DNA from: Antedon mediterranea
Taxonomy: Eukaryota; Echinodermata; Crinoidea; Comatulida; Antedonidae
Length of the DNA stretch: 64,000 nt
Assembly (NCBI RefSeq): GCF_964355755.1
Contig: NC_092672.1
Location: 25,850,501-25,914,500, forward strand
Direction: 5' to 3'
The position numbers were made by a program, and so were the translations under genes. Positions within the stretch are counted from its first letter, which is position 1; every line of letters starts with the position of its first letter. This document shows, one piece after another, positions 1-64,000 of this stretch. The notes beneath the pieces were generated by a model. It made no database searches. It saw nothing but the letters and a program-made list of their open reading frames with translations, and was not told the DNA's origin.

Positions 1-295
1 AAACGTAATTTTTACACGGACAATTATCTGATTAATTGATTTAATTTATGAACATATCATATCACTGACGCCAACTTTACTGTTCTTTAAAATCTGAACC
101 TGAAAATACATTTAACATAGCTATTTCGCTGTCGTATCATAGGGTACGGGTATGTAGTTGCTGTCTGCTAATTCCTGGTCGTGTATTTTCATTGGTTAAA
201 CTTAAAATCACTGATGCATCACTGGATTAGCGTTATGAAATCTACCCTCTCCCGCTAGAGTTATTAACGCCACTGGCGTATTTTTTAGTTGTATG
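1..295. other. Gene-free left edge
   Basis: No coding signal is visible. The last stretch (about 270-295) is the 3' flank of the tRNA-like gene that begins at 302 on the minus strand. This flank recurs at about 3628-3650, so it belongs to a duplicated or repeated unit. Confidence 0.5.
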
Positions 296-301
296 AAAAA
301 A

Positions 302-318
302 TGTCTCTGGCGGGATTC
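302..318 (-). pseudogene. 3' end of a tRNA-Thr(UGU)-like gene split by a LINE
   Basis: On the minus strand this is the 3' side of the T arm, the acceptor 3' strand CAGAGAC and discriminator A. A run of six T (plus-strand A296-301) follows directly and fits a Pol III terminator. The remainder of the tRNA lies at 3297-3355, on the other side of the LINE. Joined with one copy of the 4-bp target duplication, the two pieces give a 72-nt cloverleaf. It could be a once functional tRNA gene or the head of a tRNA-derived SINE. Confidence 0.7.
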
Positions 319-3296
319 AGATACAGATACAGATACAGATAACTTTTATTGTCCAAATAAACTGGAAATTGCATTTGCTCACTTATCACATAAAAATATC
401 GTATAAAAATATCGTATAAAAATAAAGTATAAAATGTAGAATAACAATATAAAAATACACAATGATTAAAAAAGTACATCATAAAATTACAGCTCAAAAA
501 TATTAAAGTTAAAAATACAGATCATTACAAAACGGTTTAAAAAGTGTCTTATATTTCATTATTAATTATTATATTATATTATTTATTATTGTTATCAAAA
601 TTATTGTAGTTACCTCTTAAAGTCATCGTTAAATTTTTTAATCCCAGCTGGGAGAAACGAATTTGAGTATCGACCCGTCCGGGCCAACACCGGCCTCAGT
701 CTACCACTTCTACCAATGTGGCAGCGAAGAAGATCCGAATGAAGGGGGTGGCTTTCCTCCTCCATGACCGCCTGTAAACCATTTTTCAATCGTTCTCCGT
801 AGTGACAATCGTATAATGAGTCCGCTGTCAGCGCCGACGAGCCAATCACTCTTAATGCCCTTTCTAACACTTTACATATGCGGCCCTTATCTCCTTTGTT
901 TATGTTCCCACCCCAGCCTAATAGGCAATAATCCCAGATTGAAAAAATAACAGATGAATAAAACATAGTAAGTATCTCTTCCCTTACCCTAAAAACGTTC
1001 ATTTTCCTCAAACAGTACAGTCTAGTATTTAATTTTTTAATTAGTTGATCTACATGCTCTCCCCATGATAAATTATTGTCATACGTTACCCCAAGATACT
1101 TATATGTTTTAACGATTTCTACCTCATGTCCTTTAATCTGGACAGGCTCAATTTCCCTTCTTTTTTTACGGCGGAAATCTATTCGCATTTCTTTGGTTTT
1201 TGCTACATTAAGTTCCAGGAAATTTTCATCACAGTATTTCGTAAACCTAACTATTTCAGATTTGAAATTTGTATCGTCATCCTCTTTTATTAAACCTATC
1301 ATAGCAGAATCATCTGCAAATTTAATTACTGGACAGTCCGGGAACCTAGGTTGGAAATCCGACGTATACAATGTGAACAAAAACGGTGCAAGTACAGTAC
1401 CTTGTGGTGCTCCCGTATTTGTCCGAATAATATCCGATCTGACATTTTGATTTAGCCTAACAAACTGGAGACGTCCAACGAGGAAGTTAAAAACGAACGA
1501 AATTAGTAAATTGGGGATATTCATGCCGAACAACTTATTAATTAAAATGTGTGGTTGGATGGTATTGAAAGCTGAACTAAAGTCGAAGTACATAATCCTA
1601 ACAGACGGGGATGTTCTCCAATTGTCAAGATGGGCATACATTTTTTCATTTTTGTATATTAATGCGTCTTCAGTGTTCCTGTTTCTCCGATAAGCGAACT
1701 GATGTGGGTCCAAAAAATCTGCAACTAATGGTTTCAGGCTTTTTAGAACAATCTTTTCACAGACTTTCATTGGGACGGATGTTAGCGCAACAGGTCTAAG
1801 ATCGTTATAACACTGTATATTTTGTCGTTTAGGGATCGGGATGATGCATGACGTTTTCCAGGATTCTGGCAAGGTTTGTGTTTCAAAAATCAAGTTAAAA
1901 ATATATACAAAAATATCTGCCAATTGGGTTGCGCATAATTTAAGAACTTTGGGTAGAATTTGGTCTGGTCCAGCTGATTTGGATGCTTTCAGACCTTTAA
2001 AGTGGCTGGTAACTTCATCCGCATTTGTCTTAAGGTCAAAACCACTTTCATCTGGTAAGGCCAACCTACTTTTGATTAAGATCTGTTCATCAGAAAAATT
2101 ATAGCGATCGAACCTATTAAAAAAAGTATTTAATTCATTGGCATATTGTTTAGTCAAATTTGACACAATTCCACTTCCTTGTGGCGATTTTGCATATCCG
2201 CTCATTTGCCTCATTCCCCTCCAAACCTTACTCATATCATTACCTACAAAATTTTCTTCTATTTCACGTTTGTACTTTAGTTTACTTTTACGTATTACTC
2301 GTTTAAGTTCCTTTTGAATTTTATTTAGCTCATTTACATCACCTCGATCGAAGGCCTGTCTCTTTTTCTTAATAACATCTGTCACCTCCCTATTTATCCA
2401 TGGTTTACGGTTTCCGTAGATTTTAACTTTCCTTTTTGGTATTACATTTTCAGTACAAAAGTTAATATATGCACTGACCGCTTCCGTTACCTCGTCTGAC
2501 CCGTTTGAATTTTCCGTAAAAACACTCCAGTCCGTAGTTTCAAATTCGCATTTCAGCTGTTCTATTGCATCTTGAGTCCACTTCTTTACAGTAATTACCC
2601 TGGGTTTCTGCCGTTGTACTAATGGACGATACTTGGGTTGTAGTATAATTAAATTATGGTCAGATTTACCAAGTTTCGGCAATTTTCTTGCTAAATATGC
2701 GTGTTTTACGTTTGAATAACATACGTCAAGGGTAACAGATTCCCGCGTGCTGCACTTCACATGTTGGTAATAGTAAACGCTACTCTTTTTTAGGGTACAA
2801 TGATTAAAGTCTCCATTTATTACAATATATGCGTCAGGGGAAGCCGTTTCAATTTCCGCTATAACTACGGTTAGTTCTCTTTGTGCTTCCTTGGCCAGAT
2901 TTTTGTTTGGTATGTATACAACCACTAAAACAACATGTGACAATTCCCTCGGTATGTAGAACGGACGTATTGAGAGTACCATTATTTCAACGTTAGGCGA
3001 GCAGCTGTTTTTCTTTAGATGCACATTATTTGGGTGACAATACCTTTCGCTTATATATGCCATAACACCGCCTCCTCTATTTTTTCCGGATTTAACCGTT
3101 CTATCACCTCTGAATAACGTAAACCCATCAATCCTAAAATGTTCGTCACTTTTCTCTTCACTTAACCATGTTTCCGTAAAGGCCATCACACTAACGGATC
3201 TATATTCATGCAAATGCATATTTGCATTTAATTCATCCATTTTATTTACAATTGAACGTGCGTTTCCCATAATGATTGTAGGCAAATATGGTCTAC
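319..3296 (-). mobile_element. Non-LTR retrotransposon (LINE, CR1/L2/Rex1-like), nearly full-length ORF2
   Basis: The element is on the minus strand. It ends in a polyadenylation-like stretch (GGACAATAAAAG) followed by a short (TATCTG)n microsatellite tail at 319-345. Tails of this kind are typical of CR1/L2-type LINEs. It is flanked by a 4-bp target-site duplication, ATTC at 315-318 and 3297-3300. The 5' end falls just upstream of the endonuclease domain, so the copy is 5'-truncated: no ORF1 and no 5' UTR. The open reading frame is uninterrupted, which suggests a young insertion. Confidence 0.9.
610..3285 (-). CDS. LINE ORF2: APE endonuclease and reverse transcriptase
   Basis: The frame is 891 codons. 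The N-terminal part (about 1-215) is an apurinic-type endonuclease: NARSIVNKMDEL at 8-19, catalytic TETW with Glu38, GDFN at 158-161 and SDH at 208-210. The reverse transcriptase follows: SAGPD near 437, DLRPVALTS near 495, motif A YFDFSSAF at 566-573, GAPQGTVLAP at 625-634, and the catalytic FADD at 656-659. The C-terminal region (about 780-891) is the usual domain ending in a basic segment. No zinc knuckle or RNase H was seen. The counted start is a TTG codon, and the frame stays open upstream for a few codons to the element's truncated 5' end; a native start was probably lost there. No stop or frameshift interrupts the domains. The protein would nick target DNA and copy LINE RNA at the nick. 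Clade placement within CR1/L2/Rex1 is tentative. Confidence 0.92.
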   Translation of the reverse strand: MPTIIMGNARSIVNKMDELNANMHLHEYRSVSVMAFTETWLSEEKSDEHFRIDGFTLFRGDRTVKSGKNRGGGVMAYISERYCHPNNVHLKKNSCSPNVEIMVLSIRPFYIPRELSHVVLVVVYIPNKNLAKEAQRELTVVIAEIETASPDAYIVINGDFNHCTLKKSSVYYYQHVKCSTRESVTLDVCYSNVKHAYLARKLPKLGKSDHNLIILQPKYRPLVQRQKPRVITVKKWTQDAIEQLKCEFETTDWSVFTENSNGSDEVTEAVSAYINFCTENVIPKRKVKIYGNRKPWINREVTDVIKKKRQAFDRGDVNELNKIQKELKRVIRKSKLKYKREIEENFVGNDMSKVWRGMRQMSGYAKSPQGSGIVSNLTKQYANELNTFFNRFDRYNFSDEQILIKSRLALPDESGFDLKTNADEVTSHFKGLKASKSAGPDQILPKVLKLCATQLADIFVYIFNLIFETQTLPESWKTSCIIPIPKRQNIQCYNDLRPVALTSVPMKVCEKIVLKSLKPLVADFLDPHQFAYRRNRNTEDALIYKNEKMYAHLDNWRTSPSVRIMYFDFSSAFNTIQPHILINKLFGMNIPNLLISFVFNFLVGRLQFVRLNQNVRSDIIRTNTGAPQGTVLAPFLFTLYTSDFQPRFPDCPVIKFADDSAMIGLIKEDDDTNFKSEIVRFTKYCDENFLELNVAKTKEMRIDFRRKKRREIEPVQIKGHEVEIVKTYKYLGVTYDNNLSWGEHVDQLIKKLNTRLYCLRKMNVFRVREEILTMFYSSVIFSIWDYCLLGWGGNINKGDKGRICKVLERALRVIGSSALTADSLYDCHYGERLKNGLQAVMEEESHPLHSDLLRCHIGRSGRLRPVLARTGRYSNSFLPAGIKKFNDDFKR

Positions 3297-3355
3297 ATTC
3301 GAACCTGCAACCTCTCGCTTACAGGGCGAGTATCATACCACTTGACCACAGAGCC
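3297..3355 (-). pseudogene. 5' portion of the LINE-split tRNA-Thr(UGU)-like gene
   Basis: Read on the minus strand it starts with GGCTCTG (acceptor). A 4-bp D stem follows within an A-box-like GTCAAGTGGTATG, then a perfect 5-bp anticodon stem (CTCGC/GCGAG) around loop CCTGTAA, anticodon UGU. The T arm breaks off at GGTTCGAAT. Position 33 is C instead of the near-universal U, and one acceptor and one T-stem pair mismatch. Together these point to a decayed gene or a SINE head. Confidence 0.7.
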
Positions 3356-3627
3356 ATGTATGGTATTATCACAGATTTTCACCCACCAGATACATTCTCT
3401 CATACAACAAACGCCCTCACAATCAGTGGAGGCTTAACAAGTCAGAATAAATTCCAACTTTAATTCGCAACGGTTTTTTAAATAATATTGTGTATATGTA
3501 AATCAATGATGTTGCGTAGCACTGTGTAAATTATATATAAATCATACTGTAAATTATAGAAACAGTGCTCATATTCGGAACATGATCTCATAATCGCGTC
3601 GAGCATAGCTCATTGGCGAAAGTTCCG

Positions 3628-3716
3628 TATTTTTTAGTTGTATGAAAAAATGTCTCTGGCGGGATTCGAACTTGCAACCTCTCGCTTACCTCTCGCCTCT
3701 CGATTCGAACCTGCAA
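3628..3716 (-). repeat. Second, broken copy of the tRNA-like unit
   Basis: Positions 3628-3689 repeat the 3' flank, the terminator run, the acceptor 3' side, the T arm and half of the anticodon arm of the split tRNA-like gene. The copy then breaks, and a partial T-arm sequence recurs at about 3700-3716. Shared flanking DNA means a duplicated or retroposed unit, not two separately conserved tRNA genes. Confidence 0.65.
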
Positions 3717-3779
3717 TGAATATAAATATATTCGCTCCAAGTATTTTGATACCAATATCTTGTTGATAGACCAAAGGGA

Positions 3780-4290
3780 TACGGAGATAGGGCCAATTGG
3801 GCGCCATTTTGATCTTGGGGCTGTTACCATGGTTACGGTGAAAATTGGTTACCTAGCATTTTTGGTATCCTACCACCATATTAAAGAAGTGAAAGCTCAC
3901 TTTGGGCATTAAAATCCTACGGAAATACATGAGGACCCTGACTATAAAATGCATACATTATATACGTTTTTAATGGCGGCCATCTTGGAATTCAATATGG
4001 CTGCCATATGCTATTATTATAAATTGTACCATTGGACTGATTTATCATACTATTGTAAGATTTATCACACAAATTACGTTCGTACGTGGTTTAAAATAGG
4101 AGCTACTATCAGTTTTGAGTAAAAAGTGGGGGCCATTTTGAAATTCAAGATGGCGGCCAAAATAGGGTCGGGAAAAATTGGCCCCCAGTTGCAATGAATT
4201 CTGCTGGTCCCAAGGATTCCAAAACTGCCAAGAACTCAACTTGAGCATTAAAATCTCACGGAATTACATTAGGTTCCCCACTATTCATTG
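3780..4290. repeat. Diverged repeat pair with 'GGCGGCCAT' inverted motifs
   Basis: Two related units, about 3790-3950 and 4115-4285, share an order of motifs: a 'GCCATTTTGA' block, a 'GAAAATTGG' block, and 'GCATTAAAATC..ACGGAA(T/A)TACAT' near the end. Between them, 'GGCGGCCATCTTGGAATTC' at about 3975 and 'TTCAAGATGGCGGCC' at about 4143 are inverted. This is probably an old dispersed transposon remnant. No coding capacity. Confidence 0.5.
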
Positions 4291-4399
4291 ACTATTAGCA
4301 AATTTCAAAAGTATAGTAGCAGTTTATCTGAATATGTGAAGCACGCGATTGTTAATGTTAGGCCTACTACTAAATTGATTCATTTAATTTGTTTTATAG

Positions 4400-4587
4400 A
4401 AAAGACCCGATCCTGCCTGACTAAACAAGCATGTAACACTCTGGAGCCAAAATGTGACAATGATACACAGGATAACTACTTTGCATGTTGTGATACAGAT
4501 AACTGCAACTCAGCTGGTATTTCAGGGATCAACTTTCTCACTCTAGTCAGTGTTGTGTTGACCAGTTTCTTCTTTACGCAACGGTAG
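4400..4587 (+). CDS. Last exon of a GPI-anchored Ly6/uPAR-domain protein
   Basis: The exon follows a polypyrimidine/TTTTATAG acceptor at 4392-4399 and runs to TAG at 4585-4587. It enters in a frame that takes one base from the previous exon. The product has six cysteines, ending in CCDTDNCN, the C-terminal signature of the three-finger LU domain (CD59/Ly6 family). A hydrophobic tail (SGINFLTLVSVVLTSFFF) preceded by small residues fits a GPI-anchor signal. Family members sit on the outer cell surface and bind proteins. The upstream exons (signal peptide and first half of the LU domain) were not found between the LINE and this exon and probably lie left of the window. If so, the LINE and tRNA-like unit lie in an intron of this gene. 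Two AATAAA signals (4882, 4905) follow. Confidence 0.8.
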
Positions 4588-4881
4588 GCAGGAACAGGCG
4601 ACCGAATACATGGAATTTAGAAGAGGTGTTTTTGCATTTGGATGCCTATAATCATAATCTCTTACCACGTCCGTAAGGTGTGATATAACAACATGAAAAC
4701 TACATAATTTTAATTTAAAGCTAGCTAATATTGTAATTTAATATTATCATCTTAAACAATTTATTATTGTTTTTGGTTTTTATTATTAACTACGTAATCC
4801 TTTTTTAAAGTGTCTCTTCTTAAACGCTTTGCTTATTTTGAGTTCCTCCATAACTTTTGATGATGTTCTGTAAATATCTTT

Positions 4882-4910
4882 AATAAATTTAATAATTTTT
4901 ATGGAATAAA
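4882..4910 (+). other. Polyadenylation signals of the Ly6/uPAR-like gene
   Basis: AATAAA occurs at 4882-4887 and 4905-4910, about 300-320 bp after the stop codon. An A-rich run follows. Confidence 0.55.
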
Positions 4911-7900
4911 AAAAAAAGTTGATTTACTTTAATAACGATCTGTTCATATTGGTGATTCACGGTTTCTATTCAAATTGATGGGGAAAATATATTTTTACTA
5001 ATAATTAAATTTAATAAATAAAACTTTATTATCTAAAATCAATTTTCTTATTTATTTTTGAAAATCTATTTATTTTGGTATTATAGTGAAAAACATACAA
5101 AGTCAGATTAAGTCTGAAGTTATAGTATAAAGAAAATATATAAAGAGAATACATTCTAAACCGCCCAGTGGAATTCTTAATATGTCTTTGAACCGATAAA
5201 CATGAGGAAATCGGGAGAATGAGAAAAAGCTGAGATTCGAATCCAGAACCTTTCTGCTTCATAGCTAAAGCTATATTTACACAGACAGACTAGTCCTAAA
5301 TTGTCCGCACAAGCACTAATAAATCAAATTGATACGCCCTCATATTTTAGTATTAATTCACGAAGCGGGATAATTTGACATGTATCAACAATATAAATAT
5401 ATATAAATCTAAAGTCAAATTACTGAACAACTGGCTGCTATCATTGGCTGGATCTCAGTGGAGATAAAAATAAATTAGGTACACTCAGATTTTAATATAA
5501 TAAGCTTTTGTGATGGCAACTATAATTATATTAATTTTTCTTAATATTCTGTAAGTATACCAAAGCATTCAGGACGACAACTTAACTATCGTGCGGACAA
5601 AAAAAACCCCAGATACTATACTAAGCTAAATCACAGCCAGTATAAGCCAGTCATGTATAAAATACAGAGATTTTGGGGAACACTAACACTTCCTCAGTGC
5701 GAGTGAGAGGAAATAGAGACAAGCGATTCATATGTGAATTGGATCGGAATAAAAAAAGTAAAACAAAGTAGGTATAGGCTTATGAGAGAGCTTGGTAGAT
5801 ATAAACAATTTTGGAATGGACAGTGATCAAAAACAAAAGAACAGCTTAATGGTGGTTAGGCCTAATATTGAAACTTAAATTTAAAACGTCAATGGAATAA
5901 TAACCGATCTGGGAGTTTGTTCCTAATGTTAATTTCGAAATGTTTTGTTATGCATAGTAATTCTAAGTGATTTTCTTGGTCTTTGCGAGTTTTTTCGCTT
6001 CATTTGACATGGTATAAAATGATCGGCTACAGGTTGATCAAGTTTTAATGTTTTGATCTCTGATCTATGTTGTGTCATTCTCATACGACGTAGGCCTACT
6101 GCTTGCCAAAAATATTACAGTATAATATGAGATAAAAGAAATTTGGTTAGACAATTAATTGATTTTCTTATCCAAAATATGCGGCCGGTTTGGTTACTCT
6201 AAAATTTGTAGAGCCGGCCAATAAACAAGTTTTGCCGCAAAGACGTGACCGCCCAAATTTAATTTCTGCTGTCATGATAGTCAATTTGACTCTGAAATTT
6301 AGATCTAACTAATAAATCACGAATGTTAGAAGCAGCTTTACGAAATACAATAATAATGGGTTGGTTCGAAAATTAGGAAAGCAGTCATGAGACGTTCAGT
6401 GGACTGTAGATTGGGCATACAGTATTCAATGGAGGCAACCTAGGATAGGTTGTGATAGCACTCTGGTTACCTTGATTTGTCAGTGTCTGACAGCGAAGAA
6501 TATCTTTTCCCTTTTTTAAAATAGCAGTTTTTATGTATTCCCGCTTGTAATTTACTTTCCAAAGATGTCCGGTTAGTTCTTCTGTACGATTCTGAAAATC
6601 TAAATCTGAAGAATAAATACGTCAATACGTAATGCCTGAATGTAGCCTACGGTATGTTTTTAGTACAGTGACGGAGATAGCAACAGCTATAGGGAGCAGG
6701 TAAATTTTTATCTCTGTTAGTTTACGGAATTGGTAGTTTTGAGTATAACAAATGGTCACATAAGTGGTTTATTTAGTTGGAAGGACGTGAAATTGACCTT
6801 AAATTATTATCCCATAAATAAATTTGCAAAATGTTTAATCTAAACCGACGACCCTTAGAGTGATTTTACCATTATTGTGCTTGATTATGTTAAACCAATT
6901 CAATGATGGTGTCTATATTGGAATTTCCAATTGATTACAAATAAACTCCCAGAAATACTATGTGTTCTATTTTTATAACGCCTTTTATATATATGCATTC
7001 TTCCCCCGTTTCCGCATACTTTAGAAAATACCAAATGCATATTTACCTAATGAAAGCCATTGTCAAAGTAAAGCATTCATCCTCTATCACTAAGGACACG
7101 TTCTATCCTTAATTGTACATGTTTAGGCCTACTTATAATTTGGGTCACACATAGTTTATATCGATATCAGAGAAGTAGCTCATACTGACGGAGTTTGCCT
7201 ATTTGATGAAGACGACTTGAGTTTGAAGCGTTGGCAGAAAGAAAGAAACTGCATTTGGCTGACTGGGAATTGTTAACATAGGACCTAATAGTTGGCGTGA
7301 CCGAGTTGACTGGAACGATTTGTTTACGACCGAGTTGGGAAGTATTCGTTAATAATGCGTCTACAGAATGTTAGAATTATCTTGTTGTATTAATCTTGCT
7401 TATATTTAAATATGTTCTTAGGGTAATACTGCACTCCACTTTGCACGTTCGATCACCAGAGGGCAGCAAGTTTTGTCATAAGATAAAAATGGAATTATTT
7501 CATGCATGAATGAACACAGTGTTACGATTATATTTTGCCTTATCATGTCATGTTTTACAACAATAACAATATTTATATAGTCCTCAATAGGATGAAGAAA
7601 TGAAAATATAAAGAAATGACTTAAATTAGGAGAATTTCTCCTAGTATCAACAGTACGCTGAGCTCGGTCAGATCAAAGGATTTACCTCTAGTTTCGAAAC
7701 GATCAGTCTCCGCCCCTAAACGCTTGACTGATTTTCGATTGGCCAATTAGTTTCCTCAAATGTTTTGTAGCAGACACCAGTGGGTACCAAAATGGTACCA
7801 TCCATAGTCCATACACTTATTGATAGCCCTACTTTAATCCAAAACCATACCCACATTCAATATAGATTAATCAATGTGTATATTAAGGTATTGTATGTAT

Positions 7901-9517
7901 ATGAGAGGCACTTTTTTGAGGAAACATAACAATAAAGTGAGTATAAACATCTTTTGATTTTATGCATTTTAATGTCAACATAATGAAGGTTAACGGTAAA
8001 CATAATTTTTTATTCACGGGAAAAAATGAAAAAATAAATTAAATGACTGTTAAATCTGAAATACTGTGTGTACTTCGATCAAAACATTTGCAGCATTTAA
8101 ACTTCATATTCGTAAAAAATCAGACACAGACGTTTTAAAGTACCAACATACAATGAATTAGCAATAAAAAAACAATTCAACGTAGGCTTATGGCGTATGA
8201 ATTCGTCAAAGTCTGTTATGACTGCCTTGAATATACTATATTCTGAAGATACAAGATAAAGTATAACTTATTATAAAACCATTATTATTAGGCCTAGACG
8301 CAATGTCACGGTAGGTGGCGCTGTACACGACTAAAGCTTTAACGGGAAATCAGGTAATGACCTAAAATTCCCCAGATATGTATGTTGTAGCCAACATTTT
8401 GACATTGTATCGCATGGAACGCATTATAATGATTTCATGAGGGTTAGAAATGCTGAAAAACATACGAAACAGTATATATCTGAGCCAAAAAGTGAATTTT
8501 ATTAATTTTTTTAAAGTACATGTGACGTCACAAAGAACGTCATCTTCGGCATGTCTTCGGAAGCAACATCTTCGGAAGCATTGGGATGTTTGGAAATATC
8601 GCCCAAACAAAGTTCAAAATTATCATGCTGATTGGTCGGTTAAAATGCTTACGTATGTTTTATATGCAAAGTATAAAACCCGATTGAATCGACGAGCTGG
8701 ATGGATTAGTAGGCTTGTATTGACGGTATTTCCCAGGGGGTTGCAATAATTCTCTACTTGACAATCTTTTAATTTTTTTTTTAGTTTGAGAGAGATTATT
8801 TAGAGGGTTAAGTTTTTAGGACGAGTTTTATTACTTTTTATCAAGACAAGTTCATAGTTGATAAACCTAAGCCGTCAGACAGATAGATGCATTATTAGAC
8901 AAACAACAACGATGCCACATACATGACCAATGTGAGTACAGACACTATCCCAATATTCACTTTCAACATCAAAATCAGTAGGTGACCACCAGAATCCTTC
9001 AGCAACAACTGTCATACTCCAAGCACAGGAGAAACATAAAACAAAATGATGTGCAACTCAAGACATGTACACCAGTACATTGGAATCCCTTCACCGGGCC
9101 ATGCCTTCAACAAGCACTGCATGTTAGCCAAAGTAATTGAACCTGGTCATTTTGCTAACACCTTTATCTTTTAATTATTGTGAAGCGGCACAACAAATAT
9201 ACATGTACGGGTAGCCCCTTTCATCTGACCAGAAGCAACACATGGCATTTATCTCTAGTTCCGAAAAACTCTGGGTATATCGCAAGCCAATCCTTTGATA
9301 AGAGAGTCAATTGAGAGCGTCCTGTCGTGTGTCTCTTTTGATAGATCCGAACATGGGCGGCCGTTTTCATGATGGAACCGCTCGCGAGGCGATTAACGGA
9401 TCGAGAGCAAACCAAGATATGTAAAGGCGGTATTAACTACTTTAACTAATAAACAGATTGCGTTGTCACAATCTGCAGACATCAAACTGCCTCTGTGGTC
9501 TATCATACTGGCGTTCT
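4911..9517. other. Intergenic, no gene seen
   Basis: Low-GC DNA with no exon-like frame flanked by splice sites. Open frames around 8362-8749 overlap on both strands and show no recognisable domain. A tRNA-like B box (GGATTCGAATCTC, minus strand, about 5229-5245) may be an old SINE remnant. A CTCF-like match sits near 7454. Confidence 0.5.
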
Positions 9518-10604
9518 TTATCTTTCCAGTAAAAACATTATATCTGTCCATAACAACATTTCACACTTAATTCCTGATCCTGGTTTTAATGCATATGTGT
9601 AAGACCTATGAAAAACTTTCCGCTTTTCGTCTGAAATTATACAATTGTAAAACGTTTTATTCAATTTCTTTTCAAACAAATTTAAATCCTTTTCAAAATC
9701 TGGACCGTACTCTGAAACTTTTTTCCAAAATGTTTTATTAAAAAAATCGTATAATATCGTGTCTGCCGAGTTCCAGTCACGTGCTTTTTTTTTCAGACGA
9801 TTTGATTGACCAAAGCGCAATTTGTTTATTCGTACTCCTTTACTAATGTATACAATATCATCCATGTCCCAACACAAAAGCTTTTTAAGTAAGATAAGCG
9901 ACTCGTTAAAATATTCTTGCAAGAGTACCAGATCAAATTCATGGGATAGATTTTCTATAAAGTACTGAATTTGAGTACGATTTAAATACTTAGAAGTCTC
10001 AAAGCCTAAATCATATAATGTTGGATTTTGTAAATGTTCCCGCATTTTGAAACTCTTGTATTCATTCATATAGTGCTGAGGTCTGTGTAAAAACCTCGCA
10101 AAGGGATTTGAATTTTTTGACATATTAAGATATTTATATATTTTAAAATAACCAAACATTGATTCTGCTTGCGTTGCCGGATCGCGTAAAATGGTGATGT
10201 ACTTTGTATCTGGTTTCATCACGGTATCCATTTCTTTCCGATTGTATCGAACGTGGTTCACCAGCATATCGTACTTCTGATTAGGTTCAGCAAAACTCCT
10301 GTTAAATAATTCAATAATGCTGAACATATGACCATGTCTTGGAATAACAAAACTTAAATTGTGCGAAAATCCAAACCTTTGAAAAATAGATGCCACTGTA
10401 GAACTTCCGGTTTTGTGAGTCTTCAAGAAAACAATTTGCGTGGATGTCTTACATTTTTTGATAGTGTCTCCACCTTCAATAGGATCCCTCAATAAATGTT
10501 TCATAACCTGTTTGGAATTATTATTGCTATCCAGACGTTTTCGGACATTCTTCTGCTGAATATTACTGGAAATGACGTAATTAGTTTTTATTCCGTGACT
10601 TCTG
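9518..10604 (-). CDS. Gal3ST exon 2 (catalytic domain)
   Basis: Acceptor AG (minus) lies at 10605-10606 after TTTGTATTTTC. The exon supplies the third base of codon 43 and codons 44-404 plus stop. All PAPS-binding motifs are here; the rest of the gene adds only the anchor. Confidence 0.88.
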
Positions 10605-12301
10605 CTGAAAATACAAATTGATCTTATACAGATTAATAGAATCATTAAATATTTACAACCGTATTTATTCGTCGGGCGTTTATTGTGTGAGAGGTTTTTA
10701 GAAGGGGAGAGGGGTGAGGTTACACACAATTGTGTGGAGCGGCATTTATTAAGGACAAAAGAATAAATACGGACATTGACTAGTTAAATTTACTTGCACA
10801 ATCCAACCTGCATGAGCGTTGGTGCAAATTGGTATTTTAGGTTGTTTTCGTGGAAGATGCTATTATTAATTTCCTGGTAAAATATTTGTTTGTTTTGTAT
10901 GTTTTGTATAATTATGGATGTATTATCCGATTTAAAGGAAGTTATTGAATTAATGAATAATTAGTTCACACAAATAGTCTACGCTACAGTTTTACAATTA
11001 TAGGTAAGCCTTTTCAATCGAACATTCTTGACCACTGACGGATTGCTTTTATTTAAATAGAAATTTGAAAACGCATGCGCACAACTAACACTTTGATTCG
11101 CGCGAATACAACATTCGCCTTGTAAATGAAAGACTTGAAATGAAATAGTATTGGATTTAGTCATAAACATTCATTAATTAAAATCTTGCAAAATATAGAA
11201 GTATATAACCTAAAGATTGATTGAAACACCCATTCTATACAGGTCACTCACATTCAAAATTCAAACACTAAACTAATGATATTCATAATACTTTTGTCAC
11301 TGATAGACCCATTGCAGCTCCAACTGATAACAACATAGCAATAATTATAATGTCAATGTCGGGTTATGATGGATACGTCATTGTTGATACTGACAGGAAA
11401 TACTATTAATACGCTTTAAATTAGAGGATGAAGTAAATGTCGCCGTGATTAGGAAGCCTGGTCGGGCATAGTTTGCGTTAGTCATAGTAGGTCTACATCG
11501 CGCAATCTTAATTTAAAGAGAGATTATTATAATATGCGCCAAGTTTATGTATTTATTTACACACACAATTTATTTTTTTTTAGTTTTTCATTGAATTGCA
11601 ATTGTGTTGTTGTCATCGTGGTATATTTAATTTAGATTATAGTATGATAACATAATTGCCTATCTTAAAATGTGCCCCACACACAGTATTTTTAACTTTT
11701 TATCTTGTATTTTTAATCTTTTATAATACTGCACGTTTTAAATTGTTGCAATATTGTTGTTTTAATATACCAAGCCAAGTGAATTTCCATTTTTATGGAC
11801 AAATAAAATTTCTTGAATCTTGAATCTTGAATCACATGAAACATCAACTAAAACTAGGTTAATCAATAGCCGTTAGCCTCCCAGTGTATTAATCGCATGC
11901 TTTTTTAACATATTCAATTCTATAGGTCTTTCTGAATCCTACGAATAGAATAGAATAGACTGAGCAATAAAGTTGGAGTTGTTGTGTTGTGTGATAGAAA
12001 GAATCAGGCATTAAGCCTAATTACACTTTCGACGTATGTCGAGACGGTGACAACAGTAATACTGTACAAACATATAAAAAAGTAGGCCTACCTATTGTAA
12101 AATAATCAATAATAATATAAAAATTCTAATGACTTGTTTTGAATAGTATTATAGAAATTAGTTGGTTACTTACTTTTGTAGATAGTTTGTAATCTGATGT
12201 GTGTTTTTACCACTTGGAAATTCGCTGTAATATACAATTATTTCAAATAGCAAAACCACTAAGATGCACGGTATAACTTTCCACAAACGCACTTTTGACA
12301 T
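9518..12301 (-). CDS. Galactose 3-O-sulfotransferase (Gal3ST family), two exons
   Basis: CDS is complement of 12174-12301 joined to 9518-10604; 404 aa. Gal3ST enzymes are Golgi type II membrane proteins that move sulfate from PAPS to the 3-hydroxyl of galactose on glycolipids or glycans. Exon 1 gives a short cytosolic basic N-terminus and an anchor (about residues 9-25, VIPCILVVLLFEIIVYY). The lumenal domain carries the 5'-phosphosulfate loop FLKTHKTGSST (102-112) and the 3'-phosphate motif LRDPATQAES (182-191). Several N-x-S/T sequons follow. Length matches the family (about 400-430 aa). Exon 2 is open upstream of its acceptor to an ATG at 10729, but that stretch is intronic. Donor AAAA|GTAAGT and acceptor TTTTCAG|C join in frame (two bases plus one). 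Acceptor specificity (Gal3ST1 to 4) cannot be told. Confidence 0.88.
10605..12173 (-). other. Intron of the Gal3ST gene
   Basis: A 1,569-bp GT-AG intron. It contains a LINE 3' end on the opposite strand (about 11640-11833). Nothing else was recognised. Confidence 0.75.
11640..11833 (+). mobile_element. 5'-truncated LINE fragment (3' end)
   Basis: It ends in ATGGACAAATAAAATTTC followed by three TTGAATC units (11813-11833). This polyadenylation-like sequence plus microsatellite tail is typical of CR1/L2-type LINEs. No coding sequence remains. The 5' boundary is uncertain. Confidence 0.6.
12174..12301 (-). CDS. Gal3ST exon 1 (membrane anchor)
   Basis: The ATG is at 12299-12301 and 42 codons plus two bases precede the donor GTAAGT at 12168-12173. 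It encodes MSKVRLWK, then a hydrophobic helix, then a short stem. The anchor topology is what the downstream sulfotransferase lacks once intronic sequence is removed, and the phase fits. Confidence 0.8.
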
Positions 12302-13059
12302 ATCGCCTTACCGCTATTATATCGTTAGTTTTTTTATTACAAAAGCTACTTTTAAATCAGAAGGACTACTTTTTTTTGTACCGGTAATCTATTAATTTGA
12401 TTTCCTTAAAATGACTTGCGCCCTCGATATAACTTTTAAACCGGATAAATCATTATAATATAGAGGGCTCACATTCACATAGTATTGTAATCTTCTAGAG
12501 TAGCCTATCCTATAGACTTATCTTTACTCTTTAATTATGAATCCATCTACATATACTAAAATTGACTTTTTTCTTAGACCTCACAGTACAACTAGTGTAT
12601 AAAAGAGCTGTCTGAATCTGTTTTCTTTTTTGTTTAGGAGGATCGTGAAAAGAAACTGGTACTGGTACTGGTACTGGTTCAAATAACCGTCTCACAGAGA
12701 CATCTGGTAGCCGTTGACTTAAGGTTGGCATTTGTATGTGTTACTTTTAAATGTACAGTATGAGAGTGACTATTACCAAATTGCACAGTCACAAAACAAT
12801 TTATAAAACAGTTCATATACAGTTAAAACATTGCTGGGAATTGTAAATTTGTGTTGAAGCAGGCTCCAATGAAGTTGCATCTGTAGTAAGTTGACTTTGT
12901 TGTAAAACTATCAAGTACTGATGGTATCTTCCGACCTCTTCGTTTACTTTGTGTTGTGTGAAAAGTAAGAATTTTTGTAGGATCTTCATTTTCTTTTCTA
13001 ATTACATGTCCGATCCAGTTGATTTAATGACAGTTAATTTAAATGCATTGTTACTTTAA
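12302..13059. other. Upstream region of the Gal3ST gene
   Basis: No further gene seen. A short hexamer repeat (CTGGTA, about four units) lies near 12655-12678. The Gal3ST promoter should be in the first few hundred bases, but no clear TATA box was identified. Confidence 0.4.
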
Positions 13060-13236
13060 GCGTGGTTCCCACTAGCGACGCAACGCAAGGACGTAACGCA
13101 ACGCAAGTGAGTTGACCAATCACAAGCGATTGCTTATTCGCTTGTGATTGCTAACTGTCTATAACTTCGCTTGTCATTGGTTAAAACGCTTGCGTTGCGT
13201 TTACGTCCTTGCGTTACGTTCTAGTGGGAACCAAGC
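13060..13236. mobile_element. MITE, family A copy 1
   Basis: A 177-bp foldback with terminal inverted repeats: GCGTGGTTCCCACTAG at the left, reverse complement of GCTTGGTTCCCACTAG at the right. The arms carry repeated CGCAACGCAAG motifs, and a central hairpin uses ATCACAAGCGA. AT-rich flanks (TTTAA/TTTAT) may be an imperfect target duplication. Related copies are at 34229-34360 and 50127-50310. No coding capacity. Confidence 0.8.
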
Positions 13237-13820
13237 TTTATTTACAACAACGATGGCTTTTACATATTTTACGTATGCCGATCCCCTGTACCATGCGACG
13301 TCATATTTTACAACGTATCTTATACGTTACGTAATCATTCTCGATAATTAATCATGCATATCGATGAGTAACTTGCGCCATCATATTATCTCTCGTTGAC
13401 ATTCAATATGTATGAACATTGTTATCGTGAGGTAGCTGATATAACTCACTGCCATTTTGTATGTTAAATATATTAACATATACAACACAGTAGAACCCAT
13501 CCTAAGGTACCTTTATTCAATGGAATTTCATTTAATTTAATGTTATTTGTTCATGGTCAAACGCAGTAATAGTACATGGTTTGAAATTATTTTAGTTTGT
13601 TCATAAAAATACAAAAATGAATTAAACTAAACATTAAACCACATTTAAATTGTTTCCTTAATTAGAATTCTCGCGGGAAAAACAAAATCAAATATTCTAA
13701 TAAACAATAATTTATCAAAAATTAAAAATAATTGGCTTAAAGAAATTGAGATTAAAAATGTAGCAGCCAAGGTTTCACCAATTCAAACCAGGATAATCAT
13801 AATTATTATTAGAGGATCAT

Positions 13821-14254
13821 CAGGGCTAAACATTACGACAGAGCAGCAGGGCTAAACATTACGACACTGAGCAGTAGGGCTAAACATTACGACAGAGCAG
13901 TAGGGCTAAACATTACGACAGAGAAGCAGGGCTAAACATTACGACAGAGCAGTAGGGCTAAACATTACGACAGAGAAGCAGGCCTAAACATTACGAGAGA
14001 GAAGCAGGGCTAAACATTACGACAGAGTAGCAGGGTTAAACATTACGACAGAGCAGTAGGGCTAAACATTACGACAGAGCAGCAGGGCTAAACATTACGA
14101 CAGAGCAGCAGGGCTAAACATTACGACAGAGCAGCAGGGCTAAACATTACGACAGAGCAGCAGGGCTAAACATTACGACAGAGCAGCAGGGCTAAACATT
14201 ACGACAGAGCAGCAGGCCTAAACATTACGACAGAGCAGTAGGGCTAAACATTAC
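13821..14254. repeat. 26-bp minisatellite, 17 copies
   Basis: Tandem units of consensus GGGCTAAACATTACGAC plus AGAGCAGCA. Most are exactly 26 bp; the second has a 2-bp insertion, and one-base variants (GTAGCA, AAGCA, GGCC) mark individual units. The period is not a multiple of three and there are no unique spacers, so it is neither coding nor a CRISPR array. Confidence 0.95.
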
Positions 14255-16214
14255 TTGAATGCTGACAAATGTGCGCAAATGTGTGCCATAAAACAAATGT
14301 GTAATACATACAGTGAAGGTTTCCTCTATGTGAAAAAATGTGGTATTTTATTAGCTGGTAGACAAATGCTACTGGTATAAAATACTCAAAGAACTATTGA
14401 AATGAAGAATTAAAATGAATTTGTACATTCAATAATAAATACTACATGTATATCAAAGTAATAGCATTAAAATGCACTGTAACACATATTTTAACAAATG
14501 TTTAAGTTTCCGAACATTTAAAGTTAAATTTAACGGCACTGATAACACACCAAGTGTTAATAATATGCTATTTTAACACCTACCGTTGATAATTAAACAT
14601 CACAACGTGTTAAAATACAACGCCAGTTTTTACAGTGAACGGTTCATAAAACGTGCTACTGTGTATTTTTGCTTCAAGTAGTCTGCTTATCATAATGTTA
14701 TCAAAGTATTCATTTACAAGTTAAACGCCACCAATTTAAGCTCAAGTATAGGTACGGCACGCCATATGTGCCAACATGTTTTTACGAAGCAAACTCAAGT
14801 TTCGTACGTTTGAAGTACAATGGATTACGGTAACATAGTTTACGTCACAGGTTGGTTTCGTTCTACCGCGTTTACCCGCACAGATTTGGGCATATTTATG
14901 CTAGACAGACCTAGAATACTACGCCGTAAAAAATGCAAAATATTATTTTGTTCGGCTGAATTTTTTTCGAATTAAATATGTATGGCATTGTCTATAAGAT
15001 ATTTCTTAATTTTTATTTTAAAAAAGTCGATATTTGCGGTTACAATTTAGTTGGTTAAGGCAAAGTGATCGAATCCTTACTTAACTATTTTAATCTAGTG
15101 AGATTACATTATCCTTTTGAAGTTGTAGGCCTATTATGTATTGTGAGCTGCTATTTCTGCCCTACTTACAGAAAGGTCTTAACTATTGAGATTTTTGTCT
15201 TATTTGACTCTATCAGTTGAATTGAACATTTTATCCTAAAATATGCCTATAAATATGACATTTATAATACTAATTGGGCTTACCTGCAAACACCCCAAAA
15301 AATAATCTGACAAAAGGCCTCAACTAACAATTATTACAGCAATTGTTCGCTTCACTTCCCAATAGCAAAGCCATTAATAGACATTGACTAATCAGATATC
15401 AGCAGTATGATGAATAATGAGCAAGAGAAAAGCTTCTTTTATATATTTTGTACATTTTAAAAAACTTTTCTAATCTAAATTATTAATTTATGATTTATTT
15501 CAACTAAAGTTACTAAATGTTTTGGCAAATTTTGATAAAAAAAAATCAAAAAAAATAACTGCAAAAGTGCCCTGTTTTTGTCCCCGCCATTTTTAAGTAC
15601 AAATTCATCGGAAAAGGGCATTATCTGCAATTTTACACACCACCCACCTAATAAAAACAAAAATAATAATTTAAAACCATATCAGATATTTTTTATTATT
15701 GTACTTTAAATAATAAAATACTACATGACATTTTGTAATGAACAACAAAATCACGTTTTGATCAATTAGTCAAAAGTAGCTTTTTGTAGAATTAAGCCCC
15801 CTTCTCAATGTAGGGCAGTAATATTTAAAACTTTATCACATGACATGATCTAACAAACTTGTTGTACATGTTCTCTACTGTCAATAAATCGAAAAATGAA
15901 CGCTTCCAATAAACACATTGGCGGTAACACTACTCCATGCTTCATACTTGTGGTGGTAAACTATCAATCATTACGTTATACTGAAAGTTATATTCATTCA
16001 ACACCCCTACTGAATAATGAACTCTTCTGATAACACTATTATTATTGCGTATACTTTTGTGAAACTTTCATTCAAGGGGTGTGACTAGTGCGTCGAAGAG
16101 GCCAAGTTCAAACACTTCTTTCCTTTAGTTGAGTTGTAGGCCAGGTTCAGTAGTTAACTGCATTTCATATTATTGTTTTTGATTGAGTTATTTGTACCAA
16201 TTTTGTTGTGAATC
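14255..16214. other. Intergenic, upstream of the HMG-CoA-reductase-like gene
   Basis: No gene seen. The promoter of the gene starting at 16215 should lie at the right end; no convincing TATA box was found. Confidence 0.4.
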
Positions 16215-16303
16215 ATGCCGTCAAAGTTTATCAATAAGTTACGACCGAAGAAGAAGAAGGATAAAGATAAGCACAGAGGTAGTATGACGTCACTTGCTGA
16301 AAC
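16215..16303 (+). CDS. HMGCR-like exon 1
   Basis: The ATG at 16215 begins MPSKFINKLRPKKKKDKDK, a strongly basic leader. The donor AAAC|GTAAGT at 16304 leaves two bases that join G at 27031 to form Thr30. No signal peptide or membrane helix. Assignment to this gene rests on frame and strand, because the intron is 10.7 kb; it is the least certain exon. Confidence 0.65.
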
Positions 16304-19300
16304 GTAAGTTCTTCATCATTTTTCTTTTAAATATTAACGTACATTCCTTAGTTTCTTCTACGTCTCTATAGAAATAATACTTTCTATCCTATCTACATGA
16401 CATACTGGGCCTACGTAATGGTGGAGTGAGTATGACGGTGATGAAGATGACACGAGAAGTAGTGATGATGATAAGATAAATTGTAGACGATGAAAATAAA
16501 ATTGATTATACATTTCTTCAACGGTTGATGCTCCTCAAACATGGACTCCATCCCGTTCAACTCTCTCCCCTAACCACCAACATAACTGTCCCTGTTCTTT
16601 ATAATTCATTAAAATTACATTACGTAATCTTCTCTAATTATTAGGCCTATTAGTATTTAGTATACCTTTGAATTCGTGTAGCTCTTAATCATGCAATGTT
16701 AAACTTTTTCTCTCAGCAAATTATTTTTGTATGCTTCTGAGTTTTACAAATCAGCACAATTTCAACATGCATTCAACAGTGTAACGTATTCGTATAGGCA
16801 TTAGACTCAGTTATTTATTATAGTTATTATAATAGACCTGTGAGTCCCAGTGTAAACGGAACTAGCTAGATGATGGGTGGGTAGCGATAGTCCGCAGTAG
16901 ATTTATATAATAGACGGTAGTTTATACACAGATTTTTTAAACGAATTTGACGTATCGGTTGCGTCGAGTTTCCTATCTTTTCTCATCTGCAACATTTTGA
17001 TAAAGTTACGTTACATATGACGTCATGTCCAATAGCGCAATTCGCGCCCTTGAAACAACTTATGACAAGTACCGAATATTGCGATGGATTCCATAATATG
17101 AAGGCCGTGAAATAAAAAAGTTAATAACAAAATACCTCAATTTTGACAATTATTATACCACAAAATGTAAAGAATTTAATATGTTTGCCACCTACGTGTT
17201 TGTATATTGTTGTTGTTAATCTGTGTTTTGGTTCCATGACCTTAATAGTTGAATTAGGGACAATTCAAGCGTGTTCGTGTAATCTATCATATTATAATAT
17301 ATAGTAAAAGTTAACTTTCGTTACGGTTCAATCTGACGTTATTTAATATGTGGCGTGCAAAACTATAATCTACTTGTAGGTACACGTGTAGTGAGGAGTG
17401 AGTCTGATGTCGATGACATGAGTAAGCCTACAACAAAACCATGTAATTAAAACAATTTCAAATTGCATGCTACTTGAATTAATTAGATTGATTTTGTATG
17501 TAACTTACTACAGTAGTCGTATTTTTGTACGGTAATTATTTTAACATTTCATTTTTGTTAGACTTTAATTAAAATTTGCTTCGTTACCTTCGTTAGAAAA
17601 GTCACTTAAAAGACACTTAAACGTGCGTTTCTGTTAAAATTAAACCAATACATTTATATCGATACTTTAGTACTTTACCATATTCACTCTAATATCAGAC
17701 TTTTCTCTACCCACGGATACCAACATCTTCCTGGTTATTGCTCGGCTCTCCCTTGAGTTCGTTGTTCCGTCATAGACGCATTGGATAATTTTTTTTGATA
17801 GGTTCGATTTCGATTCCTATTTATAGAATTGTATTAATTAGCCAGGTTTCAAGTTTGTTTATATTTCACCATAATCTTTTGCCAGCACTTACTATTAATG
17901 ATTCTACAGTAGTGACAGTATGCGGCTGCGAACTGCGGTGTTTATTCGCGAAAAGTACGACCGCTTACGCTAATTGGTCCTTTTGTATAGCGAAAGTTAT
18001 TTGAGACGTTCCACAGCTAAAATATTCTTATTTGTATATATAGTAAAGCTCTGTCTACACTATCAAACTTTATATGACAAAACATGTGATGTGCCCATTG
18101 ACATGATGATGCCATGGGCATTTTAGGCACATCAAACTTAATTTTGCTAAAACATGTTTGATAGTGTAGACAGGGCTTTGGAATCTTACGAGAGATTTTC
18201 AATGTTTTTTTCTTATTTCATTATTTCATTTATACTAACGATATTAACCTTCTAAAAATTATGCTAATAATTAATATATTGACAACGTTTGTTCGACCGG
18301 GTAGTTTATTGAACCTTCACTTGACTATGGTATATCAATTTGTATGATTATTAGGATTATTTTATTCTAATTATCCTAAGGTTGTTAAATTTAAAGCTTC
18401 AATAAGATGTGTAACAAACCAAAATGTAAAACTAAAAAGACGGAATATCGTTACAGTATTACGTTTCCTAAAAATAAATACATAGTGTTTTTAAACTTGT
18501 TAGATACCGTTTTATAAGGTATCGTGTGATTAAGTTTATTGCAATTTCCTTGTAAAAACTCATGCGAACTCGTATGCATTACGACTGAATATGGCGAATT
18601 GCCAGCACAACAGTTTCCGCTATCGTTTGTCAAACTTGTTATCATAATCTATGGATGTCATGAAAACGTCCGACTTGATATAAGTTCTACAAATGGGTCA
18701 TATTTTTAATTAAATTAATTCTCTATCATTTCTAACAGCAGTATTATTCGCTTACTCATGTGCTAATTACGCCGTCAGACTATTATACGCAAATGTTACA
18801 GTTGGCGGGCGTTAGTAGATTTTTTGGATAATATGGTTATATACAGATGGTCGGATCAGTGATTATGATTTGATTTGTCAAGTTACATACGTTGCTTGTC
18901 GATTTCTTGCTTTATAACTTACATTCAATTTTCGTAGAGTAGGCTATGTCTGAAAATATGGGACGAAGTGTGCTGCCTTAACTTGATCTATAATTTTTAT
19001 TATATTATATAATAATTTAAAATAATGAATTATTGTAAACCAAAATATATGCATACATTAATAAATGAATAAAGAAATACCCATAAAAGAAAAAAAAAGG
19101 TATAAGACCAATATTATTGGCAGGAGACACGATACTGCGGACTTGTTTATCGCCATCTATATGATGAGAAAACGCACTACGTGTATCAAGTATGCTTTGC
19201 GTCCTAGCTTTATACGAATCTAATAAAAACAACTTTATGTGCAGCACATAGGCTCATAGTTTAAAAATAACTTACAGCAATGAGATTGAGAACATTATGA

Positions 19301-22300
19301 AATAGGCCCTTAAGTTTTAATAGTAGATAAAAATCAACCAAAACGGAAGAAGAACACGGTGTCGTCTGCAACAGACCTTAATCTAATGCCACTTGTCACC
19401 AGGATATCCGGCATATAGGTCTACATCAGCCAACCTTTATTGTGATTTGTTAAACTTCCTGTAAAATGTCCAAAACCCTAAAAATATTCACCTACTGTAG
19501 TGGAATTTATGTTTCCTGTGTATTTTCCAAATTTCCTACCACGATTCTAACCATAATATTCCTTTTTTTTTCTAAAAGACAAAAACAAGTTCAATTCTGT
19601 TTTCATGCTGTTTAGACTAGAGTAGAAATTTCCAAAAACAAATCTGACTTTTGTATGCACACGTTGGTATAATAGATGAATGTCACCCGCCTCCCTCCCG
19701 ACACTTATCAACCCACAATATAAAATGTAGAACTTCTCATAAATGAATGAAACAAGAAATACACAAAAAGTAGCCGTCTTATTAAAATTTAATAACGACG
19801 TGACGTGTACAAACTGTATGTAGCCTAATTGTGGTTTTCATTTTAACCCCACACACCTGAGTAGGGTGCCGTTATACTGCTACTTATCCATACTAAGTTA
19901 TAAATATTCTCACAAAATATTGAATGAAACCCTCCCTTAAAACCATTAACAAGTCTGAAACGATTATTGTAAGATTCACCATTTTCTCTGTCTTTCGTAT
20001 CAATTTCGACGACAAAAAGAAGGCAATAACGTACGCAAACAGTGTATACGCGCGAAGAACGCACTTTTTAATTCTAATATTCATCATACCTCGAAAATAA
20101 AACTACAGTATTGATAATAAATAAATATACTTATGTACCAATTGGGAAACTCACAAGTAAAATAAACAAAAGTAAATAAATTCACAACATAATTTTCATT
20201 TATTATAAGCTACTTTTATAGCTACTAATACATATTTTGAAAATAAAAGGGGTCACCTTCCGATTTCTAAAAATAAGGTTTATGCCCCTATATGGTTGTT
20301 TTTTCTTTAGTCCTATATGGTTTGAAACAAATAGCCTGTCACTTTATATTAACATGGATACATTATTTAATAATTCATCTAATCATCTGATCTAATAAGG
20401 TAGATGAGTTTTGAAATAGAACTTCGTCATTACTTAATAATTGGTAATAATCATAACAATCAAAATAACATTAATTTATAAATAATTATTACAATATCAC
20501 CAAAGCCGTCTTTCGACGACTGGTTTATGCAAGGTCTATTAGATTAAAAAAGAAATGAATTCGGAAATTACACTGTTGACTGATGGCTACTGTTTAGTAT
20601 AAAATCTGTGATTGAAATGTATTTGTTACAATCGTGTTTAGAGTTTAACCATGTATTTTTACTCGTAAACAGTAATATAACTACAGTCTAGTACTTTCCT
20701 AAGAATGAACTTTAGAATACTAAGTTCTTAGTAGACAACGTTTGTTCCTGTGTAAGTTGTTCAAAATGTCGTCAAAAGTAATAAAAACGATTTGTTGTAC
20801 ACAATTAGAAAAAACATTATTAATAAAATAACGTATAATTTTGTAATAGGGTCCTGACCGCTCTAGAGGTACTTTGTGGCTGCCGCTATTTGACATTGAT
20901 GATGAGTGCACGGAAGCTCTTTGACGTCTGTTAAATCTACTTCAATTAGTGAATTGTGACACAGAAAAGTATAAAAAAAAAGATTTTATTACATATGTAT
21001 TTTAAGATTGTGACGAATTAATCATCTTAAAGTCACATGACCTGTATTGTACGGAGCAATGCCCTTTTATTGGAATAACCCGATGAGTGTTTCATAAATA
21101 ATAAATCATAAACATTTTTAAGAAAAGAGAAAATTCTTGGAGAACAAATTAAGACCTTATTACAAAATTCGTAACATAATGTTTGTTGACACACTATAGT
21201 TATATGCGCACTGTGAACGCCGCATGTTTCTGGACGGTAACCTGTTGATATCGAGAGGCCTTACCTTTTAGTATCTTATCTAAATTGTAAGGTCTTTTCC
21301 AAATTCCTTGATCAAACCTCCTGATCAACTACTATTTGTTGAACGTTTAAACATTGGGATATTTATTACCACTTTCTGCTCCGGTATTTTTCCTCTAAGG
21401 CCAGTTTAGCGTGGGAAAATTAGGTCATGTTATAAAGTATTTAATGTAGAGTTCTGGGCATACTTCAGCAGGGGTATGATACAGAGGCGTGTTGTCTTTC
21501 AGATGATTTAAAGTGCAACGAATGAGCGCTTTAATTCATGGGTCATATTTCTGCATGACATGACCTTCAGATACTGTATTAATATGATGAGGCATATTGC
21601 ATTAAATAGTATAACAGGGGCTTTATTATTTTACTGTCGTACCTGTCATTTTAACTGATTGAAGTCATATTAATGTTATCATAGTCTTATCTTTTAAGTA
21701 AAAATGTTAAATTCTGTAAAATGTAAACTATTTCAATGAATTAAACGCCTGTTTGGAAACTGTCAATGAATATTATGATATTATTTTTTAATAATTTATA
21801 GGTAAAAACTGTGTTTTAAACTATTTAAAGGTATTGCTAGGTATATACTATCTATTTCATTGATCTTTTTTTTGTTTATTTAATCCAAGGCAATGATAGC
21901 ATTGCTTAAAACAAATTGTCTTCCAAATTTACCCTATTTCCAATGCTTTTTTCAGCCATCTTCGTACGTAACCTATATAATTGTTGTCAATTTACATGAC
22001 GATATTGTCGTCTTCTAAATAATCTTTGTAAATAATTACAAAAATGAAGAAGAATGAATCATTCGAAACTTATTATAAGAACCAAACAATTTTGTATAAA
22101 CTCACAATGTCGGTAAATATTTTATTCGTATAATAATGTATTTAACTACCGTGGAGTAGCTTTGCATAGTTGAGTAATTGGTTAGATCTGTACTCTGGCA
22201 TAAGTTTGTATTTATACACCTGTATATATGTAAGTAATTCTCGAGCGGGACCTATAGATCAATAGCCTGACGTTTATACTGATTATTTTCTTTAAAAATT

Positions 22301-25300
22301 TTATGAACTTATGGGGGACACAGATTTAAAAAATGTGTTTGTTATTTCATTTCTTCCCCACGAACCCATCGCAAGTATACTGGGTCAATTTTCTAGCTCA
22401 TATAATATGTGCGAAGGTTTATGACCCACATTCCGTCGTGCATCCGATATTTCCATTAAAACGTCGATCAATGGAATGTGCAATATTCTCCCGTGAATAT
22501 TCGATTGGGGCCCATCCACAGGTGGCTTCTAGACCATAAGGTCTAAATAATTAGGCTATAGTTTAGATAATATGTTAACATTAATTACTTGATTCCAGAA
22601 AATTAATAAAGTATTTCTCGTCCAATAAATAGATTGCCGATTGAAATAAAAGTACGATTTTTTATTAACGTCTTGATTAAGGTAAAGAATTCCTTAACAT
22701 TAACAAATGTTAAACATTTTATTAATTATGTGTACTTTTCTGTATAATTATTATAGGCCTACCTTTATACCAATGCCATTTTAAAATAAAACAGATTAAT
22801 GCATACAGAACATACTCCGACCCGATTTACAGTATCCTTACTAGAACTATATAATTTAAATATCGATATCTTTAGCTTTAAAAACAAAATTATTATTATT
22901 TTATTTCCAAAAATACAATCAATAGGCCACCAGATGTGGCAACAATACAAACAAGGTTCTCAAAACTTATTATTGTTCGAATAACAACATTTTTTTTTTA
23001 TATCTATCGATACAGTAGCTATCAATTTATAGAACACACTTTTTACACTCAAACATTGTGGTATAACTTTGCACTGTCGGATGTACTTCTGAAACTCTCG
23101 TGAAGTATCAATCGGGAGATAGATCGGAGTTTTGACGACATACGAACTCGTTTTGTTTGTAAAATCCGATGTATTGGGACAAAAAATGATTTAGTTTGAA
23201 CCCCAAATGGGCAATCATCAATCGTTGACTTTTGAGTTCGTAACTGTTAAAATGTCCTTCTACTGGAACCAAATTACCACGTGACATTGTACTGTTTATA
23301 ATAATCACTTTTTTAATGGAATGTTTACTATAGAAATGGAAACAAAAAATTCCAGTGTCGATAATCCAACAAATTGTGAAGATATAACAGTGTGTGTAAG
23401 TTCTATTGATTTATGATCCAGTTATGTAGGCGATGGGTGGGTGTAATATTATATTCCTTTATAATAAATTTCCTACGAGTGCTTTTTGACAGTGACTGAC
23501 CTTGTAAACATATTCTGTTGAGGAATTTCAAGTATGACGGGGATAGAGATTCAATATAATACGACGTATTAAACGATTATGAAAGTATTCAGCTAATTCA
23601 ATTGTGTTTATAGTTTATCAATAGATAGTTACAATTTATTGCCTATTGCTTTACACGATAATTATTGCCTCAAAGCGATGTTTCTTTTGAAGTTTTAACT
23701 GAAGCTATGGCGGGCAAAGTGTGCCTTAAACGATTATGAAATTATTCATCTAGTTAAAAATGTGTTTATAGTTTTATCAATAGATAGCGACAGTTTATTT
23801 TGCCTATCACTAAACCACAATAATTTCCTTCCATGTTTCACGTTTAAAAGTTTTAACGAAAGGTATGGCATGTAAAGCATATGCCTAAACAAGTAAAGAG
23901 GACGATACTACACCATCAACAATAAGTAAAGTATGTGTGTTCATTCATCATAACACACATTCAGGATGTGTAGATCATCAATAACGACCTCACACACTCA
24001 CCATCGAGCAACATCCTCAAACAAAGAAACACTAGGCGAATTTGTTCGCGCGCGCAAATCCAACGTTTCTTCGCAGAAATAAATATCGCGCAACCCTTTT
24101 CCACAACAGCGATTAGCTGCGATTTCAATGTTCATCAAATCAAAATAAACATTTTTTTCTTGAAAAGCAGAAAAGATAGCCTTTAGATTCGCATTCATGA
24201 GTGCTCATGAACGCGTCATAGCTCATTTCCTGAGCTCTGATAGGTTGCGCAATTTTCCTCTTCGCAAAAAGTAAAAACAATTTAAAGCGAAAAATTCAAG
24301 GGCCTAGAATTCGTCGCAAAGAGAGGGATTTGGAAGGTTGAAAATGAATACGCATGCGTATAAGGCGACTCTTTCGATTCACACAAAAAAATTTGCCTAC
24401 TGTAAACATTTTGGCACACATGGCGTTTACAGACGAGAATGAAAACGCTGACTGGGGGCGCTCGTAATACTAACAGCATCAAAAAAGAGACTTCGGGAAA
24501 GTATAGAGTTAGATTAGGACACAGTTTGTGTTTACCATATCCGCCATGACGACCTTGCACACTTTAGAAGAGAAAACAATCAATCATAACTGTCTTCACC
24601 TCAGGTCAGGGTGTGTGTGTACCATCCATCACAATGACCTCACCCTCCCAAGGTATAGATAAGCAATACCTTACCCCTGAGGTAATATATTCCCCGTTTA
24701 GTAGCAATTCATTAGTCATTAGTGTTAGCATAAGGGCAATGTATCGTCATCCATAACACCAACATAATGTACACTTATGCGGAAGGCAAAGACCTATCAA
24801 TTTATATAAATATGTAGGCCTACTGCCTCATGAGGATGTACAGTCATTCTAGGATGTGATTTACTTTACGGTTTCCGAAATAAATATATATATAATGATT
24901 GATTGACAATACACAAAACATTTAAAAAATACACATTGATGTGATGTGAATGATCATTCACAAACTAAAAAGGATATAATTATTATTATAACTATTTGTA
25001 ACTAAAATTATTGTTTCAGTTTTGGGTTATGCTGGCAGCATACATTATATCAAGTTTGAGGCTAGGTAGCTGCTGCCTTGAGATTTTCAAATTATGACTT
25101 TTCCCCCAACCCTCAATAATCATTGTTTCGTGCCGGCCAACAGGGTCAAAACGTCCTGCTGTGAAATTTCCCTAATTCAGTACTTACTCGCCAATATTTT
25201 TAACGTTGTTGTCGCCTAGGATTTTGAAGTTTTCAAGTAAAAAAAACAACAAAACTTTAAGATTTTATATAAAAAGCGTCAGATTTTAGGTGCGTAAGAA

Positions 25301-28300
25301 TCACGCCATATGCGCGGGACTTAACATGTAGGAGTATATTGTAGAGGACCACTTCAATGCCCTAATTGTTTTGATTCTTATTTAAGTTTATACTTAAGTA
25401 TTTATACGCAAGAATAAGAATAGTGAATAAATGTGTACAATACTATTCAGTATCACACAGATCTATTAACGGTTTATTTTAAGTAGACCTCTTATGTGGT
25501 GTTGTGTTGTTGTAAAATACTTCGAATAACATTTTCCTGATTTCAATTGAATGAAATAAATCAATAACTGATTTCTTGGTATTGAGATTTTTATCTTACT
25601 ATAAAACATTTTTTTTTTTTAAATACATAAATATTATTTATGTATTTTTTAATCCACTATTATAGTCATGGCGTTGACGCCTAAATAAATAAAACGAATG
25701 AACCTCGAAATGTGGTTGCTGTTGATGGTAGCCACGTGTGACTGAACAGTTTAACTTGCGCAGATGGCGTTTCACTCGACTCGATGCGTAGTCGAGTGGC
25801 GCGCCGTAACATATTTCAATTTCAATAAATTCTTGTTATATCTAAGAGACGAAGTCAAGAAAAACTGTTTTCCTATGCCTCATGGTACCACACTTATAGA
25901 AAAAGAAACTCTCCCCACATGAACTCCCACTCTCTTAATGTAAAGGAGTAAAACCAACTCTTTTAGAGTAATAGTCACTCTTTTTAAGAGTGATAGTAAG
26001 GACCACTATTAAAAGAGTGAAACCACTCTTTGAAAAGAGTGAATCGCTCAAATGTTTTAAAGTGTGGTTTTCACTCTTTCAAGAATGATTCTAATACCAC
26101 TCTTCAAAATCATTTAAAAGTTTCACTCTAAACAAATAGAGACATTTTCACTCATTTACAATAAGAGAGTATAGCGTGGACTTGTGAAAATGTACACATT
26201 TTGCAGTTAATTCAATGACATTCAAATCACAAACTAAGGGTATACAAGTGAAACTAACTTCTGAAGAATCAAATAACAGCCATTTTAAAAACATAAACAG
26301 AAACTAGTATTAGAAATTAACACATATTCTTTCCTAATCACGTGGTAGATATAACATATCTACCACGTGATTTGGAAATGGTGTACAGTAGGCCTATCAT
26401 CGACAGTAGTCCGAATGTGTAAAGGAAGCATAGATAATCTAAATGTCAGTTACTGTTAAAAGGAAATGTTTATCGTGATAGAGTTCATGTGCAGTAATAA
26501 AATGCTGTTGTTTTATAAATTTACAATCGGCCATCTTGTTAAATAGGCCTAGACATTATATTGTTCATTTGCTAGGAAAGCGCCTGATTTGACAGGTCAC
26601 GACTGTTTTTATGTTAACCCCAAAAACGAAATTATGTACAATCATGTATTGTTGTAGAACTGTTATTTCTGTGGTTATTGTTTCTTTTTACGTTCTGTCT
26701 CTGAATGAATGTCTCATTGCCAAAACAGTAGGCCTACCACTTCGTAATCCCATAACGGTGGTGTAGGCCTGTAAGACGTAACACCCTTTCTCGTCCTGAG
26801 AAAGACGTCCTAATATTGATTTGATGTTAAATCGGTTGATGGAGTGATGTTAGTTTTAATGCAGCAGGCGGTAAAGGAAGATAAACAAGTACGATTATTT
26901 ATAAAATAACCAAATCATGTGCATTTAAGAAACGTGAATCGGAACATGTTTATACACAAGTTGTATTTATAATTGTTATTTAAACAATCTTTTAACTTAC
27001 AAGTTACATAAAAGTTATTATTTGTTTTAGGCAAACACAGACCCCTTCTGAAGTAGAGACCCGCAAGGAATATATAGAAGCATCCATTTTGAGCAAAGTC
27101 AATCTTGATCCTCTAAATGAAAAAGACGATTCCAACACCTTCAAAAGTAACATCGAAAATTACATTGGCACGGTGAAAGTTCCAGTAGGGGCAGTTCAGG
27201 TACAAGTTAACGGTAGTCATGCAAATGGAAAATACACAGTCCCATTGGCAACAACAGAAACGTCTTTAGTCGGAACCTGCAACAGAGGATGTCAGTTGAT
27301 CAATATGTGCGGTGGTGTTGAGTCAGTAGTCATCAAGAAACAAGTCCAGAGTGCGCCGATCTTTCACTTTGAAAGTATTCGTTTAGCTGTGAAGTTTAAT
27401 GAATGGCTAGGCCTACCAGCGACATTTGAGTCTGTCAAAACCAATGCAATTGCCGTTGTTGAAGAGGCTGTTCTTGTCAAACTCGAACACTCTGTGCATG
27501 GCAACTGTGTGTACTCTCGTTGGTACTTCGATACTGGAGAAGCAGTTGGTCAGAATATCTCTACTTATGCTACAAAGGAAGCTATGGAGTCAATCTTAAA
27601 AGAAGCACCCGTCCAACCGAGTAGCTGGGACCTTGACGTCGGACTTGCTAGGAACAGACAAGCGGCAACTAGTCTGATGATAGACGGACGTGGTGTCTAT
27701 GTAACTGGAGAAGTCGTTTGCCCAAAGGAGAAGGTAGAAGAGATACTACACGTGTCAGGTAAGTGAAACCAAATAAGTAATTATTTTTTATCGAACATTT
27801 CTTACTACGGAATTTATCTAGAATTTGTGTAGGCCTATTTACGTTTGTAACTTTGTGATTACACATATTTATATCATGTACTGCACTAACATTATTTAAT
27901 TTGTAAATTAAGAGATTATGATTGTCTTATGTCACCCAAAAGTTACATAAACAAAATGTAATGGTCATTACGCCTATGCATGGTTTATTATAACTTATCA
28001 TTTTGTATTTGACATTTAAAATAAATGTCAATTAAGTCGACGTTCTATTTCGATTTTGAAATAGAAAACCCATTATTAAGTGTGTTTACTAAAATGGCAA
28101 CAAGTCTATGAGATTAGTTTTCTTTCTATCAGTGTTCATATATAATTGCGTAAGAGAAGGTCATCGCTGCATCAGGAAACACTGTAATTTTCATCAATTT
28201 AACTTCTGTGAAGAAGTTATAAGCAAATTGTATTATTTGCATGGAAGTCGACCCCTGGGAACACTTGTTAGTCCTCGTACTCTGTAATAGTATCTACATT

Positions 28301-31300
28301 GTGGTTATTATAAAATATATTTATAAATGTCGAGACACCTTCAGTACGCACTCGATTTCTTTAGTCCTGCACATATGGCACAATTTTATCCAAATTATGT
28401 AACGCAGTGTCACTATGCAGGTCCATATATAAATTGTAATGGTACCGGTACGCTACTTCTGTAGCCTATGATACAGACGTTACATGTTATGCACTGTTTT
28501 ACAGAATTTGCTGATGATACTGGACAAAGATATTGGGGTAAATGCGCTCCATGGGCAAGGGAAGCTTAGGCATAGACGAAGTTAAACATTTAGAATAGAA
28601 AATTCAACATAGAAAGTTATAAGAGTTAACTAATTATTATTATGCTCTACATGTGTATTGTAATGGTACATTCAAGCTTTAAGGCGCAAATTATTGCATT
28701 TTAGTATTAAAGTCAAAATGGCTTCCGTTATTGTAAACGATCTTGATTGCGCCATAATCAATTCTAATCAGCAGAATAATTTGGCAGGGTTTAGGTAGCC
28801 ATTTTTCATCGAAATATAGATTGAATCATGTATACAGTTGTTGTTATCTTTACAATTGCAGCCGAGAAGCTGGCGTCTTTTTCAAGAGAGTCGAGAACAT
28901 GGCAACTAATCTCTCATACCGCAGGTATGTTATTTTCTATAAAAATTTCTTTCAAAGCGTTTGATTACTTAATCCGTTTAATTCAAACGTATGCGTAATC
29001 GAATCGTATTGGCAAAGATTCTATACTGAAAATTATAATACTTTGGCATGCCGTTATAGACAACCATTGGCCCATTTCATGGCAAGAATACATCTTTCTG
29101 TTCCTGAGAGTGCATCCGGATTTTTGTTATAGACTTTTTCTAATAGTGCAGGGGCGTAAATGTGGACTACTCATTTTAGTATCATAAATAAATAGGTACA
29201 GTTATAAGCGAGTGTCTTATCTTGTCAGTGGTGGGTGGGTGGTTGTATGACTGACGCTTATTTTAACCTCAGAAAGAAATCTATTATTTTATCCAAAGTT
29301 CGGCAGTATAAAATAAGCTACGTTTCACTTCATGTAGCTTTATACATCCGATACAATACTAACATTTCCGAGAATTTTATAAGTATGTTCAATCGGTACG
29401 CAGAACCTAGGAATTTGAGTTGGTGTGTTCGAACTGTTTACAAAATATACCGCCCTCTTTAGTTAGCATAATTTCATTCGCTTTCTTATACCGTCAGATT
29501 ACTAGTTTACTATTACTAGGAATCGTTATATTATTAAATCATTGATGCCATTCATTTAATCTAGACTTATCTTTCTTGCATGATGAAATTATGATCAATG
29601 TAGCATGATCTGCAATTTCGCATGCTATCTTCTCCGACTTTCTCTTTGTTTTGGTTCCTTTCCTCTTAATTCCCCTGTGGTATGATTTCATTATTACTTA
29701 ACTGATTCATTACTCATGCACTGTCTATGCACATATTTATAGGCTCAGGAATAATTGATAAAGTTATAAAACACTAATCTCTGTAGAAGATGATCATTGC
29801 CCGCCGCGTTGAACCAATTGCCGCGGCGTTGAACCGATTGAAAGTTTTAATCCTTCGTCTGGTACAATGAGTCACATGGGTGTTTTGCATCGAGAGATAT
29901 CGATTAAAAATGCTCTGTTTAACAAACCCGAAATTTGTACTATTTATAATGTGACTATACCGCCACATTTATTATAAATCTTGTTAATGGTGTAAGGGAG
30001 GGGTTTATTTTGTTTACTGGATTGTCCACATGTATTCCGTCAGAATTAAGACTTTCTGAAGAATAAGGTATATAGTAATGTGCATTATGATAGCCAGTGC
30101 GCCTACTCGCCCTGCGTTTTAGTACTTAATGTAACACAAGCAACACTCGCACATGTCAATAAATAACACTATGCGTAACAATCTAGATCCAGTATTATCA
30201 ACATGGCCTTATCTAGGTCCGTCATTGAAAACGTGACCTTATTCAGGTCCGTAATAACGCAATGAACTCATCTAGGTATGTTATCTTAGTAGGATATTAA
30301 AATCGATTTACTTATATTATATTAGGATGTCTATTTGAAAAGCGTGATTTTCTTGCAAATCGTGCGTTCTTAATTTTCTCCCTCAGTATTATGACATACA
30401 ATAACATTTAGTTAACAACAGTTTTCAATTTATTTAGCATTATCCAGAGTAATATGAGTCATTAGTTATACTCGTATCCGATTGTCCCAAAATGTTATAA
30501 CCATCATATTTATGTCAACATACAAGATGAATAACGATGTTACTATGTGAAAAATGAAAGGTGATTCATACACCTTGACTTTAGATGCTGGGAATACTAA
30601 CACATTATATTTGATCTATTTTAGATGATATCTAACAGGATAGTACATTTTATTTGAATTGAAATTAATATTTAATAACTAAACTTTTGTTTATTTTATG
30701 TTTGCTGCTAATAATAACACATCTGAATAAATTTTAAAGTGGCGGATTCCATCCGATATCTAGATTTCCCAGTAAAAATATGCAATACAGCATGTAGCCT
30801 AGTATCAGAGGCCATTAACTGATCCTTAACCTCACCATGGCACATGTGATACACATGTGATACTGTATTACCGAATTGGTCTAAGATAGAGTAAACATGT
30901 TGTCGTATGTGAGATGTGAGAGATAGGCATACATCAGTAGTATTACCTTGTCCCTGATACGTTGGGAGATAAGCAGGCATTCAAATGAAAACCAATACTT
31001 AAACTTAGTTGGCAGCCATTACATTCAGATCGACTTATTTCAGGGTTAACCATTTTAAATATTATACATCATAGGCCTATCTAAAATTGTAATAGTGCCT
31101 TTACAATTATCTGTATTTGTCCATTATATGGGGAAATAATGCTACTAATTTAAAAACAGAAATGTAGGAAAATCCGCTTCTTTAATTTATTTTTACAATT
31201 TTATTTATTTTGTTGGTTTACGTTTTACTAACATTTTACCGCAAAGCTATTACTAACGTTGGTTCTTAGTTTTGGGCTTCTCATCTTCCAAAGCGCCCTC

Positions 31301-32900
31301 ACATACAGTTTCTTCAAACATTCATCTCGAAGGCTCGACATACCAATCTGCCAGGGTGATCGCAGCAATACTGGTTGCCAGTGGGCTGGATGCGGCCGCC
31401 GTAGTTGAATCGCACGTCGGGATCTCTGATATGAAGCTAACCAAGAACGGTGACCTTCGAGTTATTGTTACTCTGCCATCGCTGATGATAGGGACAACTG
31501 GAGGAGGAACCAAGCTACCAAGCCAACAGGTAAAGTTAATACATTTTTGGAAAACCTGTCCATTAATGGGGCTTCATCTGTACATAATAAGGGCCGTGAG
31601 GACACTGTTCCCAAAACCTCAATAGGCAAAGTGGCAAACATATTGATATCCACGCCTAAGGCGCAAAACAATGACGTACACACAACCCAAGTAATTTGGC
31701 CAATCACAGGCGACAGTTTGATGATCATTCGTTTGTGATTGGTGGAATTAGTGATACGTACGTTCTGGTATACTAGTGGTACTGTAATACTAAACTCATC
31801 TTAACGTGAGAATTCGAGGGCTGCTTTAATGCTGCAAAGAATCCTGTAATAACGTTACTCTTTGATTGCAAAATAATTTTCCACTAGAAACAATTAATTT
31901 ATTGAAATGTTTCAACATACAGCACCCAATATTAAATGTCACGCTATAATATTCTTGGATCTTCTTTAACTAATGCAAATCATAGATATCATAATCTTTG
32001 GCGTTTGAAGTAATTTTCAAGGACAATCAGAAAAGTAGATTCCAAGAAGATAATTAATAACCATCAACTTATTTATATAATAAAGATTTAAGACGTTCAT
32101 ATTATATGCATTTCCTGAACTGCTGGAATAGATACTGCTGAGTCATTGGCAAAAAATACGATATTGAATATACCAGATTCCCTATAGGGTACGAGGTTCA
32201 TATTTGGACAACATATTTTGAAATTACAGCTATTCGTTGGTTTCGATATTTTCGAAATTCGGCTAAATCAAACCAATATCAGCAAAGATAGTAGCGGGGA
32301 TATAAAATGTTTGCTATCACAGCAATATGCAAAATGTTTAATTTGTGTTTTTCATGACGTGCCACTCGAATACAGCTGTCCAGTTAAAATACATATATAA
32401 TATGTGGGCGCTCAGAAGCATTATGAGCATGCACAAAATGTATGTTAGACGATTAACCGGCTTGGTAGTCGCATTGGCATATCGCAAAAACAGGAGGTCG
32501 CCACTATCTACTTAACTAGCACCTTCCACTGAATTAACATAACGATTACAAAAAATATTTTTTATAGGCATGTCTTCAGATTATTGACCTCCCGGAAGAG
32601 AAAAGTAGAGAAGCATTTGCAGAGGTCGTCCTGGCTGCAGTGTTAGGTGGTGAAATAGGTATGTGTGCTGCAATGATTAGCCACCATTTTGTAAACAAGA
32701 AAAAACGAACTGAGTCAGAAACACCATCTACATCTTTGCCAAACGGAAATTCGGTCATCGAAGAAGATAAAGCTGGTGAAGCAGCCGCCGAAAAGCTCAA
32801 TGGCGATGCCACTCCGAGTGAACAAGTCAATGGTGACTCGGCACCAGGAGAAGTTAAAGAGGAGACCAAAAAAGAAGATAAAAAAGACCAAAGCAACTGA
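16215..32900 (+). CDS. HMG-CoA reductase-fold protein, probable pseudoenzyme, five exons
   Basis: CDS joins 16215-16303, 27031-27758, 28862-28924, 31270-31529 and 32568-32900; 490 aa, all junctions in phase. The family reduces HMG-CoA to mevalonate with NADPH. Matches in order: IENYIG (71-76), PVGAV, LATTE with Glu106, NRGC, IDGRG (247-251), SGLDAA with Asp334, PSLMIGTTGGG, GGEIG, and His420 in SHHFV. Glu, Asp and His of the catalytic set survive. The segment matching DKKPAAINW reads ARNRQAATS, so the catalytic lysine appears to be Asn238. The GDAMGMN motif reads GEAVGQN, and the NKN segment is absent. There is no membrane domain: the N-terminus is 29 basic residues (KKKKDKDK), and the C-terminus is a Lys/Glu-rich tail. 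A cytosolic, catalytically altered paralogue is likely; substrate binding may remain. Confidence 0.82.
18045..18179. mobile_element. MITE, family B
   Basis: A 135-bp element with near-perfect terminal inverted repeats AAAGCTCTGTCTACACTATC / AAAGCCCTGTCTACACTATC. The second arm is read on the minus strand. The similarity continues inward to AAAACATGT. No coding capacity; target duplication unclear. Confidence 0.85.
23569..23885. repeat. Diverged tandem duplication, about 157-bp unit
   Basis: Unit 1 starts TTAAACGATTATGAAAG at 23569 and unit 2 starts TTAAACGATTATGAAAT at 23726. Both continue with GTGTTTATAGTTT, ATCAATAGATAG, TTGCCTAT and a terminal GCC. Divergence and small indels show an old duplication. 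Confidence 0.8.
23995..24415. mobile_element. Non-autonomous DNA transposon remnant (family C copy)
   Basis: Shares ordered blocks with the outer element at 59198-60238: AATCCAACGTTTC, the GCGATTAGCTGC region, GAGGGATTTGGAAG, a GATTC-rich end, and the terminal TTTGCCTACTG, which matches TTGCCTAGTG there. The left inverted repeat was not found, so the copy is truncated or decayed. Open frames across it are incidental. Confidence 0.6.
25900..26175. repeat. Cluster of ACTCTTT/AAAGAGT inverted motifs
   Basis: Repeated short dyads such as CACTCTTTTTAAGAGTGA occur many times in about 270 bp, in both orientations. A weaker version lies at 43745-43850. This may be a degenerate foldback element or a tandem array of palindromes. 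It is non-coding. Confidence 0.65.
26330..26378. repeat. 49-bp near-perfect palindrome
   Basis: Arms 26330-26352 and 26356-26378 pair over 23 bp with one T-T mismatch around a 3-nt loop (AAC). The core arm is AATCACGTGGTAGATAT and contains an E-box CACGTG on each side. Confidence 0.9.
27031..27758 (+). CDS. HMGCR-like exon 2 (main part of the fold)
   Basis: Acceptor TTTGTTTTAG|G; donor TCAG|GTAAGT. It encodes residues 31-272, covering the ENxIG motif, catalytic Glu106, GEAVGQN and the changed lysine region. A TAGGCCTA octamer at about 27409 is used as codons for Leu-Gly-Leu-Pro. Confidence 0.9.
27759..28861 (+). other. Intron 2 of the HMGCR-like gene
   Basis: GT-AG intron of 1.1 kb. No repeat family or nested gene recognised. 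Confidence 0.6.
28862..28924 (+). CDS. HMGCR-like exon 3
   Basis: A 63-bp exon: acceptor ACAATTGCAG|CC, donor CGCAG|GTATGT. It encodes EKLASFSRESRTWQLISHTA. In active reductases the matching region holds the NINKNLVGSA segment with a substrate-binding lysine; that is not preserved here. Confidence 0.8.
28925..31269 (+). other. Intron 3 of the HMGCR-like gene
   Basis: GT-AG intron of 2.3 kb. A short duplication of a CGTTGAACC(A/G)ATTG unit lies near 29808-29840. Three diverged copies of an ATCTAGGTCCGT-like unit lie near 30185-30285. No nested gene. Confidence 0.5.
31270..31529 (+). CDS. HMGCR-like exon 4
   Basis: Acceptor TTCTTAG|TT completes Val294; donor CAACAG|GTAAAG, phase 0. It holds catalytic-type Asp334 (SGLDAA) and the glycine-rich LPSLMIGTTGGGTKL, which matches the conserved MPSIEIGTVGGGT of active enzymes. 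Confidence 0.9.
31530..32567 (+). other. Intron 4 of the HMGCR-like gene
   Basis: GT-AG intron of 1.0 kb. A hairpin at about 31699-31741 (CCAATCACA ... TTGTGATTGG) resembles the centre of MITE family A and may be a remnant. Open frames here are spurious. Confidence 0.5.
32568..32900 (+). CDS. HMGCR-like exon 5 and stop
   Basis: Acceptor TTTTTTATAG|GCA. ACLQIIDLP continues the conserved QQACLQML segment, and GGEIGMCAAMISHH matches GELSLMAALAAGH, keeping the catalytic His as His420. After NKKKR the protein becomes low-complexity (Ser/Thr, then Glu/Lys/Asp) to the TGA at 32898. The regulatory serine context after the His in vertebrate HMGCR is not recognisable. Confidence 0.9.
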   Translation, partial: ACLQIIDLPEEKSREAFAEVVLAAVLGGEIGMCAAMISHHFVNKKKRTESETPSTSLPNGNSVIEEDKAGEAAAEKLNGDATPSEQVNGDSAPGEVKEETKKEDKKDQSN

Positions 32901-34228
32901 ATAGATACTAGTGAAACAATATGAATGTAAATCAGAAATCTCATTACAATATTTTAAATAACGTTACTGATTTAGTTAATGCTGCATGTTGAAACTTGTA
33001 CACTCAACCCTCTTCGTTTAGTCATTGGTGGATAAACCGAATAATGCTACGTGTATCAAATTCCAGTTAAAGTAACGTGGGCCAAAGTACGCTCACTATC
33101 AAATTACACAGGTAAACCCGTATTAATTTTTTCAATGCAAAAGTGAAATTTATTTCACGTTACAATCCCAAAAATATAATCTAATTTGGTACAGTACAGT
33201 TTCTTGTAAATGTAAAAATGAATGAATTTGGCCAACCGACAAAAGTGAAACAACACGTTGATAAGTGGGCGCTTTCAAAATCAGTACCAATCAAGGCTGA
33301 AATGAGAAACTGAAATAACATAGTTACAAAATAATTATTGGGGGCGCTAGACAAGATTGTTTGTTCGTCAACCAATACAGCAGCTCCCTCTATTTATGAA
33401 ATGTATAAGTTCTGATTCGTCCCTTCCTCAATAGTTTATTAGATAAAACGATAAAACTACGACTACAATATTATTCAGAGGGCACACTACGAATCAAAAA
33501 AACACAAATCTATCCAAGGTACATCCCTGTTCAGAAGACACTTTCTGTTAAAATGAAAACAAAAGGCAATATACAAATATATATTTTGTAACACTACAGG
33601 GGACACTTTCATCGTTCCACCGTCTAATACTGTGCAGCAGCAAATCAAAAACAAATCTTACCTGCTTAACTTTTCATTAAATTGACGATTGGGTATTATT
33701 ATCAATTTGCATGAATTTATAGACCAAATATTGAAACGATTATTGTTATCAAATTGTTAAGTAGGCCTATTAAACGTATTTTTTTTTATATAGGCCCAAT
33801 ATAACTATATAAGTTTGTATAATATTATATGTTAATTAGTAGATATTATATCCGTATAGTGGTAAAAATATCGGACTTTTACCGATATATTATATTAAAC
33901 AATGTATATACAATTATTACAAATATAATCTGATGTTAATTGAATGTTTGTTTATGACGCGTCGAAGTATAGTAGTATTCAGGGTAGTTTTTATGAAGTA
34001 ATAATTCCTAAAATGTACTTTACGTTTTCACAAATCACCACGTGCATACGTAGCTGTCTAGTAAATACATCATTCTGCGCACGCTTAGAAACATATGAAC
34101 CGCGCATATTTGCCACCACGTAGACGCACGGCGTGTTGTAAAAACGAAAGCTTGCTATTATATTAAAAAAAAACTATGATGAACACCTACTCGAGTTGAC
34201 GTGTGCTTGGTGATGAGGTGTGATTAAA

Positions 34229-34360
34229 GCTTGGTTTCCACATGGACACAACGAAAGACCGTTAGCGCGCCTTAATGTATTTTACCAATCACGACGCGGT
34301 GATTGGTCAACTCGCTTGCGTTGTACCTGTGTCTTTGGGAACGCTAAGTGGGAACTAAGC
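34229..34360. mobile_element. MITE, family A copy 2
   Basis: 132 bp, with ends GCTTGGTTTCCAC and its counterpart GCTTAGTTCCCAC on the minus strand. Flanked by a direct 5-bp duplication TTAAA (34224-34228 and 34361-34365). The interior keeps ACCAATCACGACGCGGTGATTGGT, another foldback, and a CGCTTGCGTTG block shared with copy 1. Confidence 0.8.
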
Positions 34361-35116
34361 TTAAATCAAGAATTTTTATAGATGACAAGTATTTGTCACA
34401 TATAAAGTATAATACGGGTTTTTTTTCTTGTTGATTTTTGTTATATGCTTTTGTATATATTATAAATATATCTTTTATAATAGAGGTCTAAAATTTAAAG
34501 CTTGTAAATACAGAATTATTGTAACCGGAATTTTGTATTGATAATGCAGACGGCGATTGGCTGAAAGATAGATTAGTAAAATATAGCTTCTTCTTGCCCT
34601 ACTAGTTGCATGGTGATTATACCTAAACACTAAACACACACAGAATAGGCATGCCTACTGGATATCAATATATTCACCATGCCATTGACAACATACTGAT
34701 TACCTATGATAGATTGATTAAACATTGTATCTCTATTGCAAAATTTCGAAATAATTAATAAAATTACACATTTCCCCAGTCAATTAGAGTTTCTTATTGT
34801 ACGCCTTAATGTTAAAAATAAATCGCTTCTGATAATTATTAAATTAACCAAACGATAATTCACCTTGAAATTTGACCTTTGAAACTATGTAAATTGAAGT
34901 TATGCTGCTTTTTTTTGTAAAATACATGTTATAATAAAAAGCTATACACGGACAATTAGAAAATATTTTGTTTATTTGGTATTAAATTTTACACATTGAT
35001 TTGAATAAAATAACATCTCTATTATAATAAATAGAAATGTTTATGTTCTGAACACTAACTACGTACTCTCGGTCATTTTTGACGAATGCTGCATTAAACT
35101 AAATAATAACATAATA

Positions 35117-35462
35117 GAGTGAGTCAGTGGCCGAGCGGTTAAGACATTGGAACCGTAATTACGTAGCCATAACATCGGCAAGGGTTCGAGGCTCACTCGC
35201 TTCATGGTTCTGGTGGTAGAACGAGTCTTCTCGGATAAGGACTATAAACCGTAGGTCCAGTGTACACATAGCTCATGCGCACTTTAAAGAAGTGAAGTAC
35301 AGAAGTACATCCTTCGAGACGAGTAGGGGGTTACCCCGGTGTACTAGTCCACACAAACACAGCCACTGTCACACACAGCCACTGTTACAGGTGTTTACCA
35401 CTTGTTGGTCCAGATCTTTCACTAACTGAGTTCGTGAGAAGTCGAATAAATAAAAACAAAAA
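35117..35462 (+). mobile_element. SINE with a class II tRNA-derived head
   Basis: Positions 35117-35198 fold like an 82-nt tRNA-Ser/Leu: a perfect acceptor stem GAGTGAG/CTCACTC, an A box TGGCCGAGCGG and a B box GGTTCGAGGC. A tRNA-unrelated body follows, containing two CACACAGCCACTGT units, and the end is A-rich (AATAAATAAAAACAAAAAAA). An 8-bp direct repeat AACATAAT at 35108-35115 and 35463-35470 fits the target-site duplication. The element would be transcribed by Pol III and mobilised by a LINE. The SINE superfamily was not identified. Confidence 0.85.
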
Positions 35463-35590
35463 AACATAATTATATAATTCTAAACGGTTTTACATCAAAA
35501 TATACTATGATTCAAATTTCATTTAAAAGCACACTGTGTTACAGAGGAATATGTTATTTTCTTTGAATTAAAAATCAAGTCTATATATCC

Positions 35591-35862
35591 GCTTTCATAT
35601 CGCGCCCTGATTCGGTCCGGTGAAAAATATCGTGATGGAAAATGGGTTCAGTGGTAAAGCATAATATGATCGTACACACCACATTCGTACGATCTGAATC
35701 CGTAGCTTCATTGTTTTCTGAAATCGTTTTTTTTTCTTTTGTCCAATCAGCAGTGAGAATGAATTGACAACAGAATTCGTGCACGATGTGAAAGCCAGCT
35801 CAACAACGCTCGCGATATTTTTCTCAGTGCGCCGGACCAAAATCGGAGGCGATGTGAAAATC
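35591..35862. mobile_element. MITE-like foldback element, family D
   Basis: The left end (GCTTTCATATCGC ... TTCGGTCCGG ... GAAAAATATCG) is matched in inverted order at the right end (CGATATTTTTCTC ... CCGGACCAAAATCGG ... GATGTGAAAATC). Imperfect arms of about 40-45 bp flank a unique centre. Open frames spanning it are products of the inverted arms. Confidence 0.7.
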
Positions 35863-36524
35863 TAGATAATAACCAGTAGCTTCATATGAAGGGCTATGGT
35901 GTTTAAACGAAACTGTGCACTCAAACGCCGATTTTTTAGTTCAGTAGGCCTAGTTTCCTGGTTTTTTAACCTCCAATTTTACAATAGATGTGCCAAGATT
36001 AGCTAATGGCATTGTGTAATTCATTACTTTAGCAAACTGTCTAGGGATTTTTACTTCGAACTTCAATGGATTATGTTAATATTTTTGCAAGGACCGACAT
36101 TCATTTTAAAAATATCAGGTTGATCTGCATCGGGTCTTTTAGTTTACCTTTTAAATTAAGTTCATTTCTCTTTTCTGTTAATTTTCATTATTTTTTTTCT
36201 TGCACGGCCTTCAGGAAAAACAATGAGTTTTCCGTAAGAAAATGAGGTATTATGCCTATTACTCTACTATAATGGCGTTGGATTTGTTTGTGCATAAGTG
36301 TCAGAATTGCGATCAAAATGAACAAAGAAATGTAATGAAGGGCCACGTGATTCATTGTATGATGGCTAAAGAAAAATAGGTGAAACCAAATTATACCTTT
36401 ACTTCAAGACGTGGCTATGATTTGTTATACCGTGACGCGTATGTCTAAACATAACTGTTACGAAAAAAGAGTTTTACATTATTTTAACCTACTTTAAAAA
36501 GTAATGTCCTGGTAAAAATCATAA

Positions 36525-36572
36525 ATCAAAAACGAATATTACTTCTTAAAAGAAGTAATTTTCGTTTTTGAT
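36525..36572. repeat. 48-bp hairpin
   Basis: Two 23-nt arms pair with one mismatch around AA. The outer arm is ATCAAAAACGAA and the inner arm ATTACTTCTT. A second, shorter inverted pair (TGTCCTGG near 36505, CCTGGACA near 36578) brackets it, suggesting a tiny foldback element. Confidence 0.8.
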
Positions 36573-39456
36573 CTGTGCCTGGACAAACACATTTAACGCT
36601 TTAGTCTTTACTGACAACTTTTAAAAGTTCAAGGTATTTAAGAAAATAAATTTTGTTCACTTTGTGTATAGGCCTTATGTTCAATTTTCACAAGTTGAAA
36701 GTTTTGATTTGTATTGATTTAAACGAGTTCGTTACCTAACAGAATGAGTACTACTTATTGCAACGAGTACTTTTCAGTAGAAATGTTTCTTATTTCAACG
36801 AGTTTATTTCCTTGTGGAATAAGTGGTGGTTCTGCAATGGGTACGTTGTCAAGTTGTGCCATTGCAACGATTCGTTAACCAGTGGAATGAGCGGTGCTTG
36901 TAAAATACTAAGTTCCCATATGGAATTATTTGGCGGTGCTCAATTAAATAGTGGTTATAGGTCTATGTTAAGAGATACGCTTATTTATACATTGCCAGTG
37001 GAATGAGTGGTGTTTAAAATTGAAACGAATGTTGCAAATCATCGGAAATTCCAAACAATAAGTATATAGGTCTAATGAGTTTGGATAGATTATTCCATTT
37101 GTCAAAAATCAGAATTAACAAAAATAAAAGACCTTCCAACTTAGGATGAAATGAAATATCTGAAAGCATATCCAAACTATAGAGGGGGCTATAACATTAA
37201 AAAAAGCGTCACATCATAGAGGGCGCTTTTAAAATAAAGATATTGGAATCTATTAATTAAGGAGTACGTACACGTTAACTTTAACGGATGACGTCAACAT
37301 TCTACTAATTTGCATAACAGTTTAGTTCAGCCAACAGTTGTGCAACGTAACGTACTTGTTCTGTTTTATTTCGCTTCGACGAGAAGTGTAGAACGCAACA
37401 TGCGCGTTGCATGTTGGGAAATAGCGTTAAAGTTTACGTGCTCGTGCGAGAATTTCTCAATAGTAAACATGTCATACGTGTACTAACGGAGGTAATGCTA
37501 GGTCAACTCATTTCAATTATTAAAATATGGATGGATACATTATAAACATATTTACGAACCGATATTAGTGTCTATTTCTATCATCCCTTATCCCTATTTT
37601 ATCTAGAGTAGTAGACATTATAAATACAGTATCCGTATTTTTTGTTTATACAAAGAATCGGAAGAAATTGCATTTTAGCGGGAGAGCCTTAGGTGACTTG
37701 AGATAGACCTGACCCGTCAATCGAAAGTTGTGAGGTCTATAAGCATATACAAATAGGAAATAACAAAGGCTTAAAGAGTGCATTGTCCCAAAAAACATGA
37801 CAAATTAAATTACTAAATAAACTTTAAATAGGCCATTTTTGTAGGTTTACGTTTTAATAAAGTTATTCGCTTCTGTAGAAATAAAAAAAAACAAACAAAA
37901 TAGTTTCACTTAGCCTATATAAAGTAAAATCAAACTTGTCAATATAACTAAAAAAAGATAATTTTACTATTTTTTTACTTTAAATTACATTTTTTAGGTT
38001 AATTATTCTGTTTTCGATCAAATTGTTTGTTAAAGTTACTATTATATGACATTGAATTGGTATATTACAAAACTTAATATATTTTTTTATGAAAACAATA
38101 TATTTAATGAACGACTATTCATCGGATATATTCATTGGATTAACAATTTTGACAAATCACACGACGGATCATATCTATGAAAACTAAGAAACCTTCACTT
38201 TGAACAAATTAATTAGCATTAGCTAATAATTATGCGGATTATCACATTTTTAATCATTCGGAAGTTTGTAATCTAAACTCATAATTGTTACTGTGAGCCT
38301 TGTTCGTAGTGTGGTTTACTTTCTCGACCTCCCATGGGTATTCTGACTCTTACCTTAAAACAACCACATTCAACTAATTGCGGTAGAAAGGCTTGTTAAT
38401 GAAACAGCTGGTCTCCTTATTCTAAAGATAACTATCTTTTCTGTTCCAATTTTAACAAAAGCAGTAAAATTCACTCTTCCCTGGATAAAGCAGTCGCTGT
38501 TGTTTTGTGATCATTAAACTACAATATGTTAGGTGTCTAGCCTTTTACCTCAAGGCCTAACCTGACCCAACCCACCCTACGTTTTATGTGTCACGAGAAG
38601 CTTACAATATAGTGTTTTGCTTGAACTCTGCGTACAGTATTTTAATGTTTTTGTGTTGATGTTTTCCCAGCTTACTATTATACATATTTTATGTAATTTT
38701 ATATTTAGGTAATTGTTTTAGTGTTAGACCACCACAGCGTCTCGTTTCACAAGAACTTTCTTCTGGCTTCATATACGAGAACGTTGACATTTTGAATTCT
38801 TAGCATTCTTGAGGGGGTAATCGAGGGTTTCTTATATTTATTATGAATTAATAATAATCATATTTACATACATTTCGTTTTAGCGCGAGTGGCCTAGGGG
38901 AAGTGTTTCAAATACAAAGCGACCTACTTTTCAATGCATTTGCATACATTTTGGTACGCAAATGTTCCGCATTCAATGCGTGGATGATATGCGGAACAAT
39001 GCGGACAAAATTCGCGTTAGTGTCACAAAATGTATTTAAATTCAATAAATATGTAGCGTCATCACATACTACAACATGTACGGTATTGATTTTTTATCAA
39101 GTTACGGGTTAGGGTCAGAGTAGAAATTTTCATCGAATGTTACTCTCAGACTTTATTTGAAATAAAATTAGATAAGTAAAGAAGAAACACATTCTCTTTC
39201 AATACATTCCGATTTAGTCCACGAAGCTCCAGATTAATCATTATATGTAAGACAAAAGAATGAGCTGCTGTATAGAATATCATTTATTCCGCCGATAGCT
39301 GCAAGAGTTTGCAACTGTATAGGCCTACCTTACACTTGGAAGATGTGCAGTTTATACGTCCTATTAATAAAGGGCATTTTTAACATCTTTTAGACTTGAT
39401 GACGGTTTCCTTAGACGATGTACAATGGGTACGGTCTTTAAGGGTATTTTAATATA

Positions 39457-39493
39457 CTAGATGGTACGCTCGCTTCGCTCGCGTACCATCTAG
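39457..39493. repeat. GC-rich hairpin with CTAG ends
   Basis: A perfect 13-bp stem, CTAGATGGTACGC with its complement, encloses an 11-nt loop. The local GC content is far above the surroundings. Its origin is unknown; a transposon terminus is possible. Confidence 0.75.
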
Positions 39494-39792
39494 GTCGTGC
39501 CCACAGATGGTTCTCGAATACATAATAATTTCAGCGTTAAAAAACTGGCGATTTCAAATGTACAATAATGCAGGACAATAATACATGTCGTTTACAGGAA
39601 GGAATAAATAGACACTGTGATTTATGTACTGAACTAAAATTAGCACCCTGGGAATTACTTCCGAAAGAGAAACTTGTCACAAAATGAGACCAATTGTTTA
39701 AGTCAAATTTAAACAAACTTAATTTGTGTTTTGTATGTAACATTAGGGTTGAGGGATGGGAAAGAGGATGGGTGCAAAGAGGAACAATTTTT

Positions 39793-40006
39793 AAATATAT
39801 TCTTTATCCATGTAGTAACGAAATATTAATTGTTTTCATGTTTTACAAATAATATACCACTAAACACAGTAAAACATTGCGATGTAATACTTTGTTGAAA
39901 ATATATTCTTTATCCATGTAGTAACGAAATATTAATTGTTTTCATGTTTTACAAATAATATACCACTAAACACAGTAAAATATTGCGATGTAATACTTTG
40001 TTGAAA
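39793..40006. repeat. Tandem duplication, 106-bp unit x 2
   Basis: Two head-to-tail copies differ at about one base (AAAACATTG versus AAAATATTG), so the duplication is recent. AT-rich and non-coding. Confidence 0.95.
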
Positions 40007-41232
40007 CTATCCCGTCCTAGTCGATTGAAATAGTATAGTACATGTAACGATACATCACTACGAATTGTATAATATGTTTATATAATGTAAAACAATTTGT
40101 GAAAACCGCACCGATTCGTGGCAAATCATAAATTCGAGTAATAAATATTAAATTATCTAACTCAACTTAATTAGTAGGCCTAATGGGTTTCAATTGTTTC
40201 TTAGAGCCAATTCATACTTAAGTTGGTTCCTAACCCTACCCACCAAAGTTGTTCTGCGTTTAGGGCATGTGATGCACCGTAGGCCTATCCTCTCCCGTCT
40301 TTACAACGCTACTCATGCCAGTGAGGGAAGGGTGATGCTGTGGGTGGTTTAAATGCAATAATAAAGATTTGTACATAATATACGGCGACTGAAAACGCTA
40401 GCTCATTATCCGTTTAAAAAAAATTATATCCAACCTCTGCAACACAGATTGGGAAAAAAATGGATCGAATTTCTGTTATGAGTATACAGTACTTGCCTTT
40501 ACGACGCCTGAGGGAATAGACACTTGTTGTGGAACAGAGATTGGAATGTTCCATTCATCGCAAATCAATACATTTATATAAACGTATATTAAATCTCTCA
40601 AAATAGTATTTTTTAAAGAAAATAGGCCTGTCTTCAACATTATGATGCTGTACTCGAGCTGTTCAACCGGTTTTCAGCCATTAAAAACAATTATCGTAGG
40701 AGGAGATAGGAAAATGCGAAGCATCCTCGTGTTATTGTCTTCGGGTATTTTTCAAGATGGACATCCATTAGACAGTGTATACCACGATCGAAAAACACCC
40801 CTATTTGGGGCAAATCGTTGAACCTAAATTTGTTTTAATTGTCAATAACTAATTATCTAACTCAATTTAATTAGTAAACAGGGTTACATCTGGTGGTTAA
40901 AATCAGTACCGAAATTCTAACCAACTTTATATACCATCGAGTAAACATTCTAGAAATAACGCCTGATTTACCAAATTTTGCCCTTACGTAAATTTATATA
41001 TAGATATAAAAACAGAAAGAATTTCTATACCTTTGGGATTCCTGCCAGATTGTGCATAACGTGTTTTTTTTTTTAATTTCAATATGAATTTTAATTTTGG
41101 AGCCGCGTTTTTGATCTGAAACCTGGCCATCAGTTTTCTGAATAAAACATAAAACAATGATACGAATCTTTTTGTTTCAACAAAAGAAAGTCTTTAGCGT
41201 TTCCTGTAATTATCGAACATCAGCATGATTGG

Positions 41233-41856
41233 TTAAGAGTGTGTTTACCTGCACCGGGTGACGGGTCTTGATTAAGAGTGTGTTTACCTGCACCGGGTGA
41301 CGGGTCTTGGTTAAGAGTGTGTTTACCTGCACCGGGTGACGGGTCTTGATTAAGAGTGTGTTTACCTGCACCGGGTGACGGGTCTTGGTTAAGAGTGTGT
41401 TTACCTGCACCGGGTGACGAGTCTTGGTTAAGAGTGTGTTTACCTGCACCGGGTGACGAGTCTTGGTTAAGAGTGTGTTTACCTGCACCGGGTGACGAGT
41501 CTTGGTTAAGAGTGTGTTTACCTGCACCGGGTGACGGGTCTTGATTAAGAGTGTGTTTACCTGCACCGGGTGACGGGTCTTGGTTAAGAGTGTGTTTACC
41601 TGCACCGGGTGACGAGTCTTGGTTAAGAGTGTGTTTACCTGCACCGGGTGACGGGTCTTGATTAAGAGTGTGTTTACCTGCACCGGGTGACGGGTCTTGA
41701 TTAAGAGTGTGTTTACCTGCACCGGGTGACGGGTCTTGGTTAAGAGTGTGTTTACCTGCACCGGGTGACGGGTCTTGGTTAAGAGTGTGTTTACCTGCAC
41801 CGGGTGACGGGTCTTGGTTAAGAGTGTGTTTACCTGCACCGGGTTACGGGTCTTGA
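41233..41856. repeat. 39-bp minisatellite, 16 copies
   Basis: Sixteen units built from TTAAGAGTGTGTTTACCTGC and ACCGGGTGACGGGTCTTG(A/G). Variation is confined to a few sites (GACGGG/GACGAG, TTGG/TTGA). The period is a multiple of three, so stop-free frames run through the array on both strands. The minus-strand frame repeats VQVNTLLTKTRHP. No start context, splice site or flanking domain supports a protein. Confidence 0.95.
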
Positions 41857-42500
41857 TTCATCCTGTAAAAAATGGAACGGTTCACTATTTCTGTTCTTCG
41901 AAAAGTTGAAGAATAAAACAATTTTGAAAGCTTGGATTTGTACCTATATTGGCACAGTTCAGTAGGCTATAGTACAGTACTATCGAGTATAAAATGCATT
42001 ATACTATGTAGCCTACTATACATTAAACTAAATAGGCATGTTATAGTAGTATCTAGGCCTACACAGTATTTTAAATAAACTTTTTAAAATTTAATATTTA
42101 TTCGAGACTCAATTTTTTCTCTGTTAAATCATGTTTTATGAGTAATTATATGTGGGCCTATGGTTTTCCATCCACAATTTCACAACACAAAAGTATAATT
42201 GAAAAGGTATGTAAAAAACCTAATCATAAACAATTTAATTTGAAAAAATATTCGTGGTTCTTAGAATAAACCAATTGTTTCTAAATTTAGGAGCATCGGC
42301 AGAGAGAGGGGCTGCGGTAACCATATATATTATGTTGTAACATAAACTGCGGTAGATTTCGTGGAAAAACAATGGTATGAACTTTTGGCGCACTATGCTG
42401 AGAGAGAAACGAGAGAATATACTCATTTGAATTTCTCTTGACAAAGCGTATCACGTGACGATTTTCTAAAAATTTCAAGTTAAATATCCTTTGTTATTGA

Positions 42501-42620
42501 TTGATTGATCACTTTATTTCAGAATAAATATGCGATATAAACAACAAACAATACAAAACGAAAAATCACACTAAAATAGGATTTTATAAAACAAGATATA
42601 TACTAATAATATAATAATGT
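42501..42620 (-). mobile_element. Possible LINE 3' end fragment
   Basis: On the minus strand the sequence ends in GAAATAAAGTG followed by (ATCA)n. A polyadenylation-like stretch with a short microsatellite tail resembles the two other LINE ends in the window. Boundaries are guesses. Confidence 0.4.
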
Positions 42621-42849
42621 TTAGCCTAATATAATATTTACTTAGCATATCATTAAAAAGCTATTTTTCATCTTTATGTGATAAACATTTTATTTCAAAC
42701 AATGGTACCTGGGAGGAAGCAAGTCAATTAGTTCGTTCGTTTCGTTCGTTCTTTCATAATACTGGTATGCATAATTGCCTTCTTTGATCGTTGAATACTA
42801 CTATGGATGTTCATTTCTTTGCGGAAATGCCTATATTATATTAAAGAGG

Positions 42850-42883
42850 GTGTGTGTGTGTGTGTGTGTGGGGGGGGGGGGGG
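42850..42883. repeat. (TG)n microsatellite and G run
   Basis: About ten TG dinucleotides are followed directly by about fourteen G. The junction is prone to replication slippage and to assembly error. Confidence 0.95.
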
Positions 42884-45800
42884 TCACTTTCCGAGAGAGG
42901 AACGATGACAGATAGTATTATTAATTAGTCAATATGTTTAACACGAGGGAAAACCAAATTAGGAGAAGGACCAAAGAAAAAAAATGCTCGAAATACCTAA
43001 TAGTAGGCCTACTAACTCTGGCTTACATTGTCAACTCACCCTATATATCAGCAAAAATAAAGTAGGCTATATTATAATATTACATTATTGTATATATTAT
43101 TCTAAGATACAGAATTCTCACATGTGTACATATTATATTGTGATAATAAGACCACGTGTCATGATCAGTACACCTGATTTGTAAACATTAGAAAACCCAC
43201 CACGAAGAAAAATGAAAATATGAGTTGATGATGGTAATACATAATGCGAAGAAACATGGTGTAAAACAGCATACCTGATAGGTTAAACTCATTATAATAG
43301 TAAACATCTTCAATATTTGAATTTACTCCTGGTTGGAATCTGGCGTCATTTGACCAACTCGATGTTGTACTTGCGTTTTACAGCCAATTCTTTAATTGAA
43401 ATTTCGTTTTTCGTAATACTGTAGTTGTATACCCTTTTTTTTCTGTTAGCTTAGAGGCAATACATTTGTAAACTCAAAGCATATTTAAAGTATCACGTGT
43501 CTGTGTAATTACGAAGTGATACTTTTTTGGGGAGCTAGGTTAGGTTGGTGGTTGGGGTGGAGGTCTCGTTGGGTATCATCAAATTGATAAAATATGTGAT
43601 ATTAAATATGTAAAATGTACTCCTTTGTTGTAAATGTTTAAATTATCATTTCGTTTCATCCTTTACTGACATTTATTTTAATTGTAAAAGGGACATTTTT
43701 ACTCTGTAAAAGTGGTTAAAATCTGAAATGATGTGATCGCTTGAAGAACAAGTTCACTCTATGGGGAGTGAAAATCTAAAGTGACCATCCTTCAATAAGA
43801 GTGGTCCTTAAGCACACTCCTTAAAATTCACTGGGTTGTCACTCCACTCCTACATAATAAAGAGAGTACAGAGTACAATACCGTACGACACTGTTTAATA
43901 GGCCTAACATAAATGAATGACAGAAAATAAAATTTAAAATACGGTAATAAAATAAACTTATAGTGTAATAACATATCATATAAAAAAAAATTCATAACCC
44001 ATACAATATCCATATATGGAAATATGAATAGTGTTACGTAACAGTGAATGATATGACCTAACATGGCAATGTTAAAAAAAACAAAACAAAAATCCCAGCA
44101 ATATTATCTCTCAACAGCGAGGGTATCATGCGTATGGTCATCATGCCAAGATCTGACGTCAAGGATTCCTACAAATCGATGGGTACAAAACAAACATAAT
44201 ATTTTTATTTTAAGACTGTAATGTACTGTTTTGCATATGATAAGCACGTTAGAATTGTTTATAAACATTGTAGTATGAGTACCTACATGACAACACTCGC
44301 AAACAGTGCAACATGTGCTTATATAGCCTAATATACGTAAATAATATCAGTAAATGTATACTGATTAGATAAGATAGAAAAATTCTTCATCTAAAGAACC
44401 CGAACGTTTAAATAGGCATCTTCCGTACCTCCTTATTCGGAATGTATTGATTTCTCCTTCGTGAGGGAAACACACTTTTATATTTTCAGTTCATCCGCTC
44501 TCTTATTTTGTTTCTTTTCATAAATTGTTTTGATTAACAAGTTGTGCTGGTAGAAAATTCTGATTTTTGTTTTCTATTTTGAAATAAGAAAAGTATATTT
44601 AATCTGGATAACAACATGAGGTATATAGAAATGATGGAAAACGAAATGAATTTTTGATTTTAAAGCACCAGACAAGTTATATATTCTTTTTTTTATTTCA
44701 TTACAACCTACCTCAGACTCTAATCAATCCGTGACAAAAGGAAAAGGCAAATTCCCGAATGACAATTTCACAAATTAGCCTTAATACTGTACAAGGTATT
44801 ACTGTTTCTCCAGCACAAGAGTTTTGCTATAAATATTTTCAAATGGGTTTTTCTTGATAAAATAAATTGAAAATTAAACTACAAAGTTTTAATTTGTATA
44901 TCCTTAGTGCCGTATCATATCTACGCATCTCATAAAATGCAATTTTTAAAGTTATTCTAAAATTACAGGTTAAAAAAATAATATTAAACTATAATAATAA
45001 ACAATAATACATTAATATTCAAACCTTGTACTTGTACACAGTATATTTTCATTAGTAATATTACGACTTATTGCATCGTGCATTTTAATGAAATAATGAG
45101 TCGGTTTGGACCTCTTTCACCTTGATAGCTAATGAGGCCAAGGCAATGTTTACTATCATGGTTAATGATTTAATTCATAACACGTTATATCAACATTAGG
45201 CACGACGATCTGTTGAAATTATTATACATACGAACTGTCCATCCCTGATCATAAAAAGGGCTCTCTGGTATTAGGCCTAAAATATATATTGCTTTTATAA
45301 TATAGGCCTAATTCTATATTGGAGATATTTTTCTGTTAAAAGACACTTCTCCAATCAAAGACAAATTTTAAAAAAATAAAATAAGGTTTTGGTCTGGTTT
45401 TCAGTGAACCAACGTTTTTTCCGTATTATGCTTTTCAGCAAAAACCCTTCCTTTAGGACATCTCTATTAGGGTACACCCGTATACAACCCTTTTACGTGA
45501 AATTAACGAGGAGAATCATGTTTTACAATACGGGTATCACCTGTTATATGAAAGACCCTATCTCTAGCGGTCGACACATCACTGACTTCTACTGTCTCCT
45601 GTAATAATTGGTAATAATCTATAGTTAAGTTCAACTTCAGTTTTTCTTAAGGGTAAATGTGCAGCTACCTTAACACATAAGTATTATTATACTTGTATTA
45701 CTGAATAGAATAATTGTTTCTGTTTTGGATGCATATCACTTATTAGCAAAACTAGTACTCTGAGAATATGGTTTAAAAATTTCCCCCTCCTCCTACTTCC

Positions 45801-46182
45801 CTACGTGGAAAATAAACAAAATACTGGATTTGAAGACTTTTGTAGGTGTAGACAGAATGACTTTACGGTAGTTACTAAGAAATGATATTCCGCTTTGGAT
45901 TTAAAATACCATAATTTACTCAAGAACACCTACATAAATAAAAGTTAATCATCAGTGAAGTAATACAGAACAACACGTAATGTACACGACACCAGGCTGA
46001 AACAATAACCATAAAATAAAAAAATAAAATAAAAAACATGCCAATGTATTATAAAATAAATTAAATTTACAATGTATTATAAAATAATATCCTACGCTAT
46101 AGTTCGTAGTACAGTATTCTATTTTCTGCAGTATCTTTGCTTCCGGTTACTTCGGGCAAACCACCGTTATCAAAAACCCGAA

Positions 46183-46274
46183 TGAGTCACGTACTAGACG
46201 TCATCAACCAATCAGCGTCGAGACATTGGGATACTCCAATTGGGTCAGCAGTCGTCGGGATACCCTATATATAT
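46183..46274 (+). promoter_or_regulatory. Promoter of matrixin gene A
   Basis: In order: an AP-1-type TGAGTCA (46183-46189), a CRE-like ACGTCA (46198-46203), CCAAT (46208-46212) within CAACCAATCAG, and a TATATATAT box (46266-46274). The box is about 77 bp before the first ATG. Gene B has the same CCAAT-to-TATA spacing (58 versus 56 bp). Confidence 0.65.
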
Positions 46275-46350
46275 CCTACAATCGTTTATACTTTTCAAAA
46301 GAAATTGTCGAACCTGTCAAAAGAGTATTCGATACATTCCAAATAAAATC

Positions 46351-46485
46351 ATGCTCTTAACTTGTACAACGATGCAGTTAGGTGTTTTTTTCAGGCACAT
46401 ACGGGTAGTGCAATACGCGATTTTAGTATGCTGTTACGCGCTTTCATCTTCAAAGGCTTTGCCGATATCAGGTACTCTACCTCAG
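46351..46485 (+). CDS. Matrixin A exon 1 (signal peptide)
   Basis: Ends CCTCAG|GTAAGT, phase 0. The hydrophobic [13 protein letters not shown] is followed by SSSKALP, a plausible signal-peptidase region, and the same core occurs in gene B. ATGs at 46351 and 46372 both have A at -3. Confidence 0.8.
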
Positions 46486-49400
46486 GTAAGTAACTATACA
46501 TTAATATTTCAACTTTTTTGTTTTCTTTATGTTTATTTTTCTCAAATTGTAGACGTTTAGTATTATCATTATTAATTTTAATTGACAGTTATCTGAGTTA
46601 AATGACTTTTCTATGGAGACATTTTCAAGCTCTAATATCACTACATCGTTTTTTCTGAAATGTCAATGGAATGGATTTTGTACTGATGGATGCGACCATT
46701 TTGACAAGAAGAGAACGTGACATTAAATTTAACAAATTACCTATTAATTATATTTTAGATTTCTGAAATGTATCGGATTAAACCACAACAATTTGACGTT
46801 AATACAATGGATCAATCACCGTTATCATCGTCATCATTATCATCGTCATCATTATCATCGTCGTCATTATTATCGATATCTGAAAATATAGAAGAGTTTG
46901 TTAATCCACCTGAATGTGGCAAATCTAACGACGACACATTACCCGAAGGAGGACGTGAAAAGAGATATATACACGTAGGCGGAAAATGGTCCGGTTCGAA
47001 GGTAACCTATAGGTGAGTTTAACCTAAAATTATCAAATTCCCCGGCGGTTAATTCAAAAGAAATTGCTCAGGTGGATGGCCATAAATCCTGTTATTAACA
47101 TTTCTGACTTACAAATTACACCTTTTTGCAATTGCTGTTTATATTATTTCTTGTAACAACCCTTCTTTGCTGCTACATTGGCATCCGTCAATAGGCTCCT
47201 CGTATGGCAGTATAACCGCCCGCGAAGATACCTATTTATTGCTATTATCGTTTACTTGACTTGACTCCGAGTCAGGTGTATAGTCATAAATCGAATGAAA
47301 AGCAGACTCACTGTTTATGATTCTGTAACACATCCTGATATCTGTAAAACATTTGAATTATTCCATTTGTTACAACGAGATGAAATAACAACATTAAGCG
47401 TTCAAGGCAGGTGTGACGCTAACCGCCGTTTACCCGATGTCGAAGATCACGTCCAGTAGTCATAAATCCGAATAGACGTAGGCCTATATCATCAGATTAG
47501 AAATTAGTTAAAATCATAAAAGTGTTCCATAATTTCTTCCAATAGAGTCTTAGTTAGTTTTTAGCAGCAAACCCACTATAAGCTAAATCTAACCAATGCT
47601 AAATCTATCATGTATTACGTAAACTTGTTTTCAATTTGGTTATCATTGATGACGTAAAAAATAGTTATAATAAGCTAAACATGAAACCGAATCGCTCAGT
47701 AGGCTTAAAATTAAGTTACCTGGCGGTGCGTAAAACGTCACATTTTCCCTGAAGTGTTTTCCCTTGTATTACACAACTATTACATTTTTTTATTTTGGAG
47801 TTTATTAATGTACAGAACATTTAACCTAAAACACGTTAGGAAAAACAATGCAGCCGGTTAATATAATATGTTCAGCCTGTATATTATACATATACTGTTA
47901 GTTTTAGTCAGTGAAGCCATGGAGGGAATAATTGCTACGTTGGGAAGCTGACTAACAACACAACAGTGTGTTTCAACTAAGCTCTGTAGCAAGATCTGTT
48001 ATAGATAGAGTTACCTATTTTATATTGCCAGACACAGAGATGACCTAATAATAACTTTAAAATAGTTTAGTAGACTACCAAAGTACACGATCACTGACCA
48101 TGGAAGATAAATAACTGGTACCACAGCTACTACTTGCACAGTGTGTTTTAGGTCTAAACACCCCTAGAGAAGACACCTTCGGGACGCGTCGCTATCCCCA
48201 TTAATAATAGGGATGGTGCTAAATAGAGGTTTGCCGTAGTGTTAAATGATACCTTAGGCCTGCTCCTCATTTCACGGGAAAGTGTAAGTAGGTGTTCTAC
48301 AGTAGGCCTATACGATACGTCAAAGTACCTTTAATTGCGTCTATATTATTATTTAAGCGTTTGCAACCAATTACAAAAAAGCTACAACCACAGAGACCTC
48401 CCTGCACAGAGGTAACACTTAATGATAATTAGCCACTGGCAATAATTTGTATAAGGTCACTTTGATTGACTGGTCAAACGTCCCCGGGTGTTTTGACATT
48501 GTTTTTTTTCAACAGTACTATCAAAATCACAGGTATACGTACGATACCAATTAGTTGCGAGGTTTGACGTTACGAACACATCAAGAAGCCAACGCGATGT
48601 TAACACATCGATGACGCGAAATGTGTAATCCCGCCAGGCGTCGATGTTGAGCGCTACACTGTTTAATACATGGACCATTGTTATAAATGAACACCCTGGA
48701 TCTGATCTCGTAAAACAATTGTGTATATTGACAGATCATAGTTTTACAACAGTGTTTATATGGTTTTCATAAAATCATATAATTTACCTACCGCGACTCA
48801 ACTTCAAAACACCGGTACACGGGAATAAAAAAATACACCATGCATCAATTTGTATGGGAAAAGGTCTCCAATTCTCAATAATGCATAATAACATATTAAA
48901 AAAAAACATATGTAAAATAATAGAACTGCCTGCCTTTTGTAGTATAACTTTAGTACAGTGATTCAAACAAACTAGAGGGCGCAACTCACATGATACATGT
49001 TGTTTAAGACCGTGTTTCCACAGTCAAAATATACACGCAATGCAAAATTAACCGATAAAAGGGTCATTCAGATTAGACAAAAGTTATTAATACGATAATG
49101 TTTAACCTTTGACATGGAGGTTAAATTGGTGTGACGATGACGTACGGTACAAATGAAGTTTCTCGCATTATGTTAATGATTGGGCATACGTAGTTATTAT
49201 TTTATTTTATTAACGATCTGTAAAATAACAACATTGATGTGTTTTTTTTATTGCAGAATAATGAATTACCCAAAGCGAGGTAAACCATCTAAAGCCAAGA
49301 TTCACAAAAACATTGCCCGAGCATTTAGATTGTGGGAGGGCGCAAGTAACTTAAACTTTGAAGAAGTTTACTCAGGAAAAGCAGATATCGTCATATCATT

Positions 49401-49937
49401 CGCCAAAGGAAAACATGGCGATAGATACTCATTTGACGGTAAAGGCGGTTGGTTGGCGCATGCGTTCTATCCAAGAAGTGGACATGGTGACATGAATGGT
49501 GATATTCACTTTGACGATTCAGAAAAGTTTACACTAAGACCAGGAAAAGGTACGTAGATAAAAAATCAGTATATAATTTTACGAACACACCAGTTTTCGT
49601 GTGTTTTGTCATATGAAGTTCAAATTCAGCTTAAAATCCGTTGCTTAATTCTATAAACATATGTCGATTGCTTAATTATGCAAATTTGTAGTGCCATGTA
49701 ATGTCTAACATATATCTTTATTTTTTTTCAGCTGGTTATAATTTCTTCTATGTTGCATCACACGAGATTGGTCATAGTTTAGGGTTGGGACACTCGCGGG
49801 TAAGAGGAGCTCTCATGGACAGTGCGTATCCAGATGACCCGTACAACGTAAAACTCACACAAGATGATATTGACGGCATCCAGGCGCTCTACGGTCCACC
49901 AAATACACAATCAAACGATATTTTTGATCTCATATAA
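46351..49937 (+). CDS. Matrixin-type metalloprotease A (no hemopexin), four exons
   Basis: CDS joins 46351-46485, 46759-47012, 49257-49549 and 49732-49937; 295 aa, all phases consistent. A start at 46372 gives 288 aa and aligns better with the paralogue. It is a secreted zinc endopeptidase of the MMP/hatching-enzyme family. Order: signal peptide, short prodomain, Ser-rich tract (about 66-84), a cysteine at 98 in PPECGKSND, furin-type REKR (111-114), and catalytic domain from YIHVGGKW. Zinc ligands are His238, His242 and His248 with Glu239 in [11 protein letters not shown]; Met256 makes the Met-turn. The HGDxxxFDG ... LAHAF ... GDIHFDD block supplies structural zinc and calcium sites. The usual peptidoglycan-binding-like prodomain and hemopexin domain are absent, and PRCGxPD is degenerate. 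A tandem paralogue starts 4.4 kb downstream. Confidence 0.88.
46759..47012 (+). CDS. Matrixin A exon 2 (propeptide)
   Basis: Acceptor TATATTTTAG; donor TATAG|GTGAGT, phase 2. It contains a 15-bp-period TCATCGTCATCATTA-like repeat coding for SSSSL units, the lone propeptide cysteine and the furin-type site. Confidence 0.85.
47013..49256 (+). other. Intron 2 of matrixin A
   Basis: 2.2 kb, nothing recognised beyond scattered TAGGCCTA octamers (about 47479, 48303). Intron 1 (46486-46758) and intron 3 (49550-49731) are short and empty. Confidence 0.6.
49257..49549 (+). CDS. Matrixin A exon 3 (catalytic domain, structural metal sites)
   Basis: Acceptor TTTATTGCAG; donor AAAAG|GTACGT, phase 1. It runs from RIMNYP through [18 protein letters not shown], the HGD motif and GDIHFDD. 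Confidence 0.9.
49732..49937 (+). CDS. Matrixin A exon 4 (zinc-binding helix, stop)
   Basis: Acceptor TTTTTTTTCAG. It encodes the zinc-binding helix, the Met-turn (GALMDSAYP) and the final IQALYGPP, where MMP catalytic domains end, plus ten extra residues before TAA. No hinge or hemopexin follows. Confidence 0.92.
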
Positions 49938-50126
49938 ATCAATGTCAATTTTAATAATGTATATATAATATTTATTTATGACTATTTCTCGGATTTCTGC
50001 CGAGTTTGCAATTAATTATTTATTAATGTAATTAAACTACAACATTTTAAATTTTAAAAAGGCATTGTCTTTAAATGCACATAAACATAGGCCTATCAAT
50101 TAATGTGTTGTTTTTTTGTTTGTAAA

Positions 50127-50310
50127 GCCTGGTTCCCACTAGTGACGCAACGTAAGCAATTGCCCTTCCCATAATTGTATTTGCCCCCGCCTGCGTGAAA
50201 TCAAACCTGCGATTTTTGCAGCACTGTTGCGTCGTCGTTTCCTACTTGTGATTACGTAATACATCTTTGCGTCAATACGTCACTGCGTTGCGTTCTAGTG
50301 GGAATCACGC
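50127..50310. mobile_element. MITE, family A copy 3
   Basis: 184 bp; ends GCCTGGTTCCCACTAGTGACG and, inverted, GCGTGATTCCCACTAGAACG. Sub-terminal GACGCAACG and CTGCGTTGCG blocks match copy 1. The adjacent 50335-50455 (AACGCAAG, CCAATTACAAGCGA, AACCAAGC) looks like a decayed fourth copy. Confidence 0.8.
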
Positions 50311-52000
50311 TTAATTACGTGTTTACGTTTTACACACTCCATAGTTCACACAGCGAAGTATGCGTAACGCAAGTTTACCAATTACAAGCGAATTTCGAAT
50401 GATTTAGCGCATCAAATTGCTTCAGCTGCGTCCAAATGTAAACCAAGCTCGTATATTTGTATGTACACGCAACAATGCACCAATCAGTGAATGTAATAAT
50501 AGCATTTTACTAACATAAAATGTGCGTTGAAATCTAAAGCTTTTCCTAATGCAATGACCACGAAAGTTGATCATAAGTATATCATAAAGGAAGTTTTAAT
50601 CATTAACTATGTGTATTCATCAAGACACGTTGTAAATTAAGATAGATTTGTTTTGAAGATTATGATGATAACTATCTTGATTCACGTGTAGTCGTTGCGG
50701 AACAAATTGCACGGAAGATGTTATCAAATGATAGATAATTGCTGTCATAGGCCTCACGTAGGCTTGCAGATGTTTATTTTATATATGCTGCGCTTGATCA
50801 AACTTATATCAATTGTCTAGTGTGATAGTAAATACAAGAGTACATATTATTGTAAATACAATACTTTTTATTTTATACTTCAGCTGTACAGTATTTAACT
50901 TATTTATTAATTAGCAAAACTGATTTGTATTATCTTGGAATTGAATTGTTATCGTGGATTAAATCATGAAAAATGTTTTTGGCATTAAAGTTAAAACAAC
51001 GAACCTACTTTAATAGACTGGTGCGTTTTATTTGATTTGTTTTATGAGATATTTTATTGGGGTTACGTAAAGGTATTGAAAGCCGTTTGTGGAAGATCCG
51101 TCAAATTACGATTGATATTAAAGGCCAGGTGCGGGCAAAAAATGTCTATTGGTCATACATTCCAATAATTATCGATCTATAGTTTCCCCTATGTTTCATA
51201 ATTTTTTGGGATTTTATTTGTGTTACAGGAGCTTGTTGAAAATAAGCACTTTCTTATCAGTGGGGGGATAGTTCAACTTACACAGTAAAATCTCTATTCT
51301 TATGTACACACATTTTGTAAATAGAGAGGCATTTTAAAAAGCTATGAAAAATAAACGGTGTGGTAAAAAATGTTATCAAATGACTAAATATAGGTAATAT
51401 AACTTGAATTTTAAATTTCTAGTATTTTTATTCAACTTCAGATTTTTATTTTCATGCTAAAGCAAAAATTATCCACCGTATATCCACCATCTTTTTTCAC
51501 CTTTAGGGAGTCACCAGACATGTTATTACATAGGTTAAACTACCTAACTACTGAAAAAAGTCTTCCTGGTTTTTATGGCAAATTTTTGCCAAATTTTGTA
51601 TTTGACCATATTAAGGAAAATTCATGCTTTTTCGTCTTGATTTCTGTTACAAATATTTGATTTATGTACAATTAACCAGATATTATATTTAAAATTCATG
51701 CCTGTATCTGAGCTTTAAAGCACCTAGATCAAATTATCTAAAGGTTGCAGTGTTTACTGTACTTAATCTCAAGCTTTAACTGGAAAATGTTCCTGTTCTA
51801 ATAAACCGTTTAAAACGCTTTAAAAGAAGAGTGCACAATCAATATCACTTTTTAATAAAACTCATAAAACTACGAACAACAAAACGCCAACATAGGCATG
51901 TTGTTATTAAAAAATGATGACCTTGCCGGTCATTTTATACGTACGTAAAACGTAAAATCAGGATTCGTAGAATCAGAGATATGAAAAACCTGTATGGATA

Positions 52001-52401
52001 AAGGCCCATTTACACTAGGACGATAACGATCGACGATAAATAAACAAATTTGCATTGCTCATACATAAAACAAAAGAAATCTAATTTTTTTTTTATTCTA
52101 GGACTATTTAGGAACCATCTATGCTTCCTTTGATGAAAATGATATTTTCAGACGTCCAATCAAATGACGTCATGATTAGTAAGAGCAATAATATCGTGAC
52201 AATACAACGATATTTTTTGTTTATTGATCATGACGTCATTTGATTGGATTTAAAAAAAAAATTATTTTATCAAAGACAGAATAAATGAGTATTCTATAAT
52301 TCTAGAACGAAAAACTTTCTAAATTATTTTGTTTTATATAAGAAAAATGCATGCTTATCTATTTATCGTCGATCGTTATCGTCCTAGTGTAAATGGGCCT
52401 T
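52001..52401. mobile_element. MITE-like foldback element, family E
   Basis: 401 bp with terminal repeats AAGGCCCATTTACACTAGGA, extending inward to about 40 bp through CGATAACGATCGACGATAAATA. The interior also folds (CCAATCAAATGACGTCATGA versus TCATGACGTCATTTGATTGG). No coding capacity. Confidence 0.9.
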
Positions 52402-52899
52402 AAAACCTTCTTTGATACGTATAGGCAACCTTAACTAACATCTGTTCAGGAAATGTAGATTTGTATACGGCGAGGGGCGACGTCAGAACTGTTACACAGT
52501 TAGTGTTTCTTTTTATCAATTCCGGTTGTTTAAGATTAACGCCCTCTTGTGAATTCTACCCTTACACGACATACGTTTTTAATGATGGTCAAATAAAATC
52601 ACTGGTGTAATTTAGGTATTGAGTTACTGCTGGTAGTTAATAATCTATTGGCTATTCAATTTGAAATACAGGATATTAAAGGAAAAATCCCGAAGCTTAA
52701 GGTTTCTACCGTGCATTCAATTCAAACATAAAAATGTTGAATAAAAAAATATGGTCAAAATACACTAACAAGAATTAAACAATTGAAAAGCATTAATAAT
52801 CTTCTGAGAATGCTGTTAGAAATTACAAAATATGTTCACTAATTGTAAGATAGAATTATACAATGTAAACAAAAATGATTTGATTACAAATTGGCCTAG

Positions 52900-53560
52900 A
52901 TCAGGACAAGTCCCACTGGTGTAAAAACAATGCTAAATTTTAAACCTTTGCTTTTTCATGAAAATAAAATGTACATTGGTGGCAATGAAATTTGTAAACC
53001 ATGCTAAAATACTTGGAGTCACGCTCAAAACGATTTGAAATGGAATAAGTAGCGATACCATCCTTAAGGCTAATAAACAACTCTCTTTTTAAAGAAGTAT
53101 AAATTGGTTTAAATTGTAAAGAGCTATGCTATGTCTAATGTGGGTATATATTAGGTCCTTGCTTGAATATGCCGATGTCGTATAGCATTCGTGTTTAACC
53201 AGATCGCTTACTCTTCTTAAATGTGTCTAAGGCACAGCTTTTTGCATTAGATTTGGAAGAACTTTAGTGCATATATGTTAATTCTTTAAATGTCTGTAAA
53301 CTTCCTTATCTCTCTCTGACAGAGCAGCTCACAATCTTAAATTTGCAAAGGAAATATCCAAGACTGTCCATTCTTCTTATCTGGTTTGAGAGTTACGGGA
53401 GATTGCTCCGCAATAGGAACCAAATATCACAATTATCATCTAGAACTGCAACAGTCCAATCCCCTATGTTATCCCACTGCTCAATGCTTGATCGCTTTGT
53501 ATCTTTCATATTTATCATGTTATTTATTTTATAAATTGGTGTTTTTGTATATCTTTAAGA
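52900..53560 (+). pseudogene. Decayed non-LTR retrotransposon, RT C-terminal region
   Basis: Broken frames retain LINE signatures in order: VNHAKILGVTL (52998-53030), LLEYADVV with the usual tryptophan replaced by stop TAG (about 53159-53190), an ILNLQRKYPRL-like block near 53335, and an NRNQISQLSSR block near 53420. Several stops and frame changes intervene. It is a different and much older copy than the one at 319-3296. Confidence 0.55.
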
Positions 53561-54190
53561 GCATGTATTAAAAGATTACACGTAATCTGGCCATTTGCCA
53601 CAAGTTGTACCGATGCTATATTGTTTTTTTAAATAATAGAAGTATAATATTAGATTATAAACGAACAAAGTTATGTAATTTAATTAATATAAAACATAAA
53701 GACCTACCTAAGAAAAAGTTATGTCTTGGTTTGTTATCTTGGTTACCAGTCATGTACAAAATCATGTTACGGTTCCAGGGTTCCTGACGCAATTACGTTA
53801 AATTTTACAGCATGAGTTTCCATTTCTCTAATTGGCGAATCATGTATACATTGCTCTTTGAAAACAAATACAATTTACTCTAGATCAGAAAAAAAAAATA
53901 AATTAAGTAAAGCATTACACACACGCCCTAAACTAGATTATATGAATTTCTAAATGGGGGTGGAACTGGGTCTATTTTCAGGGTTAAAAAAGATTACGTT
54001 TAACACCGCAAGCAATAACAAGGTCAAGATCAAGTTAGGCTTATAATAATTTACTTTTTAATGATTTTAGTTTGTATTGACAAACAAATAAACAATGACC
54101 ACTACCGCAATGGACTTTTGCTGGGATTTACTGTAAACCTTGTTCCGGTTACTTTCAACGAACTTTAACCACATCACATTGCTGTTAATT

Positions 54191-54279
54191 ACGTCACCGC
54201 GTAAACTTATTCAACCAATCAGTGATGAGCAATTGCAGCGGATCGAGAATTTGTGGTCACCAGGACAACTTATATATAT
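54191..54279 (+). promoter_or_regulatory. Promoter of matrixin gene B
   Basis: CRE-like ACGTCA (54191-54196), CCAAT (54215-54219) within CAACCAATCAG, and a TATATATAT box (54271-54279), 106 bp before the ATG. It shares the CCAAT block and spacing of gene A but lacks the AP-1-type site. Confidence 0.65.
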
Positions 54280-54384
54280 TCGAAAATAATTTGTTTATTT
54301 ATTAAATGATTAAAAGAGTTGATATTTATTACAGTATAGTTTAAAAAAATTTATTTCCAATAAGCTGTTTGTATAACCTTTGCA

Positions 54385-54480
54385 ATGCAGTGGTATTATT
54401 TAAGACATTTAGTGCAATATGCGATTTTTATGTGCTGCTTTGTGCTATCATCATCAAAAGCGTTGCCGATATTAAATGAG
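54385..54480 (+). CDS. Matrixin B exon 1 (signal peptide)
   Basis: ATG at 54385, donor AATGAG|GTAAGT, phase 0, 32 codons. The start is the only in-frame ATG with the paralogous signal sequence. Confidence 0.82.
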
Positions 54481-57400
54481 GTAAGTAAACCTAAAATAAG
54501 GTAAAAGTAAGGAAAATATTGATTTTTATTAAGGTAAGGTTGATTAAGTATTTTTATTTGTTTTGTCTTATAGGTTCGTCCCACTTTTGTTGTTAATGTT
54601 TTTTTATTGTCACCTTTATGTTTTACTCTATTATTACTACGAGGTAGTATGTGTCAAATGTTGCGTCGTGTAAATTACAACCTACTACATTTGAATAAAG
54701 ATGCTGTGAAAGTGTCCCGGTAGTAGATCACTGAGCGTGTGCTCTCAATGGCAGAATAAAACTTATAACCAATTATCATTGTTATGTTACATTATAGAAT
54801 ACACGTCAAATGCAATTAAATCCGGTGAATAGCATTATGAAGGAGGACTTATCACTATCATCTGCGTCATTATCACAAGATAGTATGTTTGATGAGGTTA
54901 TTATTACACCGTCTGAAGATGAACGTAATTTGAGCGAAAAACAGATATTGGAAACAGATATAACACGTGAAAAGAGGTACACACATAGAGGAGCCAAATG
55001 GAATGGTAGAGTAACTTACAGGTGGGTTATAATTTCATTATTTGGAATTACGAATAATGGACTAACATTTTGAGACATTAACAGTTATTTTAATCAAATT
55101 TCAAATTATTCATTAAAATTTTTTTTTCAAATGATATTGATTGATATATATTAATTAAGTTGTTCAAAAGTTACAACAAGAATGAAATAAGCAAATCACT
55201 GGATTTGCAATAATTAAACAAAATACAAAATATTCGTTATATTTATTTTACACCATACTTAGCCTATTTTTTCTATAGTCAAATTATATAATAACTTATC
55301 CGCTAGTAACCTCTTTAATCAATGTCAAAGGTTATGAGAGGCGGCGATTCAAAAGGAGAGTGCTCAAAGTCCATTACTTGATGAATGGAATGCATTTTTA
55401 GAAAGATAATTCATAGAATAACCCGTAGGTCTATATTTTACCATTATAAGGTTGTTATTAGTATAAAAATAATCAGTTAATATTCATATTTTTGTATTAC
55501 TAAGTTATTGCAACCTATAGAATAGTCTATTTGGTTTTTTTGTTTAGAGCGTATTAAAAGGAATGGAATGACCTACTTTAATGAAAGTTATTATTGAATG
55601 ACCTATATCACCGGGATTAGAGTTACGACGAATATAACCTAGTAGGTTTTTTTTGTGGATTAGAAGGTCTAGTATGACGGACCATTACCACATGGTTTTA
55701 GAATAGGAAGTTTATTTTGACACGCGACATTATTACTTTTTAAATAAAGTTTTCTTTTTTTACAATTTTTATTTTAACTTATTTAATGAGGATGAACTTA
55801 CATAGACACAAATAACAATGTACACTTTTAAAAACTTTTTAAAATTAAAAACGAATAAAAACTCATGGCATTCAATTGCATATTGATTGTAAAGTTTACA
55901 AAAAAAATAATTTTTAGTGAAAGTGTAAGTTAATGGTTTTTAAATCAAACTAGTTGAATTTAAAAATTCTAAACTAGTTACGAAAGCGAAAATCAAGTTG
56001 AAAGCAACAAACAGTTATCTATCCGTTATCAGTTATCATTATTTCTTAATCAAAATAGTATATCTCAATCAATATTGTTTATTATTTGGACGGTTTATTT
56101 GAACGAATGAAATAACCATACCTTGCTTATAATAATGGTTCTTACGACAGCAAAAGCAGAATACCCTGAATTAGTGTCTTACATGGCGTTACGGTAAACG
56201 AGGATCACATGCATTTAAATAGGAAGTTATTTATTCAATTAGACCGTATCCTATACACTAAAAGGAAACGTTTAAAGCGACAATGGTTGCAGTAGGTTTA
56301 TCAGTCATGTTTTTTGACGGATAAAATAATATATAGATATATGTGGAATTAAAAAAAAATGTGTTACATTGAATGGAAGTTGGACAATTTTATTGTTTAG
56401 GTAATATTTTATTACAGTTTATATTTTATGATTAGTAAAAATTCTTACGAGAAAAACAATTCTAGGTTAAATAGTTCCAACATTGGAATGACAGATATGG
56501 AAGAGAGAGATTTGAACTCGTCACCAGGACGAGATAAACTATATAATGCGCAAACCTAACGTTACGTGCACATTCGTGCGCGTTATTGCTAGGAAAGGAA
56601 GGTATCATACTGCAAATCATCTGATACAAAAATAAAAAAAATAAAAAACCGGAAATGATTAAAGATTCTTTAATTTTAGACAGTTTTCCAACATTTATAA
56701 ATTCACTTAAATCACATGTTTTATATTGACTTTGTTGAATCGACTATAATGTATTTTATCCATTTTTTTTATATTGACACTGTTGATTTGTCTATTTGTT
56801 ATTTAATTTAATAATAATAATAATAAACTAGAAATATAATATATATTTTGCGCTTTCAGAATACTCAATTACCCCGAGCGTGGATTACCACCTAAAGCCA
56901 AGGTCCACAAATACATCGCTCGAGCGTTTAGACTTTGGAGGGCAGTAAGTAACCTGAGAGTAAAGGAAGTATATTCAGGACACGCCGATATTCTGATATC
57001 GTTCGTTCAACGTAATCACGGAGATGGATTTCCATTTGACGGAAGAGGTGGATCCCTAGCTCACGTGATTCGAGGAGGTGGCAACCTTAATGGTGACATT
57101 CACTTTGATGATTCTGATAAGTTTTCGCTAAAACAAGGAACAAGTATGTTGAACATTTACTATGCATTATTGTGATTAAGCCTAATGTCTAATAATTAAT
57201 CTCATTAACAAAATAATACCTTTTACTGTTTTAGAATTGAGTATTTCTAACTAAAATCTGCTGCTGAAAAGTTGCTGTACTTTGGCGTAAAAACCGATAA
57301 TTTTAATCAGCTTAATCCAGCTAGCCTAGCACATTGGTTGTTAATAAAAAAAAAAGTATATGAAAGAGACAAATGCCTGCGAACCAATCACACAATTCAA

Positions 57401-57821
57401 CTGTTTAACCTCTTTTATAAAACTTACTCATAATGACAATATTCTCATTATGTATAATATTTTATAGCATTGTAAGAATAATAACATTTTAATTTCTTAT
57501 TTTTAAGTAACTTAGCAAAGTGTACGTATTTTATTTAATCCTTAAAACAAAGTTCGTTTCATGATAAACAGACTGGTTTGATTACTAAAGCTTCATGTTT
57601 TTACTTAAGCACTGATGAACTAAGCCATTTTACCTTATTTTTCAGCTACGTTTAATTTCTTCTACATCGCCGCACATGAGATAGGTCACAGTCTAGGATT
57701 GGGACATTCAGAAGTAAAAGGTTCATTGATGTATTACGCCTATCCCAGAAATTCAGAATTAGAATACAATGTTAAGCTTGCTGATGACGATATTAAAGGT
57801 ATCAACGCCCTCTACGGATAA
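54385..57821 (+). CDS. Matrixin-type metalloprotease B (no hemopexin), four exons
   Basis: CDS joins 54385-54480, 54798-55021, 56860-57143 and 57646-57821; 259 aa. Tandem paralogue of gene A with the same exon structure and phases. Signal peptide (QYAIFMCCFVLSSSKA), a prodomain of about 65 residues, furin-type REKR (89-92), catalytic domain from YTHRGAKW. Zinc ligands His211, His215, His221 with Glu212; Met-turn SLMYYAYP (Met229); HGDGFPFDG and GDIHFDD preserved. The mature propeptide contains no cysteine, so a cysteine switch is impossible, and there is no hemopexin domain. It ends at INALYG, where the MMP catalytic domain normally ends. All active-site residues remain, so the protein should be an active protease kept latent, if at all, by other means. 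Confidence 0.88.
54798..55021 (+). CDS. Matrixin B exon 2 (propeptide)
   Basis: Acceptor CATTATAG; donor TTACAG|GTGGGT (weaker than gene A's GTGAGT), phase 2. The Ser-rich repeat of gene A is reduced to LSLSSASLS. Confidence 0.83.
55022..56859 (+). other. Intron 2 of matrixin B
   Basis: 1.8 kb. A tRNA-like B box (GAGTTCAAATCTC, minus strand, about 56507-56520) may be an old SINE relic; nothing else recognised. Intron 3 (57144-57645) is unremarkable. Confidence 0.5.
56860..57143 (+). CDS. Matrixin B exon 3
   Basis: Acceptor GCGCTTTCAG; donor ACAA|GTATGT, phase 1. From RILNYP to FSLKQG; three codons shorter than exon 3 of gene A, in the loop before GDIHFDD. Confidence 0.9.
57646..57821 (+). 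CDS. Matrixin B exon 4 (zinc helix, stop)
   Basis: Acceptor TTATTTTTCAG. Encodes [11 protein letters not shown] and the Met-turn and stops (TAA 57819) right after ALYG. Confidence 0.92.
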
Positions 57822-57875
57822 CTGGATATATTATAAGTATATAGTATCTATAAAATACTGCTAAACTAATTTGAC

Positions 57876-57950
57876 TTTCATTGATGTATTACGCATATCA
57901 AATAGATCAAAACCCTCTACGGATAAATAGATGTTGTATATATAAGAATT
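57876..57950 (+). pseudogene. Partial echo of matrixin B exon 4
   Basis: Just after the stop, TTCATTGATGTATTACGC recurs with the exon's TAT codon context. After an internal deletion, CCCTCTACGGATAA and a TATATAAG stretch recur in the same order as exon 4 and its 3' flank. It is a local duplication with the middle missing and is non-coding. Confidence 0.75.
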
Positions 57951-58025
57951 TATTCAAATAACAAAAGGTTTTTACCTTTATTGAGGTTATATTGAAGGCC
58001 TACTTTTGTAAACCATACACCGTCC

Positions 58026-58031
58026 AATAAA
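58026..58031 (+). other. Polyadenylation signal, matrixin B
   Basis: AATAAA 205 bp after the stop codon; the nearest canonical signal. Confidence 0.5.
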
Positions 58032-59197
58032 CAGCAAGAACCATTCATAACAAACGAAATCGTTTACCGTTGAAATTATATGGTGTCTGGCTAGAAATAT
58101 TATTCCGAATTGTTCTTGTTCGAATCTAGAAACATGATATAAATAGTAGGTGGCATATGGTAGAATTAGATCAATTAATCAATGGATCTGATATGTCCTA
58201 TAACAATAATGTTGAAGCATTTATAATGTTCCTGTATCGATTACCTTTGACACTGGATGTTACTGTCTTGGAGCATCTCATGCAATGTCATTTCTATTAC
58301 ACTATATTAGAATGTTGATTACTTCTATATTTATTTAAACTGTTTAAGTGTGCACATACTATTGATAAAAATATGAATTAATGCCAAAGATAAATTATGT
58401 CCAAATATTTTAAAGATATTTTAGTGCACCGAGTCAATTATTATGAGAAAAAAACAAGTTGTTTTCTTTCTACAATAACCAGAGTACCTCCAGAGTACCA
58501 CTAAAGATTCCTATAGAATGCTATAACAGATTTTCAAGAGACGTGGGTCTATTTCAAAGAAGTTATTTTGTAAAAAATACAGAAAAACACTAGGACGAGA
58601 TAATATTTTCGAGTTTACTGCCTTAACGTAAATTGAAAAACGGAGGTGTGTAGACACTTTAGGCCTACTAATAATACAACTATTTATGAATGGAAGTTGT
58701 TTTGATAGAAAGGCTTATGTAGGCCTATTTTGTTTTATTTATTATGCTGTTTAAACACAGAAATAATGAGATTGTTAATTCCAAAAGTTCATACCAAAGA
58801 AAATATTTATTTATAAATGGTTTAAAGTTTACCTGTTTTAATGTTGACATGTTTTATTGTTGACATTGTTTAATGATTACATCCTTTAATTCTGATTTTT
58901 TAAATTATTGAATGTTTTTGTGAATAAAATACTTGTATTTAAGAACAAAATTAAATTATTGATTGGTAAAGTATAAAGTAATACTTATTTAATTGTTATT
59001 TTTTGTTCATGAACTTTTGTTTTGGTCGTAATAAAAATTCATTGCAGTAAAAATCCTGTGACTAATATATAAAAGAATACTTAAAAACATCTGATGTCAT
59101 AATGCTAACACTCCGAGACATATTATGGTATGTTTAAGATTACAGTAGGTTTATGTTCGTCCACTGATTAGGGTGTCAAGGGTTAATTCCAACCTTA
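58032..59197. other. Intergenic, no gene seen
   Basis: AT-rich with no exon signal. TAGGCCTA octamers at about 58661 and 58720. Confidence 0.5.
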
Positions 59198-60238
59198 GAG
59201 CCTGTTTTCCACTAGGCAAATCTAAAACGTCAGCTTAAAGACACCTTCCCTACGTTTTTTTAGATCTATTTTAAGATCACAAACTATATTTAATTTAAAA
59301 ATAATACTATATGGTCCTATTGCGATAACTTTTTTCGTCTTTAAATGGTTAAAATGTGAAAAATAAGTCGATTCTAATAATTATAGCGCCCGCTATAAAT
59401 CCCAAAATGCATTGCGCGCGGATTGATATTTCTGCTTTTCTTCTGTAATTAACCCACTTTTCGATCGATCGCGAGGCCAAAACAAATGGAAGACTCCTTA
59501 CTTTTCAGCAACAATACCGGGTTTTCCCCAATTTGTATCAACGGAGTCTGGCAAAAATAGAAAGACAATTAATGCAGCAAACGTCAGACTAGGAATATAG
59601 CTAGCGTACGATGTTCGTACATTACCGATGTTTACCAGCTAGGCCTACAAAACTAAGCCTAGCTAGGCTAGGCCTAAGACCGTCCACGAGAGGTCAGTCG
59701 CCGCGAGCTACTTAGGCAGTGCGTTGTTTCTCATTTTTTATCATAATTTACCATAAAACGTACATTTAAGACATGGAATGACCTTGTTTGATGTTTTGAA
59801 AGTAATATACATGTATTATTTTTACAAAACGTCACAAATTGTAGGGAAGGTGTCTTTAATATTATACACATACATTATTCATGTTTCCATCTTCCAAATC
59901 CTTCTGTTAAGCAATCAAAACTCAGTAAATGAGTTAGACAACAATTTATTCGCACGAATCCAACGTTTCGCAGAGAAAAAATCCGCACTTATCTTTCCAC
60001 TGCAAGAGCGAATAGCTGCCATTTTAATGTCTGATGAGCTTTTCGAATCGCATGATTGATTGCGGACTGTTTGAATTCGGAAGAAGTAGAAACAATTTGA
60101 ACGTACTTCTAACTTTGCTGAAGCAAAAAACTCAAGAAACTATAATTCATCGCATCGAGGGATTTGGAAGATGTAAACATAGATACGCTGTGACGCCTTG
60201 GATTCGCGCAAACGAATTGCCTAGTGGAAAATAAGCTT
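59198..60238. mobile_element. Non-autonomous DNA transposon, family C, with nested insertion
   Basis: Terminal inverted repeats: AGCCTGTTTTCCACTAGGCAA at the left, reverse complement of AAGCTTATTTTCCACTAGGC at the right. Without the nested element at 59239-59855 the length is about 420 bp, close to the related remnant at 23995-24415. Its TTTCCACTAG terminus resembles family A (TTCCCACTAG). Short open frames inside are incidental. Confidence 0.75.
59239..59855. mobile_element. TTAA-flanked MITE (piggyBac/Kolobok-type target) nested in family C
   Basis: A 617-bp element with perfect 15-bp inverted ends AGACACCTTCCCTAC, flanked on both sides by TTAA (59235-59238, 59856-59859). The TTAA duplication is characteristic of piggyBac-like and Kolobok transposons. 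No transposase is encoded, so it depends on an element elsewhere. Confidence 0.88.
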
Positions 60239-60888
60239 CAATGAGCGCGCATGAGAATCGAAACATTTAGCAGACATGTGATGGAAATGGAAATCGCAGC
60301 TATTTAATTTTTGTAGATTTGTATCTCTTACTCAAACCGTGGTATGTTTACATTTTTCTCAACAATGTGCGTCACTCTGTCGACCTTTCTCAAACTGAAC
60401 TGTACTTTTTGGTTTAAATCAGACATTAAATAAAAGTTACAATAAGGCGGAACACACTAATCAAAACAACAGCGAACACTCAACAGATTAAATAGGCATG
60501 TATAAACTTAAAAGTCAATATGATCATAATACAGTAATATTACAATGTACTATATCAATTACAATACTGTAGTCACGTTAAATACAGACACAACTAAACT
60601 GGTACAAACTGGTTCGGTCCGGTTAGAAGAAATACAAAACACAAACAAAACAAACAACCATACATAGGCCGACAAAGTACTATTACATGAAAGAATACAT
60701 TAAATGCACAAATAAGATCCTATAATATAATAATTGTATTGCCACTATCGATTACAGTATACACAAAAAGGCTTATGCACCGACACGTCACATATATTTT
60801 CAATCATCAAGGGCATTTAAGTAGGCCTAGATGCGCCACAGAGAGAAGTCACTATTTGAATTCACCAATGTTATACGCTAAAATAACT
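60239..60888. other. Upstream region of the DBH/MOXD-like gene
   Basis: The coding frame is open upstream to 60739, but the signal-peptide start at 60889 is preferred. No TATA box was identified. Confidence 0.4.
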
Positions 60889-61158
60889 ATGTTTGAGAGT
60901 GGAGCAAAAACCGTAGTTTTCATGTGCATGTGCTTTGTGGTAGTAAATACTGAAGATTCTATTACTGAAACTCACGAAGTTGTCATGAACGCCAAGTATG
61001 ATTTTCGGTTTAAATGGAGAATTGACGAAGATAATATTTTTATTGAAATGAGTGCCAATACGTTGGGTTATGTGGCGATTGGCTTTTCTCCTAATGGTGG
61101 AATGCCTGGATCAGATATAGTGGTTGGATGGGTCAGAAATGGTCAATCATATTTGTCT
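60889..61158 (+). CDS. DBH-like exon 1
   Basis: 90 codons from the signal peptide through most of the DOMON core; donor TTGTCT|GTGAGT. Confidence 0.82.
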
Positions 61159-64000
61159 GTGAGTTAAGTTTTTTTTTTATAAACAGACCAGTCAATTTAA
61201 ACATATTGACTTTTCAAGTAAAACTTGTTTGTTTTAATTAAAATTAATAATAAAAAAAGTGTTCTTTTGTAAAAGACTGGAAAGCTATGAGAAAGTTACA
61301 TTTTTTTTAAATGTTCTTAAGGCACATAATATTTAGATTTTAACAACCCTCTCCTTTGGGAAACCTTGTTCAAGTATACCACTACCGGTGAAACGAAAAG
61401 TGGCAATATATTATGCTTAACTCTACGTAATATTTCGCTCTACTTAAAACCCTCTTAGTGCCACGGGCGGCGTTTGAAACCCCTGGGGACATGCGTTGAA
61501 CACCCATAGTCGGCGTTAGACACCAATCGTACCTTCTGTGTTTGAGGGCGATAATCACTAACTTCTGCTTGTCTGAGGATTCTGGGATAGCTTTTATTCG
61601 ATCAAGCGTAAAATTTACTTTCCAAAAATGTCAACGAAAACATTTTCGCTATGTGAAAATCTTTTGGAAATATTAATTAAAAACTGATTAATTAATCAAA
61701 ATTACGTTGTTTGTGGATTACACGTTTCCCGTATCTAGTCAGACAACCGGAAATACTGACTTCTTTGTTGAAAATGTGCAACGCGAGAAGGATTTTTTGT
61801 ACTATGTAGGCCCATGCAGCACGTTGTCAGAATTTACTTGCCTGAGCAACTTGCTTGTAGTGGGCATGTTCAGACTAACGATGGTGATAGGATGGTTTGA
61901 TTGGGCCTAGGCTAAAATTATACGATGGCGGTTTATTTGAATAAAATAACTCGTATCTAACTCTCCTATTATTACTTTTGTTCAAGTAAATGTACATTTA
62001 TAGGTATGTATTATAAATATTTGTTTCTTGGGGTTTTCTAAATATCATTTTATTATCGTTTTTATACGATTTTTTTAAAGAAATTTTATTTAAAAATTTT
62101 ATTTTTTTAAATTCATACATTTCATAAATAAAAATAAATCATACAAATATTCATTATACATCATTTTACAGGAAATTTAATAAGGAATATTTGTTTTTAG
62201 AAACATATTTTCATACATTTATAATAAAATGATGAAATTACTGTTTTAAAAATGTCAACTCCCTGGAGTACTATAAAAATGCTGTTCTGAAAAGAATTCG
62301 GTTGAGGGGAAATGGCTCTCTCTAGGGAATTAGATTGAAGCATTTTTCTCAAGTTATGGTCAGATAGGTAGAAAGAATGTGAACGCGTTTCAGCAAGGAC
62401 TTCTATCGGCGGTAAGATCAAACGATTTATTTACCATAAGTTTCTTTTATTCATCAATAAACGGCCCGCGTAAAATATGGACAAAAAGAAAGGAGAGAAA
62501 AGGCAACTACCACATGCATATCGATCTCAAACTCCGTTTCATTTAGAAGATATTAAGAAAATTATGTGAACATTAATTAATACCAAAGTACATAGTATAA
62601 ATATAATACAAGGTGAAAATAGTTGAGATAACATATTAATTAAAAGTTTATGAGAATTCTGTTACTTGTTGAAGGCGCTTTCCTATGCTAAAGTAATGTT
62701 ACTAACAAACACGCTCTTGATCTCACCATGTCTCTTGCCGCGACCCTCAGTTTTAAATCAACTAATACTAATATTTTAAATCAGGATCAACAATAAACGT
62801 ATGCATGTATAAATCGTATGCGCAATCCGATTTTATCGGTAAATTGTTAACCGTCGGTGTTAATAGTAGTTTCCGGCTCTGCCATTACTTTGCGATTTCC
62901 GGGTTTAAACTAAGTATTTGCTGCCCTCTCTATCTGGACAAACTGGCCATTGGTATAGATCAATTTGGGTGCGTGTGTGTGTGAATGTTTTGCTACATTC
63001 TATATTCTACAATTCAACGAGATTCAAGTTTACCTGAGGCATTATTAAACTTGTTTTTATGTCATGAACCATTGTTTACATAATACAACATAATAATCAA
63101 TGTATCACAAAACCTACAAAATTGCACGCATCAAGAATTACAAATCAATTTCCTAAAAAAAAATGTTTACATAGTATCAAATGCATTGTAATTCGATTAT
63201 TGGATATACATGTTTAGTTCTAGGTAGGTTTAGTTATGTTGGTGGTGGTACAGCTGATGCTTGAGAGCTTGGCCCCAGGCATGGTATGTGGGCCTGAAAT
63301 ACACAGTTTCTGCGATAGTATTGGTGATTTCTTGTATGTGTATATACGATTATAAAAGATGGAAGAGGGGGAGTGATGATGGAGAGATACAAAAATGATT
63401 CTTTATTTTATTTCCTGATATTTCCTCGTGCATATATTTAGGACCGTCATGCTATCACTTACTCCAAACCTGAGGCGGATACAACTGGTGATTATACTCT
63501 TCTGTATGGACATGAAGATGGTGGGCGAACACGAATTGGATTTAAACGTGCATTGAACACATGCGACGATAAGGATAACATAATAAATGTAAGTTTATTA
63601 TTAAATCGTAATTTTTCATAGAATGTACACATTGCCAATCTTAAATAATATCTGTAAGCAGAAACAAACGTTAACAATGGTCATAAATGTGAATAATTTA
63701 TATTTACATTCGAAACTGATACTTTCTTTCTTTCTTTCTTTGTATATGCCTACTTACTGAATGTATCATTAGTTAACTGCTTTACTTATTATTTTGTCTA
63801 GTGCATTAACATAAAGAATACATTATGCTCCTTTTAACCTGTTACTCTTGCATTATTATTAGGCTGACACCATCAGAGTCATCTGGGCAGTAAACAGCAT
63901 CGATCCTGAGGATTCTGACGACATTATGTATCATAACACGTCCCGTGGAGTCCGCTCAATTATCATTCTGGACTCTCAACAAACAAATTTCACATTTCCT
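60889..64000 (+). CDS. DBH-like monooxygenase (DOMON domain), partial, three exons
   Basis: CDS joins 60889-61158, 63442-63588 and 63863-64000 and continues beyond the window. The family comprises dopamine beta-hydroxylase and MOXD proteins: secretory-pathway, copper- and ascorbate-dependent monooxygenases. Seen here: a signal peptide (KTVVFMCMCFVVV), then the DOMON domain, with FRFKWRID, YVAIGFSPNGGMPGSDIVVGWV and YLS|DRHA, and later IRVIWAVNS and HNTSRGVRSIIIL. This order matches the N-terminal DOMON domain of MOXD1. The copper-binding type II monooxygenase domains would follow in later exons, so activity cannot be judged. All three junctions are phase 0. ATGs at 60739 and 60868 are alternatives, but only 60889 puts the hydrophobic segment at the N-terminus. 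Confidence 0.85.
61159..63441 (+). other. Intron 1 of the DBH-like gene
   Basis: 2.3 kb with GT-AG ends and no recognised repeat. An open frame at 61707-61910 has no splice-site support. Intron 2 (63589-63862) contains a short TTTC repeat near 63722. Confidence 0.55.
63442..63588 (+). CDS. DBH-like exon 2
   Basis: Acceptor ATATATTTAG; donor AATAAAT|GTAAGT; 49 codons. Continues DRHAITYSKPEADTTGDYTLL and GFKRALNTCDDKD. Confidence 0.85.
63863..64000 (+). CDS. DBH-like exon 3 (runs off the window)
   Basis: Acceptor ATTATTATTAG. ADTIRVIWAVNSIDPED continues the domain, and the frame is open to the window edge, ending in FTFP. Confidence 0.85.

Follow-up and report, generated by a model that had tools for sequence, protein, structure and literature searches.

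A soluble, bacterial-type HMG-CoA-reductase-fold gene of the crinoid Antedon mediterranea as a probable pseudoenzyme

HMG-CoA reductase (HMGR) is among the most studied enzymes and the target of the statins. The catalytic tetrad of class I HMGR consists of Glu559, Lys691, Asp767 and His866, in the numbering of human HMGCR (from 1dq8) that is used throughout. In this study we analyzed an HMGR-like gene in a stretch of 64,000 nucleotides of the crinoid Antedon mediterranea (C3:25850501-25914500 in a 354-Mb genome of 18 contigs), referred to here as the window. A match to bindin, a sperm protein of echinoderms, on contig C1 (E 2.3e-28) points to an echinoderm genome. Pfam COX1, searched as a sign of mitochondrial DNA, had no match, and neither had glycoside hydrolase family 6, a tunicate marker whose control was equally silent. 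The product of this gene, the window copy, resembles class I HMGR such as human HMGCR and the archaeal 6hr7 and 6hr8 in its fold, in Glu559 and Asp767 and in the GGGT turn, whereas DKK, the catalytic His and the NKN loop are missing and GMN is replaced by GQN. Moreover, the membrane domain of the animal HMGCR is absent. The relation to class II HMGR, which we take to include the entries 5wpj and 7m3h, is a distant one of fold; sequence similarity is marginal (E 1.2e-5 to 4.5e-4 for C4a, a paralog of the window copy), and no class II match to the window copy was listed in the PDB search at 0.001.

Gene model and fold of the window copy

The gene model comprises five exons on the plus strand, separated by four introns. 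Exon 1 (16215-16303) holds the start ATG and the basic N-terminus MPSKFINKLRPKKKKDKDKHRGSMTSLAET and ends in phase 2 at the donor AAAC/gtaagt, a phase identical to that of the 5' exons of the paralogs C5a, C5b and C4b. The main reductase domain is encoded by exon 2 (27031-27758), an open frame between the splice sites ttttag/GCAAA and TCAG/gtaagt which contains Glu106 (E559), GEAVGQN and, at 27653-27661, NRQ for DKK. Exon 3 (28862-28924) is the least certain, a microexon of 63 nt located where the NKN loop would lie (AEKLASFSRESRTWQLISHTAG). Its length and phase equal those of the C5a and C5b microexons and its splice sites are good; its protein similarity is weak, with a score ranking second among 26 open candidates in that intron, and the frame stays open (448 aa) when the exon is omitted. 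Exon 4 (31333-31529) carries Asp313 (D767) and GTTGGGT, and exon 5 (32568-32900) encodes the C-terminus with Lys404 (codon 32700-32702) in place of the catalytic H866 and ends with the stop TGA at 32898-32900.

The first-pass annotation had proposed a product of 490 aa. This length was reproduced with an alternative acceptor of exon 4 at 31270, which adds 21 residues and, by eye, has the better branch-point region. However, the DNA from 31333 aligns with the start of the paralog exon (GCTCGACATACC versus GATTGACATACC), and we therefore prefer the model of 469 residues. All exons have GT/AG borders and matching phases and contain no in-frame stop, so that the uninterrupted frame over five exons described earlier was confirmed. 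The protein ends in a charged tail of 64 aa which is found in none of C5a, C5b and C4a. Contamination was ruled out by the introns, by paralogs with identical introns and by the position of the gene on a 39-Mb contig of the animal genome.

The reductase fold, also claimed before, is borne out by the match of Pfam PF00368 (HMG-CoA_red) to exon 2 alone (E 1.3e-44) and by the PDB sequence match of the whole protein to 6hr7 (E 5.8e-50). The structure model of exon 2 is of low confidence (mean pLDDT 62) and adds little; its best Foldseek match was again 6hr7 (E 1.3e-11, TM 0.44). A search of a viral collection with the window protein returned no relatives. Together, these data show a predicted gene for a soluble HMGR-fold protein with an open, spliced-looking structure.

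Several other features of the window were noted by eye. An uninterrupted frame of 902 aa at 610-3318 on the minus strand has the look of a non-LTR retrotransposon endonuclease/reverse transcriptase, and a minus-strand frame of 421 aa at 9518-10783 with the motif VFLKTHKTGSSTV is like galactose 3-O-sulfotransferases. Two related frames at 49180-49557 and 56840-57175, perhaps a tandem duplicate, look like the catalytic domain of a matrix metalloprotease, and a frame at 60691-61167 is like a DOMON domain (DBH-like monooxygenase). A minisatellite-like array at 41210-41857 can be read as TRHPVQVNTLL repeats, with two open frames on the minus strand.

The HMGR-like family and its bacterial relatives

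The PF00368 profile revealed at least 6 HMGR loci in the genome, with at least 20 exon matches, and one of these loci is canonical. The first-pass annotation had suggested looking for a canonical HMGCR elsewhere in the genome, and its catalytic exons were indeed found on contig C11, with ENVIGYVPLPVGIAGP, GDAMGMN, DKKPAAVNW and all four catalytic residues; this HMGCR is known from its catalytic exons rather than as a fully assembled gene. The other loci are five HMGR-like genes, namely the window copy on C3, C4a and C4b on C4 and the tandem pair C5a and C5b on C5. The intron between leader and exon A is in phase 2 in the window copy, C5a, C5b and C4b (the C4a leader was not found), the microexon lies between phase 1 introns in the window copy, C5a, C5b and C4a (C4b is unclear), and the B/C intron is in phase 0 in all five. 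Since these introns are common to them, the five genes derive from a single founder by DNA-level copying. The history implied by the first-pass annotation, an HMGCR deprived of its membrane domain, does not hold: the canonical HMGCR is on C11, and the window gene belongs to a soluble family of its own, bacterial in type. By sequence, the family is shown to be distinct from the animal's own HMGCR.

The window copy is 38-41% identical in protein to C5a, C5b and C4a, with introns and microexon in common. Unlike the window copy, these three have kept the whole Glu/Lys/Asp/His tetrad (C4a carries K692R and H752Q), and C5a and C5b have leader-like N-termini. In C4b (C4:28246500-28256499, minus strand) the frame stays open, with DKK lost and the GQN motif scrambled; it is possibly a second dead copy in decay.

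To find bacterial relatives, a genome-contig collection was scanned with patterns from the alignment of the five animal proteins, which gave 206 stretches with 144 relatives, 80 of which were kept (L015-L094). All 80 loci have bacterial titles, and their best segments are 38-46% identical to C4a. E559, D690, K691, K692, D767 and H866 are conserved in every one of them. In addition, all 80 have Gln at 657, S684 is replaced by Glu (73) or Asp (7), and Lys735 occurs in none. These relatives thus form a recognisable subfamily, judged by its residues, that combines the reductase tetrad with a changed HMG pocket. With the best NCBIfam model, TIGR00533, the four bacterial proteins tested reached 328-349 bits and C5a reached 276 bits, all below the cut-off of 441.8. 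The window copy is like this GQN-type subfamily in GQN itself, in the replaced NKN loop, in Ala at 693 and Phe at 862 and in being soluble, but it lacks D690, K691, K692 and H866, which all 80 have kept.

The neighbourhoods of the bacterial genes were read in 12 of 18 genomes. In 8 of these 12 a PPDK/PEP-utiliser gene lies downstream on the same strand, as part of a cluster (loci L098-L110). By similarity, a UbiA-like gene, a DUF3419 gene and a membrane protein are each present in 6 of the 8 clusters. Pfam searches with one representative each matched UbiA (E 9.9e-9, just above the cut-off), PPDK_N with PEP-utilizers, and DUF3419; the representative of the membrane protein, which by eye resembles a dolichol or phytol kinase, had no Pfam match. 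All four clusters that were extended further downstream continue with two genes, by eye GNAT-like and acyl-CoA-ligase-like. The cluster was absent in the stretches read of Photobacterium, Thaumasiovibrio, Thalassomonas and Roseofilum. The gene content of the cluster suggests a lipid pathway in which the bacterial enzyme may form an alcohol by reduction of an acyl thioester. PPDK-like and DUF3419 genes were not found in the animal genome with one Methylomonas query each, a search run without a positive control. The titles and abstract openings returned by a literature search contained no description of the HMGR-like family or the bacterial subfamily.

Catalytic residues, constraint and N-termini

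The first-pass annotation listed Glu106, Asp334 and His420 as retained catalytic residues. Glu106 (E559) and Asp334 (D767; residue 334 in the 490-aa model) are indeed retained, whereas His420 falls in the H861 column, which is not catalytic and is His in only 38 of the 80 bacterial relatives. The true catalytic column, H866, is Lys in the window copy (H866K), where each of the 80 bacteria and the four remaining copies of the family have His. For D690-K691-K692 the window copy reads N-R-Q, with K691R at Arg239; this altered catalytic-lysine region had been reported before, and it occurs in none of the 80 relatives. The other two motifs reported as altered were seen as well, GEAVGQN in place of GDAMGMN and the loss of the NKN loop, which is replaced family-wide and reads Ser in the K735 column of the window copy. 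They are not specific to this gene, however. Since the bacterial subfamily has GQN and no NKN loop, two of the three altered motifs are family traits; what sets the window copy apart, according to the alignment, is NRQ for DKK (K691R) and H866K. Half of the predicted catalytic tetrad is thus replaced, and the reading as a pseudoenzyme is supported more strongly than it was first argued, since neither the catalytic Lys nor the catalytic His is left.

Further changes in the window copy are R590S, H752Q, N755R and Q766L, while the N658 and G806-808 columns are retained. Most of the residues lining the HMG pocket are replaced. Among 63 universal columns, which are identical in human, plant, archaeon and at least 76 of the 80 bacteria, 21 are changed in the window copy, 19 in C4b, 11 in C4a, 9 in C5b and 8 in C5a.

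Over 415 codons compared between the window copy and C5a, the mismatch at codon positions 1, 2 and 3 was 0.46, 0.32 and 0.70. Moreover, the 469 codons of the window frame contain no stop, against about 28 expected for randomised sequence. From this codon-position divergence and the open frame, the window protein appears to have been constrained over much of its history. In the NG86 estimates dS is saturated in all four pairs with the window copy and in some others; dN and dS were 0.26 and 1.70 for C5a/C5b, 0.18 and 0.83 for C5a/C4b, and 0.34 and 1.40 for C5b/C4b. The comparison with the paralogs indicates past constraint on the window copy and, since dS is saturated, would also be compatible with a recent relaxation.

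The leaders of C5a, C5b and C4b contain more Arg than Asp and Glu together and a motif similar to R-x-[FYM]-x-[ST], features suggestive of mitochondrial import. The N-terminus of the window copy is lysine-rich and has no cleavage-like motif. Its hydrophobic moment equals that of C5a (0.38 and 0.37; 0.61 in C5b and 0.58 in C4b), so that a loss of the leader is argued from charge and motif.

Origin and possible role

The tree comprised 48 rows, including 39 of the 80 bacteria after removal of near-duplicates. The five animal HMGR-like genes form one clade (100/99) that is joined with the 39 bacterial rows (100/100), in a run whose bootstrap had not settled, and the family stands apart from the human, C11, plant and archaeal enzymes. 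Long-branch warnings were raised for the window copy and C4a, and the end branch of the window copy is the longest in the family (2.48). When the animal genes were forced together with eukaryotic HMGCR, the AU test with all rows gave a cost of 40 log units (p 0.011). In a quick tree without the window copy and C4b, the two long branches, the cost was 20 log units (p 0.19); here the animal genes join a single gammaproteobacterial row, L051, which is itself long-branched and carries a warning. We also counted 13 diagnostic columns in which the residue common to human, plant and archaeon differs from that of at least 90% of the bacteria. Bacterial-type residues occupy 5 of them in the window copy, 7 in C5a, 8 in C5b, 5 in C4a and 4 in C4b, canonical residues 0, 1, 0, 2 and 0 in the same order, and the rest are other, in counts biased at columns inside the animal-gene patterns with which the bacterial rows were fetched. 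In 13 columns that set human and plant against bacteria and archaeon, the animal copies are of prokaryote type in 8-10 and of eukaryote type in 1-2.

Judged from these comparisons, horizontal acquisition of the family from bacteria is likely, though not proven. The family could also be an ancient eukaryotic paralog that was kept in few lineages, or a gene passed on via another eukaryote. The position of the animal clade in the full tree, sister to the sampled bacteria with no evident donor, would suit such a history, as would the AU result without the two longest branches. Against this stand the AU result with all rows and the diagnostic columns, bacterial-type in 4-8 of 13 and canonical in 0-2, and we regard this origin as unlikely. 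A derivation of the window gene from the animal's HMGCR by loss of the membrane part seems highly improbable. It shares the fold, but the canonical catalytic exons are present on C11, and a genome search with the window protein, which returned the same five loci, gave one weak C11 exon match of 28.7 bits. Furthermore, the window protein scores 174 bits against archaeal 6hr7 and only 118 bits against the human enzyme, and among the 13 eukaryote-versus-prokaryote columns it is prokaryote-type in 8, eukaryote-type in 1 and other in 4.

With regard to the fate of the window copy, we favour, with a probability of about 0.6, a pseudoenzyme: a gene of bacterial type for an HMGR-like protein that was probably acquired horizontally and duplicated, one copy having become non-catalytic. 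It is doubtful that the window copy is instead an active enzyme of altered chemistry or substrate, in which the roles of Lys691 and His866 have passed to Arg239 and Lys404, or one that carries out a partial reaction, for instance aldehyde reduction or thioester hydrolysis. Both lost basic residues are replaced by basic ones, and the E559, D767, N658 and G806-808 columns are retained; yet Lys691 and His866 were kept by all 80 bacterial relatives, and the pocket is altered too (R590S, D690N, K692Q, H752Q and N755R, with K692R and H752Q also in C4a). A further alternative is a decaying copy, an old gene that recently lost its function and is on its way to a pseudogene. The family's longest end branch could be a sign of this, and the sister C4b, with DKK lost and GQN scrambled, indicates that such loss occurs in the family. 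As the exons of the window copy are open with GT/AG borders and its second codon positions are far more conserved than the third, we consider decay quite unlikely.

For the pseudoenzyme, the following course can be proposed. The family would descend from a bacterial-type HMGR-like enzyme, probably by acquisition, and not from the animal's HMGCR; the founder gene gave rise to dispersed and tandem copies. The ancestral enzyme may have used NAD(P)H to reduce an acyl-CoA thioester to the alcohol; as the whole subfamily differs at K735 and S684, HMG-CoA was probably not its substrate. The paralogs with leader-like N-termini would act in mitochondria. In the window copy, the changes of Lys691 to Arg and His866 to Lys would no longer permit the proton-transfer steps, and the protein, apparently devoid of such a leader, may have been retained for a non-catalytic role in the cytosol or nucleus, such as that of a regulator that binds a ligand or a partner. 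More tentatively, a reductase from a bacterial lipid cluster, of a subfamily whose substrate would not be HMG-CoA, might have been captured, put into mitochondria and multiplied, and the one copy kept by selection as a cytosolic or nuclear non-catalytic HMGR-fold protein may sense an acyl-CoA or lipid intermediate.

The changed pocket and conserved neighbourhood of the bacterial subfamily suggest a reductive step in the lipid chemistry of bacteria, one for which the titles and abstract openings seen gave no description. If the reading as a pseudoenzyme is true, the HMGR fold would gain a new type of member, a relative that an animal has retained without catalytic function, and its tetrad-intact sisters in the same genome provide a built-in comparison for the window copy.
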